Below are positions 1 to 64,000 of a stretch of 64,000 nt of DNA, one piece after another. This stretch comes from Paludisphaera mucosa (GTDB taxonomy: Bacteria; Planctomycetota; Planctomycetia; Isosphaerales; Isosphaeraceae). Within the stretch, counting starts at the first letter, position 1, and every line of letters begins with the position of its first letter. The stretch lies in NCBI RefSeq assembly GCF_029589435.1, contig NZ_JARRAG010000001.1, forward strand, positions 858,808 to 922,807, read 5' to 3'. A program made the translations under genes and the position numbers. The notes under the pieces were generated by a model, which was not told where the DNA came from, did no database searches, and saw nothing but the letters and a program-made list of their open reading frames with translations.

Positions 1-377
1 ACCCGGCGGCGGTCGCGCCAACCTGCCGAAGGCGCGGTACGCCCAAGTCGGTGCAAGGCTACGACAATCTCTACTCCGGCGAAGCAGCCGGGTCTCTGGT
101 ACAGCCCAAAACCGAGGGCTGCCTGACGGCCGACCTTGAACCCGTCGGCGGCCCTGCGTTAGGCCCGTTCGCCCGCTTCGGCGAGGCGCAGCAGTCCGAG
201 GCGCCCTGGCTCGAGGCGCACCGGCTCACACCCCGACCCTTACTTATCCCGGCAACCGCGAGCAACGCGACGCACCAAATTCACGCATCCCCGACCCGCC
301 CCGTCGCCGCGCGCGACTCCGAGGCCGCCGGGCGTCCCGGACGGCCCGGTCCGCCCCCCGCCCGAGAGGAGCAACTC
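1..377. other. non-coding left edge
   Basis: I see no convincing gene here. The open frame that crosses it on the plus strand only becomes protein-like from the GTG at 378. The upstream part has no ribosome-binding site and reads as random GC-rich translation. Confidence 0.4.
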
Positions 378-683
378 GTGACCTCGTCCCGACTCGAACG
401 ATCCGTCGCCCGCCGCACCGGCGATCCGCTCGCCGTGATCCGCCGCCTCGGCTTCCAGGCCCGCTCCGGCCGCCCCGACGACTTGGAGGCTGAGGACCTC
501 CACCTGGCCGTCGCCTGCCCGTTCTGCGGCTCGAACGTCCCCGTGCCGTCCGCCCCCTGCGGCCCGCCCGCGCTGGCCGGCTGCGGCAATTGCGACGTCG
601 AGTTCGACGTCGCCCCCGACGACCTCTTCGCCGCCGCACCGGGGATGGGGATGCGGCCTCACCGCCGCGTCTTCACGGCGTAG
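378..683 (+). CDS. small zinc-ribbon protein, hypothetical
   Basis: A 101-residue cytoplasmic protein of unknown function. The GTG start at 378 is chosen because GAGAGGAG lies six bases upstream and sequence before it in the same frame looks non-coding. The N-terminal half is basic and polar. The C-terminal half carries two CxxC knuckles (CPFC and CGNC) about 20 residues apart, the pattern of a structural zinc ribbon. Two other small zinc-ribbon genes lie near 15.8 and 16.3 kb. No partner or pathway is apparent; zinc binding is inferred from cysteine spacing only. Confidence 0.6.
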   Translation: MTSSRLERSVARRTGDPLAVIRRLGFQARSGRPDDLEAEDLHLAVACPFCGSNVPVPSAPCGPPALAGCGNCDVEFDVAPDDLFAAAPGMGMRPHRRVFTA

Positions 684-903
684 CCCGTCGACGACCGCGC
701 GCCCGCGGACGTCGTCGAGCCACGTCGATCCCGAACCGACCCGAATCATGGAGCCGCCCCTTGATCGTCGTCCGCCGCCTGCCGTCCGTTTTCCGCAGGC
801 AGCTCCCGAGCGTCATGCACGGGTGGTCTTCTCCTCCCATCGTCTCCCAAGACGACCCGATCGCCGAGACGCAAGCAAGTCCCGATCCAGGAGGTAGTCG
901 CCC

Positions 904-1074
904 TTGAACGCCCGCAACAAGCTGAACGTCGCTTACTTCAACGGCTGCTTGCTCGTCGCCGCCTTCGTCGGCGCCGCCGCCGGGAGCTGGGCCGTCTTCC
1001 TGCTGGCCGTCGCGGGCCTCGCGGCGGCCGGAGTGGTCGGCGGCGACATCCGCCTCAAACCCAGAGGCCGGTAA
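904..1074 (+). CDS. 56-residue membrane microprotein
   Basis: A TTG-initiated small gene preceded by a strong AGGAGGT-type ribosome-binding site eight bases upstream. The product has a polar N-terminus (starting NARNKLNVAYF), two short hydrophobic stretches rich in Ala, Gly, Val and Leu separated by a Gly/Ser/Trp turn (roughly residues 12-24 and 27-44), and a basic tail ending KPRGR. This fits a small two-helix inner-membrane protein. A strong hairpin follows directly, which supports it as a real transcription unit. Function unknown. Confidence 0.6.
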   Translation: MNARNKLNVAYFNGCLLVAAFVGAAAGSWAVFLLAVAGLAAAGVVGGDIRLKPRGR

Positions 1075-1085
1075 ATCCCGGTGCT

Positions 1086-1121
1086 CGTCCCCGGCCACGC
1101 CCACGGTCGTGGCCGGGGACG
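1086..1121 (+). terminator. hairpin terminator after the 56-residue gene
   Basis: A 13-bp perfect GC-rich stem (1086-1098 with 1109-1121) and 10-base loop, followed by a pyrimidine stretch ending CCTCCTTTT. It lies 12 bases after the stop codon at 1074. Confidence 0.6.
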
Positions 1122-1618
1122 CCGACCTCCTTTTAGCCGTCGACGCCGCGCGCGATCGCATCCCATGGCTGGCCAGGGTTGAAGCCTGCCGAACTGCTCA
1201 TGCTCCTGGGCGTAAGCAACTCCGAGACGAGCGTTCTCCGATGGTGTTTCTGGGCTCCGTGGTCCGGGCCTCGATCGAGCAGTGCTACAAATCCCGTGCT
1301 ACGCCTCGAGACGGTGATTCACGAGATCGACCGCCCAACCTGCTTGAGGTCGGCGAACAAGGCCCTTCGGCCCCGACTCCGTCCCGGAGGTTTCGGCACG
1401 CGACGTCATTTGCGACGCCGATCGATCGTGGATGGGGGAGTCGAGGTCGGGCTCAAGGCCGCCGTCGAGTTCGGCGACCCGAGGTCACGGCAACTCGGCC
1501 CGAGCCCCGAAAATCCCACCGGTGGGAAGCGAATGGCAGACGCCCCACGGGTCGAGCTCGATCCGTGGGGCGTCGCGTGGGCCGGCTTTCTACGGATTCT
1601 GGAGCGGGCGGCCCCGAA
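1122..1618. other. intergenic region between convergent genes, with a hairpin
   Basis: No supported gene. It contains a 12-bp perfect inverted repeat (1539-1550 with 1563-1574, 12-base loop) about 45 bases beyond the stop of the minus-strand TPR gene, which could end that transcript. There is no clear T-tract on either strand. Overlapping open frames are only high-GC shadows. Confidence 0.45.
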
Positions 1619-2689
1619 TCACTTGATGGAACTGCGCAGCGACTTCGCCTGCTCTTCGAGCCTGCCGGCCTCGTCGCCGCGGCCCAGCTTCCGCAGGACG
1701 GCGGCGTAGTCGTCGAGGGCCGTCGCGAGCTCGCGGGGATCGGAGGAGGCCTTCTCCAGAATGGCGACGGCTCGCTTGCAGCAGGCCTCCGCTTCGTCCT
1801 GATGGTCTTGCGCCAGGCAGACGCGGCCCAACTCGCCGGCGCAGCGTGCGACGTGAGGATGGTCCTTCCCCAGGTCGGCTTCATACACGGCCAGGGCCTT
1901 CTTCAGAAGGACCTCGGCCTCGGCGGGCTTCCCCTGCGAGGCGTACAGCCAGCCGAGGGCCTCGAGCGACGTCGCGACGTCGGGATGGCCGGCGCCGAGC
2001 GCCCCCTCGCGGATCGTCAACGATTTCTTCAGTAGCGGCTCTGCCTCCGCATACTTCTTCTGGTCGATGTAGAGCAGGCCGAGGTTGTGGAGGGTCGCGG
2101 TAACGTCGATCGAGGTCCCGTCGTTGATCTTCGCGTTCGAGCGGATGGCCAGGGCTCGCTTGTAGAGCGCCTCGGCCTCGTCGAGCTTCCCGAGCGCATG
2201 GTCTACGGCGGCCAGGTTGTCGATCGCGGCGGCGACGCCCGCGCCTTCGGGGCTTTCGGCCTTCTCGGCGGCGGCGAGGCAACGGACGTAGAGCGGCTGC
2301 GCCTCGGCGGCCTTGCCGGCTGCATCATAGACGGCCGCCAGTGTGTTCAGGCCGTCGGCGAGGGTGGCCGAGTCGACGCCGGGCGTCTTCTCGCGGATTG
2401 CCAGGGCCTCCTTGGCGAGCGGCTCGGCCTCCTCGCATCGACCTTCGGCGCAATAGACCCAGGCGAGATGGTCGAGGGTGACCGCGAGCCGCGGATCCCC
2501 GGCGCCGAACGCCCGGGCTTGCTTCTCGGCCGACTTCAAGAGGCCCTCGGCCTCCTCGATGCGGCCCTCCTTGTAGGCTTTCCAGCCGGCGTCCTGATCG
2601 GTCTTCCAGTCCGCGGCGCGAGCCGGGCCGGCGGAATAAACGCAGGCGCCGAGCACGGCGGCCGCGAACCAGGAATGTCTCGTTCGCAT
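1619..2689 (-). CDS. secreted tetratricopeptide repeat protein
   Basis: A 356-residue protein. The N-terminus is a signal peptide (RTRHSWFAAAVLGACVYSAG, then cleavage near PARA-AD). The rest is a run of about 40-residue helical repeats of the Kinesin-light-chain/TPR_12 type. They recur as LAVTLDHLAWVYCAEGRCEE, ATLADGLNTLAAVYDAAGKA, AAIDNLAAVDHALGKLDEAE and DVATSLEALGWLYASQGKPA. Such solenoids act as protein-interaction scaffolds, here probably in the periplasm. AAGGGG lies ahead of the ATG. It is a lone gene, and its partner cannot be inferred from context. Confidence 0.85.
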   Translation of the reverse strand: MRTRHSWFAAAVLGACVYSAGPARAADWKTDQDAGWKAYKEGRIEEAEGLLKSAEKQARAFGAGDPRLAVTLDHLAWVYCAEGRCEEAEPLAKEALAIREKTPGVDSATLADGLNTLAAVYDAAGKAAEAQPLYVRCLAAAEKAESPEGAGVAAAIDNLAAVDHALGKLDEAEALYKRALAIRSNAKINDGTSIDVTATLHNLGLLYIDQKKYAEAEPLLKKSLTIREGALGAGHPDVATSLEALGWLYASQGKPAEAEVLLKKALAVYEADLGKDHPHVARCAGELGRVCLAQDHQDEAEACCKRAVAILEKASSDPRELATALDDYAAVLRKLGRGDEAGRLEEQAKSLRSSIK

Positions 2690-2774
2690 CTTTCCGATCC
2701 CCTTGTGAGCATGGATTGCCGTGAGGCGTATCTAGTCGAATCCGGGTCCGGTCCGACCCGGGGCGGCGTCTGCG

Positions 2775-3110
2775 TCAGCTCCGGGAACGGAGCCAGGGCC
2801 GGTGCGAGGGCACCCGGTTGCCCGTCGCCCAGTTGCGGGCGCCCGGGCCCACGCTCCGGGATCCGGAGGAAGTCGCGGCTCGCGTCTGGGTGGGGACGGT
2901 CAGCCGCGGCGCGGCGACGGGGGCGGCCGCAACTCCAGGGGCGGCGTAATAATTGAGGCCTTGGGGCCCGAAGCCGAAGACGAAGGGGGCCGACGCGGCC
3001 TGAGCCAGCGCCGCCGAAACGCCGAGCGGCCCGATGGCGATGGCGAAGAGGGCCGTCGCGGCCAGGGCGAGACTCGGGACGATTCGCTTGACGAACGATG
3101 ATCGCAACAT
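2775..3110 (-). CDS. small secreted hypothetical protein
   Basis: I start it at the ATG at 3110, which has a GAGGCG element six bases upstream and puts a signal peptide (basic LRSSFVKR, a long hydrophobic run, then AALAQ-A) at the N-terminus. The open frame extends further upstream but that extension is Arg-rich and unlike a protein start. The mature part is about 75 residues and rich in Ala, Pro, Ser and Thr, with the stretch FVFGFGPQGLNYYAAPG and a basic C-terminus. No family is recognised; an exported, low-complexity envelope protein is the likely nature. Confidence 0.5.
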   Translation of the reverse strand: MLRSSFVKRIVPSLALAATALFAIAIGPLGVSAALAQAASAPFVFGFGPQGLNYYAAPGVAAAPVAAPRLTVPTQTRAATSSGSRSVGPGARNWATGNRVPSHRPWLRSRS

Positions 3111-3923
3111 GGAACGCCTCACATCAACGACTCCTTCGGGATCGACCTTCATGGAACGCCGAGCCGAGGCGCGATCCCGGCGCGACTCGACACGATTCGG
3201 GACGTTTCGTCCAATCCCCCGCCCCACGGTGGGACGCTATCTGCTCGCGGATGTGCCCCCTGCGGCGGCGAGCGCGCCAGCCTGGCAGGGAGAGGATTCG
3301 CAGTTACGGAAACCACGCCGCACGATCACGATGGGTGCGCGGGACTTCGTCGCCGACTCGCACGAACAAGCCTGTATTCAGGACGATTCGAAGTCCGATG
3401 AGTTTGAATGGTCGGTCCATCCAGGCGAGGCGACGTCGGACGCACGGCGGCCGTCGTCTCGTCTCTCCCTTCGCCCTGCAGGCGTATGCAACCGCGTCGC
3501 CCAGGGCCGTGACCGGCCTTATCTTAGAACACCTACCGGACCGGCACAAGCAGGAGCCAGGTCTTGATCCGTGGCTCGATGGAAGGATTCGAGCGGGGTT
3601 GAACGGTCGGATCGCTCGGCCGGATTGCTCCGCCGAGCCTGAACAAGCTAAAGCGTTCAGCTCGGAACAGTCGATGAATTCCGCGTCCTCTGAATGGTCG
3701 AGCAACGCCCGACCCCCGCCGGCGATGCCGAGTCCTGCCCCGCTTCGCACCCCGAGAGTCCCTCTCGCCGCCGCTCGAGTCGTCGTTTAGATGCTCATCC
3801 GATGGGTTCATCGGGCGGGCTATTCGAGCGTCCGCCCCCATGCCGCGGCGGAAGAGTCGACGCTGCGCCGATGGAATCGGCGGGCCGCAAGCGTTCCACC
3901 GATCGTTACAGGAAGCGCCGATC
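3111..3923. other. intergenic region upstream of the barrel gene
   Basis: About 0.8 kb between divergent genes. Several open frames cross it on both strands but none has a plausible start, composition or motif. It should hold the promoters of both flanking genes; I could not pick out a convincing -35/-10 pair. Confidence 0.35.
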
Positions 3924-5279
3924 ATGAAGAGAATCTCCTTCCTGCTGGCGGTGGGCCTGACGACCGCCGTGACGACCGCGACGCGCGCTCAGGAGCCGTC
4001 TCTGGCTGAGATGGCGGGGCAGCCGCCCGCGGACGCCGTCGAAGCGCCGCCGGCTCCCGCTTTGGGGCCGCCTCGAAATTCGGCCGGGGGCGGCCTGGAG
4101 GCCGAATCGTTGCCCGCCGAGCAGGCCGAGGACCTCGCGCCGGGGATGGACTCGATCCGGACCCTGGGGCCGACGCCGGTCGCGGACGTCCGGTTCCTGA
4201 TGGACCAGCTCGGGCTGCAGAGGACGCTCGGCGACAGCGGCATTCGCTCGTTCGGCTGGATCGAGGGCGGATACACGGGCGCATCGCCCGGCTCCGGCCT
4301 GCTCTCCGTCGAGCCCCGTCAGAACCGCTTCGGCAACGAGTTCCTGCTCAACCAGATCGGGCTCGTGCTGCAGAAGCCGCTCCAGCGGGGCGGCCTCAAT
4401 TTCGGCTTCAACGTCCGCTACTTCGCGGGCGCCGACGCGGCCCTGGGCCAGCCGAAGGGGGGCATCGGCTCGACCGTGACCAGCTCGCGTTTCAGCCAGG
4501 ACTTCCGCGACCTCTACGTCTCGGCCCACCTGCCGATCCTGACCGAGCTGGGCATGGACGTGAAGGTCGGCCGCATGAACTCCATCATCGGCTACAACGG
4601 CTTCCTCGCCCCGTATCGGCCGTTCTACTCCAGCGATTACCAGTTCTTCTACTCGCAGGACGGCGCCTTCACCGGTGCGTTGACCAACCTGCACGTCTCG
4701 AACCGACTGGACGTCTGGAACGGCGTGACGCTGGGGGCCAACACCTTCTTCACCATGCGCAGCGCCCATTCGGTCTGCTACATCGGCCAGGTCAATTACT
4801 GGCTGACCGACGAGCAGAAGACTCGACTGACGGGCTCGGTCTACGCGGGGCCGAACGCGATCTTCGCGGCGCCGGGGATGGCCGGCGACTTCAACACGAC
4901 CGTCGAGCTCCGCGTCCAGCAGAACTGGACGCAGCGCTTCACGCAGATCGTCCAGTCCAACATGGGCTGGGATTCGGACACGCCGGTGGGGACGGGATCG
5001 TGGTACGGCGTGTACACGATCGGGATCTATCACCTGTCCGACAAGGTCGACGCCCTGGCCCGAGGCGAGTGGTTCACCGACGTCAAGGGGACGCGCACGG
5101 GGATCAGCACCGACTATTCGGAAGTGACCCTCGGGCTCAACTGGCATCCGGTCAAGTACCTCGACGTCCGGCCGGAGATCCGGGGCGACTTCGCCGGCGC
5201 GCCGGCATTCGGGGTGAACGGGGCCCACACCGATTTCAGCCAGCTCACCGGCGGGATCAGCTGCCTGGTCAAGTTCTGA
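3924..5279 (+). CDS. outer-membrane beta-barrel protein (BBP2-like porin)
   Basis: A 451-residue protein. The ATG at 3924 is selected because AGGAAG lies nine bases upstream and the first 23 residues form a signal peptide (KRISFLLAVGLTTAVTTATRAQ). After a Pro/Ala/Glu-rich linker to about residue 85 the sequence becomes alternating polar/aromatic strands typical of a porin. It has a GWIEGGYT opening strand, a YNGFLAPYRPFYSSDYQFFY segment and a near-C-terminal LNWHPVKYLDVRPEIRGD strand, matching the putative beta-barrel porin-2 family common in planctomycetes. It probably lets small solutes across the outer membrane. Its stop overlaps the end of convergent ureD by 11 bases. Confidence 0.8.
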   Translation: MKRISFLLAVGLTTAVTTATRAQEPSLAEMAGQPPADAVEAPPAPALGPPRNSAGGGLEAESLPAEQAEDLAPGMDSIRTLGPTPVADVRFLMDQLGLQRTLGDSGIRSFGWIEGGYTGASPGSGLLSVEPRQNRFGNEFLLNQIGLVLQKPLQRGGLNFGFNVRYFAGADAALGQPKGGIGSTVTSSRFSQDFRDLYVSAHLPILTELGMDVKVGRMNSIIGYNGFLAPYRPFYSSDYQFFYSQDGAFTGALTNLHVSNRLDVWNGVTLGANTFFTMRSAHSVCYIGQVNYWLTDEQKTRLTGSVYAGPNAIFAAPGMAGDFNTTVELRVQQNWTQRFTQIVQSNMGWDSDTPVGTGSWYGVYTIGIYHLSDKVDALARGEWFTDVKGTRTGISTDYSEVTLGLNWHPVKYLDVRPEIRGDFAGAPAFGVNGAHTDFSQLTGGISCLVKF

Positions 5280-6267
5280 CACCGGCCCGGGCCTGGCCGT
5301 CGACCGGCGTGGCTCCCGACGCCGCGTCGGGCGCGATCGGCGTCGAGAACCAGTGGTTGGGCGACAGCTCGTTCGAGTCGAGGAGCCAGGGCGGCGAGCC
5401 GGGCCCCTGGCGCCAGCTCGCGGCCATCAGCAAGGCGACGCGGGCCATGTCCGCCGTCACCGCCGACGGCGTCCCGCACCAGCGAACGCAGGTCGCGTCG
5501 TCGCCCAGCGGGAAGACCGACCGCAAGACGCCCGGCGCCGGCGGCGGCAGTTCATCGGGCTGAGGGGGCAGGCCGCCCAGGAACAAGCTCGCGGTCGCCA
5601 GGTGGCCGCCGAAATACCAGCGGGCCTCCTCCTCCGTCCACGGGCCGTCCCATCGAAATCGGTCGCGGTAGATCAGGCGGCCGGATCGCCGGATCTCGAG
5701 GTCCTGGACGATCCGCTCGAACTGGAACCGCTCCGACAGCGCGCCCCGGTCATAGCGACCGGCGAGCCAGACGTCCCCCCAGATCAGCCGCGCGCGGGGC
5801 GCGAGCTCGACGCGCCCGAGCTGATGGTAGCGAGCCCCGCGGAACGGGATCGCCGGGCCGGGGAGGACGACCAGGCAGGCGTCGTCCTCGACCGTCGCCG
5901 CCCATTGCTGCGCGGCGTGGGCCGTCAAGGCGGGGTGGATGCGCGTGGCCGACTGGCCGGTCACGACCGCGTCGACGCCCTCCCTCGCCGTGATCTCGAT
6001 CAGGTGGGCGTCGCCGTCCATCAGCCCGGCGGTCAGGTTGATCAGGTACAGCAGCGCGACCGACCGGGACTCCAGGGCGAACGGCGGGAAGACGCGCAAG
6101 GGGATCTGCTGGTAGCAGGTCCCCATCCGGGTCTCCTCGCCGACGCGGACCAGCTCGATTCGCGCCCCGCCGACGCGCGCGGCGGGATTCCCGGTGGAGA
6201 CGGCGTCGAGGAACTCGGGGGGCGTCAGGAACTCGTCACGCGTGATGCGAGTTGCTCGCGCACCCAC
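5269..6267 (-). CDS. ureD: urease accessory protein UreD (UreH)
   Basis: A 332-residue UreD-family chaperone. UreD binds apo-urease and, with UreF and UreG, builds the complex that delivers nickel to the active site. The GTG start at 6267 follows a near-perfect AGGAGGTGATC ribosome-binding site embedded in the end of ureG, giving a 43-base overlap and suggesting translational coupling. Visible family features are the [19 protein letters not shown] region, [12 protein letters not shown] (residues about 75-86) and [11 protein letters not shown] (about 101-112). It is the last gene of the urease run. The C-terminal tail past about residue 300 is unusual and partly duplicates the Ala/Asp/Gly-rich style of the convergent neighbour. 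Confidence 0.93.
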
Positions 6268-7019
6268 TGGATCACCTCCTCGACGCCTTCCTTCTCGCGG
6301 AGGCTGACCATCAGGAACGGGCGCTCGCCGCGCATCCGCAGGCTGTCCCGGCGCATCACGTCGAGGTCGGCGCCGACGTGGGGCGCCAGGTCGGTCTTGT
6401 TGATGATCAGCAGGTCGCTGTTGCAGATGCCGGGCCCCCCCTTGCGAGGGATCTTGTCGCCCTCGGCCACGTCGATCACGAAGATGAAGCGATCGGCCAG
6501 CTCGCGCGAGAAGACGGCTGTGAGGTTGTCGCCGCCCGATTCGACGATCACCAGTTGGAGCCCGGGGAATTGCCGCTGGAAGTTGGCCACCGCGCTGAGG
6601 TTGGCGCTGGCGTCGTCGCGGATGGCGGTGTGGGGGCAGCCGCCGGTCTGGACGCCGACGATCCGCTCGACCGGCAGGACTTCGCGACGCGAGAGGAACT
6701 CGGCGTCTTCGTGGGTGTAGATGTCGTTGGTGACGACGGCGAGGTTGAGCTCGGGCCAGAGGGCGCGGCAGAGCGTCTCGACCAGGGCGGTCTTGCCCGA
6801 CCCGACCGGGCCGGCGACGCCCAGCGTGAACACCTTCCGCGACGGGCCGGCGTAGCGGGCCGGGCCGGGCTTCCCCATGTGGTCGTGGGAATGGCCGTGA
6901 TCCCCGTGGCAGACCGCTCCCCCTCGCAGGAGTCGTCGCCGCGGCCGCGTGGAGAAGCCGGAGATCTCGGGAGGCGGATCAAGAACGGAACATCCGCGCG
7001 TAAAGTCGGGTCTGTTCAT
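6225..7019 (-). CDS. ureG: urease accessory GTPase UreG with His-rich N-terminus
   Basis: A 264-residue SIMIBI-class GTPase that couples GTP hydrolysis to nickel insertion into urease. The P-loop GPVGSGKT is at 70-77. It is followed by [12 protein letters not shown], the [17 protein letters not shown] metal-site segment (Cys-Pro-His), IVESGGDNL and the guanine-specificity NKTD. The only starts are the ATG at 7019, overlapping ureF by 41 bases, and an ATG at residue 48. The upstream one is chosen because it retains the segment [11 protein letters not shown] (residues 37-47), as in UreG proteins with His-rich nickel-binding N-termini. Its ribosome-binding site is weak. No ureE is present, so this segment may store or pass nickel (inference). 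Confidence 0.93.
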
Positions 7020-7659
7020 CGCAGAGGATCTCGTAGAAAGGGCAGCCGCCGCCCGCCGTCCGGGGATCCCGGTCGACCAGGTCCGAGGCGAGCTCGCGGA
7101 GGTCGTCGTGGAGGTAGGCCAGGATCTGCTGGCCGTGCGTGTGGCCGACCGGGATGGAGCGGACTCCCGCGCCGATCATGCCCAGGGCCGCTTGATGCAG
7201 GTACGCCGTGAGGACCTCGTCGGCCGAGCCCCCGGCCAGCGCCCCGAGCAATCCGAAGGCGATCGGATGATGCCAGTGACGGTCGCCGTCGGCCGACCCT
7301 TCGAGGAACGTCGAGAGGCCGGCGGCGGACCACGTCCAGGTCTTCCCCAGGGCAAGGAGCTGCTCGCCCATCTCGCGGCTCGCCGTCCGGATGGACGGCG
7401 GCGCGATCGAGGCGTCGGCCAGGCGGTTGAGCGCCGCCAGCTCGGCGGAGTCGCCCGCCGCGGCCGCGCGCCGCGCCGAGGCCGCGAGCACGCCCTCGAA
7501 CGGGCCGAGCGACGACCGGAGCCATCGCGCGATCCAGCGTTCGAGGCTCTCCGGGTCGTGCACCAGGCCCCGGGCGAGCGCGCCTTCGAGGCCCCAGGAA
7601 TGGGTGTAGCCGCTGATCGGCAAGGCCGAGTCGCACATCTGGAGCAGCCGAAGGTTCAT
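6979..7659 (-). CDS. ureF: urease accessory protein UreF
   Basis: A 226-residue UreF-family protein, the bridging subunit between UreD and the UreG dimer. The ATG at 7659 begins the standard UreF opening, [20 protein letters not shown], with the LP-(I/V)-G-x-(F/Y)-(S/T)-HS family pattern. Other family features are [11 protein letters not shown], the Ala-rich helical core and [21 protein letters not shown] near residues 170-190. It starts 14 bases after the ureC stop and runs 41 bases into ureG, consistent with a single transcript. A much longer open frame continues upstream but is a shadow of ureC. Confidence 0.92.
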
Positions 7660-7673
7660 CGGAGGACCCCGAC

Positions 7674-9395
7674 TCAGAACAGGAAGTAGCGCTGGGTCAT
7701 CGGCAGCGTGGCGACCGGGTCGCTGCCGACCGCCTCGCCGTCGACGTAGACCTGATAGGTGTCGGCGTCCACGCGGATTTCGGGGGTGGCCTCGTTCCGC
7801 ACCATGTCCTTCTTGCCGATGTCGCGGCAGCCCTTGACCGCGAGCGACTCGCGCTGGAGCCCGTAGCGCTCGACGATCCCGGCGTCGAGCGACGCCTGGG
7901 ACACGAAGTTGAAGCACGACTTGGATAGCGCCCGGCCGAACGACGCGAACTGGGGACGCATGTAGACCGGCTGCGGCGTGGCGATGCTGGCGTTGGGGTC
8001 GCCCATCTGGGCGGTGACGATCAGGCCCGCCTTGAGGACCAGGAACGGCTTCACGCCGAAGTAGGCCGGGTCGTACAGCACCAGGTCGGCCAGCTTGCCG
8101 GACTCGATGCTGCCGACGTGCTGGGAGATCCCGTGGGCGACGGCCGGGTTGATCGTGTACTTGGCGACGTAGCGCTTGGCCCGCTCGTTGTCGTTGCGGG
8201 CGGAGTCGCCGGCCAGGGCCCCGAATTGCACCTTCATCTTGTGGGCCGTCTGCCAGCAGCGGACGATCGCCTCGCCGATCCGGCCCATCGCCTGCGAGTC
8301 GGAGCTCATGATGCTGATGATGCCGCGGTCGTGGAAGACGTCCTCGGCGCCGATCGTCTCGGCCCGGATCCGGCTCTCGGCGAAGGCGACGTCCTCGGGG
8401 ATGCTCCGCGACAGGTGATGGCAGACCATCAGCATGTCGAGGTGCTCGTCGATCGTGTTCACCGTGAACGGCCGGGTCGGGTTGGTGCTGGAGGGCAGGA
8501 CGTTGGGCAGGCCCGCGATCTTGATGATGTCGGGCGCGTGGCCGCCGCCCGCCCCCTCGGTGTGGAAGCTGTGGATCGCCCGGCCGGCGATCGCCTTGAT
8601 CGTGTCGTCGATGAACCCGCACTCGTTGAGCGTGTCGGTGTGGATGGCGATCTGGACGTCGTAGGCGTCGGCCACCTTGAGGCTCGTGTCGATCACGGCC
8701 AGGGTCGTGCCCCAGTCCTCGTGGAGCTTCAGCCCGCAGGCGCCGGCCTTCACCTGATCTTCCAGCGGCCCCGCCACGCTGCCGTTGCCCTTCCCCAGGA
8801 TGCCGACGTTGATCGGCAGCCCTTCGAACGCCTGGAGCATCCGCATGATGTTCCAGGGGCCGGGAGTGCAGGTCGTGGCCCACGTGCCGGTGGCCGAGCC
8901 CGTGCCGCCGCCGATCAGGGTGGTGATCCCCGAGGCCAGGGCGACCTCGATCTGCTGCGGGCAGATGAAGTGGATGTGGGTGTCGATGCCCCCGGCGGTG
9001 AGGATCCGGCCCTCCCCCGCGATGATCTCGGTCCCCGGCCCGATGACCAGGCGGGGGTCGACGCCGTTCTGGGTCAACGGGTTGCCCGACTTGCCCACCG
9101 CGACGATCCGGCCGTCGCGGACGCCTACGTCCCCCTTGACGATCCCCCAGTGGTCGAGGACCACCGCGTTGGTGATCACCAGGTCGCAATGCGGCGGGCC
9201 CATCGGGTCGATCACCGGACACTGGTCCTGGCCGTCGCGGATCGACTTGCCGCCGCCGAAGATCGACTCCTCGCCGTAGTCGGTGTAGTCGTGCTCGATC
9301 TCGATGATCAATTCGGTGTCGGCCAGGCGGATCCGGTCGCCGACCGTCGGCCCGTATTTCTTGGCGTAGGCCTGTCGCGAGATCTTGACGCTCAT
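7674..9395 (-). CDS. ureC: urease alpha subunit
   Basis: The catalytic subunit, 573 residues, hydrolysing urea to ammonia and carbamate. All expected nickel-site residues are present at a constant offset of six from the Klebsiella numbering. They are His140 and His142 (GGIDTHIHF), carbamylated Lys223 ([10 protein letters not shown]), His252 ([12 protein letters not shown]), His278 ([15 protein letters not shown]) and Asp366 (MSSDSQAMG). The active-site flap Cys325-His326 lies in MVCHHL. Length is normal, and the C-terminus ends in the typical RYFLF. It lies between ureB (70 bases upstream) and ureF. Confidence 0.98.
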
Positions 9396-9465
9396 GTTCC
9401 TGGGTCCTGAAGAGCCTGCCGGACGATCGATTCGGACGGGGATGGGGGCGGACCGGGGCGCGGAC

Positions 9466-9840
9466 TCACGAAGGCTTGTGGCCGTAGCCCTGGTCGAGGC
9501 AACGCTTGAGGCTGGACTCCCGGGTGTAGGGGTCGTCCAGCCGCCCCATCACGAGGCCGTTGAACCCGAAGACCTTGCGACGGCCCCCGTAGGGGATGAG
9601 CCGAACGTCCTTCACGTCGCCCGGCTCGAAGCGGACGGAGGTCCCGCTGGGCAGGTCCAGACGCATGCCGTACGCCTTGACCCGATCGAAGACCAGCTCG
9701 CGGTTGGTCTCGAAGAAGTGGTAATGGGCCCCGATCTGGATCGGCCGGTCCCCCGTGTTGTTCACGGAGATCGTGACCGTGGGGCGGTCGGCGTTCAGCT
9801 CGATCTCGGGACCATCGAAGATGTATTCGCCTGGGATCAT
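9466..9840 (-). CDS. ureB: urease beta subunit
   Basis: A separate 124-residue beta subunit. It starts MIPGEY, carries [20 protein letters not shown] (residues about 25-44) and the [16 protein letters not shown] strand, then [12 protein letters not shown], all diagnostic. It packs against the alpha subunit in the trimer-of-trimers apoenzyme. It lies 46 bases downstream of ureA in the same direction. Separate A, B and C genes are the usual bacterial arrangement, unlike the Helicobacter fusion. Confidence 0.96.
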
Positions 9841-9886
9841 GTTCGGCCTCGGGAGGTTCGGAGACTGCGGGCGCGGACGCCGATTC

Positions 9887-10189
9887 TCAGCGGATGGGCT
9901 CGTGGATCGTCACCAGCTTGCTGCCGTCGGGGAACGTCGGCTCCACCTGGATCATCGAGATCATCTCGGCGACCCCTTCCATCACGTCGTCGCGGCCGAG
10001 GATCTCCCGGCCCGCGGCCATGATCTCGGCCACCGACCGGCCGTCACGCGCCAGCTCGAGCAGATGCGCGGTGATCAGGGCCGTCGCCTCGGGCACGTTC
10101 AGCTTCAGCCCCCTCGCCTTGCGCTGGGCGGCCACCTGGGCGGCCACGAAGATCAAGAGCTTGTCGCGTTCCTGCGGCGAGAGATTCAT
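9887..10189 (-). CDS. ureA: urease gamma subunit
   Basis: A 100-residue gamma subunit of standard length. Signature segments are [18 protein letters not shown] at the N-terminus, the [17 protein letters not shown] helix, [19 protein letters not shown] and the closing KLVTIHEPI. It is the first structural urease gene, 64 bases after the urea transporter stop, so substrate import and enzyme would be made from the same minus-strand transcript. Confidence 0.97.
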
Positions 10190-10253
10190 GACTCGGACTC
10201 CTCGAAGGCGCCTGAAAAGGTTGAAGAGGTCGCCGCCGGCCGCGGCGCGAACG

Positions 10254-11186
10254 TCAGGCGGCCGGGACCGCCCGCTCGGGGTGAAGCGCCGCCTCGAGCC
10301 GGCCGAGGGCCAGCACGATCCAGGTCGCCAGCACGAACGGCGCGGTCAGGGCGGGGAGCCCCAGCATCGGCACGAGGTCGGTCAGCAGCACCGAGAGCAG
10401 CATCCCCAGCAGCGGGGCGATCAGCGACCGCCGCCAGAGCGCGAGGGCGACGGCCGCCAGGGGCGCGTTGTAGCCGTACAGGCCCAGCGCGACCTTCTCG
10501 TACATCGACCGGTCGACGAGGCTCTCGGGGTCGAGCAACTGGCTGGCGGCGTCGGCGTGCCAACACCCCACCAGCATCCCCACGACCGACCCGGCCAGGA
10601 CCCAGGCGGCGTGCCGCCGGTCGTTGACCGCGATCCCCAGGAGGAACAACGCGGCGGTCCAGACGTCGGCCTGGAACATGACCTGGCTGACGCCGTGGAC
10701 CGCCCCGATCCAGGGCCCGTAGGGGATCGCCCCTCCCGCGTGGGCGACCCTCTCCACGCCCATCGCCGTCCCCAGGAAGAAGACGACCCACGTCGTGACG
10801 ACGAAGGGCGCGGTGTACGTAGGGAACGGGGCCCGGGAGCGGGCCAGCCGGGTCAGGAGCGTCGCCGCGAGGCAGCCGACGATCAGCAGCGAGAGGCTCG
10901 CAACCCCGGGCTTGAAGAAGAAGAGCGAGGCGATGCCGACCAGGGCCGCATTGAACCCGTAGATTCCCGCCGACGTCTCGCTCGCATCGAACTTCAGGAG
11001 CCGGGCGGCCGCGGTCCCCAGGAACGCGCCGACGACCGCCCCACCCGCCATCAGCGGCGAACTCCAGGCGATCCCCAGCGCGAACAGCGCGCCCGTCGCG
11101 GCGTTCTCCTGGAAGAAGACCTGGCCGATCCCCCGGAACGATTCGCGGACGAAGGCCATCGGATCGCGGTCGGGCTGCCAGCTCAT
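10254..11186 (-). CDS. urea transporter (UT family)
   Basis: A 310-residue polytopic inner-membrane protein of the UT/Yut urea-channel family. The internal duplication is visible: [12 protein letters not shown] (about 84-95) and [13 protein letters not shown] (second half). Each half also has a Thr/Pro signature ([10 protein letters not shown] and [13 protein letters not shown]) corresponding to the family LPxTxPF motif lining the selectivity filter. Ten or so hydrophobic helices can be traced. It starts at 11186 with AGGGA upstream and leads directly into ureA. About 200 bases of non-coding DNA upstream may carry the operon promoter. Confidence 0.93.
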
Positions 11187-11400
11187 CGAAGTTCGTCCCT
11201 TGCCTGGAGGCGAAGCGTCCGGAAGCCCGTCCCACCGGACGATGGCCGGATTTGGGCGATCTCGTCCGAGTTCGGAACGAGGACGGGAAGGCGCGACGAT
11301 GTGAGGACGCGGCCGGACGACCGCCCCTCCGGGAGATCGGACTCGCGATCCTTCGCACGGGACGGGCCTAGGTCGGCGCCACCCCTCACCTTGCGTTCGC

Positions 11401-12105
11401 TCAGCCGACGATATCGACCTTGCCGGTGGCCAGGTCGTAGACGCCGCCGACGGCCTTCAGCCCGCCGGACTTGAACTGCTCGGGGAGGATCGGCCCCATG
11501 GTCTTCAGCTGGCCGACGCAGCGCCGGACGTTCGCCTTGATGACGTTGTCGAGCTTGTCGCCGGGCGTCCCACGGACGTCGGTCACCGCCGGCTTGATCA
11601 GCTCGACCAGCCCGTTGATCGAGCCGGGCAGCGAGTCCTGCTTGTCGATGTGCTGGATGGCCGCCTTGACCGCGCCGCACCGGGTGTGCCCCAGGACCAC
11701 GATCAGCCGCGCGCCCAGCTCGGCGACCGCGAACTCGATGCTCCCCGCGACGATCGGACCCGAGCCGCTGACGACGTTGCCGGCCACGCGGACGACGAAC
11801 AGGTCGCCTACGCCCTGGTCGAAGATCAGCTCCGGCGCGACCCGCGAGTCGGCGCACGCGACGATGATCGCCGAGGGCTCCTGGCCTTCCGCGAGCGCCG
11901 CGAAATCCGACGGCCTGCGGCGCGAGAGCAGCGACGTCTGGCCGTTGATGAACCGCGTGTTGCCCTCGAGGAGCTTGGCGAGCACGACGTCGGCGTCGCG
12001 CGGCGACGGGGCGGCCGCACCGGTCGAGGACAGGGCTCCGACGCCGGCCGTCGCGGCCGCGGCCCTGATGAAATCCCGACGTGACGCGGACGGCATGGAC
12101 TGCAT
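11401..12105 (-). CDS. Tat-type beta-class carbonic anhydrase
   Basis: A 234-residue beta-carbonic anhydrase interconverting CO2 and bicarbonate. Zinc-site residues are Cys84, Asp86 and Arg88 (CADSRV) and His140/Cys143 (GHTRCGAV). The N-terminus (SASRRDFIRAAAATAGVGAL) is a twin-arginine signal, so the enzyme probably acts in the periplasm. The ATG at 12105 has AAAGGA about ten bases upstream. It lies between the porin and the urea transporter in the same direction, suggesting a role in handling CO2 and pH around urea hydrolysis (inference). The later in-frame ATG at 12096 would also keep the signal. Confidence 0.94.
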   Translation of the reverse strand: MQSMPSASRRDFIRAAAATAGVGALSSTGAAAPSPRDADVVLAKLLEGNTRFINGQTSLLSRRRPSDFAALAEGQEPSAIIVACADSRVAPELIFDQGVGDLFVVRVAGNVVSGSGPIVAGSIEFAVAELGARLIVVLGHTRCGAVKAAIQHIDKQDSLPGSINGLVELIKPAVTDVRGTPGDKLDNVIKANVRRCVGQLKTMGPILPEQFKSGGLKAVGGVYDLATGKVDIVG

Positions 12106-12206
12106 GAACGATGTCCTTTCAATCGAATCGGCAGCCTCGCCGACCCGTGAACGATCAAGACAGCTTATTTCGACCTGTCGGCGCTCGAGAAATGCGGTGG
12201 ATGGAC

Positions 12207-12236
12207 ACCATAACGCGCGCCGGAATGTGCGGTAAA
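12207..12236 (-). promoter_or_regulatory. possible promoter for the carbonic anhydrase
   Basis: On the minus strand TTTACC (12231-12236) is followed after 18 bases by TATGGT (12207-12212), each matching four of six sigma70 consensus bases, about 100 bases ahead of the start codon. The -10 lies in a 13-base word that recurs upstream of the porin (14359-14371). The match is weak. Confidence 0.3.
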
Positions 12237-12293
12237 GGGCCAACCCTCGGTCCCAATCATTTCGTCGCCCGACTGCGGTCGCCGTCGGAGATC

Positions 12294-13970
12294 TCAGAAG
12301 TAGAGCTGGAATCGCATCCAGAACATATCGGCCGTCTTCTGCATCCCCCCCGGCCGGTAGACGACCGGGTCGTCGAAGTCGCCGTGCAGCCAGAACGTGT
12401 AGATCTTGATGTACTCGTTCCAGTACCAGTTCAAGCCGACCTCGGTCGTCCGGGCCTGGTTCGACCAGAGATTCGGATCGGCGAATCCTCCGGTGAAGAT
12501 CCGCTCGCCGAGGCTCAGGTCGCTGACGCGTGCCACGACCTCCCAGGCTCCCGGGCCGCGGACGCCCCCCTTCTTCGTGGGGATCAGGGGTCGCCGCGGG
12601 TAGAGCCTCGATCGCTGCTCGACGTGCTCGCCGGTCAGGAAATACCCGCCGGTGACGTAGAAGCCGGAGAACGCCACCGGGGTCGGCGACGGCCTCGAGG
12701 CGGTCGCATAGCTCCCATACCCGTATTGCCACTCGCCGATCAGCGACAGGCCCCTGTTGTAGTAGGCCGAATGGACGGAGCCCAGCAGTCGGTCGCCGCG
12801 CTCGATGACGTCCCGGTTGAGGATCAGGAAAGGGGTCGTGCCGGCCCCCGGACTGTCCGCGTTGGGGGAGCCGCCGCCGATGCGGAACGACACGGGCACG
12901 GGCGACTGGTCCTGGCGCCCGAAGGCGACCGAGCTGCCGATGTTGAGGAATCGGGCGAACCGGAACCTCTCGGACCGCTGGAACGGCCTGCCGTTGAGGT
13001 AGGCGACGAAATCCACCCCGTTGTTGAGGCTCTCGAACGAGTTGCGAGAGCCGTTGAAGATCCCGGCCGCGTAGTCGAGACGCTTGTCGAAGAGGTAGCC
13101 CCAGCCCATGGCCCCGAACTGGCGGTTCAGGCTGAGGTTGGTCGTGAACAACGACCGCTCGGGGGTCGGCAGCCAGTAATTCGAGATCGCATATTGATCG
13201 TATGGGAGGGGCGTGAAGAAGCGACCGAACCGGAACTCGAAGCGGTCGTCGAAGTGCAGGTTGATGAACGCGTTCAGCACGTTGATCGAGCCGCCGGAGC
13301 TACGGTTGATCGAAAGCTCGTACTCGACCGGCTTGGTGATGTTGCCCGTGAAGAAGATTCGCTGGCGAGGAAGGAAGAACCCGCTGTTGGCCGGAACCTG
13401 ATCGCCCTGCGACCAGATCCGCCCCTCGATCTGCGACTCGTAGTGGATCTGAAGGCCGAACTCCTCGTCCTTGGTCTGGAACTGGAAGCCCGGACCGAAG
13501 GTGCCCTTCAACCGCAGCCGATCGCCCCTCTTGAGCTTCGAAGGCGCGTATCCGGGGGCGGGCGAGAAGGGGGCGAACTGACCCTCGGTGTAATCCGGGA
13601 CGGGGTCGTAGGTATCGACGTTCCGAACGTCCTGCTCCGGGAGGGGGCCTTCCTCGGGACCGGCGGGCATCCGAGCCGGCTCCTCCTCATCCTCGGGCGG
13701 TCGTTCCTTCAGACTCTCGAACCGCTTGAGGAGCTGATTCATCTGCTCCTCGTGCTCGGTCTTCGTGCTCTCCAGCTCGCGCGCGAGCTTCTGATTCATC
13801 TCCTCCATGGCGCGGAGCCGCTTCGCGAGCTGCTCGACGGTCACGGCCGCCGGCGGAACAGGCGCGACGGGACGCGGCGCGTCCTGCGCCCGCAGCATGG
13901 GCCCGACCGCGGCCATCAGGAGGAACCCGCCGATACTCGACGTCCATGTCAAAGTCCGACGCACGAGCAT
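12294..13970 (-). CDS. phosphate-selective porin O/P family outer-membrane protein
   Basis: A 558-residue porin. It has a signal peptide (about residues 1-28, ending LRAQ) and a heptad-rich coiled coil (about 45-90, LAKRLRAMEEMNQKLAREL onward) that could trimerise or contact peptidoglycan. An acidic Pro-rich linker follows, then a barrel of the OprO/OprP type: FGPGFQFQT, PRQRIFFTGNITKPVEYEL, FEFRFGRFFTPLPYDQY, and the C-terminal strand ending FWMRFQLYF with terminal Phe. GGAG lies just before the ATG. It stands upstream of the carbonic anhydrase and urea genes in the same direction, so urea or amide passage is possible. Substrate cannot be read from sequence. Confidence 0.85.
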   Translation of the reverse strand: MLVRRTLTWTSSIGGFLLMAAVGPMLRAQDAPRPVAPVPPAAVTVEQLAKRLRAMEEMNQKLARELESTKTEHEEQMNQLLKRFESLKERPPEDEEEPARMPAGPEEGPLPEQDVRNVDTYDPVPDYTEGQFAPFSPAPGYAPSKLKRGDRLRLKGTFGPGFQFQTKDEEFGLQIHYESQIEGRIWSQGDQVPANSGFFLPRQRIFFTGNITKPVEYELSINRSSGGSINVLNAFINLHFDDRFEFRFGRFFTPLPYDQYAISNYWLPTPERSLFTTNLSLNRQFGAMGWGYLFDKRLDYAAGIFNGSRNSFESLNNGVDFVAYLNGRPFQRSERFRFARFLNIGSSVAFGRQDQSPVPVSFRIGGGSPNADSPGAGTTPFLILNRDVIERGDRLLGSVHSAYYNRGLSLIGEWQYGYGSYATASRPSPTPVAFSGFYVTGGYFLTGEHVEQRSRLYPRRPLIPTKKGGVRGPGAWEVVARVSDLSLGERIFTGGFADPNLWSNQARTTEVGLNWYWNEYIKIYTFWLHGDFDDPVVYRPGGMQKTADMFWMRFQLYF

Positions 13971-14285
13971 TCAGCTCCGATCGGGATCGAACATCCCCAT
14001 GGAGACCGGCCGTCCTTTGCCGACCTCGCCAGCGAAATGGAGGCGGCTGAAGCCAGATCGCCCCACCATCGCTTCGGAACATCCACGGACTGACTTGAGG
14101 AATTCTCGCCGAGCGATGTGGATTCGAGAGAATAAGGGCATCGCGTCCCGCCCCGCGCTCCGCGGCCAGGCGCGTAATCAGGCCCCCATCTTTTATGGCC
14201 CGATCGGCCGTCTTCCCGACGAGTCGTTCCAGGACCGCACGCACGCAGCTCCCTTTCGGAAGTCGGGTCCGATCGGGAGTCGTGA
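13971..14285. other. intergenic region upstream of the porin
   Basis: No gene supported. It should contain the minus-strand porin promoter. The GC is lower than in flanking genes, but I could not identify a clear promoter pair. Confidence 0.35.
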
Positions 14286-15739
14286 CCATGGACCTGGCTG
14301 ACACCGGCATCAAGCAGCCTCATCCTCTGTGGATGCCGCCCCAAGACCGCCCTTCGTGACCATAACGCGCGGACGACTACGAGGACTCACTCAGACTTCG
14401 TCTCGACCGCCCAGCTGGCCGCGACCCCCTCCGCCGCGACTTACGGCGAGCTCACGACCTTCACGCTCGCGGTCGCCTCCCGGTCCGGCCTGACGCCCGG
14501 CGGCCTGGTCGGATTCTACGACGGCGGCGTGCTGGTGGGCACGGCCCAACTGGACGCCGGAGGCGCGGCCGTCTTCACCATGGGGACCCTCACGGTCGGT
14601 TCGCACGCGATCACGGCGATCTACGCCGGCGACGCCTACTTCCTGGCCCTGGCCTCCGCGCCGATCGCGATCGATTTGGCCAGGAACGACACGTCCGGCG
14701 GGGCGATCGTCTCTTCCGACCCGCAGGTCTACTACGGCGAGACCGTGACCCTCACCGCGACATTCTCGGCCGTCTCGGCGGGCTCGGCGATGACCGGGAC
14801 CGTCGCCTTCTACGACGGCGACGTATACCTCGGCTCCGCACCGCTGGCCGGGCCGGGATCCTCGGGCCTGGCGGCCTCGGCCCCGCCGACGATCCGCGGC
14901 CAGGCGGTCCTGCCGGGCGCCCGGCTCGCCGTGGGCGGGCACGTCGTCCGGGCCGTGTACGGCGGCGACGCCAACTACGCTCCCGTGACGTCCCTCGTGC
15001 CGGTCTCGGTGCTGGTCGACCCGGCGGGGACGAGCACGTCCCTCGGGGCGGCGACGTCGTCCGACGGGTCGACCGTCCTCACCGCCGCGGTCGTCGCCAC
15101 CACGCCGGGCGACGCGCCCCTCGACGGCGCTGTGTCGTTCTACAACGGAGCGACCCTCCTCGGGACCGCGCCCGTCGTGAACGGCTCGGCCAGCCTGAAC
15201 GTCGGGGCCCTGCCGCTCGGCGACAGCACGCTGCGGGCCGTCTACACGTCGGCCGACGGGACGTCCTCGGGGCAGCGCGGGCTCGATCGTCCCCGCCTCG
15301 TCGGGGCCGCGCGTGGTCGGGCCTGAGCCGGTACGGGGTCCACTACTCGGCCACGACGATCGTGCTCTCGTTCGACGGGGCCCTCGACGCCGCCTCGGCC
15401 CAGAATCCCGCCAAATACCGTGTCGCCGACGGCGGCGGACGCGTCGTCCCGATCGCCCGGGCCGTGTACGACCCGACGACGTACGCCGTCACGCTGACGC
15501 CCTCGCAGCGGCTGGACCTGCACCGGACGTACACGCTCGCGGTCGACGGCAGGCTGCCGCAGGGCGTGGCCGGGGCGTCGGGGATCGCCCTGGACGGCTC
15601 GGGCCGCGGGGAGCCGGGGACCGACTTCGTCGCCAGCATCACGTGGCGGGCGCTCGCGGCGCCGGGCGACTCGCCGGCGATGGTCTTCATCGACGGGACG
15701 CCCCACGCGACCACGGCGACGTTTAACAACCAACCTTGA
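14286..15739 (+). pseudogene. Ig-like repeat surface protein, 5'-truncated and frameshifted
   Basis: Three repeats of about 90 residues of the bacterial Ig-like type (Big_3/Big_5-like). Each has YGE-(L/T)-x-T-(F/L) opening strands, (G)-x-V-(G/A/S)-FY-(D/N)-G and a (I/V)YAGDAYF or VYGGDANYAP closing motif. They are open from 14286 but have no credible start codon or signal peptide. After about 15255 the reading frame must shift twice: dropping one G from a GGGG run restores GSAGSIVPASSGPRVVG, and dropping one C from GGGCCTG then joins LSRYGVHYSATTIVLSFDG. The final frame ends at 15739. The protein would have been a secreted adhesin-like or calcium-binding repeat protein. Sequencing error at the two runs cannot be excluded, but the missing 5' end argues for decay. 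Confidence 0.6.
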
Positions 15740-15751
15740 AGGGCGCCCTCG

Positions 15752-16297
15752 ATGTTCAAAGTCCGCTGCGAGACCTGCGGCTCCGTGCTCAAGATCCACG
15801 ACGACAGTGGCAGGGGGGGCAACGCCCGCTGTCCGAAGTGCGACGCGCTCGTCCTGCTCATCCCGATCGTCCCCGCGGCCGCAGCGGCTCGGCCGAATTA
15901 CGATCACGGCGGCGACTTCGTCCTGGATCAGGACGAGCCGGCTCGGCCTGGCGTCACCCCGGCCGTCGACGCCCCCCCGGGCCCCCGGACGGCCCCGCCT
16001 CCCGTCGCCCCCCGCCGGCACGCCGCCGTTGCGTCGCCGGCGGCCGCGAAGGAACGGCCCCGCCCCCGGCCGCGGGGAGGCCTCGGCGACCTTGCGGACG
16101 CCTTCGGGTCCCTGTCGTCGTGCATCCGCTGGGCCGCGTTCTTCCTCTTCTTGCTCGGCTGGGTCGCCTTCTCCAAGGAAATTCACGCCTTCGGCTGGCT
16201 CTCCTGGCTGCTCATGGTCGCGCTCATCTGCGCCGACCTGGCCGTCTGTTCGATCGCCGGCAGCCTCCGCAGCCTGGCCGAGCCCCGTCCCCTCTGA
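15752..16297 (+). CDS. zinc-ribbon membrane protein, hypothetical
   Basis: A 181-residue protein. Residues 1-35 hold an MJ0042-like zinc ribbon (CETCGSVLKIHDD then CPKCDALV). A Pro/Ala/Arg-rich disordered linker follows to about residue 115, then two membrane helices (WAAFFLFLLGWVAF and WLSWLLMVALICADLAVCSI). GAAGGG precedes the ATG. The layout, a cytoplasmic ribbon tethered to two C-terminal helices, is common among planctomycete hypotheticals. It starts 12 bases after the Ig-repeat remnant and is followed 27 bases later by another Cys-rich gene, which may be co-transcribed. Confidence 0.7.
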   Translation: MFKVRCETCGSVLKIHDDSGRGGNARCPKCDALVLLIPIVPAAAAARPNYDHGGDFVLDQDEPARPGVTPAVDAPPGPRTAPPPVAPRRHAAVASPAAAKERPRPRPRGGLGDLADAFGSLSSCIRWAAFFLFLLGWVAFSKEIHAFGWLSWLLMVALICADLAVCSIAGSLRSLAEPRPL

Positions 16298-16324
16298 CCC
16301 CGTACCTCAAGGAGGACTCCCGGC

Positions 16325-17092
16325 ATGAAGGCCCGCAAGCTCACCGCCGTCCAGGTCGCCGAAGTGGACGACGCGTTCGACGGCTGGTCGTCGAACGTCT
16401 ACCACGTCGCCGGGGGATGTTCGGCTTCGACCCGGGGATGTCTCTTCGACCGGCTGCGGGTGATCGGCCGCGAAAAGTGCCGGGTCTGCGACGTCTGGCA
16501 GACGATCTCAGTCGCGATCCTGAGAGGCGGGCCCAAGCTCTCGTGCGACGCCTGCCTCGACGTCGAAGCGGAGATCGCCCCGGCTGACGCCATGCCCTCC
16601 ACGAACTTGGTAGGAAGATTCGATCAGCCTGGCCCGCCCTTACTTTTATGGGACGGCCTGGCGGCCGCGAGCCGCTTGGGCGATGTTGCTGGCGAAGAAA
16701 ACGCAGCCAATGTAGCGTGCTCGTGCCTGATGCATATGCAGACCTTGACGCGGGGCGACCCGAGGTGGCCGACGCACCTCGCGCTGGGAGGGCCGTGGCC
16801 CGGCCGTCCAGGTCGGGCTCGACGAACGTGCGGTGCGCGACGCCGGCGGCGTCGAGGAGTCCGGAGGCCCGCAGGAGCGAAGGCTCGTCGGGGGTCTCCA
16901 GGAGGACGAGGTGGGGGGCGACGCCGTCGGGCGGGATCAGCCCGTGACGGGCGGCCTCGACGGCCGCGTGGACGGCCTGCACGGCCCGATGGGCGGGGGG
17001 CAGGTCGGCGCGGACCAGGACGTAGACGTGGCGGACGGGTTCAGCCGGTCGGGTGGGGGGGGATTCACAACATCGCGGGGGCCTCCGGTTGA
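16325..17092 (+). CDS. Cys-rich hypothetical protein with suspect C-terminus
   Basis: A very strong ribosome-binding site (AAGGAGG, nine bases before the ATG) supports the start. The first 85-95 residues look genuine, with HVAGGCSASTRGCLFDRLRV, REKCRVCDVWQTI and LSCDACLDVEAEIAPAD, giving CxxC pairs that could bind zinc. Beyond about 16600 the translation becomes an Arg/Gly-rich shadow lying antisense to the peptidyl-tRNA-hydrolase-like remnant. The natural gene probably ended near there and has lost its own stop through a rearrangement. Function unknown; annotate the N-terminal part with more trust than the rest. Confidence 0.5.
   Translation: MKARKLTAVQVAEVDDAFDGWSSNVYHVAGGCSASTRGCLFDRLRVIGREKCRVCDVWQTISVAILRGGPKLSCDACLDVEAEIAPADAMPSTNLVGRFDQPGPPLLLWDGLAAASRLGDVAGEENAANVACSCLMHMQTLTRGDPRWPTHLALGGPWPGRPGRARRTCGARRRRRRGVRRPAGAKARRGSPGGRGGGRRRRAGSARDGRPRRPRGRPARPDGRGAGRRGPGRRRGGRVQPVGWGGIHNIAGASG
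16789..17068 (-). pseudogene. peptidyl-tRNA hydrolase 2-like gene remnant
   Basis: The minus strand encodes VRHVYVLVRADLPPAHRAVQ and then a segment with HLVLLETPDEPSLLRASGLL and VEPDLDGRATAL. This is the core pattern of the PTH2-type fold (hydrophobic strand, Q-AVHAAVEAAR helix, LV-L-(V/E)-(R/T)-(D)-E, then FxEPDL-D-G-x-(A)-TA). A GTG at 17068 with GGAGG upstream would start it, but an eight-C run puts the frame out by one base; nine or six Cs would restore it. After GRATAL the expected C-terminus is absent. With both ends damaged I call it a relic. Confidence 0.45.
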
Positions 17093-17118
17093 TTCCTGTG
17101 TTTCACGGGACGGGGACT

Positions 17119-17190
17119 GCGGCGTGCGGGAGTCGAACCCACCTGTGCACGGATTGAAGGCCGGCCGCCTGGCCGCTCGGCCAACGCCGC
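17119..17190 (-). tRNA. atypical class II tRNA-like sequence
   Basis: On the minus strand a 7-bp acceptor stem (17184-17190 with 17119-17125) encloses a three-base-pair Ser/Leu/Sec-type D stem (GCC...GGC) and a good T arm (GTGGG-TTCGACT-CCCGC). The anticodon arm is poor. The best alignment gives loop CTTCAAT, i.e. anticodon UCA as in tRNA-Sec, but with only about three stem pairs and almost no variable arm. It is 72 bases, too short for a functional Ser or Sec tRNA. A pseudo-tRNA or a scarred integration site is more likely than a working gene. Confidence 0.4.
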
Positions 17191-17261
17191 CCGATCCGAA
17201 CCTGGAGCGTATCCGGGCGGGGCGGGCGGGGGGAAGAGGGAACCGCTACGAAGGGGTAGCC

Positions 17262-18122
17262 ATGTACTGGATGCTCGCCGCCGCGTTGCTCGGATTCGCG
17301 GAACGCGAGGACGTGACCGTCAAGCTGGTCCTCGACGGCAACACGATCATCGTCGACGCCGCCGTGGAGAAGGGCCTGCTCGTCGACCTGGTCGGCCTGG
17401 GGATGCCCGACACGATCGACGCCAGGAAGCCCCGCTTCCTGGTGGGGGCCGAGGACAAGATCCACCTGGCCAAACACCTGCCCCCCGGGACGGCCGCGAA
17501 GATGGAGCGGGTGGGCGAGACCTCGACGGGCCGGCCCCTGGTCGTGCTCTACCGGGCCGACGGCCTCTGCTGGAACGAGTGGGCCGTGTCGGCCGGGGTG
17601 GGCTTCTTCACCACGACCGACCTGGTCGACTACACGGCCCAGGAGCGGAAGGCCCGGGCCGCGCGGCACGGCGTGTGGGCCCTGGGCCCGGTGGTGCCCG
17701 TCGCCGCGGCCCCGGACCGGCCCGCCGCCCCAGCCCCGGCCGCGGCCGCGGCCGAGGGGGACGATCCCCCGAGCTACGCGTCGTCGTCCCCGGGGGCGAC
17801 GACGCCCCGGATGTACACCAAGGACTTCGTGCCCCCCGCCCGGGTCCGGAAGCGGCGGTACGCCCCCCAGCCCTACATCGGCGTCTTCGCGGGCTCGGAG
17901 GCGTTCTTCGCCAACCCCAACGCCTACGGCTTCGCCCCGCCCTCGGCCTTCGGCTTCGGCGGGCCGCGGCCGGTCAACATCGGCGGGGGCTTCGGCGGCT
18001 ACGGCGTGAACCCCAACCAGCACCAGACAAGCTCCTACACCCGCCGCGACGGCACCCGCGTCAGCGGCTACAGGGCGACCAACCCCAACGGCACGACGGC
18101 CGACAACCTGGGCGGCCGCTGA
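17262..18122 (+). CDS. thermonuclease-fold protein without catalytic residues
   Basis: A 286-residue protein. The ATG at 17262 (GAAGGGG upstream) gives a short hydrophobic N-terminus (YWMLAAALLGFA), possibly a signal. Residues about 15-140 follow the staphylococcal-nuclease layout: VTVKLVLDGNTIIV opening strands, LVDLVGLGMPD where active enzymes have LIGIDAPE, and the closing helix YTAQERKARAARHGVWAL. The catalytic Arg/Glu/Asp positions are not conserved, so binding rather than cleavage is likely. The tail is low complexity (Pro/Ala, then Gly/Phe/Asn-rich) ending in RRDGTRVSGYRATNPNGTT, a motif common at planctomycete C-termini. Confidence 0.6.
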   Translation: MYWMLAAALLGFAEREDVTVKLVLDGNTIIVDAAVEKGLLVDLVGLGMPDTIDARKPRFLVGAEDKIHLAKHLPPGTAAKMERVGETSTGRPLVVLYRADGLCWNEWAVSAGVGFFTTTDLVDYTAQERKARAARHGVWALGPVVPVAAAPDRPAAPAPAAAAAEGDDPPSYASSSPGATTPRMYTKDFVPPARVRKRRYAPQPYIGVFAGSEAFFANPNAYGFAPPSAFGFGGPRPVNIGGGFGGYGVNPNQHQTSSYTRRDGTRVSGYRATNPNGTTADNLGGR

Positions 18123-18150
18123 CGCCGGCCGTCGACCCGGATCCCCGCCT

Positions 18151-18200
18151 ACGCCCGGCCCCTCGGTCGGGCGTTTGCATGCGCGGCGCTTGCAAACGCC
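18151..18200 (+). promoter_or_regulatory. two mutually exclusive hairpins before the small-gene array
   Basis: Stem A pairs ACGCCCG (18151-18157) with CGGGCGT (18168-18174). Stem B pairs GGCGTTTGCA (18170-18179) with TGCAAACGCC (18191-18200). They share bases 18170-18174, so only one can form at a time. They lie 60 bases before the first array gene and have no T-tract. An attenuator or RNA switch is possible; a simple terminator for the gene upstream is the plainer alternative. Confidence 0.4.
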
Positions 18201-18260
18201 GCCCGTCCCGGCGACCTTCGACGTCCGGGACGCAACCGCGAGAAGAAACGGGGGACGACC

Positions 18261-18533
18261 TTGAAGATCGACGGCGAATTGATGCTGGCCATCGCCAGCG
18301 GGACTTCCGTGGGGGTGTTCTGCGGCGACCGACGGCTCGCCGCCGTGGAGACGCGGCGGCTGATGAGCGCCGTGGAGAAGGCCGCGCCCCGGGCGTTGTC
18401 GCACCGCGACGGCGACGTGCTCCGGCGCGTCGAGCGGGGGGCGGGCCGGCGCTGGGACCCGGCCGTCGAGGCGCTGGACGACGCGATCGCCGACGCGACC
18501 GAGGTGCCGCGACCCCGGCGGCCCGGGCCGTGA
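18261..18533 (+). CDS. small-protein array member 1
   Basis: A 90-residue protein from a TTG start with GGGGGA just upstream. The N-terminus KIDGELMLAIASGT matches members 2 (IVPGDLLRAIHSGA) and 3 (PIDGRLMRAIARGV), defining a first subgroup within the array. The rest is Arg/Ala/Asp/Glu-rich and predicted helical, with no signal, membrane segment or cysteine cluster. Its stop TGA overlaps the GTG of member 2. Function unknown. Confidence 0.65.
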   Translation: MKIDGELMLAIASGTSVGVFCGDRRLAAVETRRLMSAVEKAAPRALSHRDGDVLRRVERGAGRRWDPAVEALDDAIADATEVPRPRRPGP

Positions 18534-18829
18534 TCGTCCCCGGCGACCTGCTGCGGGCGATCCACTCCGGGGCCGCCGTGCCCGGGGGCTTCCTGTTCCG
18601 GCCCCAGGTCCGGGCGGCCACGCGCCGGGTCGAGCGCGACCTGGCCCGGGCCGTCGCGCGCACGGTGGCGGCCCGGGACGTGAAACGAGTCGGCCTGCTC
18701 AACCGCGAGCACATGCGGGGGGTGTGGCCCCAGGTCAAGTCGTGCGACGAGGCGCTCGTCGCCGTGATGAACGTGCTGTGGGAACCCATCCCGCGAGAGG
18801 AGGGCGCATGCCCATCGACGGCCGATTGA
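18530..18829 (+). CDS. small-protein array member 2
   Basis: A 99-residue, Arg-rich protein from a GTG that shares GTGA with the stop of member 1, implying re-initiation. It has the subgroup opening PGDLLRAIHSG and then a helix RAATRRVERDLARAVARTVA. A C-terminal half QVKSCDEALVAVMNVLWEP resembles the (D/E)-x3-(L/V)-x-(V/L)-x-(P) ending seen in other members. The last residues overlap the start of member 3. Confidence 0.6.
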   Translation: MIVPGDLLRAIHSGAAVPGGFLFRPQVRAATRRVERDLARAVARTVAARDVKRVGLLNREHMRGVWPQVKSCDEALVAVMNVLWEPIPREEGACPSTAD

Positions 18830-19092
18830 TGCGGGCCATCGCCAGGGGGGTCGGGCGGGAGGAGATGCGCGACCACGACGTACTACGGTCGCCGCTCCGG
18901 GCGACCGACGGCCTGCCCTGGGAGCTGGAGAGGGCCCTGGTGCGGGTCCTGACGGCGGACGGCCATCAGCAGCTCCTGGACCTCGCGGGCGCGATCTGGG
19001 GCCCCTGGCAGCCGTACCGCGACGCCCACGAGAACGCCTATTACGCCGCGATCTGCGGCAAGACCTTCACCAACGCCGGGGGGAACACGTGA
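18808..19092 (+). CDS. small-protein array member 3
   Basis: A 94-residue protein from an ATG with GAGAGGAGGG directly upstream, inside the end of member 2 (22-base overlap). It opens PIDGRLMRAIARGV, nearly the same as member 1. A helix LPWELERALVRVLTADGHQQ follows, and then DLAGAIWGPWQPYRDAHENA, aromatic-rich and partly echoed by GPWEAAAYDAMEWQ of member 4. Stop shared with the GTG of member 4. Confidence 0.65.
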   Translation: MPIDGRLMRAIARGVGREEMRDHDVLRSPLRATDGLPWELERALVRVLTADGHQQLLDLAGAIWGPWQPYRDAHENAYYAAICGKTFTNAGGNT

Positions 19093-19346
19093 CGCTCACC
19101 GAGGAGATCCGCAAGTTCGACCCGGCCTGGCACGCCGCCAACGCCGCGGTGCGGGCGAACGAGCCCCTGTCCGCCATGAAGGTCGCCGTCCGCAAGACCC
19201 TCTACGGGCCCTGGGAGGCGGCGGCCTACGACGCCATGGAATGGCAGGCCGCGAGGGGGCGACCGGCCCCCCGCTCGATGTTCGACGCGGTCCGGGCCGC
19301 GGCCCGGTGGAAGCGACGGTTGGAGGACGACCATGCTGCGAGATAA
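19089..19346 (+). CDS. small-protein array member 4
   Basis: An 85-residue protein with a GTG start in a GTGA overlap with member 3. It lacks the IDGxLM opening; instead it begins TLTEEIRKFDPAWHAAN and has MKVAVRKTLYGPWEAAAYDA, then MFDAVRAAARWKRRLED. Predicted all-helical and basic at the C-terminus. It overlaps member 5 by 14 bases. It is among the more divergent members, so its kinship rests mainly on size, composition and position. Confidence 0.6.
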   Translation: MTLTEEIRKFDPAWHAANAAVRANEPLSAMKVAVRKTLYGPWEAAAYDAMEWQAARGRPAPRSMFDAVRAAARWKRRLEDDHAAR

Positions 19347-19584
19347 GGCGGACGACCTGGCCCGCTGGATCAGCGAGGACGCCATCGCCCGGGAGGTGAC
19401 GCACAGGACGCGGGCTCGGCTGAGGAATGCGATCTTCGACGCCTGCCGCGACAACCCGGCCCGCGACCGGGCCTTCGACACCGGCCCCCGGTTCCTGGAC
19501 CTGGAGGCCTCGATCATGGGGATCAAGCAGGTGCTCAACCTGGCGTTCCGGCTCGAACCCGTACTCCCGCGAAAGGACCGCTGA
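19333..19584 (+). CDS. small-protein array member 5
   Basis: An 83-residue protein from an ATG preceded by TGGAGGACG. Residues 30-60 give the clearest version of the array core: RLRNAIFDACRDNPARDRAF, then D-x3-R-x2-(D/E)-L and a final LAFRLEPVLPR. The same spacing occurs in members 8 and 9. It ends in a TGATG junction with member 6 (one-base overlap). Confidence 0.65.
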   Translation: MLRDKADDLARWISEDAIAREVTHRTRARLRNAIFDACRDNPARDRAFDTGPRFLDLEASIMGIKQVLNLAFRLEPVLPRKDR

Positions 19585-19835
19585 TGAGGAATCGCGACGT
19601 CAAGCTCCTGGCCGAGCGGATCGGCCGGGAGGCGAACGCCATGGCCCGGGGGCAGGTCATCCGGAACCGCTTCCGCCTCGCGGTCCGCGAGGCCTGCGAG
19701 GGCATGACGACGGCCGAGCGGCTGCTCGTGGCCGACGAGGAGACGCGGTACCACGAGTGCAACGCGACGACGTTCGAGACGTGGCGCTGCGTCGACGGCG
19801 CCCTCTACCTGAGCCCCCTGTGGGGGAGGCTTTGA
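19584..19835 (+). CDS. small-protein array member 6
   Basis: An 83-residue protein. It carries the core as NRFRLAVREACEGMTTAERL followed by RYHECNATTFETWRCVDGAL and YLSPLWG. This last block is strikingly close to member 7 (RYAECRASNLETWRPVDEML, TLSPPLG), so 6 and 7 look like a recent duplication within the array. Single cysteines at EAC, HEC and WRC are not arranged as a metal site. Confidence 0.65.
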   Translation: MRNRDVKLLAERIGREANAMARGQVIRNRFRLAVREACEGMTTAERLLVADEETRYHECNATTFETWRCVDGALYLSPLWGRL

Positions 19836-19837
19836 CC

Positions 19838-20089
19838 GTGAAGACGATGAGCCGAGCGAAGATCCTGGCCCGGGACGCCGCCGGCGCCCGCAACGCCCTG
19901 GACGCCTGCGACCGCCCCAAGCGCTGGCTGCAGCTGGTGCTCGCCGAGTCCCTCGCCGCCGAGGCCCGGGCCCGGCTGGGGTGGTCCCTGGAGCTGGACC
20001 GCTACGCCGAGTGCCGGGCCTCGAACCTGGAGACGTGGCGGCCCGTGGACGAGATGCTGACGTTGTCCCCCCCGCTGGGAACGAGGTGA
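19838..20089 (+). CDS. small-protein array member 7
   Basis: An 83-residue protein. I prefer the GTG at 19838, eight bases after GGGGGAGG, over the ATG at 19847. Its second half, RYAECRASNLETWRPVDEML, is the close partner of member 6, while the first half is more divergent (SRAKILARDAAGARNALDAC). It is separated from member 6 by two bases and from member 8 by four. Confidence 0.65.
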   Translation: MKTMSRAKILARDAAGARNALDACDRPKRWLQLVLAESLAAEARARLGWSLELDRYAECRASNLETWRPVDEMLTLSPPLGTR

Positions 20090-20093
20090 CCCG

Positions 20094-20357
20094 ATGCGAA
20101 CCGCCGACGAGATCGCCCGCGACTGCGCCTACGACGACCCGGCCAAGCCCCGCAGCGTCGGCCCGCGGTGGGACGTCGAGGCCCGAATCCAGGCCGCCCT
20201 GAAGGGCTCGCCGTTCGTCGACCGCGTGTTCAACGAGTCGCACCGGTTCCGGGAGCTGGCCGGCGCGGTCATGGGCCCGCAGCAGGCGTGCGAATCCATG
20301 TTCCTGGACCGGCCCATCCTGCCGCGGTGGGGCGGCTCGGAAAGGAGATCACGATGA
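20094..20357 (+). CDS. small-protein array member 8
   Basis: An 87-residue protein from an ATG. The core appears as VEARIQAALKGSPFVDRVFN then SHRFRELAGAVMG and MFLDRPILPRW. This keeps the (D)R-(A/V)-F-(D/N)-x3-R-x-(R)-EL pattern of members 5 and 9 although the first Cys is replaced. Its stop shares ATGA with the start of member 9. Confidence 0.65.
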   Translation: MRTADEIARDCAYDDPAKPRSVGPRWDVEARIQAALKGSPFVDRVFNESHRFRELAGAVMGPQQACESMFLDRPILPRWGGSERRSR

Positions 20358-20617
20358 AGACGCACGTTGACCCCGTCGCCGTCGCCGCCCAGGCGGCCTA
20401 CGCGGCGGCCGTCAGCGCCGGCCAGAAGACCCGAGACGTCCGCAAGAAGCTCCGCGAGCGGTTGCGGGCCGCCTGCCTCGACTCGCCGATCGCCGACCGG
20501 GCCTTCGACCGCGAGCCGCGGGACCGGGAGCTGGTCGGACCGGCCCACGACGCCTACCTGGCCGTGGACGTCATGCTGTCGGTGCGACCCCTGTCACGCC
20601 GGAAAGGAGGTCTCTAG
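20354..20617 (+). CDS. small-protein array member 9
   Basis: An 87-residue protein with AAAGGAGATC ten bases before the ATG. The core reads LRERLRAACLDSPIADRAFD, then REPRDRELVGPAHDAY and VDVMLSVRPLSRR, aligning directly with members 5 and 8. An Ala-rich N-terminal helix (VAVAAQAAYAAAVSAG) is specific to it. Its stop TAG shares a base with the GTG of member 10. Confidence 0.65.
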   Translation: MKTHVDPVAVAAQAAYAAAVSAGQKTRDVRKKLRERLRAACLDSPIADRAFDREPRDRELVGPAHDAYLAVDVMLSVRPLSRRKGGL

Positions 20618-20877
20618 TGGCCCGCAGCGATCACCCCGGGACCCTGGCCGAGGACATCAGCTGGCAGGGGTCCGTCGCGCATCCGGCCCGTCGCCCCCAG
20701 GTCGTCTTCCACGACGTCATCGAGGCGGCCTGCCGCGACATGCCGGTGCGGCTCCTGGTCCGGGTGCACGCCCTCGGCGGCCGGTACGAGGAGCTGCCCC
20801 TGGCGGCGGTCGACGTCACGCCGCTCCTGAAGGACCTGCTCGACCCGTTTCCGCCGCCCAGAAAGGTAGGACGATGA
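20617..20877 (+). CDS. small-protein array member 10
   Basis: An 86-residue protein from a GTG preceded by AAAGGAGG. The core is FHDVIEAACRDMPVRLLVRV then GGRYEELPLAAVDV and LLKDLLDPFPPPRK. The EAACRD and R-(Y)-EEL elements match members 5, 9 and 11, and the Pro-rich ending matches the LxPxLPR endings elsewhere. The stop overlaps the ATG of member 11 (ATGA). Confidence 0.65.
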   Translation: MARSDHPGTLAEDISWQGSVAHPARRPQVVFHDVIEAACRDMPVRLLVRVHALGGRYEELPLAAVDVTPLLKDLLDPFPPPRKVGR

Positions 20878-21134
20878 TCTGCAAGTTCGACCCGACGGGC
20901 CGGCTGGTGGACCGGATCCACGACCGGTTCCGCGCGTTGCATCCGACGGGCATGGTCAAGGCTCGGGTCCAGCGCGCGCTGGAGGCCGCCTGCCGGGAGT
21001 CGGATCCGGACGTCCAGCTCCGGGTCCCCCTGGGATCGGGACGGGCCGAGGTGTGGTGGGACCTGCAGCACACCGTGACGGACGTCCTGGAGGGGGCGCT
21101 CGAAGCGAATCACGTCGACCGTACGCCCCGGTAG
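20874..21134 (+). CDS. small-protein array member 11
   Basis: An 86-residue protein with GAAAGGTAGG before the ATG. It starts ICKFDPTGRLVDRIHDRFRA and has the core VKARVQRALEAACRESDPDV, then a divergent RAEVWWDLQHTVTDVLEGAL in place of the usual R-x2-EL block. It is the last gene of the overlapping series; GC-rich repeats follow. Confidence 0.65.
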   Translation: MICKFDPTGRLVDRIHDRFRALHPTGMVKARVQRALEAACRESDPDVQLRVPLGSGRAEVWWDLQHTVTDVLEGALEANHVDRTPR

Positions 21135-21246
21135 GCGCGGCCGACCCGCCCTCTCCTCTAACGCGAGCGCCGGCGATCCTCGCCGACCCGCCCTCTCCCC
21201 TTCTCGCGGGGCTCGTCCGAGCGCCGCGACCCGCCTCGCGGTTCAT

Positions 21247-21420
21247 CCGGCGTTCCCCCGGGGGAATCGTCCGGCGTTCCCCGCGCGCGGCTCGCCAAAT
21301 CGTCTGGCGTTCCCCGCGCGCGAGGCTCGCCAAATCGTCCGGCGTTCCCCGCGAGGCCACGCAAATCCTCCGGCGTTCCCCGGGGGGATCGTCCGGCGTT
21401 CCCCGGGGGGATTCTCCGGA
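21247..21420. repeat. interspersed CCGGCGTTCCCCG repeat cluster
   Basis: Six copies of the word (C)YGGCGTTCCCCG, separated by 10-22 bases that often end AATCGT or GGATCGT and, in two copies, contain GCGCGNGGCTCGCCAAATCGT. Unit lengths vary from about 23 to 35 bases, unlike a CRISPR array. It lies 112 bases after the last array gene and carries no convincing ORF. Confidence 0.7.
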
Positions 21421-21518
21421 TCCTGGTCTTTCCTGGGCGCGGACCCGGACCGACCATCAGGTCCGCCCTGGTCCCTCCGAGGCTCCATCGAGTCTCGGTA
21501 TTTCTCCCATTCCCCAGG

Positions 21519-21576
21519 GGGGTCCCGGCCGTGAGGCCGGGGACCCCGCTGAGGGGGGATTAACGTAGTTAATCCC
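21519..21576 (+). promoter_or_regulatory. two consecutive strong hairpins
   Basis: The first pairs 21519-21530 with 21535-21547 around a GTGA loop with one bulged G. The second is a perfect nine-base inverted repeat, GGGATTAAC (21556-21564) with GTTAATCCC (21568-21576) around GTA. The latter is also a good operator-like palindrome in otherwise GC-rich DNA. They lie 50-110 bases before the next small ORF. Confidence 0.5.
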
Positions 21577-21627
21577 ATATGCGACGAGGGCGACACCATT
21601 ACTGGCGTCGAATCGTCAGGAGCCAAC

Positions 21628-21750
21628 ATGATGGGCACTCTGGAGAAGCCTGGTATGACGAAGAAGGCGGGTCGTAAAATCCCAGCTCGGGCGTGTCGTC
21701 TCCCTGCTTTCATATCCGATCCCGGATCCGGCCCGGGAGGGCCCTCGTGA
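21628..21750 (+). CDS. 40-residue leader-like ORF
   Basis: An ATGATG start with CAGGAG seven bases upstream. It encodes a short basic peptide (residues 8-20 PGMTKKAGRKIPA, later a single Cys and a Gly/Pro tail). Its TGA shares GTGA with the GTG of the following gene, the same coupling used inside the array. It may be a translational leader for that gene or a separate microprotein; no family recognised. Confidence 0.45.
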   Translation: MMGTLEKPGMTKKAGRKIPARACRLPAFISDPGSGPGGPS

Positions 21751-22781
21751 GCGCCGCGGAGGGCTCCGGATCGACCCCCCGGGGGCCCCGACGGGCCGTG
21801 ATGTGCCGGGCCGTGGTCCGGCCCCTGGTGGGATCCCGCCGCGCCGCGACCCGCGAGGGCCACTCGGTCCTGCGCGGGGCCTGGATGCGGTTCGCCTTCG
21901 ACCATGCGCCCATGTTGCGGGCGTACGCCGAGGAGAACGCCCCCGACGCCAGGAAGATCCGGGGCCTGGACTACCACGTCGGCCGGCGGATGCGGTGCAT
22001 CGCCGGCTGCGGCTCGCCGATGCTGCCACCGCTCGCGAAGCGGATCCGCTGCGCGTTGCCCGCGCTCTGCCCCTTCTGCTGGGCCCGGTCCGCGGGCCGG
22101 GGCTGGGACCGGATCGCCGACCTGCTGCACCCCCGGCTCGAAGGGTCGCTGCTGCGCGAGCCCGACTGCCCCTTCGACCTGGTGGCGACGACGCGGATCT
22201 TCGTCCTCACGGTCGGGCCGGCCCGGTTGCTGACCGAGCGGATCGAGGGCAAGAACTACCGCGACGCCCTCGCCATCCCCTCCCGGGTGGTCGAGCTGCG
22301 GAACCGGCCGATCGTGGCGGGCCAGGAGGTCATGACGCTCTTCCCCAGGCTGATCCACGGGGGGACGAAGCTCATGATGGCGGCCGCGGTCCGCCAACTT
22401 CTCGTCGTCGAGCCGGGCGTCGAGCTGGGGCCGTTCAAGGCCGACCCCCGCTGGCCGGAGGTCAAGGTCGTCCGCTACGAGCGGCCCGGCCTGGGGCGGA
22501 CCATGAACGCGGTCGCCAACCTGTACCGCTACCCGGCCGAGATCCTCATGGCCGTGCCGGCCGACCGCGTCCTGGCGGCCCGGCTGGACGGGGCGCTGCG
22601 GCTGCTCCTGGACCTGCGGCGGGTCCCGGTCGAGCCGCCCGCGGAGCGGCCGCCGCCGCGCGAGAAGGGCCGCAAGCGCCGCGACGCCCGCGAACGCCAC
22701 CTGATCGCCTCGTTCGGGGAGTTCCGGGGCGGGGTCGTCCCCCGGACCGACCTGGGGGGCGGCCGCCGGGCCGGGCCGTGA
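21747..22781 (+). CDS. Cys-rich hypothetical protein, faint rolling-circle Rep-like zinc region
   Basis: A 344-residue protein; the GTG at 21747 overlaps the stop of the 40-codon ORF. Residues about 80-125 contain MRCIAGCGSP and IRCALPALCPFCWARSAGRG. The second resembles the Cys/His zinc stem that precedes the catalytic domain in some rolling-circle Rep proteins, but I see no HUH motif or catalytic tyrosine context. The middle has hydrophobic strands (ATTRIFVLTVGPARLL). The C-terminus is very basic (PPPREKGRKRRDARERH), suggesting nucleic-acid binding. Context (array before, degenerate DNA after) does not settle its role. Confidence 0.6.
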   Translation: MSAAEGSGSTPRGPRRAVMCRAVVRPLVGSRRAATREGHSVLRGAWMRFAFDHAPMLRAYAEENAPDARKIRGLDYHVGRRMRCIAGCGSPMLPPLAKRIRCALPALCPFCWARSAGRGWDRIADLLHPRLEGSLLREPDCPFDLVATTRIFVLTVGPARLLTERIEGKNYRDALAIPSRVVELRNRPIVAGQEVMTLFPRLIHGGTKLMMAAAVRQLLVVEPGVELGPFKADPRWPEVKVVRYERPGLGRTMNAVANLYRYPAEILMAVPADRVLAARLDGALRLLLDLRRVPVEPPAERPPPREKGRKRRDARERHLIASFGEFRGGVVPRTDLGGGRRAGP

Positions 22782-22882
22782 CGCCCGGGCCGCTTAGGGT
22801 GGCTATCGCCGCGGCCGCGACCCCTCCTCCGGGGGTCGGCCGTCCCGAGATGCTGATTCCCATCTTTCACCGAGGAGGTCCC

Positions 22883-23125
22883 ATGCCCCGGAAACACCCC
22901 CCCGCGGATTACATCCCCCCCGTCAAGCCCTCGGCCGCGGCCCCCGACCCCGAGTCGGCCACGCCCAAGGTGGCCTCAGGCCGGCCCGCCGACCAGCGGC
23001 CGATCCGGCTGCTGGCCAGCTCGACGCGGCAGAGCCTGGGGCCGCTGATCGAGCGGGCGGCCGTGACGGCCAAGGTCTGCGGCTGCGCGAGTCAGATGCA
23101 GCCCGGAACTCTTGTGACCTGTTGA
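22883..23125 (+). CDS. small hypothetical protein, possibly truncated
   Basis: An 80-residue product from an ATG with a strong GAGGAGG six bases upstream. The N-terminus is Pro/Ala/Lys-rich and disordered (PRKHPPADYIPPVKPSAAAP); residues 43-65 look helical (LLASSTRQSLGPLIERAAVT). The last 12 residues run into DNA of different character, so the original C-terminus was probably cut off where the degenerate region begins. Confidence 0.45.
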   Translation: MPRKHPPADYIPPVKPSAAAPDPESATPKVASGRPADQRPIRLLASSTRQSLGPLIERAAVTAKVCGCASQMQPGTLVTC

Positions 23126-24020
23126 CGAGCCTGGTCAACGCGGGGAAGGGTTGACGCCCTTGATACGGCTGAGATTTGCCACAAAGCACCGGAGCGAGAG
23201 CGAAGCGTCCTCCAGGGCGATAAGCCGTCGCAAGTGCTTTGAGGTGAGCACGATGAATCGCATCGAAGGTGGACAATCCAGCCCAATCGCCTTTGATAGG
23301 GTTAGCAGGGACGCCCGGGGCTTCCCTGCGGCTCAAGGACGGAAGCATGTAACTCGGCACGACCAGTGGCGGACCCCTTCGCCGATCGGATGTTCGGTGT
23401 CCGACGCCAAGGCGAACGCAGGGCTTGGAGGTGTAGTTCTTGATCAACGGCTCGACGATTCAGGCCCCTCCGAGCAGGGCCGACAACCATTCGTGCTGAG
23501 CGAATCAGCGCGCTTGCGCGAGTTCGTCGTCAGAGAGCGGGGGGGGCAGGAGGCCCAAGTCCGCGAAGTGTTCCGACGGACCTGAGCCCTCGAAAGCGAT
23601 CATAGTCGGCGTGGATGCCATACCGACGAAGCGAGAGCCGTGTCTTCGCGGTTTTCTCGAGCCCTCGTGCTAAGAGCGGTTCGGTGAAACCAAGCTCCTA
23701 AACGGCGTGTCCCCTGGGGTTACGTCAATCACACCGAGGACGGTGACTTCGGTGAAACGGGACGGCGGCACACCGCGACCATCCGTCCCGTGAGCCGAGG
23801 AAGAAGCCGTCCCATCCTGTAGAACGGTGGGAGGGACGCCTCTGCCCAAGGTCGTTCGGCCCGGGCCAACTTCAGGGCGCCGAGACTTCCGGGGAGGATT
23901 CACCGAATGGCTCGCACATCGGTGAAAGTAGTGCAAAGGAATGTGAGGTCGAGACTTACAAGTCGGATTCACCGAAGAGCTTCGTGTAAGCGGGTCTGGT
24001 GATTTAAGATCACCGGGACT

Positions 24021-24174
24021 TGGGCCGGATTTGCGCAGCCGTCGCTTCGTCGTGAGCCACGGCCCCTCTTCCAGGGTCTTCGGCAGCTGGGCCGGATTTG
24101 CGCAGCCGTCGCTTCGTCGTGAGCCACGGCCCCTCTTCCAGGGTCTTCGGCAGGTGGGTCGGATTTGCGCAGCC
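24021..24174. repeat. 67-bp tandem repeat, about 2.3 copies
   Basis: Near-identical copies at 24021-24087 and 24088-24154, then a partial third copy from 24155 (TGGGTCGGATTTGCGCAGCC). The unit begins TGGGCCGGATTTGCGCAGCC. The period is exactly 67, so the frame changes between copies and it is unlikely to be coding. Confidence 0.8.
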
Positions 24175-24208
24175 ATCCCTTCCTCTTGCATGCCGCGGCG
24201 GCCCCCCT

Positions 24209-24318
24209 CTCAAGCTCATCGGGGAACGAGCCGGATCGGCGCTTTCTCCAGACGCTTCGACTCGGCGACCTGCCGCTTGACCCCTCAAGCTCATCGGGGA
24301 ACGAGCCGGATCGGCGCT
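24209..24318. repeat. 35-bp direct repeat, two copies
   Basis: The 35-base word starting CTCAAGCTCATCGGGGAACG occurs at 24209-24243 and 24284-24318, 75 bases apart, with unrelated spacer. It lies directly after the 67-bp repeats and shares GCCGGAT words with them. No ORF use is apparent. Confidence 0.75.
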
Positions 24319-24552
24319 GCCGTCACTTCCTGGCGCGTCGCGGCCGCCCCCTTTTCCTCCTCGGAGGCTCGGAGCCTCGCAGCTTAGGCTGTCTCGCGTC
24401 CAGACTCCGGCCGGCCTTCCGTCCGCTCGTTCGGCGGTCCGGACCGTCGCGCCTGCGAAAAAGCGCCGAGCAGGAACGAGCCGTTTTCGACCTCTCGCGC
24501 AGACTGAGGGAGCAGTCTTCAGTGACCACGACTTACTCACCATGAGGACGAA

Positions 24553-24759
24553 ATGCCAGATCAGAACACCAAGCCCGCCGCGCGGCGCGGCAACAAGCAA
24601 CGTCCTGTCGTCCTGACTCCCAAGGACGTCGCCGTGCTCGACCGCTGGACCCGACATCGATACCCGGGCGGCGCTAGCGCGACGCAGATCTTCCGGGACC
24701 TCTTGTACAACGCCGTGGCGTCGCTTCCCGGCGCTGGGGAGGGTCAGAACCATGGATGA
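24553..24759 (+). CDS. small basic protein, possible ribbon-helix-helix regulator
   Basis: A 68-residue protein with GAGGACGAA before the ATG. A basic disordered start (DQNTKPAARRGNKQR) leads to PVVLTPKDVAVLDRWTRHRY and SATQIFRDLLYNAV. The strand-helix-helix order and size fit a ribbon-helix-helix DNA-binding protein such as a copy-number or transfer regulator. Its end overlaps the primase-like gene by eight bases, so both are probably expressed together as the element's first genes. Confidence 0.6.
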   Translation: MPDQNTKPAARRGNKQRPVVLTPKDVAVLDRWTRHRYPGGASATQIFRDLLYNAVASLPGAGEGQNHG

Positions 24760-25927
24760 GCTTCAGAACACGGGCCCGCCCGAACCCGTCCGGCGCGGCC
24801 GCCTCCTCGTCCACCCCGTACACACGCCAGGGTTCCCGCCGTGCGACTCCATCTCGATCCTCGAAGACAGGGTGGAGCGGATGCGCGGGAGGAGGCAGAG
24901 GATTCTCGACGAGGCCCTCCGGTTGGTCTCGGCGGGGTTCAAGCTGGCGCTGACGGATTCTCTCGAAGGCGACGGTCGTAAGCCCCAGTTCAAGAGGTGG
25001 CACCTCGACCCGCTCTCGACCGAGGTCGGCGTCCGCGACGCCTTGGCTCATCGGCGGGACTCGAACTTGATGGTCGTCACCGGGCCCGGCATGGCCCCCG
25101 ACGGCTCCTGGCTGGTCCACCTCGAGGCCGACGCGGCGAAGGACGACCCATGGGGGCCCAGCCGCGCCTTGGCCGAAGAGAGCCTCGCGCGATTCTTGGC
25201 GGGCGTCGGCGAGGCGCCGAGATGGGAGTCTCGCCGCGGGCTCCACACCCTGGTCTCGGTCCCCGACAAGTTCGGACGAGCCTTCCACGCCGAGCTGAAG
25301 TCGCACTCGGTGCCGGGATTTCCCGGCCTCGACGCGATCTTCGGCGGCTTCAAGCCGGACGGCGTACGCAAGGCGACTTCGGCCATGGTCCCGCCGAGCG
25401 AGACCGACGGGGTCGAGCGCGTCTGGGTCTTCCCAACGACGGTCGTCGCCCGGCTGCCGGAGCACGCGCTCAATATCCTCGCCACACTCGCTTTCGGGCG
25501 AGTCGACGAGGCCGAGGCGGTCCGTCAGGCCTGGTTCGCCGCGCGCGCGGCTCGCCGCGCGCTGCGGGCGGTCGAGGATGACGAAGACGTGGAGGAAGAC
25601 GAAACCGACGCGTGGCACGCGTTCCGCCGCGGGACCATCATCCACGACTTCGAGCAGATCGGCCCGGCCATCAGCGGCCGGGGAGGTCACGACGCGACGT
25701 TCCGCGCCGCCTGTTCGATCGTGTCCGGGGGCGTCGAGGACGAGGAGGAACAGCGGGAGCTGCTCCAGATCTTCAACGACGACTACTGCAGTCCCCCATG
25801 GAGCAAGGACGAGTTGACGCACAAGCTCGAGGATGCGAACCGGGTCGTCGGCGGTGATCGCGCGAAGGAGACGAGGCTCGAGAAGATGTTCAAGCGTCGC
25901 TACTGGACTCCATGGACACTGAGGTGA
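24752..25927 (+). CDS. PrimPol-like primase of a mobile element
   Basis: A 391-residue protein. Residues about 55-135 resemble the bifunctional primase/polymerase N-terminal domain: AGFKLALTDSLEGDGRKPQF (substrate Lys-x-Pro turn), RDSNLMVVTGPG, then WLVHLEADAAKDD where family members place metal-binding acidic residues. After SRRGLHTLVSVPDKFGRAFH, a C-terminal block is typical of element primases: SGRGGHDATFRAACSIVSGG, LLQIFNDDYCSPPWSKDEL and KLEDANRV. It would start replication of the element. The usual D-x-D is degenerate (HLEAD), so catalytic competence is uncertain. Confidence 0.65.
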   Translation: MDELQNTGPPEPVRRGRLLVHPVHTPGFPPCDSISILEDRVERMRGRRQRILDEALRLVSAGFKLALTDSLEGDGRKPQFKRWHLDPLSTEVGVRDALAHRRDSNLMVVTGPGMAPDGSWLVHLEADAAKDDPWGPSRALAEESLARFLAGVGEAPRWESRRGLHTLVSVPDKFGRAFHAELKSHSVPGFPGLDAIFGGFKPDGVRKATSAMVPPSETDGVERVWVFPTTVVARLPEHALNILATLAFGRVDEAEAVRQAWFAARAARRALRAVEDDEDVEEDETDAWHAFRRGTIIHDFEQIGPAISGRGGHDATFRAACSIVSGGVEDEEEQRELLQIFNDDYCSPPWSKDELTHKLEDANRVVGGDRAKETRLEKMFKRRYWTPWTLR

Positions 25928-26026
25928 ATTCGTCGGCCCGGCGGCGCGGTCGCCGGGAGCAGGAGGCGCAAAGAAAGGCCCCCGGCGCGGTGGTACGCGG
26001 CCGGGGGTCATGGAGGTCACCAGCTG

Positions 26027-27637
26027 ATGTCCGATCTTAACATAGGCGACGTCGCCGAGGATGAAATTTGCGGCGAGTCGCCCGCGACGCCCGCGAACTT
26101 TGGCGGTGGCGAAGGGGATGCGATCATCCCCCTGGCGGAAGATGAGCCCGCCGGGTGCCCGCCGGGCGTGGCGGGCCGACCGGGATGGCTCGACGTCGTC
26201 GAGAAGAAGCAGGCGATCGAGGCGAAGGCCGAAGAGGCCGTCGCCAAGGCCGGGGACAAGCCGACGCCCAAGGCTGGAAAGAAGCTCGCGCAGAAGCCCC
26301 TGAAGGAACGCACCGACTCCGAGTTGGGGCTTAAATGGGGGGACGGCGAGGACGACGACTCGGAGGCCGAGCCCGTGATCGACCGTTTCGCCACCCCCGG
26401 CCAGTTGACGCTCCTGGCCGGCGACGGCGGCTGCGGCAAGACGCAGTTCGCTTTGATGATCGCGGCCCTGGGTTCGGTTGGGCGGGGGGTCACCGACGAA
26501 TTCCGGGTGGATCGGCCCTTGCGCTTCCTGCTCGTCAGCGGCGAGGACCAGGTCAAAACCTCGCTCAGGCCTCGGCTCCGCGCCTGCGGTTCCGACTTTT
26601 CGAGGATCGTCTTCGCTTCCGCATCGATCACGAATCTCAATGACCAAGGCGACCCGGTCGAGATTCCCGTATCGCTCGCGACTACCGACTACTGGAACGA
26701 GATCCTCACGCGCTCAAGGCCCGACGTCCTGATCATCGACCCGATCACGCATTACCTTCCGGGGGGAGCTAGCAGTAACGACGCCGACGAGGTCACGCAG
26801 GCGATCGCCCCGTTCCTCGCCATGGCGAAGCGCCACGGCACCGCGGTCGTCGGCATCGTCCACCTCGCGAAAGCCAAGGCCAAGGATCGCCGAAGCCTGG
26901 CAGGGCTGGTTCGCGGATCCACGGCGTGGGTCGCTCTCGCGAGAAGATTGTTCCTCATGACCTTGACCCCCGGGTCGGACGGCCATGGCGTCGTCGTCCA
27001 CGGCAAATGCAACGACGGTCCCCGAATCGCATCCTTCGGCTATTGCATCGCGTCCATCGTCGTAGAAGCCGCTGTCAGTCCCGGCGGCAGATATACCCCC
27101 GCGGAGATGCGGGCCATCGAGCGCCTCTCGATCTTGAATATCGAGGGCGTCGTCGACCGCGATGACGCCGAGGGTGCCTTCGACGGCACTCGTCCCAAGG
27201 GTCGTCCCGCCGCCGTCGGCCCGGAGGCCGCCTTGTGGCTCGTGACCTACCTCCTCGCTCAGCGGAAACGCCGGAGCATACTGAGCAAGCTTGTCGACGC
27301 CGCCGGCATCGCAGGCATCCTGGGCTCTGCCGTGGGAGAAGATGAGGATGGTCGTGCCAAGTACTCGTCGATCAACGCCTTGTACAGGGCCCGCGACCTC
27401 GTACCCAAGTTGGGCGGAGATTGGGCCGGCGCGAGCGTCTTCAGCGAAGGGTCGAAGCCGACGAGATGGACCTTGGCGCTGCCTGCGCCGCTCGCCACGC
27501 CGGGCCAGAGCCTTCAGGAAGAGGAAGCCCCCGGGATAAACGCCGCTTGCCCCACGTTAGATGAGTCACAATCGGTGATCGTCGAGATGGCCGCTGGGTC
27601 GAACGAGCCCCACGCTCCGGGGTTGGTCGAGAGTTGA
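26027..27637 (+). CDS. RepA-like AAA ATPase / replicative helicase
   Basis: A 536-residue protein with GGAGG ten bases before the ATG. An N-terminal acidic/Lys-rich arm of about 120 residues precedes a RepA/AAA_25 RecA-type core. The core has TPGQLTLLAGDGGCGKTQFA (Walker A, residues 132-139), LLVSGEDQVK, a Walker B at PDVLIIDPITHYL (about 234-246), and KDRRSLAGLVRGSTAWVALA as the helicase sensor region. The C-terminal third resembles winged-helix tails of such proteins. Together with the upstream primase it forms a replication module of the plasmid/integrative-element type. The gap to the primase is 99 bases. Confidence 0.8.
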   Translation: MSDLNIGDVAEDEICGESPATPANFGGGEGDAIIPLAEDEPAGCPPGVAGRPGWLDVVEKKQAIEAKAEEAVAKAGDKPTPKAGKKLAQKPLKERTDSELGLKWGDGEDDDSEAEPVIDRFATPGQLTLLAGDGGCGKTQFALMIAALGSVGRGVTDEFRVDRPLRFLLVSGEDQVKTSLRPRLRACGSDFSRIVFASASITNLNDQGDPVEIPVSLATTDYWNEILTRSRPDVLIIDPITHYLPGGASSNDADEVTQAIAPFLAMAKRHGTAVVGIVHLAKAKAKDRRSLAGLVRGSTAWVALARRLFLMTLTPGSDGHGVVVHGKCNDGPRIASFGYCIASIVVEAAVSPGGRYTPAEMRAIERLSILNIEGVVDRDDAEGAFDGTRPKGRPAAVGPEAALWLVTYLLAQRKRRSILSKLVDAAGIAGILGSAVGEDEDGRAKYSSINALYRARDLVPKLGGDWAGASVFSEGSKPTRWTLALPAPLATPGQSLQEEEAPGINAACPTLDESQSVIVEMAAGSNEPHAPGLVES

Positions 27638-28140
27638 TAGTTCGTGACGTCAAGTTCACGGTCGTGGCGTTCTGGCGCCGCGACCTCTGGGGCACTCTCG
27701 TCAGCCGCGTCATGTTAGGCCCTGCGATCAGTTCAACGCCGCCGGGGCGGGTACGTTTGATCGATGGATAGATCTCGTTGAAAGTCCCTCCTGAGGTGAC
27801 AGGGGTTGATACTTGGGAATCACGGAAAGAACTTCCTGGTGCAAAGCGAAAGGTACCCGCCGAGGGATTGCTGAATGGGCTTAACTACCTTCAGGATCAG
27901 CATCTACGTGTTATGCCTGGCTGTGAATTGCCATCGCATGTAGTGAAAATGGGCCAATGTGGCTTGACGACGAAACGAACTGTGGCAGGGGCGTAGCCGA
28001 TCTCGGTACCAGTGGAGCTTCGTGAACTTAGGTGCTAGCGCAAGGAACTCGACGACGACCTGACTCACGACGTGGATCCCGTCGCGGAGACGTCTAAATC
28101 GAGATCGCCGACGAGTGTGGCGGGCGGACTCGCCGCGCGT
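27638..28140. other. intergenic, AT-richer stretch before the IS
   Basis: No gene supported. Bases about 27750-28000 are visibly richer in A and T than the surroundings. A 72-codon open frame there (27778-27996) lacks motif support. It is probably foreign or decayed DNA within the element. Confidence 0.4.
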
Positions 28141-28211
28141 TTAGAGCGGTTTCCTGTTGATTGTGGCGGTTGACGCGGTTATCCCAAGATGGCTATGGAG
28201 GGCCACCCGGG

Positions 28212-28586
28212 ATGAAAGCCTACTCGACCGACCTCCGCGAGCGGGTGGTCGCGGCGTGCGACGCCGGCGACGCCACCCGCGAGCAGGTCGCCGCCCGCTT
28301 CTCGGTGAGCGTCGCGTGGATCCGCAAGCTGATCCGCCAGCGTCGCGAGACCGGCTCGATCGCCCCCAAGCCTCGCGGCGGCGGGCGGGCGCCGGCCTTC
28401 GACGCCGACGCCGCCCTGCGGCTCCGAGAGGCGGTCCGGGCCGACGACGACGCCACGCTGCAGCAGTTGGCCCGCGCCGCCGGCGTGGCGTGCTGCAGCT
28501 CGGCCGTGCACCGGGCGCTCGTCCGCCTGGGGATCACTCGCAAAAAAAGTCGCGGCGGGCGGCCGAGCAGGACCGCCCCGGGCTGA
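28212..28586 (+). CDS. IS630 transposase, ORF A (DNA-binding part)
   Basis: A 124-residue frame starting MKAYSTDLRERVVAACDAGD, the standard IS630 N-terminus. Helix-turn-helix segments follow: ATREQVAARFSVSVAWIRKL and a second winged-helix-like part ending SSAVHRALVRLGITRKKS. It binds the terminal inverted repeats. At 28542-28548 an A7 run lets ribosomes slip back one base into ORF B, producing the full transposase. Confidence 0.85.
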   Translation: MKAYSTDLRERVVAACDAGDATREQVAARFSVSVAWIRKLIRQRRETGSIAPKPRGGGRAPAFDADAALRLREAVRADDDATLQQLARAAGVACCSSAVHRALVRLGITRKKSRGGRPSRTAPG

Positions 28587-29182
28587 AGGCCGAGCGTGCC
28601 GCCTGGCGCGACGAGTTCGCGACGCTCGACCCGACCCGGCTGGTCTTCGTCGACGAGACGGGCTCGAGCACGGCGATGGATCGGACGCACGGCCGCTCGC
28701 CCAGCGGCGTGCGCGTCGACGGCCCGGTCCCGCACGGCCACTGGAAGGTCGTCACGCTCACGGCGGCCGTCCGGCTGGGGGGCGTCGGGGCCTGCCTGGC
28801 GTTCGACGGGGCGACAGACTCGGCCGCCTTCGAGACCTACGTCGAGCGATGCTTGGCGCCGACGCTGAGGCCCGGAGACGTCGTGATCCTCGACAACCTG
28901 TCATGCCACAAGACGGCCGAGGCGGCCCGTCTCATCGCCGCCGCCGGGGCCGAACTGCGGTTCCTGCCGCCGTACAGCCCCGACCTCAACCCGATCGAGC
29001 GGATGTTCTCGAAGGTCAAGGCCTGGCTCCGATCGGCCAAGGCCCGGACGATCGGCGGCCTGATCGAGGCGATGGGCGACGCCCTGCGGGCCGTCCGTCC
29101 CGCCGACGTGCTGGGCTGGTTCCGCCATAGCGGATATCAGCCCCGCCGATCAAGCGATACACCCGACGAGAAACCGCTCTAA
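28541..29182 (+). CDS. IS630 transposase, ORF B (DDE catalytic part)
   Basis: Read in the -1 frame after the A7 run, joined to ORF A as one protein of about 320 residues. The catalytic triad is visible: Asp of RLVFVDETGSS, Asp of VVILDNLSCHK, and Glu of PYSPDLNPIERMFSKVKAWL. The stop codon lies in the right inverted repeat. All key residues are intact, so the copy may still be active. Confidence 0.88.
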   Translation, partial: QKKSRRAAEQDRPGLKAERAAWRDEFATLDPTRLVFVDETGSSTAMDRTHGRSPSGVRVDGPVPHGHWKVVTLTAAVRLGGVGACLAFDGATDSAAFETYVERCLAPTLRPGDVVILDNLSCHKTAEAARLIAAAGAELRFLPPYSPDLNPIERMFSKVKAWLRSAKARTIGGLIEAMGDALRAVRPADVLGWFRHSGYQPRRSSDTPDEKPL

Positions 29183-29308
29183 TCATCTCCCGGTCGAAAA
29201 CCAGCCATGCTGCGAGGAAACCATCGGAACTGCTATTGGTGCAGCGCAAATCCCCCCTCGATAAATGGGGCATGGACCCTGCGCTTCGTGGGGCGGACTT
29301 CGTGGGGG

Positions 29309-29605
29309 ATGAAGACGATGGGCGAACTGCTGACTGTCGGCGACCTGGCCGCAAGATGGGGGCTGAGCCAGCGCCAGGTCCGGTCCATGATCAGGTCCGA
29401 AGGTGTGCCCACGATCGAGTTGCACAAGAGGCGGCGCTACATCAATTGGGGCTCACTCCGCTTCAGGCCCGAGGCGATCGCGGCATGGGAGGATGGCCGG
29501 GAGAGGGCACTGGCGAATCTCAAGCCCCCCGCCGGCCTCTCCCCACCGAAGGCCCCAACCCGGGCCCTCGGCCCCCGTGGCCGGCTGGGGACCTGGAATC
29601 TATAA
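29309..29605 (+). CDS. excisionase-like HTH protein
   Basis: A 98-residue protein if started at the ATG at 29309 (the ATG at 29318 is an alternative; the longer open frame upstream is not protein-like). It has a MerR/Xis-type winged helix: LLTVGDLAARWGLSQRQVRS then MIRSEGVPTIELHKRRRYIN and RFRPEAIAAWE. The tail is Pro-rich. Its last six bases overlap the end of the convergent recombinase gene, the typical xis/int pairing, so it probably controls excision of the element. Confidence 0.75.
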   Translation: MKTMGELLTVGDLAARWGLSQRQVRSMIRSEGVPTIELHKRRRYINWGSLRFRPEAIAAWEDGRERALANLKPPAGLSPPKAPTRALGPRGRLGTWNL

Positions 29606-30775
29606 GCGACGACCTCTCCGCCCGGCCGCGGCGGCCGCGGCGAGGTGGGCCATGGACAGGTGCGCGTAATTCTTCGTGACCATGTCCGCGCTGGTTCCGA
29701 GGAGCTCGGCGACGGTCGCGACGTCGATGCCGCACATGAGATATCGGCTGGCCGCCGTGTGCCGCCATGCGTAGCTCCTGAGCCGACCCGTCCCCTCGAC
29801 GGGGATCTCGATGCCAGCCCCGGCCGCCTGCAGTCGAAGTCGACGCGTCCGCATGCCGAGCGCGTTCTGGTCCCAGGGGTTGCCTGAGGCCGCTCGGAAG
29901 ATGAGCTCGCCGCGAGCCGGCCGAAGTCGTTCGTAGAGCCGGCGGAGAGGCCGGAGGATCGAGGCGGTGAGGATGATCCGCCGGGGCCCGCCGCCCTTGG
30001 CCGCGTTCTTCCAGCGGGACCGCGTTATCAGGCCATAGGACGCCCCTACCGGGGTCGTTCCTGCCACCCAGGTCACTTCACCCCAGGTCGCCCCAAAGAC
30101 CTCCGAGGGCCTGGCTCCAGTCTCGATGAGAACCCGTTGAAGCAGTGTGAAGTTTCTGGCGGATTCGGCTCCCGAGCGTCGGTGCAGCCATCGAAGCCAG
30201 GCGGCGGCGTGACCTCGGGTGAGGATTTCGACGTCGCGTCTCTGGACCTTCGGAGCCTTGAAGCCCTCGAGTGGAAAGGCCGGGATCCGGCCCTCGCGGG
30301 CCGCCCACCGTAGGGCCGTCATGACTCGCCTCGACGCAGTCGCGAGGTGGCTGGAACTGACGGTGGCCGCAGAGTGGCCGGGCCGCCTCGCCCACTGGTC
30401 CAGGACCGCCTGGAGGTGTTTGTTCCCGAGCTCGCCGGCCGGGATCGCTCCGAACTTCACGCCGCCGATCGCGAACTTGCAGGCGGTGGTCAAGTGGTTG
30501 ACCGTCACCTCGTAGGCACCCTCTGTGAAGTCGCCTCGGGCGACCCGTTCAGCCAGGTGCTCGAGATAGCTCTCGAAGACTTCGGCGACTGCGAGGGGGG
30601 CCGCCGCTGCCTCGGAATCCTTTCGCGCGGCCGCCTGGAGCGACGAAAGCCAGGCCCAGGCCCCAGCCTCGTCGCGCTGTGCGATCTCCTTGGGGGCTGC
30701 CTGTCTCTTGCCGTCGATCGTTGCCGCCCATCGGCCTCTGTCCGCCCACCACCAAGGTGAATTCGGTCTCGCCAT
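29600..30775 (-). CDS. tyrosine recombinase (integrase)
   Basis: A 391-residue phage-type integrase. After an N-terminal DNA-binding region it has a SAM-like core-binding domain (about 60-165) and a catalytic domain. The catalytic domain has Arg222 (LIETGARPSEV), Arg338-His339 (YAWRHTAAS) and the nucleophile Tyr370 (TKNYAHL). The first His of the usual HxxR box is Tyr335, and the LGH box reads LGT (residue 361), both departures from consensus. The gene begins about 100 bases from a tRNA-Arg-like 3' end, the expected position for an integrase at its attachment site. Confidence 0.88.
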   Translation of the reverse strand: MARPNSPWWWADRGRWAATIDGKRQAAPKEIAQRDEAGAWAWLSSLQAAARKDSEAAAAPLAVAEVFESYLEHLAERVARGDFTEGAYEVTVNHLTTACKFAIGGVKFGAIPAGELGNKHLQAVLDQWARRPGHSAATVSSSHLATASRRVMTALRWAAREGRIPAFPLEGFKAPKVQRRDVEILTRGHAAAWLRWLHRRSGAESARNFTLLQRVLIETGARPSEVFGATWGEVTWVAGTTPVGASYGLITRSRWKNAAKGGGPRRIILTASILRPLRRLYERLRPARGELIFRAASGNPWDQNALGMRTRRLRLQAAGAGIEIPVEGTGRLRSYAWRHTAASRYLMCGIDVATVAELLGTSADMVTKNYAHLSMAHLAAAAAAGRRGRRL

Positions 30776-30848
30776 CGCTCGTCGTCTTCCTCACCCGCGG
30801 GGGCGAGTTACGGGGTTTAGTGTCAGGGTTTAGTGACGAGCATACGAT

Positions 30849-30920
30849 GTCCCTGGTAAATAGGCCAATAGCAGCGACCCTCCGAAGGTCGCGGACCAGG
30901 TTCGACTCCTGGCGAGGGCA
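30849..30920 (+). tRNA. tRNA-Arg(CCG)-like sequence with degenerate 5' half
   Basis: From 30875 on it is a good tRNA 3' half: anticodon stem CGACC/GGTCG with loop CTCCGAA (anticodon CCG), T arm CCAGG-TTCGACT-CCTGG, acceptor strand CGAGGGC and discriminator A. The 5' half (30849-30874) forms a poor acceptor with one mismatch and no D stem. This is what is left when an element brings in a tRNA 3' end as its attachment site; a functional tRNA is doubtful. Confidence 0.5.
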
Positions 30921-31031
30921 TCGGCGACGCATCGGCCTCGATCGACGAGAAAAACGTCCCCGGAGTGTGACGGAACATCGCACACGACCTTGCGAAGGTC
31001 GGAGACCAGGTTCGACTCCTGGCGGGGGCAT
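30875..31031 (+). repeat. tandem tRNA 3'-half duplication, probable attachment region
   Basis: Bases 30875-30921 and 30985-31031 match at all but about five of 47 positions, with the identical core ACCAGGTTCGACTCCTGGCG. The repeat is direct with a 110-base period and lies next to the integrase start. It fits an att site plus the host tRNA end. The other end of the element was not located. Confidence 0.5.
30956..31030 (+). tRNA. tRNA-Arg-like gene, anticodon GCG
   Basis: A complete cloverleaf: acceptor GTCCCCG/CGGGGGC (30956-30962 with 31023-31029), D stem GTGT/GCAC, anticodon stem CGACC/GGTCG with loop TTGCGAA, and T arm CCAGG/CCTGG. Discriminator A is at 31030. Position 8 is G rather than the near-invariant U, and GCG is an uncommon bacterial anticodon. 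It may therefore be an altered copy of the sequence at 30849. Confidence 0.55.
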
Positions 31032-31098
31032 GGCCTTCATCTCGCATACCCGCGGCCGGCGCGCCCTGGTATCCTTTCGGGGAAGTTACGCAATCTCG

Positions 31099-32886
31099 AT
31101 GGGGATCGGGCGAATCACTCCCATGGCGCGAGCAACATCGGCGACCCCCCCGCAGGGGCCGCGATCCCAACACCACCCCGGCGAGGACGCTGCGGCGACC
31201 GCCCGGCGCGAGCGGCGGCGGAACCGGCGCGAGTCGATCGAGTCGTTCGTGGTGGTCGTCGTCGGCTTCCTCGTCTGGAGCTTCGAGGCCGAGGGGTTCG
31301 TGATCCCCACCGGGTCGATGGCGCCGACCCTGATGGGCCGCCATAAAGAGGTCGTCTGCCCGCAATGCCGGTGGACCTACCGCGTGAACGCCGACTGCGA
31401 GGTCGAGGCGTCGGGCGCGGGGGGGCGGACCGGCCTGCGGGTGACCTGGGGCGTCTGCGAGAACTGCCGGTTCCCCACCCGGGTCGACGCCGAGCCCAGC
31501 TTCGCCGGCGATCGCATCTATACGCTGAAGACCGACGCGACGATCCCGCTCCTGCCGATGCTCGGCCGCGAGGAGCCGAGGCGCTGGGACGTCACGGTCT
31601 TCAAGCTCCCCGAGGATCCCAGCGTCCGCTACATCAAGCGGCTCGTCGGCATGCCCGGGGAGACCCTGCGCATCCATCAGGGCGACCTCTGGCGGGGCGA
31701 CCTCGACGCCTCGAAGTTCGAGATCCTGCGGCGTCCCCCCGCGCAGTCGCTCCAGGTCAACATCCCGGTCTACGACGACGCCCACCGGGCCTCGCTCCTG
31801 GAGTCCGACCCGCGGTGGCGGCGCTGGGCGGCCTCGGCCGCCTGGGAGGAGAGGACGCCCGGGACCTACCGCGTCGCCCCCTCCGAGGGATGGGAGGAGC
31901 TGCGCTATCGCCACCTCGTCCCCTCGCCCGAACAGTGGGAATCCCTGGCCGCGGGCCGCGAGCCGGCCACGCCGCCGCGGCCGACGCTGATCACCGATTT
32001 CTGCTCCTTCAACACCGACCTCGCCCCCCAGAACCTGCCGCAGGTTCGGTTCGTGACGCGGCCCTGGTTCCAGCCCCACTGGGTCGGCGACCTCGCGTTG
32101 ACGCTCCGGCTGGAAGTCGCCGAGCCGACCGGCACGGTCCGGATCGACCTGATCGAGGCCGGGGCGGCCAACCGCTGCGAGATCGACCTGGCCACGGGGC
32201 AGGCCCGCCTCTTCCACGGCGACGTCGCGCTGGGCGAGGCGGCGACCGACGTGAAGGCGCGGGGGACGTACGAGCTGACCTTCGCCGACGTCGACGACCG
32301 GCTGACGCTCTGGGTGGACGGACGACGGCCGTTCGGCGACGGCTCGGCTTACGAGGGGGCCGCGGACGCCCGCCGGACGCCGACCGTCGAGGACCTCGAG
32401 CCGGTCCGGATCGCCGCCCGGGGGGCGGCGGTCGCCGTCGCCGGCCTGGTGCTCAGGCGCGACGTCTACTACACCCAGGATCCGGGCGAGCCCGACTCGG
32501 ACGAGCTTCGCGACTTCCAGGGCCGGCCGCCGGGCGATTTCTTCGACTTCCTGGCCGACCCCGACCGGTATGCAAGACTTCGCTGGCGGGCGGCCCGCGA
32601 CTACCCGATCGAGGAGGGCCGCTACATGATGCTGGGCGACAACAGCTCGTGGAGCCGGGACGGCCGGGCCTGGTCGCGGAAGGACCAGACGACGGCCCAC
32701 GCCCCCGATCGGGGCTGGGACGACTCGGGCCGCGAGAGCTGGGAGGTGCCCCGGTCCCTGGTGATCGGCCGCGCCTTCTGCGTCTACTGGCCGCATTTCC
32801 AGCCCGTCTGGCCCAGATTCCGGTTCGGCCCCGACCTGATCCTCCCGGCGAGGCCTAACGTCGAGGCCGTCCGCTGGATATACTGA
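31099..32886 (+). CDS. lepB: signal peptidase I with large insertions
   Basis: A 595-residue type I signal peptidase, which removes signal peptides at the outer face of the inner membrane. One N-terminal helix (ESFVVVVVGFLVWSFEAEGF) precedes the catalytic Ser73 (IPTGSMAPTL). The general base is Lys180 (RYIKRLVGMPGE), and the conserved LGDNSSWSRDGR box is near 511-522. Two additions are unusual: a four-Cys zinc ribbon between Ser and Lys (C87, C90, C120, C123), and about 300 residues between the Lys box and the LGDNS box with lectin/LamG-like strands (YELTFADVDDRLTLWVDGRR). The start could also be the ATG at 31123; neither has a strong ribosome-binding site. Confidence 0.9.
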   Translation: MGIGRITPMARATSATPPQGPRSQHHPGEDAAATARRERRRNRRESIESFVVVVVGFLVWSFEAEGFVIPTGSMAPTLMGRHKEVVCPQCRWTYRVNADCEVEASGAGGRTGLRVTWGVCENCRFPTRVDAEPSFAGDRIYTLKTDATIPLLPMLGREEPRRWDVTVFKLPEDPSVRYIKRLVGMPGETLRIHQGDLWRGDLDASKFEILRRPPAQSLQVNIPVYDDAHRASLLESDPRWRRWAASAAWEERTPGTYRVAPSEGWEELRYRHLVPSPEQWESLAAGREPATPPRPTLITDFCSFNTDLAPQNLPQVRFVTRPWFQPHWVGDLALTLRLEVAEPTGTVRIDLIEAGAANRCEIDLATGQARLFHGDVALGEAATDVKARGTYELTFADVDDRLTLWVDGRRPFGDGSAYEGAADARRTPTVEDLEPVRIAARGAAVAVAGLVLRRDVYYTQDPGEPDSDELRDFQGRPPGDFFDFLADPDRYARLRWRAARDYPIEEGRYMMLGDNSSWSRDGRAWSRKDQTTAHAPDRGWDDSGRESWEVPRSLVIGRAFCVYWPHFQPVWPRFRFGPDLILPARPNVEAVRWIY

Positions 32887-32907
32887 CCACGGCGTCCGCC
32901 GCGGCGA

Positions 32908-32980
32908 ACCGCCCCCCTCGCGCCCGGGGCGGTGGCGCGACGCCCTCCCGGGCCCTTCCCCGGCGACGACCGGCTTTTTT
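32908..32980 (+). terminator. probable terminator after signal peptidase gene
   Basis: An eight-base stem ACCGCCCC/GGGGCGGT (32908-32915 with 32926-32933) is followed by a weaker CCGG...CCGG hairpin running directly into TTTTTT (32975-32980). Confidence 0.5.
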
Positions 32981-33051
32981 CGCTTTCCCGCGCCTCCCGG
33001 CGGACGTTCCCGGGGGCGGAATCGAACCTTCGGACGCGACGGTGCGTAACC

Positions 33052-33696
33052 ATGGTCAAGGTCATCGGCTCGGATACGGCGGAAGGCCTCGCCCAGCAAA
33101 CGGACGAGGACCTCATGCGCCGGTACCGCGAGGCCGGTGACGAGAAGGTCTACAACGAACTGGTCCATCGCTACGAACGCGAGCTCTACCGCTACCTGGC
33201 GCGCTACACGGGCGACCCGTCGATGGCGGAGGACGTGTTCCAGAACACGTTCCTCCAGATCCACCTGAAGCGTGGGTTGTACGAGGACGGACGCCCGTTT
33301 CGACCCTGGCTCTATGCGATCGCCACGCATCAGGCCGTCGACGCGCTGCGGAAGGCCGGCAGGCACCCGACCGTCAGCCTGGACCAGCGCCTGGCCCCCT
33401 CCCAGGGGGAGGCCGACGCCGGATCGCTGTTGGACATGCTCGTCAACGACGATACGGGTCCGCTGGCCGACCTCCAGGAGCAGGAACGCCGGGAATGGGT
33501 GCGCGAGAGCGTGGAACGCCTGCCCGACGCGCTTCGGCAGACTCTGATCCTCGCGTACCACCAGGATTTGAAGTATCGGGAAATCGCCGATATCCTCAAG
33601 ATTCCCGTGGGCACCGTGAAATCGCGACTGCACGCCGCCCTCGCCAAGCTCCAGCAGATGGCGAAGGCCGCGAAGCAGGACGGGAAAGAAGATTGA
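33052..33696 (+). CDS. ECF-type RNA polymerase sigma factor
   Basis: A 214-residue sigma-70-family factor of the extracytoplasmic type. Region 2 spans about residues 20-90 with the core-binding and -10 recognition helices (VYNELVHRYERELYRYLARY, DPSMAEDVFQNTFLQIHLKR, RPFRPWLYAIATHQAVDALR). Region 4 is at the C-terminus: VERLPDALRQTLILAYHQDL and the helix-turn-helix YREIADILKIPVGTVKSRLH. The ATG at 33052 gives the normal start of region 2. The next gene starts four bases later and is probably its membrane partner. Confidence 0.93.
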   Translation: MVKVIGSDTAEGLAQQTDEDLMRRYREAGDEKVYNELVHRYERELYRYLARYTGDPSMAEDVFQNTFLQIHLKRGLYEDGRPFRPWLYAIATHQAVDALRKAGRHPTVSLDQRLAPSQGEADAGSLLDMLVNDDTGPLADLQEQERREWVRESVERLPDALRQTLILAYHQDLKYREIADILKIPVGTVKSRLHAALAKLQQMAKAAKQDGKED

Positions 33697-33700
33697 CCCC

Positions 33701-34672
33701 ATGAACGCCGACGAACTGCTCGATTTCGCCCTCGGCCAGCTCGAAGACCCGCGACGGCGAGCCCTCGACGAGGCCTCCCGGTCGGATCCGGAAGTCGCGG
33801 CCAAGATCCAGCGGGCCCGCCGGGCCGTCGACCTGCTGTGCGACGACGGGCTGCTCGCCGACCCTCCCCCCGGCCTGGCGGGCCGGACGCTCGCGTTCGT
33901 CGCCCAGAGCCCCGCCCGGTCGCCCTCGATCCTGGACTACGTCCCGGCCCGCGTCCCTTTTCGCTGGGCCGACTTCGCGGTGGCCGCCAGCATCTTCGTC
34001 GCCGGCCTGCTCACCCTGATGCCGGCCGTGCAGCGGTCTCGCGAGCGGATGAACCAGGCGGGCTGCGTCTTCAACCTCCAGCAGATCGGCCAGGCCCTGG
34101 GCCAGTACGCGACGATCCACCCGTCGTACCCCTCGCCCCCCAGCGACCGCGCCGGGGCCGACAGCGGCCTGTTCGCGGCCTTCCTGCGGGGCTCCGGGGT
34201 GCTGCCGGACGTCTCGGTGCTCGACTGCCCCTACAACGGCCGCTGCGACCTGGAGCACGCCCGGAACCTGACGTCGTTCGAGCAGGCCGACGCGATGAGC
34301 AAGAGCGACCCGGCGGCCTACAAGAAGATGGTCTGCTGGGACTACGGCTACAACCCGGGCTACCGCCACGCTTCCGGCCGGCTCGGGCCGATCACGGCCC
34401 GGCCCGCCTCGCTTATCGCGGTCGTCGCCGATCAGCCGCCCGACGACGCCTCGCTCGGCGACGTCGACCGCAACAGCCCGAACCACTTCGGGGCCGGCCA
34501 GAACGTCCTCTACAGCGACGGCGGCGTCCGCTGGCACCGCTCCCGCCTGGTCGCCCCCGACGATCGCGACGTCTACCTGAATAACGCCCGCAAGATGGAG
34601 CCCGGGATCAACGACCGCGACTCCGTCATCCTGCCGCGACACGCCCCCTTCGGCAACTTCCCGGGCCGCTGA
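33701..34672 (+). CDS. membrane anti-sigma-like protein with DUF1559-type C-terminus
   Basis: A 323-residue protein following the sigma factor by four bases. Residues 1-75 (ADELLDFALGQLEDPRRRAL, then the helical VDLLCDDGLLAD) look like a short cytoplasmic anti-sigma arm. One membrane helix follows (WADFAVAASIFVAGLLTLMP, about 90-109). The exported part resembles DUF1559: CVFNLQQIGQALGQYATIHP after the helix, CPYNGRCDLEHARN, and a closing HFGAGQNVLYSDGGVRW matching the H-x-G-x-N-x-L-(F/Y)-x-DG signature. It probably tethers and releases the sigma factor in response to an envelope signal (inference from context). Confidence 0.7.
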   Translation: MNADELLDFALGQLEDPRRRALDEASRSDPEVAAKIQRARRAVDLLCDDGLLADPPPGLAGRTLAFVAQSPARSPSILDYVPARVPFRWADFAVAASIFVAGLLTLMPAVQRSRERMNQAGCVFNLQQIGQALGQYATIHPSYPSPPSDRAGADSGLFAAFLRGSGVLPDVSVLDCPYNGRCDLEHARNLTSFEQADAMSKSDPAAYKKMVCWDYGYNPGYRHASGRLGPITARPASLIAVVADQPPDDASLGDVDRNSPNHFGAGQNVLYSDGGVRWHRSRLVAPDDRDVYLNNARKMEPGINDRDSVILPRHAPFGNFPGR

Positions 34673-34852
34673 TCCCTCGGGCCCGGATCTGCCGAGAGTC
34701 ACATCGACGCGACGCCGCCCTCTCCGGGTTGCCTCGCGTCGGTTCGCTTTCGAAGCCGCCCGACCGCTTGCGACGCTTGAGCCTCTCTCACGCGACTGCT
34801 ACGGTGAGACCGTCCTTCTCGCTCGAAGCACGACCCCGTGGAGGCTCGGACG

Positions 34853-36280
34853 TTGATCCCTCGGATTCTCCCCAGCATCGCCTGGGCGGCGGCCGGGCTG
34901 GCGGCGATCGCGGGCCTGACGCCGCGTCCGGCCACGGCGGCGCGGCCGAACATCGTGATCGTGATGCCGGACGACGTCGGCTACGGCGACTTCTCGTTCC
35001 ACGGCAGCCCGATCGTCCGCACGCCGAACATCGACGCCTTCGCCCGCGAGAGCCTCCGCTTCACCGGCTTCCACGTCAGCCCGACCTGCGCCCCGACGCG
35101 CGCCGCGCTGCTGACCGGTCGCCACGAGTTCAAGTCGGGCGTGACGCACACGATCGACGAGCGCGAGCGGCTCAGCCTGAAGGCGACGACCTTCGCCCAG
35201 GTCCTGAAGGCGAACGGCTATGCGACGGGGATCTTCGGCAAGTGGCACCTCGGCGACCAGGCGGCGTATCAGCCCGAGCGCCGGGGGTTCGACGAGACGT
35301 TCGTCCACGGCGCCGGCGGCATCGGCCAGACCTTCCCGGGAAGCTGCGGCGACGTCCCGGGCAACATGTATCTCGACCCGACGATCCGCCACAACGGGGT
35401 CTTCGAGAAGACCCGCGGCTTCTGCACGGACGTCTTCTTCAACCAGGCCCTGGGCTGGATCGATGCGAAGCGGAAGGCCGACGCCCCCTTCTTCGCCCTC
35501 ATCACCCCGAACGCGGCCCACACGCCGCTCCAGTGCCCGGAGGACTACGCGAAGCGGCACGCGGGGCAGGTCTCCGAGGACGCCGCGAAGTTCTACGGCA
35601 TGATCGAGAACATCGACGACGACTTCGGCCGGGTGACCGCCGCGTTGAAGTCGTGGGGGATCGAAAACGACACGCTCGTCGTCTTCCTGACCGACAACGG
35701 CGGGACGATCGGCGTGCCGATCTTCAACGCCGGCATGCGCGGGCAGAAGGTCGGGCCGTACGAGGGGGGCACCCGCGTCCCCTCGTTCTGGCGGTGGCCT
35801 GCGGCGATCCAGGGTGGCCGCGACGTCCCCGCCCTGACCGCCCACGTCGACGTCTTCCCGACCCTCGTCGAGATCCTCGGCGTCGCGACGTCGGACGAGG
35901 TCCGCCGCCAGGTCGAGGGCCGCAGCCTCGCCCCCTTCTTCCGCGACCAGCCCGTCGCCTGGCCCCGGCGCACGCTCGTCACCCACGTCGGCCGCTGGCC
36001 GCGCGGGCAGGTCGAGGCGTACAAGTTCAAGGGCGTCTCGATCCGCGACGATCGCTATTCGCTGGTCGAAAACGCCGAGCTCTTCGACCTCCAGGCCGAC
36101 CCCGGCCAGAAGACGAACGTGAACGCCGCCCACCCCGACGTCGCCGCACGACTTCGCGGTGAGTACGAAGCCTGGTGGACCTCGATCCTCCCCTGCCTGG
36201 AGAACGAGGACGCCGTCGGCCCGAAGATCAACCCTTACAAAGAATGGTACTGGAAGCAATTCGGTGGCGGCCCGTCTTAA
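34853..36280 (+). CDS. secreted sulfatase (arylsulfatase family)
   Basis: A 475-residue type I sulfatase cleaving sulfate esters. The TTG at 34853 is preferred because GTGGAGG lies eight bases upstream; a GTG at 34838 is the alternative. A signal peptide (about 1-30) precedes the calcium-site DDVGYGDFS and the formylglycine motif Cys79 in SPTCAPTRAALLTGR. Later come GKWHLGD, ITPNAAHTPLQCPEDY and FLTDNGG. Cys79 must be converted to formylglycine by a sulfatase-modifying enzyme, not seen here. Planctomycetes hold many such genes for sulfated polysaccharides. The substrate cannot be told. Confidence 0.92.
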   Translation: MIPRILPSIAWAAAGLAAIAGLTPRPATAARPNIVIVMPDDVGYGDFSFHGSPIVRTPNIDAFARESLRFTGFHVSPTCAPTRAALLTGRHEFKSGVTHTIDERERLSLKATTFAQVLKANGYATGIFGKWHLGDQAAYQPERRGFDETFVHGAGGIGQTFPGSCGDVPGNMYLDPTIRHNGVFEKTRGFCTDVFFNQALGWIDAKRKADAPFFALITPNAAHTPLQCPEDYAKRHAGQVSEDAAKFYGMIENIDDDFGRVTAALKSWGIENDTLVVFLTDNGGTIGVPIFNAGMRGQKVGPYEGGTRVPSFWRWPAAIQGGRDVPALTAHVDVFPTLVEILGVATSDEVRRQVEGRSLAPFFRDQPVAWPRRTLVTHVGRWPRGQVEAYKFKGVSIRDDRYSLVENAELFDLQADPGQKTNVNAAHPDVAARLRGEYEAWWTSILPCLENEDAVGPKINPYKEWYWKQFGGGPS

Positions 36281-36945
36281 CGTCCTGCGACCCGTGACAC
36301 CCGACCGGCGCGGTCGTCCTTCTCCCCTCGGCGGGAGAAGGTGGCCCGAAGGGCCGGATGAGGGGGACCATGACCGTCCCCTTGCGGCCGGTCGCGCTCA
36401 TGCGTCGAGTTTTCGATATTTCTGCACGACGCTCTCTGTGCGAACGCCTCGACGAGCAATCTCGAGCCAGGGCGATCGGCCTTCTCACTTTCAGGGGCGG
36501 CCGGCAATGTCGTAGGGAGCCTTGCCGAACCTCGGACTGCGAGGCCCGAGCACGGTCCGGGCTGCGAAGGAGCCGTGCCGGATGGTGAGCCCCTCATCCG
36601 GCCTTCGGCCACCTTCTCTTACGAAGGGGAGAAGGACGATCGCGCCGGCTCGCGAAGGAGGGTTCGACAGGTCCAATGCGATCCGGGGAAAAGGACTCCC
36701 CATTTGGCGATCGTGTCCCAAGATAGCGAATAGGGGACATTCTCGCTCAGGGCTGACGATCGACGACGAGGTGGAGTGCGGGGGTATGAAAATGCAAAAA
36801 AAATTCGACGAAGGAAGCCACCTTTTTGACGATGCCATAACCTTGTCAAATAAGGATTAGCGTCAAATCTTGCGCAGCGGATTGCTCGCGAACGAAGCCG
36901 ATTCGAAGCCAGTGCGCGGGAGCTTTCGCCACGAAGGGAGATGGA
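36281..36945. other. intergenic region containing an inverted repeat pair
   Basis: No supported gene. It holds two inverted copies of a palindromic repeat (listed next) and an AT-richer part around 36700-36880. Open frames on both strands lack motifs and start signals. Confidence 0.45.
36305..36648. repeat. inverted pair of 65-bp palindromic elements
   Basis: The element at 36305-36369 (containing CGTCCTTCTCCCCT, GAGAAGGTGGCC, GAAGG and CCGGATGAGGGG) recurs as its reverse complement at 36584-36648 with a few changes. Each copy is itself partly self-complementary (CTTCTCCC/GGGAGAAG and GGCCC/GGGCC). This is REP/MITE-like. Confidence 0.7.
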
Positions 36946-37203
36946 TCAGTCGAGGCGTAAGGGAGGCAGAAGGATCGCCCGGGATCGGAGATCAATCGGT
37001 ACGTTCATCATCCGAAGGCCTCGAAGTTTGTCGCGCTCCCGACGGACCCGACTCGCCTCCTCCATCACCGCGTCGCAGGAGATGACGCCGGTCGACCAGT
37101 GCGGCGACCTCGTGGTTCGGGGGAAAAGCGCCAGCGAGGCTCGCCCCCCCAGCGCGGCCAGGAGCACGAGCAGCATGTAGGACCTCGGCCGCAATCGTCC
37201 CAT
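36946..37203 (-). CDS. small hypothetical protein, possible membrane anchor
   Basis: An 85-residue product from an ATG with GAAGGGAG nine bases upstream. It opens GRLRPRSYMLLVLLAALGGR, a short hydrophobic anchor or signal, then SPHWSTGVISCDAVMEEASR and a basic helix. It is 46 bases downstream of the NUDIX gene in the same direction, at the end of a long minus-strand run. No family is recognised. Confidence 0.4.
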   Translation of the reverse strand: MGRLRPRSYMLLVLLAALGGRASLALFPRTTRSPHWSTGVISCDAVMEEASRVRRERDKLRGLRMMNVPIDLRSRAILLPPLRLD

Positions 37204-37249
37204 CGCGCGGGCTCCCTTCGACCGAGGAGGCGTAGAGGCGGATTCGCGG

Positions 37250-37804
37250 TTAGGCCCCGGGCTTCGGGCCGCGGCGGAGCTGGTCGCAGAAGAGGATCGA
37301 GAGCATCGACTTGGCGTCGCGGATCCGGCCGTCGTGGACCATGGCGACGGCCTCGGACCAGGGGACGATCTTGGTTTCCAGGCGCTCGTCGGGCTGGTGG
37401 TCGGTGGGGCCGGGGGTGAGGTCCTCGCAGAGGTAGAGGAACATCCGCTCGGTCATGACCCCCGGGGTGACGTGCCACCAGCGCAGGAAGGTGATCCGGC
37501 CGGCGCGGAAGCCGGTCTCCTCGGCCAGCTCGCGGGGGGCGGTCTGGTCGGGGGTCTCGCCCTCGTCGAGGGTGCCGGCGGGGACTTCCAGCAGGGTCTC
37601 GCCGATGGCGTGACGGTAGTTGTAGACGAGGCAGACGTGGTCGGCGTCGACCATGGGGACGAGCGCCACCGCGCCGCGATGGAGGACGACCTCGCGCTCG
37701 GCGAGGCCGCCGTCGATCAGGCGGACGGGCTGCACCGCCAGGTCGAGCTTGACCCCGCGGTAGATCACCCGCCGCGGCGGGAGCGGCTCGTCGTCGGCGG
37801 GCAC
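37250..37804 (-). CDS. NUDIX hydrolase, ADP-ribose pyrophosphatase-like
   Basis: A 184-residue NUDIX enzyme. The Nudix box occupies residues 77-99 (Gly77, then REL-x-EE-x-G ending GF at 98-99) with all metal-binding glutamates. The upstream strands (REVVLHRGAVALVPMVDADH and YRHAIGETLLEVPAG) match ADP-ribose pyrophosphatases, which hydrolyse ADP-ribose to AMP and ribose phosphate. It has a GTG start, one base after the stop of the stress-protein gene, so the two are co-translated. Confidence 0.9.
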   Translation of the reverse strand: MPADDEPLPPRRVIYRGVKLDLAVQPVRLIDGGLAEREVVLHRGAVALVPMVDADHVCLVYNYRHAIGETLLEVPAGTLDEGETPDQTAPRELAEETGFRAGRITFLRWWHVTPGVMTERMFLYLCEDLTPGPTDHQPDERLETKIVPWSEAVAMVHDGRIRDAKSMLSILFCDQLRRGPKPGA

Positions 37805-37805
37805 G

Positions 37806-38267
37806 TCAGGACGCCTCGGCCGGGGCGGACCGGATCGTCAGCACGGGGCAGGGGGCCTCGCGGACGATCCGCTCGGCGACCGATCCGAGCAAAGCGTGGC
37901 TGAGCCCGGTGCGACCGTGGGTGGCGATGACGACCAGGTCGACCTTCTTCTCGGCCGCGTAGTCGACGATCGCCTCGGCCGGCGTCCCCCAGCGGACCGA
38001 GGTCGTCAGGCTCCTCGGCGTCCCCCACTCGGGCTTCACGGCGTCGCCCAGCGTGAGCGCGGCGCGCTTCTCGTCGTCCTCGTAGAACTGGGGGGGCATG
38101 ACGGGCATCAGGAGCTGGTCCGGGCTCGCGGGGACGAGGTCGGACAGGACGTGGATGACGTGCAGCTCGGCGTCGAACTTCTCCGCCAGGCCGCAGGCGT
38201 AGCGGAGCGCCTGCTCGCAGTGCGAGCTGAAGTCCGAAGGCGCGAGGATGCGGCCGATGGCGATCAT
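37806..38267 (-). CDS. universal stress protein (UspA family)
   Basis: A 153-residue single-domain Usp. It opens IGRILAPSDFSSHCEQALRY, has AEAIVDYAAEKKVDLVVIAT and the ATP-binding loop THGRTGLSHALLGSVAERIV (G-2x-G-9x-G-S type), and ends CPVLTIRSA, so it probably binds ATP. The ATG overlaps the ilvE stop by four bases. A longer upstream open frame is a shadow of ilvE. Confidence 0.92.
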   Translation of the reverse strand: MIAIGRILAPSDFSSHCEQALRYACGLAEKFDAELHVIHVLSDLVPASPDQLLMPVMPPQFYEDDEKRAALTLGDAVKPEWGTPRSLTTSVRWGTPAEAIVDYAAEKKVDLVVIATHGRTGLSHALLGSVAERIVREAPCPVLTIRSAPAEAS

Positions 38268-39130
38268 GCTTCGCCTTCGCGGACCAGGCGGCCGAAGCGC
38301 TGGCGCAGCTCGCGGGTGATCGGCCCGGGCTTGCCGGTGCCCAGGGGTCGGCCGTCGCACTCGACGACCGGGATCAGCTCGGCGGCGGTGCCGGTGAGGA
38401 AGCATTCGTCGGCCGTGTAGACGTCGTAGCGGTCCATCGTCCGCTCGAAGACCTTGTAGCCGGCCTGCCGCGCCAGGCCGATGACGGCCTCGCGGGTGAT
38501 GCCTTCGAGGATGCCCGAGTCGACCGACGGCGTGTGGATCTCGCCCTTGCGGACGACGAAGATGTTGTCGCCCGTGCACTCGGCGACCTCGCCCTTGTGG
38601 TTGAGCATCAGCGCCTCCAGGCAGCCGGCCAGCGCGCCCTCCATCTTGGCGAGGATGTTGTTCAGGTAGTTCAGCGACTTCACCCGGGGGTTGACCGTGT
38701 TCGGGTGGCTGCGGATCGTCGCGGCGGTGACGATCTTCAGGCCGTGCTCGTACAGCTCCTCGGGGTAGAGGCTGATCAGGTCGGTGATGATGATCACCTG
38801 GGGGTCGGTGGTCCGGCGGGGATCCAGGCCGAGGCTCCCCGAGCCCCGGGTGACGACGACGCGGATATAGGCGTCGGTCAGCTTGTTGGCGGCGAGGGTG
38901 TCGACGATGGCGGCGGCCATCTCCTCGCGCGAGATCGGGATCCGCAGGTGGATCGCCACGGCCGAGGCGTAGAGCCGGTCGACGTGGTCCTTGAGCCGGA
39001 AGACCCGGCCCGAGTAGGAACGGATACCCTCGAAGACGCCGTCGCCGTAGAGGAGCCCGTGATCGTAGACGCTGATCTTCGCGTCCGACTTATCGTAGAG
39101 CTTGCCGCCGATGTAGACCTTGGGGCTCAT
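38264..39130 (-). CDS. ilvE: branched-chain amino acid aminotransferase
   Basis: A 288-residue class IV PLP aminotransferase catalysing the last step of Leu, Ile and Val synthesis. The ATG at 39130 follows GGGAGGG by six bases; the open frame upstream is discarded. It shows YDHGLLYGDGVFEGIRSYSG (residues 22-41), the PLP lysine Lys151 in NPRVKSLNYLNN, and EVAECTGDNIFVV plus GILEGITREAV, which separate IlvE from D-amino-acid aminotransferase. It is coupled to the stress-protein gene downstream and lies 65 bases after the LolD-like gene. Confidence 0.93.
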   Translation of the reverse strand: MSPKVYIGGKLYDKSDAKISVYDHGLLYGDGVFEGIRSYSGRVFRLKDHVDRLYASAVAIHLRIPISREEMAAAIVDTLAANKLTDAYIRVVVTRGSGSLGLDPRRTTDPQVIIITDLISLYPEELYEHGLKIVTAATIRSHPNTVNPRVKSLNYLNNILAKMEGALAGCLEALMLNHKGEVAECTGDNIFVVRKGEIHTPSVDSGILEGITREAVIGLARQAGYKVFERTMDRYDVYTADECFLTGTAAELIPVVECDGRPLGTGKPGPITRELRQRFGRLVREGEA

Positions 39131-39195
39131 CAGGCCCTCCCGGTCCCGCGCCGCGTCGGGGCCGCGACATCCACGCAACATGGTATCGTTCGGGC

Positions 39196-39906
39196 TCAGA
39201 CAAGCGCGGGAATCCATTCCTCGATACGCCCTTCCGCAAGCCTCACGACCCGGTCGGCCTGGTTGGCGATCTGTTGATCATGCGTGACCAATATCATAGT
39301 CAGCCCGCGTTCCCTATTCAAGTCGCGCAGCAGTTCGAGCACCCCCTGGCCGGTGCCGGCGTCAAGGTTTCCGGTCGGCTCGTCGGCCAGCAGGACCTCG
39401 GGGCGGCCGACCAGGGCGCGGGCGATGGCCGCCCGCTGCATCTCGCCTCCGGAGAGTTCCGAGGGGTGGTGGGTGAGCCGGTGGCCCAGGCCGACGCGCT
39501 CCAGCATCTCCTCGGCGTCGCGGCGGATCGCCTTGCGCTGCTTGACGTAGGCGAAGAGGCCGGTGCGGATCAGGTGCGGCATCATCACGTTCTCGACCGC
39601 CGTCAGCTCCGGCAGCAGGTGGTAGAACTGGAAGATGAAGCCGAAGGTCCGGTTCCGCAGGACGTCGCGCTCGCGGTCGGGGCGGTCGTCGATCCGACGG
39701 CCGTCGAGCAGGACCTCGCCGCCGTCGGGCTGGTCGAGCAGGCCCAGGATGTGGAGCATCGTGCTCTTGCCCGACCCGCTGGCGCCGACCGCCGCCACCA
39801 GCTCCCCGCGCGACGCCTCGACGTCGACGCCGCGGAGGACGGGGACCTCGATCTTGCCCTTCCAGTAGCTCTTGCAGAGGCCGAAGGCCGCGATATGGGT
39901 GGTCAT
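39196..39906 (-). CDS. lolD: LolD-like ABC transporter ATPase
   Basis: A 236-residue ATPase of the LolD/MacB/FtsE class. It has Walker A AVGASGSGKSTML (about 39-51), Q-loop IFQFYHLLPELTA, signature LSGGEMQRAAIARAL, Walker B EVLLADEPTGNLD and the H-loop VTHD. It pairs with the FtsX-type permease encoded 76 bases upstream. Together they would extract lipoproteins from the inner membrane for the outer-membrane route. Planctomycete Lol systems are less studied, so the exact cargo is inferred. Confidence 0.88.
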   Translation of the reverse strand: MTTHIAAFGLCKSYWKGKIEVPVLRGVDVEASRGELVAAVGASGSGKSTMLHILGLLDQPDGGEVLLDGRRIDDRPDRERDVLRNRTFGFIFQFYHLLPELTAVENVMMPHLIRTGLFAYVKQRKAIRRDAEEMLERVGLGHRLTHHPSELSGGEMQRAAIARALVGRPEVLLADEPTGNLDAGTGQGVLELLRDLNRERGLTMILVTHDQQIANQADRVVRLAEGRIEEWIPALV

Positions 39907-39982
39907 CGTCCGGGGCTTCCGTGGGGGGACGGGTCGGAGGAAGAAAGGGCACGCGCGCCGGCGGGGCTCCGCCCCGCGAGGC

Positions 39983-41404
39983 TCATTCGAACCGCAGGGC
40001 CTTGACCGGGTGCATCTTCGCCGCCCGCCGGGCCGGCCAGATGCTCGCGCCCACCGCGATGAACAGCGCCCCGGCGACGATCGCGACCACCGTGTGGGGC
40101 TCGATCAGGGTCGGGATCCGGTCGAAATAGTAGATCGAGTCGTCGAACACCTTGTGCTTCAGGACGACGCTGAGGAGCTTCTCGATCTCGTTGATGTAGC
40201 GGACGAAGATCAGGCCGCCGATCATCCCCACGCCGCTCCCCACGGCCCCCAGCATCAGGCCGTAGCCGAGGAAGATGTTGCGGACCCCGGAGGTCGACGC
40301 CCCCAGCGCCTTCATGATCCCGATGTCCCGCGTCTTCTCGACGACGATCATCGAGAAGGTCGCCAGGATGCCGAAGCCGGCCACGGCGATGATGAAGAAG
40401 AGCAGGATGTTCAGAATGCTCTGCTCGACCGCCACCGCCGCCAGCAGCGGGCCCTGCTTCTGCTCCCAGGTGAAGACCCGGAACTTCATCGGCGCGAGCC
40501 TCTCCAGGGCGAGCTGGAGCTTGTCGGCGAGGACGTCGAGGTCGGCCCCCTCGCGGACCTTGATCTGGATGTGGTTCACGGCCCCCTTGCCGTCCGAGTC
40601 TCGGATCAGCTTGCGGGCGCGCTGAAGCTCTTCGAGCGGGACGTAGACGTGGGTCGAGTCGTACTCGCTCATCCCGCTCTTGAAGTAGCCGACGACCGTG
40701 AAGTCGTCGAGGCCCGCCTCGGGGACCTTCGTGTGCTTGGGGAAGGCCAGCATGGCCTTCGTCCCCATCGGGGCCAGGTACAGGTCGGGCCGGTCGTGGC
40801 CCAGGTGATAGGTCGCGAGGGCGTAGCCGATGATCGCGCCGTGGATGGGGACCTGCGCGTCCTGCTGCTGCTCCAGGTACTGGCGGGTCGCGTCCATGAA
40901 CGGGTCGGGGGCCTCGTCCTTCAGCTCGCGGAGCCGCTGGCCGGCGGGCGACTGGGCCTTCAGCTCGTCGGAGACCTCGAACGAGGGGGGGATGGGCTTG
41001 CCGTTCTGGTCGAACAGGTGCTCGGCGAAGTCGCCCGTCTTGGCGCGCTCCTCGGGCCGCACGCCGATGATCTGGACGGGGTGGTTCCGGGAATCCGAGC
41101 CGTACTTGAACCGGAGCATCCCGGGCGTCTCCATGGTCGGGGCCATGGCCACGACCTCGTCGCCGCCGACCTCCTTGACCCGGGCCATGACCTCCTCATA
41201 GTTGAAGAAGCCCTCGAACGAGTCCGACTCGACGATCAGGTCGGCGAGCACGCCGTGGAGGCGGTCGCGCATCTTGTCGGCGAACCCGGCCATGACCGAG
41301 TTGACGACGATCATCGTCGCCACGCCCAGCATCACGCTGATGATGCTCGCCAGCGCGATGTAGCGGGTGCGGAGATACCGCCAGCAGAGCAGATACTTGT
41401 ACAC
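39983..41404 (-). CDS. LolC/LolE-type ABC permease (FtsX domain)
   Basis: A 473-residue permease. The GTG at 41404 follows AAGGAG by eight bases and begins YKYLLCWRYLRTRYIALASI, the LolC/E opening, with the first helix to about residue 38. A periplasmic MacB_PCD-like domain occupies about 40-320. Three C-terminal helices follow (ILNILLFFIIAVAGFGILAT, IFLGYGLMLGAVGSGVGMIG, HTVVAIVAGALFIAVGASIW), with the coupling motif RDIGIMKALGAS. The end PARRAAKMHPVKALRFE is typical. It works with the LolD-like ATPase. It is 56 bases after lysS. Confidence 0.88.
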   Translation of the reverse strand: MYKYLLCWRYLRTRYIALASIISVMLGVATMIVVNSVMAGFADKMRDRLHGVLADLIVESDSFEGFFNYEEVMARVKEVGGDEVVAMAPTMETPGMLRFKYGSDSRNHPVQIIGVRPEERAKTGDFAEHLFDQNGKPIPPSFEVSDELKAQSPAGQRLRELKDEAPDPFMDATRQYLEQQQDAQVPIHGAIIGYALATYHLGHDRPDLYLAPMGTKAMLAFPKHTKVPEAGLDDFTVVGYFKSGMSEYDSTHVYVPLEELQRARKLIRDSDGKGAVNHIQIKVREGADLDVLADKLQLALERLAPMKFRVFTWEQKQGPLLAAVAVEQSILNILLFFIIAVAGFGILATFSMIVVEKTRDIGIMKALGASTSGVRNIFLGYGLMLGAVGSGVGMIGGLIFVRYINEIEKLLSVVLKHKVFDDSIYYFDRIPTLIEPHTVVAIVAGALFIAVGASIWPARRAAKMHPVKALRFE

Positions 41405-41460
41405 GAGGCCACTCCTTCCCTGGAACCAGCCTTCACCGTTCTTCGCCCGCGATATGTCGC

Positions 41461-42987
41461 TTAGATCTCGGATTCGTCCTCGCCGTCGGCCGCGGCGCCG
41501 GCCGACGACCGGGACGTCTGCGGGCGCATCAGCGGGAACAGGACGACGTCGCGAATGCTCGACCTGTTCAATAAGAGCATGCAGAGGCGGTCGATGCCGA
41601 TCCCCAGGCCGCCGGCCGGGGGCATCGCGTTTTTGAGGGCCTGGACGAAGTCGTCGTCCATCTTGGCCATCGAGTCCTCTTCCTTCTGGCCGGCGAGCTG
41701 GCTGCGGAAGAGGTCCTCTTGGAGGTACGGGTCGTTCAGCTCGGTGTAGGCGTTGGCCAGCTCGATGCCGTCGACGAACAGCTCGAACCGCTCGGCCAGC
41801 CGCGGGTCGGACGCCTTCCGCTTGGTCAGCGGGCAGATCGCCGCCGGGTAGTCGATCACGAAGACCGGGCCCGCGAGCGCGTCCTCGACGGTGGCCTCGA
41901 ACAGGTCGCTGATGATCACGTCGCGGTCGCGGCCCTTCGTCTCGATCTTCAGGGCCTCGGCGCGGGCCTTGACGGCCTCGAAGTCGTCGGGGTCGACGCC
42001 CGCGTGCTCGCGGAGCAGGTCGAGGTAGGCCCGGCGGGGCCAGGGGGGGGTGAAGTCGATCGTCTTCTCGCCCCAGGGCCGCTCGTAGCCGCCGCCGATC
42101 GCCCCGATCGAGGCGCAGATGAGGGCCTCGGTCAGGTCCATCATGGCGTGGTAGTCGCCGTAGGCCTGGTAGGCCTCCATCATCGTGAATTCGGGGTTGT
42201 GCTTGGGGCTGATCCCCTCGTTGCGATACACCCGGCCGATCTCGAAGACCCGCTCCATGCCGCCGACGAGCAGCCGCTTGAGGTACAGCTCGGGGGCGAT
42301 CCGCAGGAACAGGTCGATGTCCAGCGTGTTGTGGTGGGTGACGAACGGCCGGGCCGCCGCGCCGCCGGCGACGGCCTGCATCGTGGGCGTTTCGACCTCG
42401 ACGAACCCGCGCTCCTCCATCACCTTGCGGAAGGTCCGGACGATCGTCGACCGGCCCAGGAAGGTCTGGAGCGACTCGGGGTTGGTGTAGAGGTCGACGT
42501 AGCGCCGGCGGTAGCGCACTTCCTGGTCCGTCAGGCCGTGCCACTTCTCGGGGGGCGGCGTCAGGCTCTTGCCCAGGAACGTGAGGGCCGTCGCGAAGAC
42601 GGTCAGCTCGCCGGTCTTGGTGTAGCCGAGCGCGCCGTCGACGCCGATCAGGTCGCCGAGGTCGAGCAGGTCGACCAGGGCCCAGCCGGCGTCGCCCACC
42701 TGCTTCTTGCCGATGAAGACCTGGATCCGCTCGGTCCAGTCGCGGACCTCCAGGAAGACGACCTTCCCCTGGCCGCGCCGGAGCATGATCCGGCCGGCGA
42801 TCCGGACCGCGGGGCCGGGCTCGGGGGTCTCGCCCTCGACGGGCTTCGGCGGTTCGAGCGCGCGCACCGCGGCGATGGCTCGATGGTCGTCGAACCGGCG
42901 GCCCCAGGGGTCGATCCCCAGGTCGGCGATCTTCCTCAGCTTCTCGGCCCGCACCGCTTCCAGGCCGTCCCGCGACTCTTCGGACAT
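41461..42987 (-). CDS. lysS: lysyl-tRNA synthetase, class II
   Basis: A 508-residue LysRS. An OB-fold anticodon domain (about 60-160, with VRIAGRIMLRRGQGKVVFLE) precedes the class II core. Motif 1 includes FRKVMEERGFVEVETPTMQA; motif 2 is VFEIGRVYRNEGISPKHNPE (arginine of FEIGRVYRNEG). EFTMMEAYQAYGDY follows, and motif 3 is GGLGIGIDRLCMLL near the C-terminus. This is a housekeeping gene with a good promoter upstream. The following LolE and LolD genes may be co-transcribed. Confidence 0.97.
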   Translation of the reverse strand: MSEESRDGLEAVRAEKLRKIADLGIDPWGRRFDDHRAIAAVRALEPPKPVEGETPEPGPAVRIAGRIMLRRGQGKVVFLEVRDWTERIQVFIGKKQVGDAGWALVDLLDLGDLIGVDGALGYTKTGELTVFATALTFLGKSLTPPPEKWHGLTDQEVRYRRRYVDLYTNPESLQTFLGRSTIVRTFRKVMEERGFVEVETPTMQAVAGGAAARPFVTHHNTLDIDLFLRIAPELYLKRLLVGGMERVFEIGRVYRNEGISPKHNPEFTMMEAYQAYGDYHAMMDLTEALICASIGAIGGGYERPWGEKTIDFTPPWPRRAYLDLLREHAGVDPDDFEAVKARAEALKIETKGRDRDVIISDLFEATVEDALAGPVFVIDYPAAICPLTKRKASDPRLAERFELFVDGIELANAYTELNDPYLQEDLFRSQLAGQKEEDSMAKMDDDFVQALKNAMPPAGGLGIGIDRLCMLLLNRSSIRDVVLFPLMRPQTSRSSAGAAADGEDESEI

Positions 42988-43037
42988 CTCGCCGCCTTAA
43001 CCCTTCGCTTTTTCCGACTTCGGGAAACTTGAGGCAA

Positions 43038-43065
43038 ATTGTAGTGAATGGGCCGAACGGGTCAA
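43038..43065 (-). promoter_or_regulatory. sigma70-like promoter of lysS
   Basis: On the minus strand TTGACC (43060-43065), 16 bases, then TACAAT (43038-43043), ending 51 bases before the lysS start codon. Both boxes match five of six consensus bases. Confidence 0.65.
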
Positions 43066-43238
43066 CGGCAACCGCCGCCCGAAACCCGGACCGCCGGCCG
43101 GGACGCGAGGTTCACCGCAGCGGCGATTCGCCCCGGGGGAAGGCGCGCAGCCCCTTGATTTCCGCACGTCTTGCGTCAAGCTAGGGGGCGTCTCCGCCCC
43201 AACCCGCCCTGAGAATCCCCCCGCGACGGAGCGTCGTG

Positions 43239-46200
43239 ATGCCGCATACGAGAGTGCTGGGACCCGCGTGCCTGGGCCTGGCGATGGCCGTCCTGGCGAC
43301 GGGCCGGGTCGGGGGCCAGCAGCCGGCCCCCGTCGAGAACGTCTCGACCTTCGAGCACCGGTCGCCCGCGGACGAGCAGAAGGCCCTCCACGCCCCGCCC
43401 GGGTTCGAGGTCCAGCTCGTCGCGGCCGAGCCCGACATCCAGAAGCCCCTCAACCTGGCCTTCGACGACAAGGGTCGGCTCTGGATCACCGACACGGTCG
43501 AGTACCCCTACGCCGCCGCCCCGGGCGTCAAGACCCGCGACACGGTCAAGATCCTGTCCGACTTCGGCCCCGACGGCCGGGCCCGCAAGATCGAGACGTT
43601 CGCCGACAACCTGAACATCCCGATCGGCCTGCTGCCCCGGCCCTCGGCCCGCGAGGCGCTCGTCCACAGCATCCCCAACATCTACCTGCTCAAGGACGCC
43701 GACGGCGACGGCAAGGCCGAGGTGCGCGAGCCGCTCTACGGGATCTTCGGCCATCGCGACACCCACGGCATGACCAACGCCTTCACCTGGGGCTACGACG
43801 GCTGGATCTACGCCTGCCACGGCTTCTCGAACGACTCCGAGGTCGCCGGCGGCGACAAGCGGTCGATCAAGATGAACTCGGGCAACACCTACCGGATGCG
43901 GCCCGACGGCACCCACGCCGAGTACGTCACCCACGGCCAGGTCAACCCGTTCGGGCTGGCCTTCGACGAGTGGGGCTACCTCTATTCCTCCGACTGCCAC
44001 AGCAAGCCGCTCTACCAGCTCATCCGGGGCGGCTACTACCCCAGCTTCGGCAAGCCCCACGACGGCCTGAACTACGCCCCCGAGATGGTCACGCACGACC
44101 ACGGCTCGACGGCCATCTCGGGCATCGCGGTCGCCCTCAGCGGCCTCTTCCCCGAGGCCCATCGCGGCGAGTTGTACGTCGGCAACGTCGTCACCAACCG
44201 GATCAACGCCGACAAGATCGAGTGGCACGGGTCGACGCCGAAGGGCGTCGAGCAGCCCGACTTCGTCTGGAGCGAGGACAACTGGTTCCGCCCGGTCGAC
44301 CTCGAGCTCGGCCCCGACGGGGCCCTCTACGTAGCCGACTTCTACAACCGGATCATCGGCCACTACGAGGTCCCCCTGACCCACCCCGGTCGCGACCGCA
44401 CCAGCGGCCGGATCTGGCGGATCGTCTACAAGGGCGACGCCGCCAAGCCGGTCCCCGCGCCCGACACCGTCGACCGCACCAAGGCGGCGGTCGACGCCCT
44501 GGTCGCCGACCTGGCCAGCCCCACGCTCCCGGTTCGCGTCTCGGCGTCGAACCAGCTCGTGGAGCGGGGCGGCGACGAGGCCGCGTCCAAGTTGATCGCC
44601 CTCCTCGGCCAGGAGTCGAGGCCCGCGCCCCAGGCGGTGCACGCGCTCTGGGTGCTGGAACGCCTGGGCAAGCTCGACGACGACCTCCTGCTGCGGGTCG
44701 CGCGTGGCGCTGGCGAGCCGACGCTGCGGGTCCACGGCCTCCGGATCCTGATCGACCGCCCGCAGCTTTCGGAGGCCGCCCGGGCCTTCGCCCTGGCCTC
44801 GATCGGCGACGAGAGCGCCCACGTCCGTCGGGCCGCCGCCGAGGTCCTCGGCGCGCACGCCGACGCGGCCTTCGTCCGCCCCTTGCTTAAGCTGAAGCGG
44901 TCGACGGCGGCCGACGACACGCACCTGGTCCACGTCGCCCGGATCGCCCTCCGCGACCAGCTGAAGGACGCGGCCGTCTGGGCCCGGATCGCCGCGCTGC
45001 CGCTCGACGACCAGGACCGGGCCGACCTGGCCGACGTCGCGGTCGCCGTCCCGGCCGCCGCGCCCGCCGCCTTCCTGCTCTCGCACGTCCAGAATTTCAA
45101 GGAAAGCGCCGAGAACGTCGCCCGCTACATCCACCACGTCGCGCGTTACGGCGACCCGGGCCTCGTCCCGGAGCTTTCCGCGCTGGTGGCGGCCGAGACC
45201 GCTCCCCGGGGCCGGATCGGCCTGATCAAGGAGATCCACGAAGGGATGCAGGAGCGGGGGACGGCCCCCCCGCCCGAGCTTCGCCGCGCCGCGCTCGACC
45301 TGATCGCCGGCTTCCTCGCCTCGAAGGACCTCGACGACCTGAAGAAGGGGATCGAGGCCGTCGGTGAGTTCCAGCTCAAGGAGTCCATCCCCGGCCTGGA
45401 GGGCGTCTTCGCCCGCAACGACATCCCCGAGGGCTGGCGGTCCGAGGCGCTCGCGGCGATCGCCCGGCTCGACATGCCGCTCGGCCTGGCCCGCCTGAAA
45501 TCGGCGCTCGACGACGGACGGCTGCCGCTGCCGCTCCGCGAGGCCGCCGCCGTCACCCTGGCGAACATCGAGAAGCCCGAGGCTCGCGAGGCCGTGCTGA
45601 CCTCGCTGGCCACCGCGCCCGAGAAGCTCCAGTCGACGGCCGCCGCGGCGCTCGTCCGTCGCAAGGACGGGGCCGAGGCGCTGCTCGCCGCCGTCGCCGC
45701 CGGCAAGGCCTCGGCGCGCCTGCTCCAGCAACGTCCGATCGTCATCGGCCTGGAGAACGCCGAGGTCCCCAACGTCGCCGCGCGGATCTCCACGCTGCTG
45801 GCCGGGCTGCCGCCCGCCGACGAGCAGCTCCGCGGCCTGCTCGACCATCGCCGCGAGGCTTTCCAGAAGGCCGCGGGCAACGCCGGGGCCGGGGCGAAGG
45901 CCTTCGAGACCCGCTGCGGCGTCTGCCACCAGATGGAAGGCAAGGGCGCCCGGGTCGGCCCTCAGCTCGACGGCGTCGGCGGCCGGGGCCTCGACCGGCT
46001 CCTCGAAGACGTGCTGGACCCCAACCGGAACGTCGACCAGATGTTCCGGACGACCACCCTGGCCCTGGCCGACGGCCGCGTGGTCTCGGGACTGCTCCTC
46101 CGCGAGGAGGGCCGCGTGCTCGTCATGGCCGACGCCCAGGGCCGCGAGGTCCGCGTGCCCCTGGACGACGTCGAGGAGCGCAAGGTCGTCCAGCTCTCCC

Positions 46201-46298
46201 CGATGCCGGCCGACATGGCGCTGCAGATCCCCGAGCCCGAGTTCAACGACCTGCTGACCTACCTGCTCAGTCGCACCGAGGTCAAGCCGGCGAAATGA
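43239..46298 (+). CDS. PVC-type haem-binding CxxCH protein (membrane-bound dehydrogenase-like)
   Basis: A 1019-residue exported protein. The ATG at 43239 (GGAG about eight bases upstream) is preferred to the adjoining GTG. A signal peptide (1-25) leads into a six-bladed sugar-dehydrogenase-like propeller (about 45-400; LNLAFDDKGRLWITDTVEYP, NPFGLAFDEWGYLYSSDCHS, VDLELGPDGALYVADFYNRI). HEAT-like helical repeats follow (about 420-870). A C-terminal cytochrome c domain starts at CGVCHQMEGKGARVGPQLDG, where CxxCH binds haem. This architecture is a hallmark of planctomycetes and verrucomicrobia; the usual idea is periplasmic oxidation of sugars, with substrate unproven. Confidence 0.92.
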   Translation: MPHTRVLGPACLGLAMAVLATGRVGGQQPAPVENVSTFEHRSPADEQKALHAPPGFEVQLVAAEPDIQKPLNLAFDDKGRLWITDTVEYPYAAAPGVKTRDTVKILSDFGPDGRARKIETFADNLNIPIGLLPRPSAREALVHSIPNIYLLKDADGDGKAEVREPLYGIFGHRDTHGMTNAFTWGYDGWIYACHGFSNDSEVAGGDKRSIKMNSGNTYRMRPDGTHAEYVTHGQVNPFGLAFDEWGYLYSSDCHSKPLYQLIRGGYYPSFGKPHDGLNYAPEMVTHDHGSTAISGIAVALSGLFPEAHRGELYVGNVVTNRINADKIEWHGSTPKGVEQPDFVWSEDNWFRPVDLELGPDGALYVADFYNRIIGHYEVPLTHPGRDRTSGRIWRIVYKGDAAKPVPAPDTVDRTKAAVDALVADLASPTLPVRVSASNQLVERGGDEAASKLIALLGQESRPAPQAVHALWVLERLGKLDDDLLLRVARGAGEPTLRVHGLRILIDRPQLSEAARAFALASIGDESAHVRRAAAEVLGAHADAAFVRPLLKLKRSTAADDTHLVHVARIALRDQLKDAAVWARIAALPLDDQDRADLADVAVAVPAAAPAAFLLSHVQNFKESAENVARYIHHVARYGDPGLVPELSALVAAETAPRGRIGLIKEIHEGMQERGTAPPPELRRAALDLIAGFLASKDLDDLKKGIEAVGEFQLKESIPGLEGVFARNDIPEGWRSEALAAIARLDMPLGLARLKSALDDGRLPLPLREAAAVTLANIEKPEAREAVLTSLATAPEKLQSTAAAALVRRKDGAEALLAAVAAGKASARLLQQRPIVIGLENAEVPNVAARISTLLAGLPPADEQLRGLLDHRREAFQKAAGNAGAGAKAFETRCGVCHQMEGKGARVGPQLDGVGGRGLDRLLEDVLDPNRNVDQMFRTTTLALADGRVVSGLLLREEGRVLVMADAQGREVRVPLDDVEERKVVQLSPMPADMALQIPEPEFNDLLTYLLSRTEVKPAK

Positions 46299-46336
46299 CG
46301 TGATCCGGGATACCCCGGACCAGGAGGCGGACGCTG

Positions 46337-48706
46337 ATGAGACGCGTGCGATCGTGGCGGCTCCTCCTGGTTCTCCTGGTCGCGGCGGGGGCGGCGCCGG
46401 CCCGCGGCGATTCGTCGGCCGACGCCTTCAACGCGCGGCTCGACGCCCTGCCGATCGTCGACGAGATCGACCCGGCGGCGGTCGCGCCGGTGCACCAGTT
46501 CCCGGCCGACGTCAGCCGCGTCGCCCCGATCCTCGGCAGGCCCGCGCGGCTGCTGGGGATGGGCGACGCGCCCCGGGTGGCCGCCTGGGTGATCGGCAAG
46601 GGGAAGGGCCTGAAGCCCGGCGCGGCGTACCTTCTGGAAGTCGAGTATCCCGACGACGTCCCCCGCGCGATCTTCCTCGCCAACCGGGGCGCGGACCTCG
46701 TGAGGGGCTTCGCCACCGGGACCGCGACCGGCGACGCGCGCCAGCAGTACGTCCAGCCGTCGCTCGAATCGCTCGCCTATCCCCAGACGGGCCGCTGGCA
46801 GGTCCACCGGACCCTCTTCTTCCTCCACGACCGCTTCCAGGGCCTCTACGCCCAGCGCGATTCGAAGCCGGGAGGTCGGCCGTTCGGCCCCGACGACGGC
46901 TTCCACGTCCTCGTCTTCCAGACGAAACGGCTGAACGACCCTCGCTCGGAAGGGGCGGCGATCGGCAAGATCCGGCTGCGGTCGGTTCCGGACGTCGCGG
47001 CGCTCTACGCCGACGTGGAATTCCCGCCCGAGGGGCTGCCGCGTCGTCGCGTCTTCTTTCGCGAGGAGATGGCCGACGAGGCCGTCTCGGCGCGCGAGGC
47101 CGTCGACCGCGGCGTCGCCGACCCGCTCGACTGGCTGATGTTCAAGGCGCGGACGAGCCGCGTGCTCGGCATCAACACCTTCGCCAAGGACCTGATGGAG
47201 TTCGGCTTCAACCAGGGCTGGGACAGCGGCGACCCGAACTGGTGCAACAACGCCCAGCCGCCCCTGTTCGACGTCTGGAGCCGCCTCGTCCCTCGGATCG
47301 CCGCCGAGGGCCTCGACCTGCTCCCCTACTACGAGTACAAGGGCGCGATCGGCCTCGATTCCGCCAGGCCCCAGAGCCTGGGCTGGCAGCGACGGGCCGA
47401 GAAGCTCTATCACGGCCTGCCCAACAACCAGTACACGCCCGTCTGGTGGACCGAGGCGCACAACGCCGACCTGACCGACCCCGACACGCTGGCCGACGCG
47501 AAGCGGGTGCTCGACCGCACGGTCCTCGCCCACAAGGGCCGGGCCCAATTCGCCGGGGCCTGGTTCCGGGTCCGCGACAACCACCTTCCCGTCAGCTTCG
47601 CCGACGCCGCGATCGCCCGCTTCCGGGCGACGTTCCCTGACGACCCGGCGGCGCAGGCGGCCTCGCGTCCGGCCCTGATCGCGTCGTACGAGGGAGACCG
47701 GAAGCTCTACGACCGCTACATCGCCTGGTGGCTCACGCGCCGGGCCGCGTTCCTGGAAGACCTCGCCGGACACCTGGCGAAAGGTCTCGGCGACCCCTCG
47801 GTCGCGGTCCTGTTCACGCCCTGGACGAGCGAGCAGATCCCGATGCTCCGCGACCCGGGCTCGGGCGAGCACGGCCATCCCGTCCAGATCACGACCGACG
47901 ACCCGGCCTGGTGGGACGCCTTCGCCCGCACCCAGCCCGACTCGGGCTGGTTCCGCTGGGCCCTCGCGCCGACGGCCTACAAGGACGTCGTCGCCCGGGA
48001 CGCTTATGCGTCGAGCCTGACGTTCCGCGAGCGCATCGAGGCCCCCCAGCGCAACGAGGGCTTCCACTCGGCGCCAGTCGCCGACCCCGAATCCTACAAC
48101 GATAGCAAGCGGATCATGCTCACCTACCCGATGGGCCGACTGTTAACCGTCGAGTCGGCGGCCCTGATGGAGTCGTACCGGACCGGGGCCGGGCTGACCG
48201 CGATCCACCATTACACGCTCAACGAGGACGACCACGACCGTGCCAAGGGGGCGTCGTCGCTCCCCTTCGACGGCCAGGTCGGGTACGCCTCGGTCGACGT
48301 CGACCGCGCGGGGCCGTACGTCCGACTGCTGGAGGCGAGGGCCGTCGCCAAGGCCGACCCCACGAACCTCGGCATGCTCTGCGCGTCGAGCTTCTCCACC
48401 GGCTTCCCGGCCCAGGTCCGCCGCTTCAACCTGGCGTTTCTGGCCGTCCCGGCGTTGCCCTCGACGATCGTCCCCGGCGCGGCCGGCGACGCCGAGGTCG
48501 TGGTTCGCGCGGTCCCCACCGGCGGGGGCGACGTGTACTACCTCGTCGTGAACCCCTCGATGCGCCCCAAGACGGGCGTGGCCGTCGCGTTCCCGGCTCG
48601 GGGGAAGCTGCGGGACCTGGTCGAGCGTAGGGACCTCGAAGGCTCGGCCGTCCGGCTCGACCTGGACCCGGGCGAACTCCGGAGCTATCGCGTACAATCG
48701 CGGTGA
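46337..48706 (+). CDS. large secreted protein of unknown family
   Basis: A 789-residue exported protein with AGGAGG nine bases before the ATG and a clear signal peptide (RRVRSWRLLLVLLVAAGAAP, cut near ARG-D). It is rich in Trp, Tyr and Asp, with segments such as LLPYYEYKGAIGLDS, NNQYTPVWWTEAHNADLT and VLFTPWTSEQIPML that recall a TIM-barrel glycosidase catalytic region. A C-terminal beta-rich part closes it (VYYLVVNPSMRPKTGVAVAF). No catalytic motif can be assigned. It follows the haem-binding gene by 38 bases and may be co-transcribed. A carbohydrate-active enzyme is the best guess only. Confidence 0.65.
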   Translation: MRRVRSWRLLLVLLVAAGAAPARGDSSADAFNARLDALPIVDEIDPAAVAPVHQFPADVSRVAPILGRPARLLGMGDAPRVAAWVIGKGKGLKPGAAYLLEVEYPDDVPRAIFLANRGADLVRGFATGTATGDARQQYVQPSLESLAYPQTGRWQVHRTLFFLHDRFQGLYAQRDSKPGGRPFGPDDGFHVLVFQTKRLNDPRSEGAAIGKIRLRSVPDVAALYADVEFPPEGLPRRRVFFREEMADEAVSAREAVDRGVADPLDWLMFKARTSRVLGINTFAKDLMEFGFNQGWDSGDPNWCNNAQPPLFDVWSRLVPRIAAEGLDLLPYYEYKGAIGLDSARPQSLGWQRRAEKLYHGLPNNQYTPVWWTEAHNADLTDPDTLADAKRVLDRTVLAHKGRAQFAGAWFRVRDNHLPVSFADAAIARFRATFPDDPAAQAASRPALIASYEGDRKLYDRYIAWWLTRRAAFLEDLAGHLAKGLGDPSVAVLFTPWTSEQIPMLRDPGSGEHGHPVQITTDDPAWWDAFARTQPDSGWFRWALAPTAYKDVVARDAYASSLTFRERIEAPQRNEGFHSAPVADPESYNDSKRIMLTYPMGRLLTVESAALMESYRTGAGLTAIHHYTLNEDDHDRAKGASSLPFDGQVGYASVDVDRAGPYVRLLEARAVAKADPTNLGMLCASSFSTGFPAQVRRFNLAFLAVPALPSTIVPGAAGDAEVVVRAVPTGGGDVYYLVVNPSMRPKTGVAVAFPARGKLRDLVERRDLEGSAVRLDLDPGELRSYRVQSR

Positions 48707-48816
48707 CGGCCGGTCGAGCCGAGCCCGCGGTGCGCGATTTGCACGGATCGATCGATGATGCTGCGTCCACCCCGAGGGACGGCCCGGATTCCACGAACGC
48801 CCAAGGAGACTGCGCG

Positions 48817-49818
48817 ATGACCTCCCACAATCCCAACCGTCGAGACGTCCTCCAGGCCGGAGCCGCCGGGCTCGCGGCGATGTCGCTCGGCGGGCTGGCC
48901 GGGGCCCAGGACGTGAACCAGCAGGGCGTGCCGCTGCGTCCCCTCGGCAAGACCGGCGTGAAGGTCTCGCTGCTGGGGCTGGGCGGCCACCACTCCACCC
49001 GCGCGCAGGACGAGAAGGACTCGCTCCGCCTGATCCAGCGGGCCGTCGACGAGGGCGTGACCTTCCTCGACAACGCCTGGGACTACCACGACGGCGGCGC
49101 CGAGGAGCGGATGGGCAAGGCGCTTGAAGAGGGTAAGATCCGCGACAAGGTCTTCCTCATGACCAAGGTCTGCGGGCGCACCGCCAAGGAAGCCCAGTCG
49201 AACCTCGACGACAGCCTCCGGCGGCTGCGGACCGACCACCTCGACCTCTGGCAGTTCCACGAGATGAACTACGAGAAGGACCCCGACCGGGTCTTCGCCG
49301 CCGAGGGGGCCATCGAGGTCGCCCTCAAGGCCAAGGAGCAGGGGAAGATCCGCTTCATCGGCTTCACCGGCCACCGCGACCCCCTGGTCCACCTCAAGAT
49401 GCTGGGCAAGCCCTACGACTGGGCGACGGTGCAGATGCCGCTCAACGTCCTCGACGGCACGTTCCGCAGCTTCCAGAAGCAGGTGCTCCCCGTCCTCGTC
49501 GAGCGCGGCATCGGCGCGATCGCCATGAAGACCCTCGGCGGCAACGGCGGGATCGTCAGCAGCGTGAAGGTCCCGGTCGACCAGGCCCTCCGCTACGTCT
49601 TCTCGCTGCCGATCGCGACGCTCGTCTCGGGCATGGAGTCGGAAGCGGTCCTGGAGCAGAACCTCAAGATCGTGCGCGCCTTCAAGCCGATGGCCCAGGA
49701 TGAGCTGGCCGCGCTCGAAGAGAAGTACAAGGCCGCCGCGGGCGACGGTCGGTACGAGGGCTTCAAGACCACCAAGAACTACGACGGCCCGGTCCACCGC
49801 AAGCAGCAACTGAGCTGA
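48817..49818 (+). CDS. Tat-exported aldo/keto reductase
   Basis: A 333-residue AKR. AAGGAGA lies before the ATG. The N-terminus (NRRDVLQAGAAGLAAMSLGG) is a twin-arginine signal, unusual for a NAD(P)H enzyme and consistent with folding around cofactor before export. The catalytic tetrad is present: Asp85 and Tyr90 (TFLDNAWDYHDGG), Lys117 (FLMTKVCG) and His148 (LWQFHEM). The C-terminal helix LAALEEKYKAAAGDGRYEGF is typical of planctomycete AKRs. It is convergent with the DUF1501 gene. Substrate unknown. Confidence 0.9.
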   Translation: MTSHNPNRRDVLQAGAAGLAAMSLGGLAGAQDVNQQGVPLRPLGKTGVKVSLLGLGGHHSTRAQDEKDSLRLIQRAVDEGVTFLDNAWDYHDGGAEERMGKALEEGKIRDKVFLMTKVCGRTAKEAQSNLDDSLRRLRTDHLDLWQFHEMNYEKDPDRVFAAEGAIEVALKAKEQGKIRFIGFTGHRDPLVHLKMLGKPYDWATVQMPLNVLDGTFRSFQKQVLPVLVERGIGAIAMKTLGGNGGIVSSVKVPVDQALRYVFSLPIATLVSGMESEAVLEQNLKIVRAFKPMAQDELAALEEKYKAAAGDGRYEGFKTTKNYDGPVHRKQQLS

Positions 49819-49842
49819 GCCGCCGAGCGTCGCGGCCGGGTT

Positions 49843-51300
49843 TCAGGCGATGAGATTCGTCAGGACCCGGCCGCCGACGTCGGTCAGGCGTTCGTCGCGG
49901 CCGCTGTGCAGGTACGTCAGCTTGCGATGGTCGATCCCCATCAGGTGGAGGATCGTCGCGTGGATGTCGTTGACGTGGGCGCGGTCGGCGATCTGATTCA
50001 GGCCGATCTCGTCGGTCTGGCCCAGGATCGTCCCGCCCTTCACGCCGCCGCCGGCCATCCACATGGTGAAGCCGGTGGCGTTGTGGTCGCGGCCCCTCCC
50101 GCCCGCCTGGCGGACCGGGGTGCGGCCGAATTCCCCTCCCCAGACGACCAGGGTCTCGTCGAGCAGGCCCCGGCGTTTGAGGTCGGTGAGGAGCGCGGAG
50201 ACCGGCTTGTCGGTCATGCCGCACATCTTCTCGTGGTTGGCGTCGATGTCGTCGTGGGCGTCCCACTGCATCGCGACGGGGCCGCCGCCCGAGTAGAGCT
50301 GGACGAACCGCACCCCGCGCTCGACGAGCCGGCGCGCCAGCAGGCAGCGGGCCCCGAACTCGGCGGTCCGGTCGTCGTCGAGCCCGTACATCGCCTTCGT
50401 CCGCTCCGACTCGTTGGAGACGTCCACCGCCTCGGGCGCGGCGCTCTGCATCCGGTACGCCAGCTCGTACGAGGCGATCCGGGCCGAAAGCTCGGTGTCG
50501 GCGGGATCGAGGTCGCGCTCGTTCATCCCTTTCAACAGGTCGAGCACGCGACGCTGACGGGCCGGGTCGAAGCCGCCCGTGGGCTTGAGGTTGACGATCG
50601 GCGCGGGGCCCGAGCGGAAGAGGGTCCCCTGGTGATGGGCCGGCAGGAAGCCCGACCCCCAGCAGGGCGCACCGCCTTCGGGCGTCCCCTCGGGCTGGGT
50701 CATGACGACGTAGGACGGCAGGTCGTCGCTCTCGGAGCCGAGCCCGTAGGTGACCCAGCTCCCCAGGCTCGGGAACCCCATCAGCACGCGGCCGGTCATC
50801 ATCTGGTACATCGCCGGCGCGTGGATCACGCTGTCGGCCACGCACGAACGGACCAGGGCGATGTCGTCGGCGTGCTCGTGCATGTGCGGCACGAGGTCGG
50901 ACATGTCCATCCCCGACTCGCCGTAGCGCCCCCACTTGCGATGCGAGGCCAGGCAGAGCGGGTCGTTCTCCAGGAACTGGCTGTGGATCTTGCCGAAGCT
51001 CGGCGGCAGCGGCCGGCCGTCCAGCTTCGCCAGCAACGGCTTGGGGTCGTACAGGTCCATCTGGCTGGGCCCGCCGGTCATGAACAGGAAGATGCAGCGC
51101 TTGGCCTTCGCCGGGTGATGCCCCGCCTTCGCCGCCAGCGGATTCGCCGCCTCGCCGGCCTTCACGGACCGCTCCAGCAGCGACGCCAGCGCCAGCAGCC
51201 CGAAGCCGTTCCCCGTCCGCTTCAGCCAGTCGCGGCGGTTGAGCGGGTCGACCGGCGGCGTCGCGCAGGGGCCGGGACAATGGTTCGCACGATGCGGCAT
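49843..51300 (-). CDS. DUF1501 family exported protein
   Basis: A 485-residue sulfatase-superfamily-like protein found in very many copies in planctomycetes. It carries a Tat signal ([20 protein letters not shown], about 18-37). The core has [25 protein letters not shown]-type segment [64 protein letters not shown] and [20 protein letters not shown]. Many planctomycete genomes pair it with a DUF1549/DUF1553 gene, as here, but an Uma2-type gene stands between them. It starts 11 bases after that gene with GAGGTGG ahead of the ATG. Biochemical role not established. Confidence 0.93.
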
Positions 51301-51311
51301 GGATGACCACC

Positions 51312-51983
51312 TCAGGGAGTCGGAGGGACGCCTTCGATCTCGTCGAGCTCGCCGAACAACTCCGCGAGCGAAAGGCGAAAGCCCGGCAGGATCTCTTGAA
51401 GCTCAATCACGTCGCCTTCGCCGTACTTCCGAGGCTCGTCGATTCCTCGGTCGTAGATCGCGATGGTCCGTTCGTGGGTGGAGACCATCCATACGGAAGA
51501 GGTCCCCGCGTCGAAGTAAGCCTGGCGTTTGCGATCCATCTCCGCACGGGTGTTGCTCGCGCTCAAGACCTCGACCGCCAGGTCGGGGACGACTTCGGCG
51601 ACCGCGCGCCTCGACACGCGCCCGCCCGGGCACCGCTCCCAGCTGACGAAGGCGACGTCGGGGATCAGGATCAGGCCGGGGGCGATCAGGTAGGGACCGT
51701 CCGCGACGGACGCGACGCCGAGCTTCCGGGCCCTGACGAACCCGCGGATCATGGCATAAATCGCGCCGGCGATCAGAGACTCGACGTAGCCCATCCCTTT
51801 CTCCACCAACACCCCGTCGACCAGCTCGCACAGGGCGCGTTTCTTCTCGTGGAGGGCGATCGCGTCGGCCTCCGTGGCCGAGCCGGGGGTTGGCTTCATC
51901 CGGATGCGCGACGGCGGGACGCCGCCGACCTGGTCGATGACGTCCTGCACCGTCTGGAACTCGGTTTCCAACTCGACGGACAT
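51312..51983 (-). CDS. Uma2 family (DUF820) putative restriction-fold nuclease
   Basis: A 223-residue protein with the PD-(D/E)xK-like Uma2 fold. It has [20 protein letters not shown] (Glu of the ELVDGVLV strand), then [20 protein letters not shown] (catalytic-type Asp in PDVAF). [20 protein letters not shown] follows (Glu of AVEVLS, then the helix with Lys in [13 protein letters not shown]), then [15 protein letters not shown]. It is inserted in the DUF1549/DUF1501 gene pair with 50- and 11-base spacers. Uma2 proteins are numerous in planctomycetes and their role is unknown. The long open frame upstream is a shadow. Confidence 0.88.
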
Positions 51984-52033
51984 GGGACCGGTACCTCTCG
52001 GCGGGATTTCCGACGGCGACGCGGGACGAGGCG

Positions 52034-54337
52034 TCAGGGGATGTAGAGGAACTCGTTCGAGTTGATCAGGGCCAGGGCGAAGTCGTCCCAGGCCGCGGCG
52101 GCGCCTTGTGCGGCGGCCTGCCCGGTCAGGAAGGCCGTCGCCCGGGCGACCTCGTCGTCGCCGGGAGGGCGGCAGAGGACGATCGCGTAGGCGCGGCGGA
52201 CGCGGGCGGCGGGGTCGTCGGGGACCTCGCGGGCGAGGCGCTCGGCCAGGGCGTGGGCGCGGCCGAGGGCCAGGTCGCTGTTGAGGAGGTTGAGCGCCTG
52301 CAGGGCGTGGGTGCTGGCCTCGCGGCGCGGGCAGGCGGTCTGGTTGTCGGGCGCGTCGAACGACTCCAGCAGCGGGTAGCGGACGTTCCGCTTCTTGAAC
52401 AGGTAGATCGAGCGGCGGCGATGCTCGGCCGGGTCGGGGTCGACGGGCCAGAGGTCGACTTCCTCGGCCTCGGTGAAGATCAGGTCCTTCACCTCTTTCT
52501 CGAGCGGGGCGAGGACGCCGGGGCCCCCCATCTTCGCGTTCAGCTCGCCCGAGACGACCAGCAGCGCGTCGCGGAGGCTCTCGGCGTCGATCCGGCGGCG
52601 GTTCATCCGGCCGAGCAGGGCGTTCTCCTCGTCCAGTTCGCTGAGCTTGGCGACCGGTCGGCTCGACTGGCGATACGCGGCGGACGTCACCATCAGGCGG
52701 TGGATCGGCTTGAGCCGCCAGCCGTCGGCGATGAGCTTCGCGGCGAGCCAGTCGAGCAGCTCGGGATGCGAAGGGGGCTCGCCCCGCACGCCGAAATCGC
52801 TGGGCGTGGCGACCAGGCCGCGGCCGAAATGGTGCTGCCAGAGGCGGTTGACGATCACCCGCGCGACCAGGGGGTTGCCCGAGTCGGCCAGCCACTTCGC
52901 CAGCGCGGCGCGGCGGCCGGTCGACTTCTCGGCGGGCTGGATCGAGGCCTCCGAGAAGACCTCTTTCCGCTGCGAGGCCAGGATCACACCCGGCGGCCGG
53001 GGCTCGACTCGGGGGCCCTTGATCGTCGGGTCGCCGCGGCGATGGACGAACGACTCGGGGGCCGCGGCGGAAGAGTCGGTCAGCGCCACCGCGTGGGCGG
53101 GCGGCCGAGGCAGCGTACGGGCGATCTCGTGGATGCGGAGCTTGAGCGCCTCGCGCCGCGCGTGGACGGCCGGGTCCTTCGCGACCTCGTGGGCGACGTC
53201 CTCCCAGACCACGCGGATCGAATTCGCGAGCCCGCCGGCGATCCGCTTCTGCTCGGGGGTGCGGTCCTTCTCGGGGATCGCCAGCAGGGCGTGCTCCTCG
53301 GCGGTGAGCATCGCCTCCCGCTGGGCGGCGATCGCCGCCCTGTAGGGCGCCTCCAGCTCCGCCATCTCCTTTTTAAGGGGGGCGGTCTTCTCGTCGATGG
53401 CCTTCTTCGCCGCTTCGAACGCGTCGGCCTCGGCCTGGGGCGAGATCGACGGCTCGGTCAGCTCGCTGGCGGCGAAGAACGCCTGGAGGCGGTAGTAGTC
53501 GGTCGTGGGGATGGCGTCGAACTTGTGGTCGTGGCAGCGGGCGCAGGCGATGGTGAGGCCGAGGAAGACCGAGCCGACGGTCGACGTGATCTCGGTCAAC
53601 TCGTTCTGGCGCTTGACCTCGGGGATGACGTTGCCGCCGACCAGTTCGCGCGGCCCCGCGCGGCAGAAGCCCGTGGCGATCAGGGCGTCGTGATCCCCGG
53701 CCGCGACCTCGTCGCCGGCGATCTGGAGGGTCAGGAAGCGGTCGTACGGCATGTCGGCGTTGATCGCGGCGACGAGCCAGTCGCGATAGCGCCAGGCGTC
53801 GGGGCGTTCGACGTCGAGCTCGAACCCGTTGCTGTCGGCGTAATGGGCCAGGTCGAGCCAGTGCTGCGCCCAGCGCTCGCCGAAATGGGGGCCTTCCATC
53901 AGCCCGTCGACGAGACGCTCGTAGGCGTCGGGCCGGCCGTCGGCGAGGAACGCGGCGGCCTCCTCCGCGGTCGGCGGCAGGCCGGTCAGGTCGAACGACG
54001 CGCGGCGGAGCAGGGTCGTGCGGTCGGCCTCGGGCGAGTGCGGCAGGTCGGCCGATTCGAGGTCCGAGAGGATGTACCGGTCGATCGGATTGCGGATCCA
54101 GGCCGCTTCCTCGACGTCCGGCGGCTCGCCGGGTTCGAGCGGCTGATAGGCCCAATGGCCGCGCTGGTCGGCGGTGAACTTCTCGATCTTCGCCAGGGAC
54201 GCGGGCTCTTTCGCCGCGTCCTTGGGCTCGTCCCCGGCCGCGATGGAGCAGGCGATCACGCCGATCCAGGCCGCGAGACCCCCGGCGAGCCGCCGCCGCG
54301 TTCCCGCCGCGCGAGGATCGGTGCAAGGCGAAGGCAT
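52034..54337 (-). CDS. DUF1549/DUF1553 domain protein
   Basis: A 767-residue exported protein. The ATG at 54337 has GGAG six bases upstream and begins a signal peptide (about 1-36). DUF1549 spans about 75-290 (WIRNPIDRYILSDLESADLP, LLRRASFDLTGLPPTAEEAA, ERWAQHWLDLAHYADSNGFE, and CARCHDHKFDAIPTTDYY). CARCH is a CxxCH haem-type motif, though this copy lacks the separate N-terminal cytochrome domain of longer relatives. DUF1553 follows (about 490-740: NPLVARVIVNRLWQHHFGRG, SHPELLDWLAAKLI, MVTSAAYRQSS, ALQALNLLNSDL). It is partner to the DUF1501 gene. Confidence 0.92.
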   Translation of the reverse strand: MPSPCTDPRAAGTRRRLAGGLAAWIGVIACSIAAGDEPKDAAKEPASLAKIEKFTADQRGHWAYQPLEPGEPPDVEEAAWIRNPIDRYILSDLESADLPHSPEADRTTLLRRASFDLTGLPPTAEEAAAFLADGRPDAYERLVDGLMEGPHFGERWAQHWLDLAHYADSNGFELDVERPDAWRYRDWLVAAINADMPYDRFLTLQIAGDEVAAGDHDALIATGFCRAGPRELVGGNVIPEVKRQNELTEITSTVGSVFLGLTIACARCHDHKFDAIPTTDYYRLQAFFAASELTEPSISPQAEADAFEAAKKAIDEKTAPLKKEMAELEAPYRAAIAAQREAMLTAEEHALLAIPEKDRTPEQKRIAGGLANSIRVVWEDVAHEVAKDPAVHARREALKLRIHEIARTLPRPPAHAVALTDSSAAAPESFVHRRGDPTIKGPRVEPRPPGVILASQRKEVFSEASIQPAEKSTGRRAALAKWLADSGNPLVARVIVNRLWQHHFGRGLVATPSDFGVRGEPPSHPELLDWLAAKLIADGWRLKPIHRLMVTSAAYRQSSRPVAKLSELDEENALLGRMNRRRIDAESLRDALLVVSGELNAKMGGPGVLAPLEKEVKDLIFTEAEEVDLWPVDPDPAEHRRRSIYLFKKRNVRYPLLESFDAPDNQTACPRREASTHALQALNLLNSDLALGRAHALAERLAREVPDDPAARVRRAYAIVLCRPPGDDEVARATAFLTGQAAAQGAAAAWDDFALALINSNEFLYIP

Positions 54338-54391
54338 GACGCTCCATCCTCTCGTTCGACGTCGGCGCGGAATTCCTCTCGACATGATGCT

Positions 54392-54420
54392 ATTGTGCGG
54401 GACGGCCGCCGAACCGGCAA
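54392..54420 (-). promoter_or_regulatory. possible promoter of the DUF1549/1553 gene
   Basis: Minus strand TTGCCG (54415-54420), 17 bases, CACAAT (54392-54397); the start codon is about 55 bases further on. Each box matches four of six consensus bases. Confidence 0.35.
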
Positions 54421-54470
54421 GGAACAAATGTTGAACACCTCGCGGCCCGCCGGGCCGAGGACGGACCACC

Positions 54471-55577
54471 ATGGCGGCGATCGAGTTGCGACGCGTCTCG
54501 CGACGCCACGGGGCGGGGCGACCGGCCCTGGACGCCGTGGACCTCGCCATCGCGGACGGCGAGCGGCTGGCGGTGCTGGGGCCTTCGGGATCGGGCAAGA
54601 CCACGCTCCTGCGCCTGATCGCCGGGCTCGATCGGCCGACGGAGGGGGGCGTCTGGTTCGACGGGGCCTGCATCGACGGCGTCCCGCCCCACCGTCGCGA
54701 CGTCGGCATGGTCTTCCAGGAGCCGGCCCTGCATCCGTTCCTCGACGTCGCCGGCAACCTGGAATTCGGCCTCCGGGCCCGCGGCGTGGCGCGAGCGGAG
54801 CGTCGGAGGCGGACCGGCGAAGTCGCCGCGATGCTCGGGCTCGACGGCCTGCTGACTCGCCGGCCGTACACCCTCTCGGGCGGCGAGCGCCAGCGCGTGG
54901 CCCTCGGCCGGGCGGTGGTCCGACGCCCCGCGATCCTGCTGCTGGACGAGCCCTTCTCCAGCCTCGACCTGCCCCTGCGTGCGGGGCTTAGGCGTGAGCT
55001 GATCGACCTCCACGATCGCCTCGGCATGACCCTGGTCCACGTCACCCACGACCAGGCCGAAGCGCTCGCCCTGGGACGCCGGATCGCCGTCCTGGACCGC
55101 GGCCGGCTGGTCCAGACGGGCACGCCGCGCGACGTCTACGACCGGCCGGCGTCCGCGTTCGTCGCCGGATTCGTCGGTAGCCCGCCGATGAACCTGATCC
55201 CCTGCGAGATCGAGGTGGACGCGGCCTCGGGCGATGCCAGGGCCGTCGTCGCCTCGCACCAGCCGGTCCGTCTCCCCGAGGCCCTCGCGCGATCCATCGG
55301 ATTGAACCGCGGCGAGCGGCGGAACGCCTCGTGGGGGATTCGCCCCGAACACGTTCAGATCAAGGGGCTCGACGAAGAACCGCCGGGGGAATCAGGTCGA
55401 GTTTGGTTCGACGCCGTGGTGCGGCGCGTCGAATACCAGGGAGAGGCCGTCCTGGTCACGCTCGATCTGGCGGGAACAGCCGTCGTCGCCCGCCTCGCCG
55501 AATCGGCCCGCGTCGACGAAGGCGGGAAGATGCGCCTGGTCTTCGACCTCGCGAAATCCTCGTGGTTCCCGGCCTGA
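54471..55577 (+). CDS. sugar-type ABC transporter ATPase (UgpC/MalK-like), orphan
   Basis: A 368-residue ATPase. It has Walker A AVLGPSGSGKTTLLRL (about 36-51), Q-loop MVFQEPALHPFLDVAGN, signature LSGGERQRVALGRAVVRRP, Walker B ILLLDEPFSSLDLPLR, and VTHDQAEALALGRRIAVLDR. A C-terminal TOBE region follows (about 240-365: FVGSPPMNLIPCEIEV, SWGIRPEHVQI, VRRVEYQGEAVLVTL). This domain layout is that of ATPases energising sugar or glycerol-phosphate importers, sometimes shared by several permeases. No permease or binding-protein gene is adjacent, so its partners must be elsewhere. Confidence 0.9.
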   Translation: MAAIELRRVSRRHGAGRPALDAVDLAIADGERLAVLGPSGSGKTTLLRLIAGLDRPTEGGVWFDGACIDGVPPHRRDVGMVFQEPALHPFLDVAGNLEFGLRARGVARAERRRRTGEVAAMLGLDGLLTRRPYTLSGGERQRVALGRAVVRRPAILLLDEPFSSLDLPLRAGLRRELIDLHDRLGMTLVHVTHDQAEALALGRRIAVLDRGRLVQTGTPRDVYDRPASAFVAGFVGSPPMNLIPCEIEVDAASGDARAVVASHQPVRLPEALARSIGLNRGERRNASWGIRPEHVQIKGLDEEPPGESGRVWFDAVVRRVEYQGEAVLVTLDLAGTAVVARLAESARVDEGGKMRLVFDLAKSSWFPA

Positions 55578-55608
55578 AAGCGGGCCCGAAGAACGTCGGG
55601 GATCGGCC

Positions 55609-55636
55609 TTGTACAATTGTCGGTTTCCGCTAGAAT
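55609..55636 (+). promoter_or_regulatory. sigma70-like promoter of the TolC operon
   Basis: TTGTAC (55609-55614), 16 bases, TAGAAT (55631-55636), about 80 bases ahead of the TolC-like start codon and in the right direction. It drives the three export genes. Confidence 0.55.
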
Positions 55637-55714
55637 CCCGCCCGCACGTCTGCTAGGAATGGACGGGGGCCACGTCGCCCCCATTAATGAGTCGATCGCC
55701 GGGGCCACGGGCGG

Positions 55715-58267
55715 ATGAAAGAGTTGGGACGCGAGATCGATCGCGGTCGGGCCCGATCCCCGGGCTCGCGGACGCGTCGCGTCTTGCTTTGGGGGCTCGT
55801 GGCCGCCGCCGGCGCGGCGGGCTGCACGCGGTCGTACTACCGGGATTTCGCCGACCGCGACGTCTATCGGATCTTGAACAACCGGCTGATGGACTGGCGC
55901 TGGAACCTCCCCAAGCGGAAGGTCGAGGCCGACCCGACCTCGCGGATGGCCGACCCGAAGGACCCCAACCACGAGCCGATCCCGCCCGACGAGCCCGCGG
56001 CGCGGCCGTTCCAGGTCTCGTCGGCCTTCCCGTTCGAGTTCCACGGCTGGAAGAAGCGCGGGACCGAGCCCGTCGAGTTCCTCGACTGGCAGCGCAACGT
56101 CCCGGCCGGCTCCGACGGCCGCCTGCTGCTGAGCCGCGACTCGATCATGCGCGAGGCCGTCGTCAACAGCCGCGAGTATCAGTTCAACTATGAAGACCTG
56201 TACCTCTCGGCGCTCAGCCTGACGCTCGCGCAGTTCCAGTTCATGATCCAGGGCTTCAGCCGCAACGGCCTGTTCTTCCAGCATTTCGGCAATACGCGCA
56301 ACGACAGTAACCAGCTCCAGCTCTCGACCGACACCGGGTTCACGCGCCAGTTCATGAGCGGGGCCCAGCTGCTGGTCGATTTCGCCAACACGGTCGTCTT
56401 CGAGTACTCGGGGAAGGGCTTCAACGTCGCCGGCCCCAACCTGGCGATCAACTTCACCCAGCCGCTGCTCCGCGGGGCCTGGGCTCGCATCGCCACGCAG
56501 GCTCTGTCGCTCCAGGAGCGCGGCGTGCTGTACGCGGTCCGCAGCTTCGCCCATTATCGCCGCGAGTTCTACGTCGGCCTGATCGCCGGCAACGGCTACC
56601 TCGGCCTGCTGACGCAGCTCCAGAGCATCCGCAACCAGGAGGAGAATCTGGACTCGCTGGAGCGGAACCTGGCCCAGTTCGAGGCCGAGCTGGCGGGCGG
56701 GTTCAAGTCGGTCCTGGAGCGGGACCAGATCGCCCAGGAATATCAGTCGTCGCAGCTCTCGCTGCTCCAGGCCGAGGCCGGGCTCCAGACGCAGATCGAC
56801 CTCTTCAAGGTCCAGCTCGGCCTGCCGCCGGAGATGGCCGTCCGGCTGGACGACGCGGAGCTCGACCCTTTCCAGCTCAACGACCCCAAGCTCGATCGGC
56901 TGCGGACCGAGAACCAGGCGCTCTTCCTGTCGCTGCTCCAGGCCGACGACGCGCCCAAGGAGCTGCTGGCCGAGGCCGGCCGTCGCGTCGGCGCGGGCTT
57001 CGCCGAGCTGGAAGGAGTGTTGAAGGAGGCCCGCGACGAGCTGGGCCGGTGGCGGGAACGCCTGGCCGCCGAGCGCGGGAAGGGCTTCAAGGGTCCCGAC
57101 GCCGAGGAGAAGAAAGCCTTCCTCGCACGCAAGCTGGACCTGGCGAAGAAGATCGACGAGACGCTCCAGGCCACCGGCGACTCGCTCGACGACGATCGCG
57201 AGCGACTCGGAAAGCTCGTCGCCCGGATCGACCTCGCGCCGACGGCCGAATCGCTCCGGACGCTCCGCGACGACCTGGTGAACAAGGCCCTGCGCTCGCG
57301 GCTCTCCGAGGTCTTCGTGGCCCAGACGCAGGCGCGCGTCTACCTGATCGAGCTGAAGCCCGTCGAGCTGACCGTCGATCAGGCGATCCAGATCGCCCTC
57401 TCGAACCGCCTTGACCTCAAAAACACGCTGGCCCAGGTGACCGACGCCTGGCGTAACGAGGAGGTCGAGGCGAACTCGCTGCAGGGCTTCCTGAACTTCA
57501 ACTACTCGACCAACCTGGCGGCGGCCCCCGGCCATTCGACCTGGTTCCGATTCGACTCGTCGGCCTCGCCCCACCGCGTCGGGATCACCTTCGACGCCCC
57601 CATCAACCGCCGGATCGAGCGCAACGCGTACCGGGCGTCGCAGATCACCTTCCAGCGGTCGCGTCGCGCCTACATGCAGCTCCGCGACGAGATCGTCCAG
57701 CAGATCCGCTTCGACATGCGTCAGCTTCTGCTGAGCCGCAAGCAGTTCGACATCGGCCGCGAGCAGCTCATCACGACGTCGAGGCAGGTGGAGGAGGCCG
57801 AGTACGCCCTCCAGGGCGACACGGAGGGTCGGCCCGTCACGCTCAACCTGCTGCGCGCCCTGCAGACGCTGCTGAGCGCCCGCAACACGCTCATCGCAAC
57901 GTGGATCAACTACGAGACGGCGCGGATGAACCTGTACCGCGACTTCGACCTGATGGACGTGGACGCCAACGGGATATGGACCAATGAGAACGACCCCGAG
58001 CTCCTCCCCGCCGCCCTCCGGATCGCCGCCGAGTCCCCAGCCTTCAGCCTCGCCATCCCCGCCGGGGTCCCCGACCTCGGGGCCGCCGAGCGCGACCGCG
58101 ACGTCATCATCTCCGACGTCAAGCCCGCCGACCGGGTGGTCCCCGGCGAGCCCCGAAGCGGCGCCGGGCCGCTCGACGACGCCGACCTCGAGAGCGACGT
58201 CGCCCCCCCCGCCGACGGCCCCCCCGGACCTCCCCCGGGTCCCAGCCCCTTCGGCCCGCCGAGGTAG
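55715..58267 (+). CDS. TolC-family outer-membrane efflux protein
   Basis: An 850-residue protein, much longer than E. coli TolC. The N-terminus has a basic region, a hydrophobic stretch and a lipobox-like AAAGAAGC, suggesting a lipoprotein. Two TolC-like helical halves can be traced: about 135-400 (AVVNSREYQFNYEDLYLSAL, NLAINFTQPLLRGAWARIA, YLGLLTQLQSIRNQEENLDS) and about 550-760 (LTVDQAIQIALSNRLDLKNT, VGITFDAPINRRIERNAYR, TARMNLYRDFDLMDVD). About 110 residues of extra coiled coil lie between them. The C-terminus is Asp/Pro-rich. It forms the outer-membrane channel for the adaptor and permease encoded next. Confidence 0.88.
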   Translation: MKELGREIDRGRARSPGSRTRRVLLWGLVAAAGAAGCTRSYYRDFADRDVYRILNNRLMDWRWNLPKRKVEADPTSRMADPKDPNHEPIPPDEPAARPFQVSSAFPFEFHGWKKRGTEPVEFLDWQRNVPAGSDGRLLLSRDSIMREAVVNSREYQFNYEDLYLSALSLTLAQFQFMIQGFSRNGLFFQHFGNTRNDSNQLQLSTDTGFTRQFMSGAQLLVDFANTVVFEYSGKGFNVAGPNLAINFTQPLLRGAWARIATQALSLQERGVLYAVRSFAHYRREFYVGLIAGNGYLGLLTQLQSIRNQEENLDSLERNLAQFEAELAGGFKSVLERDQIAQEYQSSQLSLLQAEAGLQTQIDLFKVQLGLPPEMAVRLDDAELDPFQLNDPKLDRLRTENQALFLSLLQADDAPKELLAEAGRRVGAGFAELEGVLKEARDELGRWRERLAAERGKGFKGPDAEEKKAFLARKLDLAKKIDETLQATGDSLDDDRERLGKLVARIDLAPTAESLRTLRDDLVNKALRSRLSEVFVAQTQARVYLIELKPVELTVDQAIQIALSNRLDLKNTLAQVTDAWRNEEVEANSLQGFLNFNYSTNLAAAPGHSTWFRFDSSASPHRVGITFDAPINRRIERNAYRASQITFQRSRRAYMQLRDEIVQQIRFDMRQLLLSRKQFDIGREQLITTSRQVEEAEYALQGDTEGRPVTLNLLRALQTLLSARNTLIATWINYETARMNLYRDFDLMDVDANGIWTNENDPELLPAALRIAAESPAFSLAIPAGVPDLGAAERDRDVIISDVKPADRVVPGEPRSGAGPLDDADLESDVAPPADGPPGPPPGPSPFGPPR

Positions 58268-59828
58268 GCGGTCGGCGTTCCCCTGGCGGCTCGTCGTCCT
58301 GCTGCTCGGTGCGGGGGCCGTCGCCGCCGTCGGCTACTTCGTCAAGATCCCGCCCTGGGCCGGCCCGGGGGCCGGCGAACGCCCCCTCTCCAGCCTGGCC
58401 AAGCGCGCGACGTTGAGCATCACCGTCTCCGAGCGCGGCAGCGTCGAGAGCTGCGTGACGGTCGACGGCGTCTGCGAGCTCGACGGGGCCCAGAACAAGA
58501 TCAGCTACCTGATCCCCGAGGGGACGAAGGTCAAGAAGGGGGACGTCGTCGTCAAGTTCGACGGCTCGGAGATCCAGAAGAACATCTCGCAGCAGGAGAT
58601 CAAGTACAAGCAGGCCGTCGCCCGCATCGAGACGACCCAGCAGGAGATGGAGATCCAGCGCAACAAGGGCGAGAGCGACGTCATCGCCGCCGAGGTCGAG
58701 CTGACCCTCGCCCGCCTCGACCTGGAGAAGTACCAGCAGGGCGACTACCCCGCCGAGATCACCAAGCAAAAGGGGGAGATGAGCCTCAAGAAGAAGGACG
58801 TCGAGGCCGAATCCGCCAAGCTCGACCAGTACAAGGCCCTCATGAAGAAGGGCTTCAAGACCCCCGAGGACGTCCGGATCCAGACCTCGATGCTCGCCGC
58901 CAAGGAACTCGACTACTCCAGCTCCGAGCAGTTCCTGCAGGTGAAGGAGAAGTTCGAGTACAAGCGGAAGACCACCGAGTTCTCGTCGAAGGTCGACCAG
59001 TCGCAGAAGAAGGTCGGGCAGGCCTCGGCCACGGCCAAGGCCCAGGTCTCGAAGGCCTCCAGCGAGTTCGAGGCCGCCCGCGCCACCGCCTCGATCGAGG
59101 ACCAGCAGCTCAAGACCTACACCGGCCAGATGGACAAGACCGTCATCAAGGCCGAGCAGGACGGGATCGTCGCCTACAGCAACGACCGCTACTGGGACCC
59201 CAGCAGCCAGGTCCGCGAGGGCGCCTCCGTTTATTCCCGTCAGAAGATCTTCAGCCTCCCCGACATGACGCGAATGCAGGTGAAGGTGAACATCCACGAA
59301 TCCCTCATCAAGAAGATCAAGGCCGGCCAGAAGGCCGAGGTCCGGATCGACGCCTTCCCCAACGTGGTCTTCGTGGGGACGGTCAAGTCGGTCTCGCAGC
59401 TCGCCGACTCCAACCAGTCCTGGCGTACGGGCGGCGTCAAGGAGTACACGACGATCGTGGTGATCGACGACCTGGTCGGCCAGGACCTCAAGCCGGGCAT
59501 GACGGCCGAGGCCCGGATCCTCGTCGGCGAGCTGAAGGACGTGCTGGTCGTCCCCATGCAGGCCGTCGCCGAGAACAAGGGCGACTTTTACGCCTTCGTC
59601 GAGGACGGCCCCGGCTTGCGGATGCAGAAGGTCAAGGTCGGCGACAACAACGAGAAGCTCGTGCAGGTCCTCGAAGGGATCAAGGAGGGCGACCGGGTCG
59701 CGCTCGACGCCCACACCCGCGCCGCGGCCCACTTCAAGAGCGTCGACGCCAAGGACGGCGAAGGGGCGGTCGGCGACGCATCGAAGAAGCCGGCGGCCGC
59801 ACCGGTCCCGGAGACGAAGGGGCCGTGA
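57984..59828 (+). CDS. HlyD/MacA-type periplasmic adaptor protein, start uncertain
   Basis: Adaptor homology begins at about residue 95 with the membrane anchor [21 protein letters not shown] lipoyl/barrel-sandwich half follows ([39 protein letters not shown]). Next comes a long coiled-coil hairpin (about 200-360), the second half ([20 protein letters not shown]) and a beta-barrel ([40 protein letters not shown]). It links the inner-membrane permease to TolC. No ATG, GTG or TTG lies near the anchor, so the only conventional start is the ATG at 57984. That would overlap the TolC gene by 284 bases and give a Ser/Pro-rich N-terminus that looks like a shadow reading. Confidence 0.8.
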
Positions 59829-61111
59829 AAATGCACAGGCTCTACAACTCGGTCAAGTCGGCCTTGCGGAACCTGACGCTCCACAAGCTGCGGGTGCTGT
59901 TGACGATCCTCGGCCTGATCTTCGGCGTCTCGTCCGTCATCGCGATGCTGGCCATCGCCGAGGGGGCGAGCGAGGAGGCCCAGCGCCAGATCGCCGAGCT
60001 GGGGGCCACCAACATCATCGCCCGCAGCGCCAAGCCGGCCGACGACGTGAATCCCTCGAAGCAGAACGCCGACAGCTTCATCTTCAACTACGGGCTGACG
60101 TACCGCGACTTCGACCGGATCGTCGAGACGATGCCCACGGTCGTCGGCGCGACCGCCATCCGCGAGTTCCCCCAGAGCCTCCGCCATTACGACCGCGAGA
60201 TCGAGGGCCGACTCGTCGGCGTCAGCCCGGCCTACCTGGGGCTGACGAACCAGACGCTGGCCGACGGCCGGTTCATCAGCGACGCCGATCTCTTCTTCAT
60301 CGCCAACGTCGTCGTGATCGGCGCCGAGGTGGCCGAGAAGCTCTTCCCCTACGGCTCGCCGGTCGGCAAGAGCATCCGGATCGGCGACCAGCACTACTAC
60401 CGCGTCGTCGGCGTCGCCGCGCGAAAGTCGCCCACCGCCGGCGCGGGGTCGAGCCTGGCGGCGCAGGACTTCAACAAGAACGTCTACATCCCGCTCACGA
60501 CAGATCGCGCCCGCTTCGGCGAGATCCTCATGAACGAGAAGCAGGGCTCCTTCAGCGCCGAGCGGCTGGAACTGTCGCAGATCACCGTCTCCGTGGCCGC
60601 GATGGACGACGTCAAGCGGACGGCCGAGGCCCTGGAGAGCATGCTCGCCCAGTTCCATCCCAAGAAGGACTTCACGATCACCGTGCCTCTCGAGCTGCTG
60701 GAGAAGGCCCAGGCGACGAAGCGCATCTTCAACCTGGTGTTGGGCTCGATCGCCAGCATCTCGCTGCTGGTCGGGGGCATCGGCATCATGAACATCATGC
60801 TGGCCACGGTCTCCGAGCGGACGCGCGAGATCGGCATCCGCAGGGCCCTGGGGGCCAAGCGGCGCGACATCATCGAGCAATTCCTGATCGAGACGACCGT
60901 GATGTCGGGCTCGGGCGGGCTGATCGGCGTGGTGCTCGGACTGGCGACGCCGCCCCTGGTGGCGCGGTTCTCGGGCATCCCGGTCGTGGTCAACGTCTGG
61001 TCGCCGATCCTGGCGTTCCTGATCGCCGTCCTCACCGGAGTCGTCTTCGGAGTCTACCCGGCGCGGCGGGCCGCGCTGCTCGACCCGGTCGAGGCGCTGC
61101 GGTCCGAGTGA
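59825..61111 (+). CDS. MacB-type ABC permease without ATPase domain
   Basis: A 428-residue permease. The GTG at 59825 shares GTGA with the adaptor stop; an ATG follows two codons later. A first helix ([20 protein letters not shown]) is followed by a MacB_PCD periplasmic domain (about 50-280). Three C-terminal helices form an FtsX domain ([60 protein letters not shown]), with the coupling motif [16 protein letters not shown]. It ends DPVEALRSE, as the family does. No dedicated ATPase gene is adjacent. The LolD-like ATPase at 39.2 kb belongs to another pair, so the energising subunit is unidentified. Confidence 0.9.
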
Positions 61112-61120
61112 TTGCGGCGG

Positions 61121-62239
61121 TCACTTCGCTTTGGACGTCGACTTGCCCGCCCCCCAGGCCTCGTGGGCAGCCTTCTGGAGCGGGTTGGAGCCGTCGGCGA
61201 GGCGGTCGCCGTCGACCTGCCAGAAGAAGACGCCGCGGAACCCCTTCGACATCGCCCATTCGGTCTTGAGCCGGATCGAATCGGCGTCGTCGTAGCCGAG
61301 CACCTTCGTCCGATCGGGCGAGGTCAGCCAGGGGACCTTGGTCTCGTCGTCCAGGCTGCGGCCCCAGCCGTCCTTGAGGCGATTGCCGATCTCCTTGAAG
61401 CTCAGCTCGAACGGCTTGCCGGGGGCCCCCTTGGCGGCGGCGTAGGGCTCGGGGACCGCGAAGCCGCGGCCGTAGAGCGGCAGGCCTACGGCCAGGCGGT
61501 CGGCCGGGACCTTGCGCTTCTCCAGGAGGTAGAGCATCGTCCCCTCGGTCGAGCGGGCCCGCGGGCCTTCCTTCGACGAGCCGAACAGGGGGGCGTTGTG
61601 GCCGGCGCGCGACGACCAGGCGCCGGCGTAGTCGTAGGTCATGACGTTGATCCAGTCCATCGTCTCGACCAGGAACGCCGTGTCCAGCCAGTCGATCGTC
61701 TCGTAGTTCGACGAGACCGCCATCGTCACGAGCATCCTCCGACCCTTCGCCCGGCCGATCGCGTCGAGCCGTTTGCGGAAGGTGCGGACGAGTCGCTCGA
61801 AGCCGGGGATCTCGTCCTTCGCGTCCGGGTATTCCCAGTCCAGGTCGATGCCGTCGTAGTCGAACTCGTCGACCAGCTTCACGACCGCGTCGACGTAGCG
61901 GGCCTCCGACTCGGGCTTCGAGACGATCTCCCGGAATTTCTCGTCCCAGCCCCAGCCGCCGAGCGAGACCAGCACTTTCACGCCCGCCGCGTGGGCGTCG
62001 GTCGTCAGCTCGCGGCTGGGCACCGCGCGGCCGGGCCGGAGCTTGCCGTCGCCGTCGGCCGTGAGGAAGGCGTGGCAGAGGTGCGTGTACAGCCCGTAAT
62101 TCGGCTTCCGGGGCGAGCCCGCGAGGTAGCCGACGAACACCTTCTCCTTCGGAGGCTCGTCAGCCGCCGCGGGAGGAAGGAAGACGAAGGCGGCGAGGAA
62201 GAGGAGCGCCGTGGATGCGGCGAGGTCGAAGCGTTTCAT
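61121..62239 (-). CDS. secreted glycoside hydrolase family 18 (chitinase-like)
   Basis: A 372-residue GH18 enzyme. A signal peptide (1-26, ending PPAAA-D) precedes a TIM barrel with VLVSLGGWGWDEKF (the SxGG motif) and the catalytic DxxDxDxE as DGIDLDWEYP (acid/base Glu136). MDWINVMTYDYAGAWSSRAG follows, and the barrel closes near FRGVFFWQVDGDRLADG. A short insertion between the last strands matches the chitinase insertion seen in chitinase A-type enzymes. It would hydrolyse chitin or a related beta-1,4 N-acetylglucosamine polymer. Convergent with the permease gene, nine bases between the stops. Confidence 0.93.
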   Translation of the reverse strand: MKRFDLAASTALLFLAAFVFLPPAAADEPPKEKVFVGYLAGSPRKPNYGLYTHLCHAFLTADGDGKLRPGRAVPSRELTTDAHAAGVKVLVSLGGWGWDEKFREIVSKPESEARYVDAVVKLVDEFDYDGIDLDWEYPDAKDEIPGFERLVRTFRKRLDAIGRAKGRRMLVTMAVSSNYETIDWLDTAFLVETMDWINVMTYDYAGAWSSRAGHNAPLFGSSKEGPRARSTEGTMLYLLEKRKVPADRLAVGLPLYGRGFAVPEPYAAAKGAPGKPFELSFKEIGNRLKDGWGRSLDDETKVPWLTSPDRTKVLGYDDADSIRLKTEWAMSKGFRGVFFWQVDGDRLADGSNPLQKAAHEAWGAGKSTSKAK

Positions 62240-62276
62240 CGGGAGGTCGGCTCCGTGGGGGCGGCTTCGGCGGGAG

Positions 62277-63116
62277 TCAATGCAGTCTGGGCAGGAAGGA
62301 GAACGAGGTCGATAGGAGGACCGCCAGGGCTGCGGTCATCTGGACCCGGCTCGACGTGGAACGAGCCTGCTCGCGACGATCGACGAGGACGGCCGGCGGC
62401 AGCACGGCCCCCAGCGCGAGGCCGCCGAGGAGTCCCCCCAAATGGCAGGAGTTGGAGACCATCGGGCTGAGGAGCCCGAGCCCGAGCGTGTAGATCGACC
62501 AGATCGCCAGGGCGATCCCGACGCGGTGGTCGCGCACCTCGATCTTGCTGCGATGCGCGAGCGCCAGGCCGATCACCGCCCCGCCCAGCCCGAAGATGGC
62601 CCCGGAGGCGCCGACGGTCGGCAGCGGCGTGGTCATGGCGAGCGAAAAGCCGGTCGCGCAGCAGGCCGTGTAGAGGAACAGGAACGATCGCCAGCCGAAG
62701 GCGTGCTCGCAGGCCATGCCCAGGATGAACAGCATCAGCATGTTGCCGATCAGGTGATCCGGACTCGCGTGCATGAAAGCGGCGGAGATGAGCCGCCAGA
62801 ACTCGCCGTCCAGCACGGCCTCGCGCTGCATCGCCCCGGTTTCGACGAGTCGCTGGACGCTGTCCAGGCTGCCGATCTGCAATTGGCGGCCGAAGACGGC
62901 GATGCAGGCCAGGATGATCAGGATCGTGGCCGGCGGAAAGGCGTTCATCCCCGCTTCGAGGTCGATCCGCTCACGGTGGATCATGTCGTCGCTGATCGTG
63001 AGGACGTCGTCGTCGTCCAGGCTTGATGTGAGCGGGGTCGTCTCGACCTCGGCCGAATCGGTCGGGGCGGGCGGCGAATTCGGGCCCCATTCGGGGGCGT
63101 CGTCGTCGGGCGTCAT
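62277..63116 (-). CDS. rhomboid family intramembrane serine protease
   Basis: A 279-residue protease. The ATG at 63116 follows GGGAGGACC and is preferred to the one five codons upstream. The first 60 residues are acidic and cytoplasmic. Helices then begin (ATILIILACIAVFG), with FWRLISAAFMHASPDHLIGN (conserved Asn125), the active-site Ser171 in TVGASGAIFGLGG, and the catalytic His225 in MVSNSCHLGGLLGG. Both catalytic residues and the GxSG box are intact, so it should be active. Substrates unknown. Confidence 0.92.
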   Translation of the reverse strand: MTPDDDAPEWGPNSPPAPTDSAEVETTPLTSSLDDDDVLTISDDMIHRERIDLEAGMNAFPPATILIILACIAVFGRQLQIGSLDSVQRLVETGAMQREAVLDGEFWRLISAAFMHASPDHLIGNMLMLFILGMACEHAFGWRSFLFLYTACCATGFSLAMTTPLPTVGASGAIFGLGGAVIGLALAHRSKIEVRDHRVGIALAIWSIYTLGLGLLSPMVSNSCHLGGLLGGLALGAVLPPAVLVDRREQARSTSSRVQMTAALAVLLSTSFSFLPRLH

Positions 63117-63140
63117 CGTCGGTCCTCCCAACCGCGCGGC

Positions 63141-64000
63141 TCAGCGCCGCTCGCCGGTGTCCAGCAAGACGCCGAGGGCGATCCCGATCCGGCGGTCGAT
63201 CAGCGGCGGTCGGTCCCGCGCGAGGTCCAGGACGTAGCTGTCGACGATCGTGAACTTGCGGTTGAACTCGCCGCGAACCTGCTCGTTCCCGTCCGGCGTC
63301 TTCATCACGAAGATGAAGTTCGTCCGCATGAACTGGAGGGCCGGGATGAGCCGCCGGATTAGCGACAGGATCAGCGAATCCTCGCGGGCGATGAAGAGGG
63401 GGCGACCCTCGGCGTCGGACACGACCCACTTCTTGCGGAGGATGTTCGTGAGCTGGTTCTTCCGGATCCGCGCCAGGACCTTCGTGTCGGGACGCTGCAC
63501 GGTGAAGGTGGTCGAGAAGACCTCGAATTTGCGATCCTGGAGGACGTCGAGCAGGGGCTCCTGCTTCGTCTCGTCGGCGTAGAAATGGATGTGCCGCTTG
63601 GGCGAGAATCGGACGGCGGCGACGATGGTCAGGACCAGGGTCGCCAGCCCCCCCAGGATCGCGGCCACCCCGGCGACCCAGTCGAGGCCCGTGGCCTCGC
63701 GAAGCCCGGCCGCGACCGCCACCGTCAGGATCGCCAGCAGGAAAAACACGGCCACCGCCCCGAAGGCCGCGCCGATCTGCCTCATAAGGTGGGCGGGACG
63801 CTCGATGTAAAGGATCGGCCGCTTGGCCTCGTCGCTGACGACGTACTTGGCCGATATCGCCATCATCTTCTGACGCATCAAAAACTTGTCGCGCTGGAAG
63901 GAGGGATGGAGGGCGACCCGCTCGCCCCCTTCCTCGTCGACGGGCTCCGCCGAGACGTAGATGACTTCCTCGATCGGCACGACCTGGACGTTGTCGCACT
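63141..64000 (-). CDS. LURP-one/scramblase-like membrane protein, cut by window edge
   Basis: A frame open to the right edge. A GTG at 63980 could start it, but reading continues upstream (NVQVVPIEEVIYVSAEP), so the gene is probably partial here. Two tightly spaced helices (FGAVAVFFLLAILTVAVAAG and VAGVAAILGGLATLVLTIVA, about residues 72-122 from 63980) follow a basic first part (RDKFLMRQKMMAISAKYVVS). The C-terminal half has LURP-one/tubby-like strands: KNQLTNILRKKWVVSDAEGR, PLFIAREDS, NFIFVMKTPDGNEQVRGEF and FTIVDSYVLDLARD. Such domains occur in scramblase-like proteins; activity is not proven. It lies 24 bases upstream of the rhomboid gene, in the same direction. Confidence 0.7.
   Translation of the reverse strand, partial: CDNVQVVPIEEVIYVSAEPVDEEGGERVALHPSFQRDKFLMRQKMMAISAKYVVSDEAKRPILYIERPAHLMRQIGAAFGAVAVFFLLAILTVAVAAGLREATGLDWVAGVAAILGGLATLVLTIVAAVRFSPKRHIHFYADETKQEPLLDVLQDRKFEVFSTTFTVQRPDTKVLARIRKNQLTNILRKKWVVSDAEGRPLFIAREDSLILSLIRRLIPALQFMRTNFIFVMKTPDGNEQVRGEFNRKFTIVDSYVLDLARDRPPLIDRRIGIALGVLLDTGERR

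Follow-up and report, generated by a model that had tools for sequence, protein, structure and literature searches.

A tandem array of eleven small genes, ten of them forming one diverged protein family, beside an integrative element of Paludisphaera mucosa

Phage early or host-takeover clusters and anti-CRISPR operons are runs of small orphan genes, often overlapping, which lie in accessory regions of mobile elements and usually mix unrelated families. Another kind of small-gene array is the rAID array, described as co-oriented, short and diverged genes accompanied by a tyrosine recombinase (PMC12247911). Integrative elements of the tyrosine recombinase type, situated at tRNA genes, provide a further point of comparison.

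Here, we describe an array in Paludisphaera mucosa, located within a window of 64,000 nt (the whole stretch of DNA that was analysed). Like phage early clusters and anti-CRISPR operons, it is a run of small, orphan and overlapping genes, but ten of its members belong to one family. It resembles the rAID arrays (PMC12247911) in its co-oriented, short and diverged genes, and perhaps also in having a tyrosine recombinase within the region. However, the genes found here represent one orphan family of 83-99 codons, overlap without spacers and yielded no immunity domain, and replication-type genes stand between them and the recombinase, which is located 8.5 kb downstream on the opposite strand. A literature survey at the level of titles and abstract openings returned nothing on such an array, and no title dealt with such mobile elements in Isosphaeraceae or Paludisphaera.

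Gene organization and coding evidence

The region 18261-21134 is filled by eleven head-to-tail ORFs of 83-99 aa:

18261..18533, + strand: array member 1, 90 aa, TTG start
18530..18829, + strand: array member 2, 99 aa
18808..19092, + strand: array member 3, 94 aa; family membership marginal
19089..19346, + strand: array member 4, 85 aa; coding, family membership not proven
19333..19584, + strand: array member 5, 83 aa
19584..19835, + strand: array member 6, 83 aa
19838..20089, + strand: array member 7, 83 aa
20094..20357, + strand: array member 8, 87 aa
20354..20617, + strand: array member 9, 87 aa
20617..20877, + strand: array member 10, 86 aa
20874..21134, + strand: array member 11, 86 aa

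The TTG start of member 1 is supported by an opening that is common to members 1, 2 and 3. In order, the junctions measure -4, -22, -4, -14, -1, +2, +4, -4, -1 and -4 nt; eight of the ten are overlaps and the remaining two are gaps of 2 and 4 nt. The head-to-tail arrangement with overlapping junctions described in the original prediction was recovered at its coordinates, and the codon-position statistics, which had been named as a possible refutation, are those of protein-coding sequence for every gene: GC content at codon positions 1, 2 and 3 lies at 0.65-0.80, 0.46-0.57 and 0.90-0.96, respectively, and the own frame obtained the top score of all six frames in 11 of 11 cases. The individual Shine-Dalgarno sites that had been proposed exist for eight of the eleven starts (a core of at least 4 nt, no more than 20 nt upstream), but are absent at members 1, 2 and 4. 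The codon use of the array matches that of the host (r 0.975) and thus gives no sign of a recent arrival.

Relationships within the array and searches for relatives

Sequence comparison indicates that ten of the members demonstrably constitute one diverged protein family, and perhaps all eleven, member 4 being not proven. Pairwise shuffle Z values are 10.3-13.4 among members 5, 8 and 9, 10.0 for members 6 and 7, 8.9 for members 1 and 2 and 7.2 for members 10 and 11, and the subgroups are connected by links between members 6 and 9 (7.1), 1 and 11 (6.0) and 5 and 10 (5.3). In leave-one-out profile comparisons with 722 background pieces and 300 shuffles, nine of the eleven members scored above all pieces and all shuffles. 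Member 3 was outscored by two background pieces and by none of the shuffles, while member 4 is not separable from the background, with 16 pieces and 17 shuffles scoring as high. The initial view of a single diverged family that forms one overlapping unit and matches no known family consequently holds for ten of the eleven genes. Its expectation that a profile of members 5, 8 and 9 would detect the others was borne out for three of eight (members 6 and 10 clearly, member 11 with two of the 722 background pieces scoring equally); members 1, 2, 3, 4 and 7 were missed, and four of these five are recovered by the ten-member profile. The motifs that had been read by eye survive in part. Within the core attributed to members 5, 8, 9, 10 and 11, DRAFD is present in members 5 and 9, but reads DRVFN in member 8 and is missing from members 10 and 11, and the LPR ending assigned to the same five is limited to members 5 and 8. 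Members 6 and 7 do share EC...ETWR, though with a spacer of five residues (EC-x5-ETWR) instead of four. Within the alignments, the sequences are 14-34% identical to the respective top row. Neighboring members are more similar to each other than in shuffled gene orders (permutation p 0.013), which points to growth of the family at least partly by tandem duplication; the divergence of the copies could be due to drift after duplication.

No credible relative of the array was found in Pfam, PHROGs, NCBIfam, PADLOC, PDB sequences, phage and viral collections or sampled planctomycete genomes. None of the proteins matched a Pfam or NCBIfam family at cut-off or a PHROG below E 0.047, no immunity family scored above the cut-offs in these searches, and the array profile obtained no PDB sequence below E 0.24. 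Viral contigs contained no match to the array proteins, phages none to member 5 as the sole query, and plasmids a single match at E 0.1 to member 9 as the sole query. The AlphaFold model of member 5 is all-helical but weak (pLDDT 72, pTM 0.39), and Foldseek searches with it returned nothing in the PDB and viral models only at E 7.5 or worse. Among PADLOC models, member 9 aligned with BrxC (residues 12-59 against positions 669-718 of 1180, 12.8 bits, E 0.0039), a match of 48 residues that was taken as chance; the other ten members had none.

Planctomycete genomes were searched in three overlapping samples of 45, 392 and 397 genomes, which cover part of the phylum and include the genome of P. 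mucosa itself; in the two larger samples, scoring was limited to 13 first-look candidates for each genome. Only single weak matches emerged, the best reaching 0.028, 4.1e-4 and 3.6e-4 per genome, respectively. Eleven of the weak-match loci were inspected for small coding ORFs on the forward strand (L012, L013, L040, L041, L043, L045-L049 and L051, with L011, L014-L039, L042, L044 and L099-L104 left out) and an array was seen in none of them; two adjacent small ORFs are present in L048. Outside the array, member 5 had a sole match, in L007; a longer opposite-strand ORF runs across it, and it was taken as chance.

The neighboring mobile element

The array ends approximately 100 nt upstream of a repeat cluster and 670 nt upstream of an orphan gene for a 326-aa protein on the same strand. 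The following features are located to its right:

21232..21419, no strand assigned: iteron-like repeat cluster of six direct CGTCCGGCGTTCCCC-type copies at 23-35 nt spacing, plus a partial copy
21556..21576, no strand assigned: inverted repeat GGGATTAAC/GTTAATCCC with perfect 9-nt arms and a 3-nt loop, downstream of the repeats and upstream of the 326-aa gene
21801..22781, + strand: orphan 326-aa protein gene with CPFCW motif
22883..23125, + strand: 80-aa ORF with LLASSTRQSLGPLI segment
24752..25927, + strand: Prim-Pol primase/polymerase-like protein (profile match)
26027..27637, + strand: AAA_25 (helicase-like) protein (profile match)
28157..29182, + strand: insertion sequence with DDE_3 transposase
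29207..29605, + strand: excisionase-like helix-turn-helix protein (PHROG 66 excisionase, E 6.7e-5)
29600..30775, - strand: tyrosine recombinase (integrase; PF00589, E 1.1e-13; PHROG integrase, E 1.5e-33)
30851..30919, + strand: tRNA-Arg(ccg) call, the 3' half of which recurs beside a related integrase in the genome G029

Judged by its integrase, its excisionase-like gene and relatives with exchanged cargo, the region to the right of the array is an integrative element of the tyrosine recombinase type. An element of a congener (L092 in G032) shares the integrase (43% identity), the excisionase (53% over 66 aa) and the 326-aa protein (39%), and a further locus, L109, shares the integrase (46%) and the excisionase. 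The excisionase-like gene adjoins the integrase in both of them as well; the product of the P. mucosa gene scores 24.6 bits against HTH_17, just below the Pfam cut-off of 27. In G029, a related integrase (46%) is situated at the same tRNA and, as the 3' half of the tRNA gene recurs beside it, tRNA-Arg(ccg) is probably the attachment site. Five of the seven exact TCCGGCGTTCCCC copies in the 8.2 Mb genome fall within the repeat cluster.

Upstream in L092, small genes were found that are unrelated to those of the array, and none of the ten tested reaches a Pfam cut-off. A match between the two sets was rejected, the best cross Z being 3.7 in 110 comparisons and the best profile E 0.024. These genes stop some 2.4 kb short of the 326-aa homologue, and the parallel to the array is loose. 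By eye, the LLASSTRQSLGPLI segment of the 80-aa ORF resembles a 47-aa ORF downstream of the 326-aa homologue in L092; tblastn gave no match.

To the left of the array, synteny ends at 13986 in comparison with G031 and at about 13915 in comparison with G028, while to the right of the element a block starting at about 31.0-31.2 kb is common to the five other genomes of the genus. Searches of the window and the genome revealed neither a left copy of the attachment site nor the left end of the element, so that the array is assigned to the element by inference. A tRNA-Glu at 17118 was rejected as the left attachment site, having no exact word of at least 13 nt in common with 18000-31200. Integrative elements at tRNA genes are resembled in the integrase, the excisionase-like gene, the tRNA remnant, the Prim-Pol gene and the helicase-like gene; the differences are that no left attachment site was found and that an orphan 326-aa protein is present.

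Relatives of the 326-aa protein were found solely within the same bacterial family. A search of genome contigs yielded just two loci, both known already, and no match was obtained in viral contigs or plasmids. In a VIA-align 2 comparison, its model (pLDDT 62; Foldseek E 0.15, not significant) was placed closest to SIRV1 ORF119 (2x3g), a Rep protein, with Z 7.9, rmsd 3.6 and 103 aligned residues, a best Z of 7-8 being usual without a clear match; the Rep of wheat dwarf virus reached Z 4.8. This fold ranking hints at a likeness to HUH/Rep initiators, but the protein differs from them in lacking the His-hydrophobic-His (HUH) motif, as no His is found among the 38 invariant columns of an alignment of three sequences, one of them partial. 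On weak evidence from the fold, a role as replication initiator is possible.

Possible functions of the array

The original prediction had not set the array next to the integrase, the replication genes and the 326-aa gene of a mobile element, a context that shifts the likelihood of the functions proposed. Arginine makes up 13.6% of the array residues compared with 7.8% in the host genes of the window, and the pI exceeds 8.5 in eight of the eleven proteins. This composition would suit small helical proteins of the element that bind nucleic acids during replication, copy control or segregation, made beside the repeats and the putative initiator and each reading a variant site. Both the repeat cluster with the hairpin, which lie 100-440 nt beyond the end of the array, and the nearby replication-type genes agree with such a role. 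The DNA-binding matches in its favor (member 1, PHROG excisionase, E 0.076; member 5, PHROG DNA-binding protein, E 0.85, and Pfam MlrA helical domain, E 0.14) do not, however, exceed chance, three of the proteins (members 3, 10 and 11) have a nearly neutral pI of 6.3-6.9, and copy-control systems usually need far fewer than eleven genes, so that we regard this role as doubtful. Subunits of one heteromeric assembly, their stoichiometry set via translational coupling, would account for junctions that all overlap or nearly abut and for a common core in variable surroundings, and there are matches to HrpB1/HrpK (member 1, E 0.068) and gas vesicle GvpJ (one member, E 0.055), which are likewise at chance level. 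Such an assembly is unlikely given that no capsid, secretion, pilus or phage structural gene was confidently recognized among the scanned element proteins (the sole packaging match, a PHROG terminase small subunit at E 0.0067, fell on the helix-turn-helix protein), that subgroup members such as 5, 8 and 9 look like copies and not like distinct positions, and that the congener's element carries unrelated small genes instead.

An orphan immunity array like the rAID arrays of Bacteroidales, in which each protein would neutralize a different incoming toxin of one family, would likewise show co-oriented, short and diverged paralogues, with a tyrosine recombinase in the stretch that holds them (PMC12247911). 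We consider this distinctly unlikely, as no immunity family was matched above cut-offs, the recombinase is found some 8.5 kb away past replication-type genes, and the overlapping or abutting genes, with no spacer exceeding 4 nt, leave no room for conserved intergenic motifs of the rAID type, which are absent. Strong divergence, the lack of outside homologues in our searches and a member 4 that is not recognizable as a relative might, finally, indicate that an element gene was amplified in tandem and that its copies are neutral or decaying, with no individual functions. Decay would nevertheless have broken some frames, Shine-Dalgarno cores or family signals, whereas all eleven frames are open with a coding codon-position bias, the core is kept in eight and the family signal in ten of the eleven, rendering this explanation very improbable.

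The reading that we tentatively favor, plausible but far from assured, is that the array serves an integrative, plasmid-like mobile element as its accessory operon and that divergence would have fitted the products to bind different targets in the host or in rivals. The operon would be translated from one mRNA by coupled re-initiation. Its products may be small, putatively cytosolic, helical proteins that act through protein binding and, by analogy, each copy could have come to meet its own target in the host, a defence system or a rival element, in which case the array would act as a hedge kit that helps the element to establish and maintain itself. A narrower and doubtful version of this accessory operon is a multi-target inhibitor bank, in which one helical scaffold, copied 10-11 times in a coupled operon, would provide one copy per defence system or rival, with related elements swapping the upstream scaffolds while keeping the integration and 326-aa genes.

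A scaffold of 10-11 copies beside integration and replication genes, together with a related element that carries other small genes ahead of the same 326-aa gene, marks a defined place to search for new accessory proteins. The array thereby offers a test of whether tandem duplication within an element can yield a bank of binders and, if the copies are indeed inhibitors, would bring several as yet unknown targets to light together.

Eleven overlapping genes and their relationship

The array consists of eleven forward ORFs of 83-99 aa at 18261-21134 of the window (G000:C1:858808-922807, in an 8.2-Mb genome). The head-to-tail order with overlapping or near-abutting junctions described in the original prediction is present, with successive gaps of -4, -22, -4, -14, -1, +2, +4, -4, -1 and -4 nt. 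Protein coding is borne out by codon-position statistics: GC content is 90-96% at position 3 and 46-57% at position 2, and the proposed frame has the highest six-frame coding score in all eleven members. Individual Shine-Dalgarno sites, proposed for the ORFs, were found at eight of the eleven starts (core of at least 4 nt) and are absent for members 1, 2 and 4. The TTG start codon of member 1 is favoured over an internal ATG because its opening is common to members 1, 2 and 3. A scan of 18000-22000 yielded no sigma-70-like promoter, a result of low informative value in this phylum; it placed two terminator-like sites 3' of the array (21408 and 21477), against 1.0 expected. Directly 5' of the array lies a 286-aa gene (17262-18122, forward strand) which is thermonuclease-like by eye and without a Pfam or PHROG match.

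Pairwise Smith-Waterman comparison against 200 shuffles revealed the strong groups {5,8,9}, {6,7}, {1,2} and {10,11}, with the between-group links 6-9, 1-11 and 5-10. In leave-one-out tests, each member was scored with a profile of the ten others; the controls were 300 shuffles and 722 overlapping pieces taken from other predicted proteins. Nine members scored above every control, and member 3 was outscored by two of the 722 pieces and none of the shuffles, while member 4 was inseparable from the controls (16 pieces and 17 shuffles as high). By this test, the proposed paralogy holds for ten members, marginally so for member 3. The test originally named, a profile of members 5, 8 and 9 detecting the others, fails for five of eight: it picks up 6 and 10 (0/722) and 11 (2/722) and misses 1, 2, 3, 4 and 7. 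Neighbouring members resemble each other more than they do when the order is shuffled (permutation p 0.013, on Smith-Waterman Z values), and therefore the array grew partly by tandem duplication; the similar members 5 and 8 are non-adjacent.

No match to a recognised family was found: Pfam and NCBIfam gave nothing at cut-off (lowest E 0.014 and 0.011), the lowest PHROG match had E 0.047, and a profile search of PDB sequences found nothing below E 0.24. The sole PADLOC match, BrxC against member 9 (E 0.0039, 12.8 bits, 48 residues), was set aside as chance. Genome searches with A1, a profile built from array members which refinds all eleven by construction, were run on 45 family, 392 phylum and 397 class genomes (overlapping sets that include the window's own genome; 13 candidates scored per genome in the two larger ones). 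Outside the array, no match in these sets went below E 3.6e-4 (per single genome), and inspection of eleven weak-match loci revealed no array.

Element genes, relatives and borders

Features to the right of the array are arranged as follows:

21232-21405, partial copy to 21419: six direct repeats
right of this cluster: inverted repeats, then the orphan 326-aa gene (21801..22781, forward strand), then an 80-aa ORF
beyond the 80-aa ORF: Prim-Pol (E 7.3e-5)
right of Prim-Pol: AAA_25 (E 2.2e-24)
right of AAA_25: DDE_3 insertion sequence, then an excisionase-like HTH protein
right of the HTH protein: tyrosine integrase, strand opposite to the array
beyond the integrase: tRNA-Arg(ccg) call adjoining tRNA-Arg(gcg)

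The 13-mer TCCGGCGTTCCCC occurs seven times genome-wide, five of them within the direct-repeat cluster, and is the sole 13-mer in the window with five copies inside 200 nt. A 67-bp tandem repeat (2.4 copies, 95%) occupies 24021-24182, in a gap without predicted genes.

Relatives of the 326-aa protein, searched for in 45 family and 397 class genomes, all come from the window's own family: G032 (38%) and G020, with fragments in G037 and G030. The G030 fragment (L108, 1221-2754) lies beside a gene that is transposase-like by eye; this locus is probably what is left of a related, broken element. At the G032 locus L092, two copies of a 46-nt repeat directly precede the homologue; after it come a 47-aa ORF, then an excisionase (53% over 66 aa) and an integrase (43%). 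Upstream, separated by about 2.4 kb, is a mostly co-oriented run of small genes (3240-7731). None of the ten scanned reached the Pfam cut-off (DUF6225 at E 0.0011 for one), and weak pairs exist among them (6393/6749, Z 4.8; 4316/4654, Z 4.6); kinship with the array was rejected by sequence comparison. Based on this one comparison, each element may carry its own set of small genes upstream of the 326-aa gene.

The predicted 326-aa structure has a beta-alpha core (pLDDT 62, pTM 0.64). This core aligns best, by VIA-align 2, with SIRV1 ORF119, a Rep protein (Z 7.9, rmsd 3.6, 103 aligned). Foldseek gave no significant match, and no conserved HUH histidines were seen in the protein. Because of its location beside repeats, it is plausible as a putative replication initiator.

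On the right side, the five other genomes of the genus have a block in common with the window from about 31.0-31.2 kb onwards. In G029, the 3' half of the tRNA-Arg(ccg) call recurs next to tRNA-Arg(gcg), together with an integrase of 46% identity. In G028, 23 consecutive tRNA genes (L086, 1261-4277) adjoin the counterpart of window 31.2 kb, whereas the window shows just tRNA-Arg(gcg) and the tRNA-Arg(ccg) call there. On the left flank, matches extend to 13986 in G031 and to about 13915 in G028; the G031 region is considered rearranged because 1655-3002 comes next, inverted. After this inverted match (L129, 5463-7004) comes a tRNA-Arg(ccg) that is intact and differs in sequence, and none like it was called at the corresponding place in the window. 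A Big-domain stretch (14501-15733) has 66-80% matches elsewhere in G028, G030 and G032, and 15734-18250 retains only tRNA-Glu and short matches. This lone tRNA-Glu(ttc) (17118-17190, reverse strand) may be an extra copy, an 88% similar sequence lying about 34 kb off (C1:842248). As a search for a left attachment site found none, we infer the element's left border and hence the inclusion of the array. Farther left, an Rfam 5' ureB small RNA match (8942-9210, forward strand; 65.8 bits, gathering 40) is antisense to ORF 7674-9395, a urease subunit by eye.

Possible roles of the array proteins

Coding, overlap, paralogy and neighbourhood of the array are established. Overlapping stop-start junctions permit coupled translation from a single mRNA, and the members would be translated in this fashion from one mRNA. 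By analogy, since small, fast-diverging paralogues in accessory regions of elements are most often binders, the likeliest single reading, at somewhat less than even odds, is that the array proteins are binders protecting the element or adjusting the host. The member 5 model is all-helical (helices 2-37, 44-48 and 51-74; pLDDT 72, pTM 0.39) and too weak for naming a fold; Foldseek returned no PDB match, and viral matches at chance level only.

The array proteins contain 13.6% arginine, against 7.8% for predicted host genes of the window, and eight of the eleven have a pI above 8.5. These values speak for nucleic-acid-binding maintenance proteins, a reading that seems unlikely to us all the same. 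Subunits of one assembly are a somewhat less probable reading of the string. The chances are slimmer for an orphan immunity array: the rAID arrays of Bacteroidales, as PMC12247911 describes them, are superficially alike, yet they differ in their spacers, in the size and family of their genes and in where the recombinase lies. Decay of the array we regard as very improbable.

Whichever role applies, the array is real and unusual, an orphan family of ten or eleven copies in a single overlapping string and in an integrative-element context. As an accessory cluster of small genes in a mobile element, it is of a kind already known; what appears new, within what was searched, is the protein family together with the one-scaffold design.
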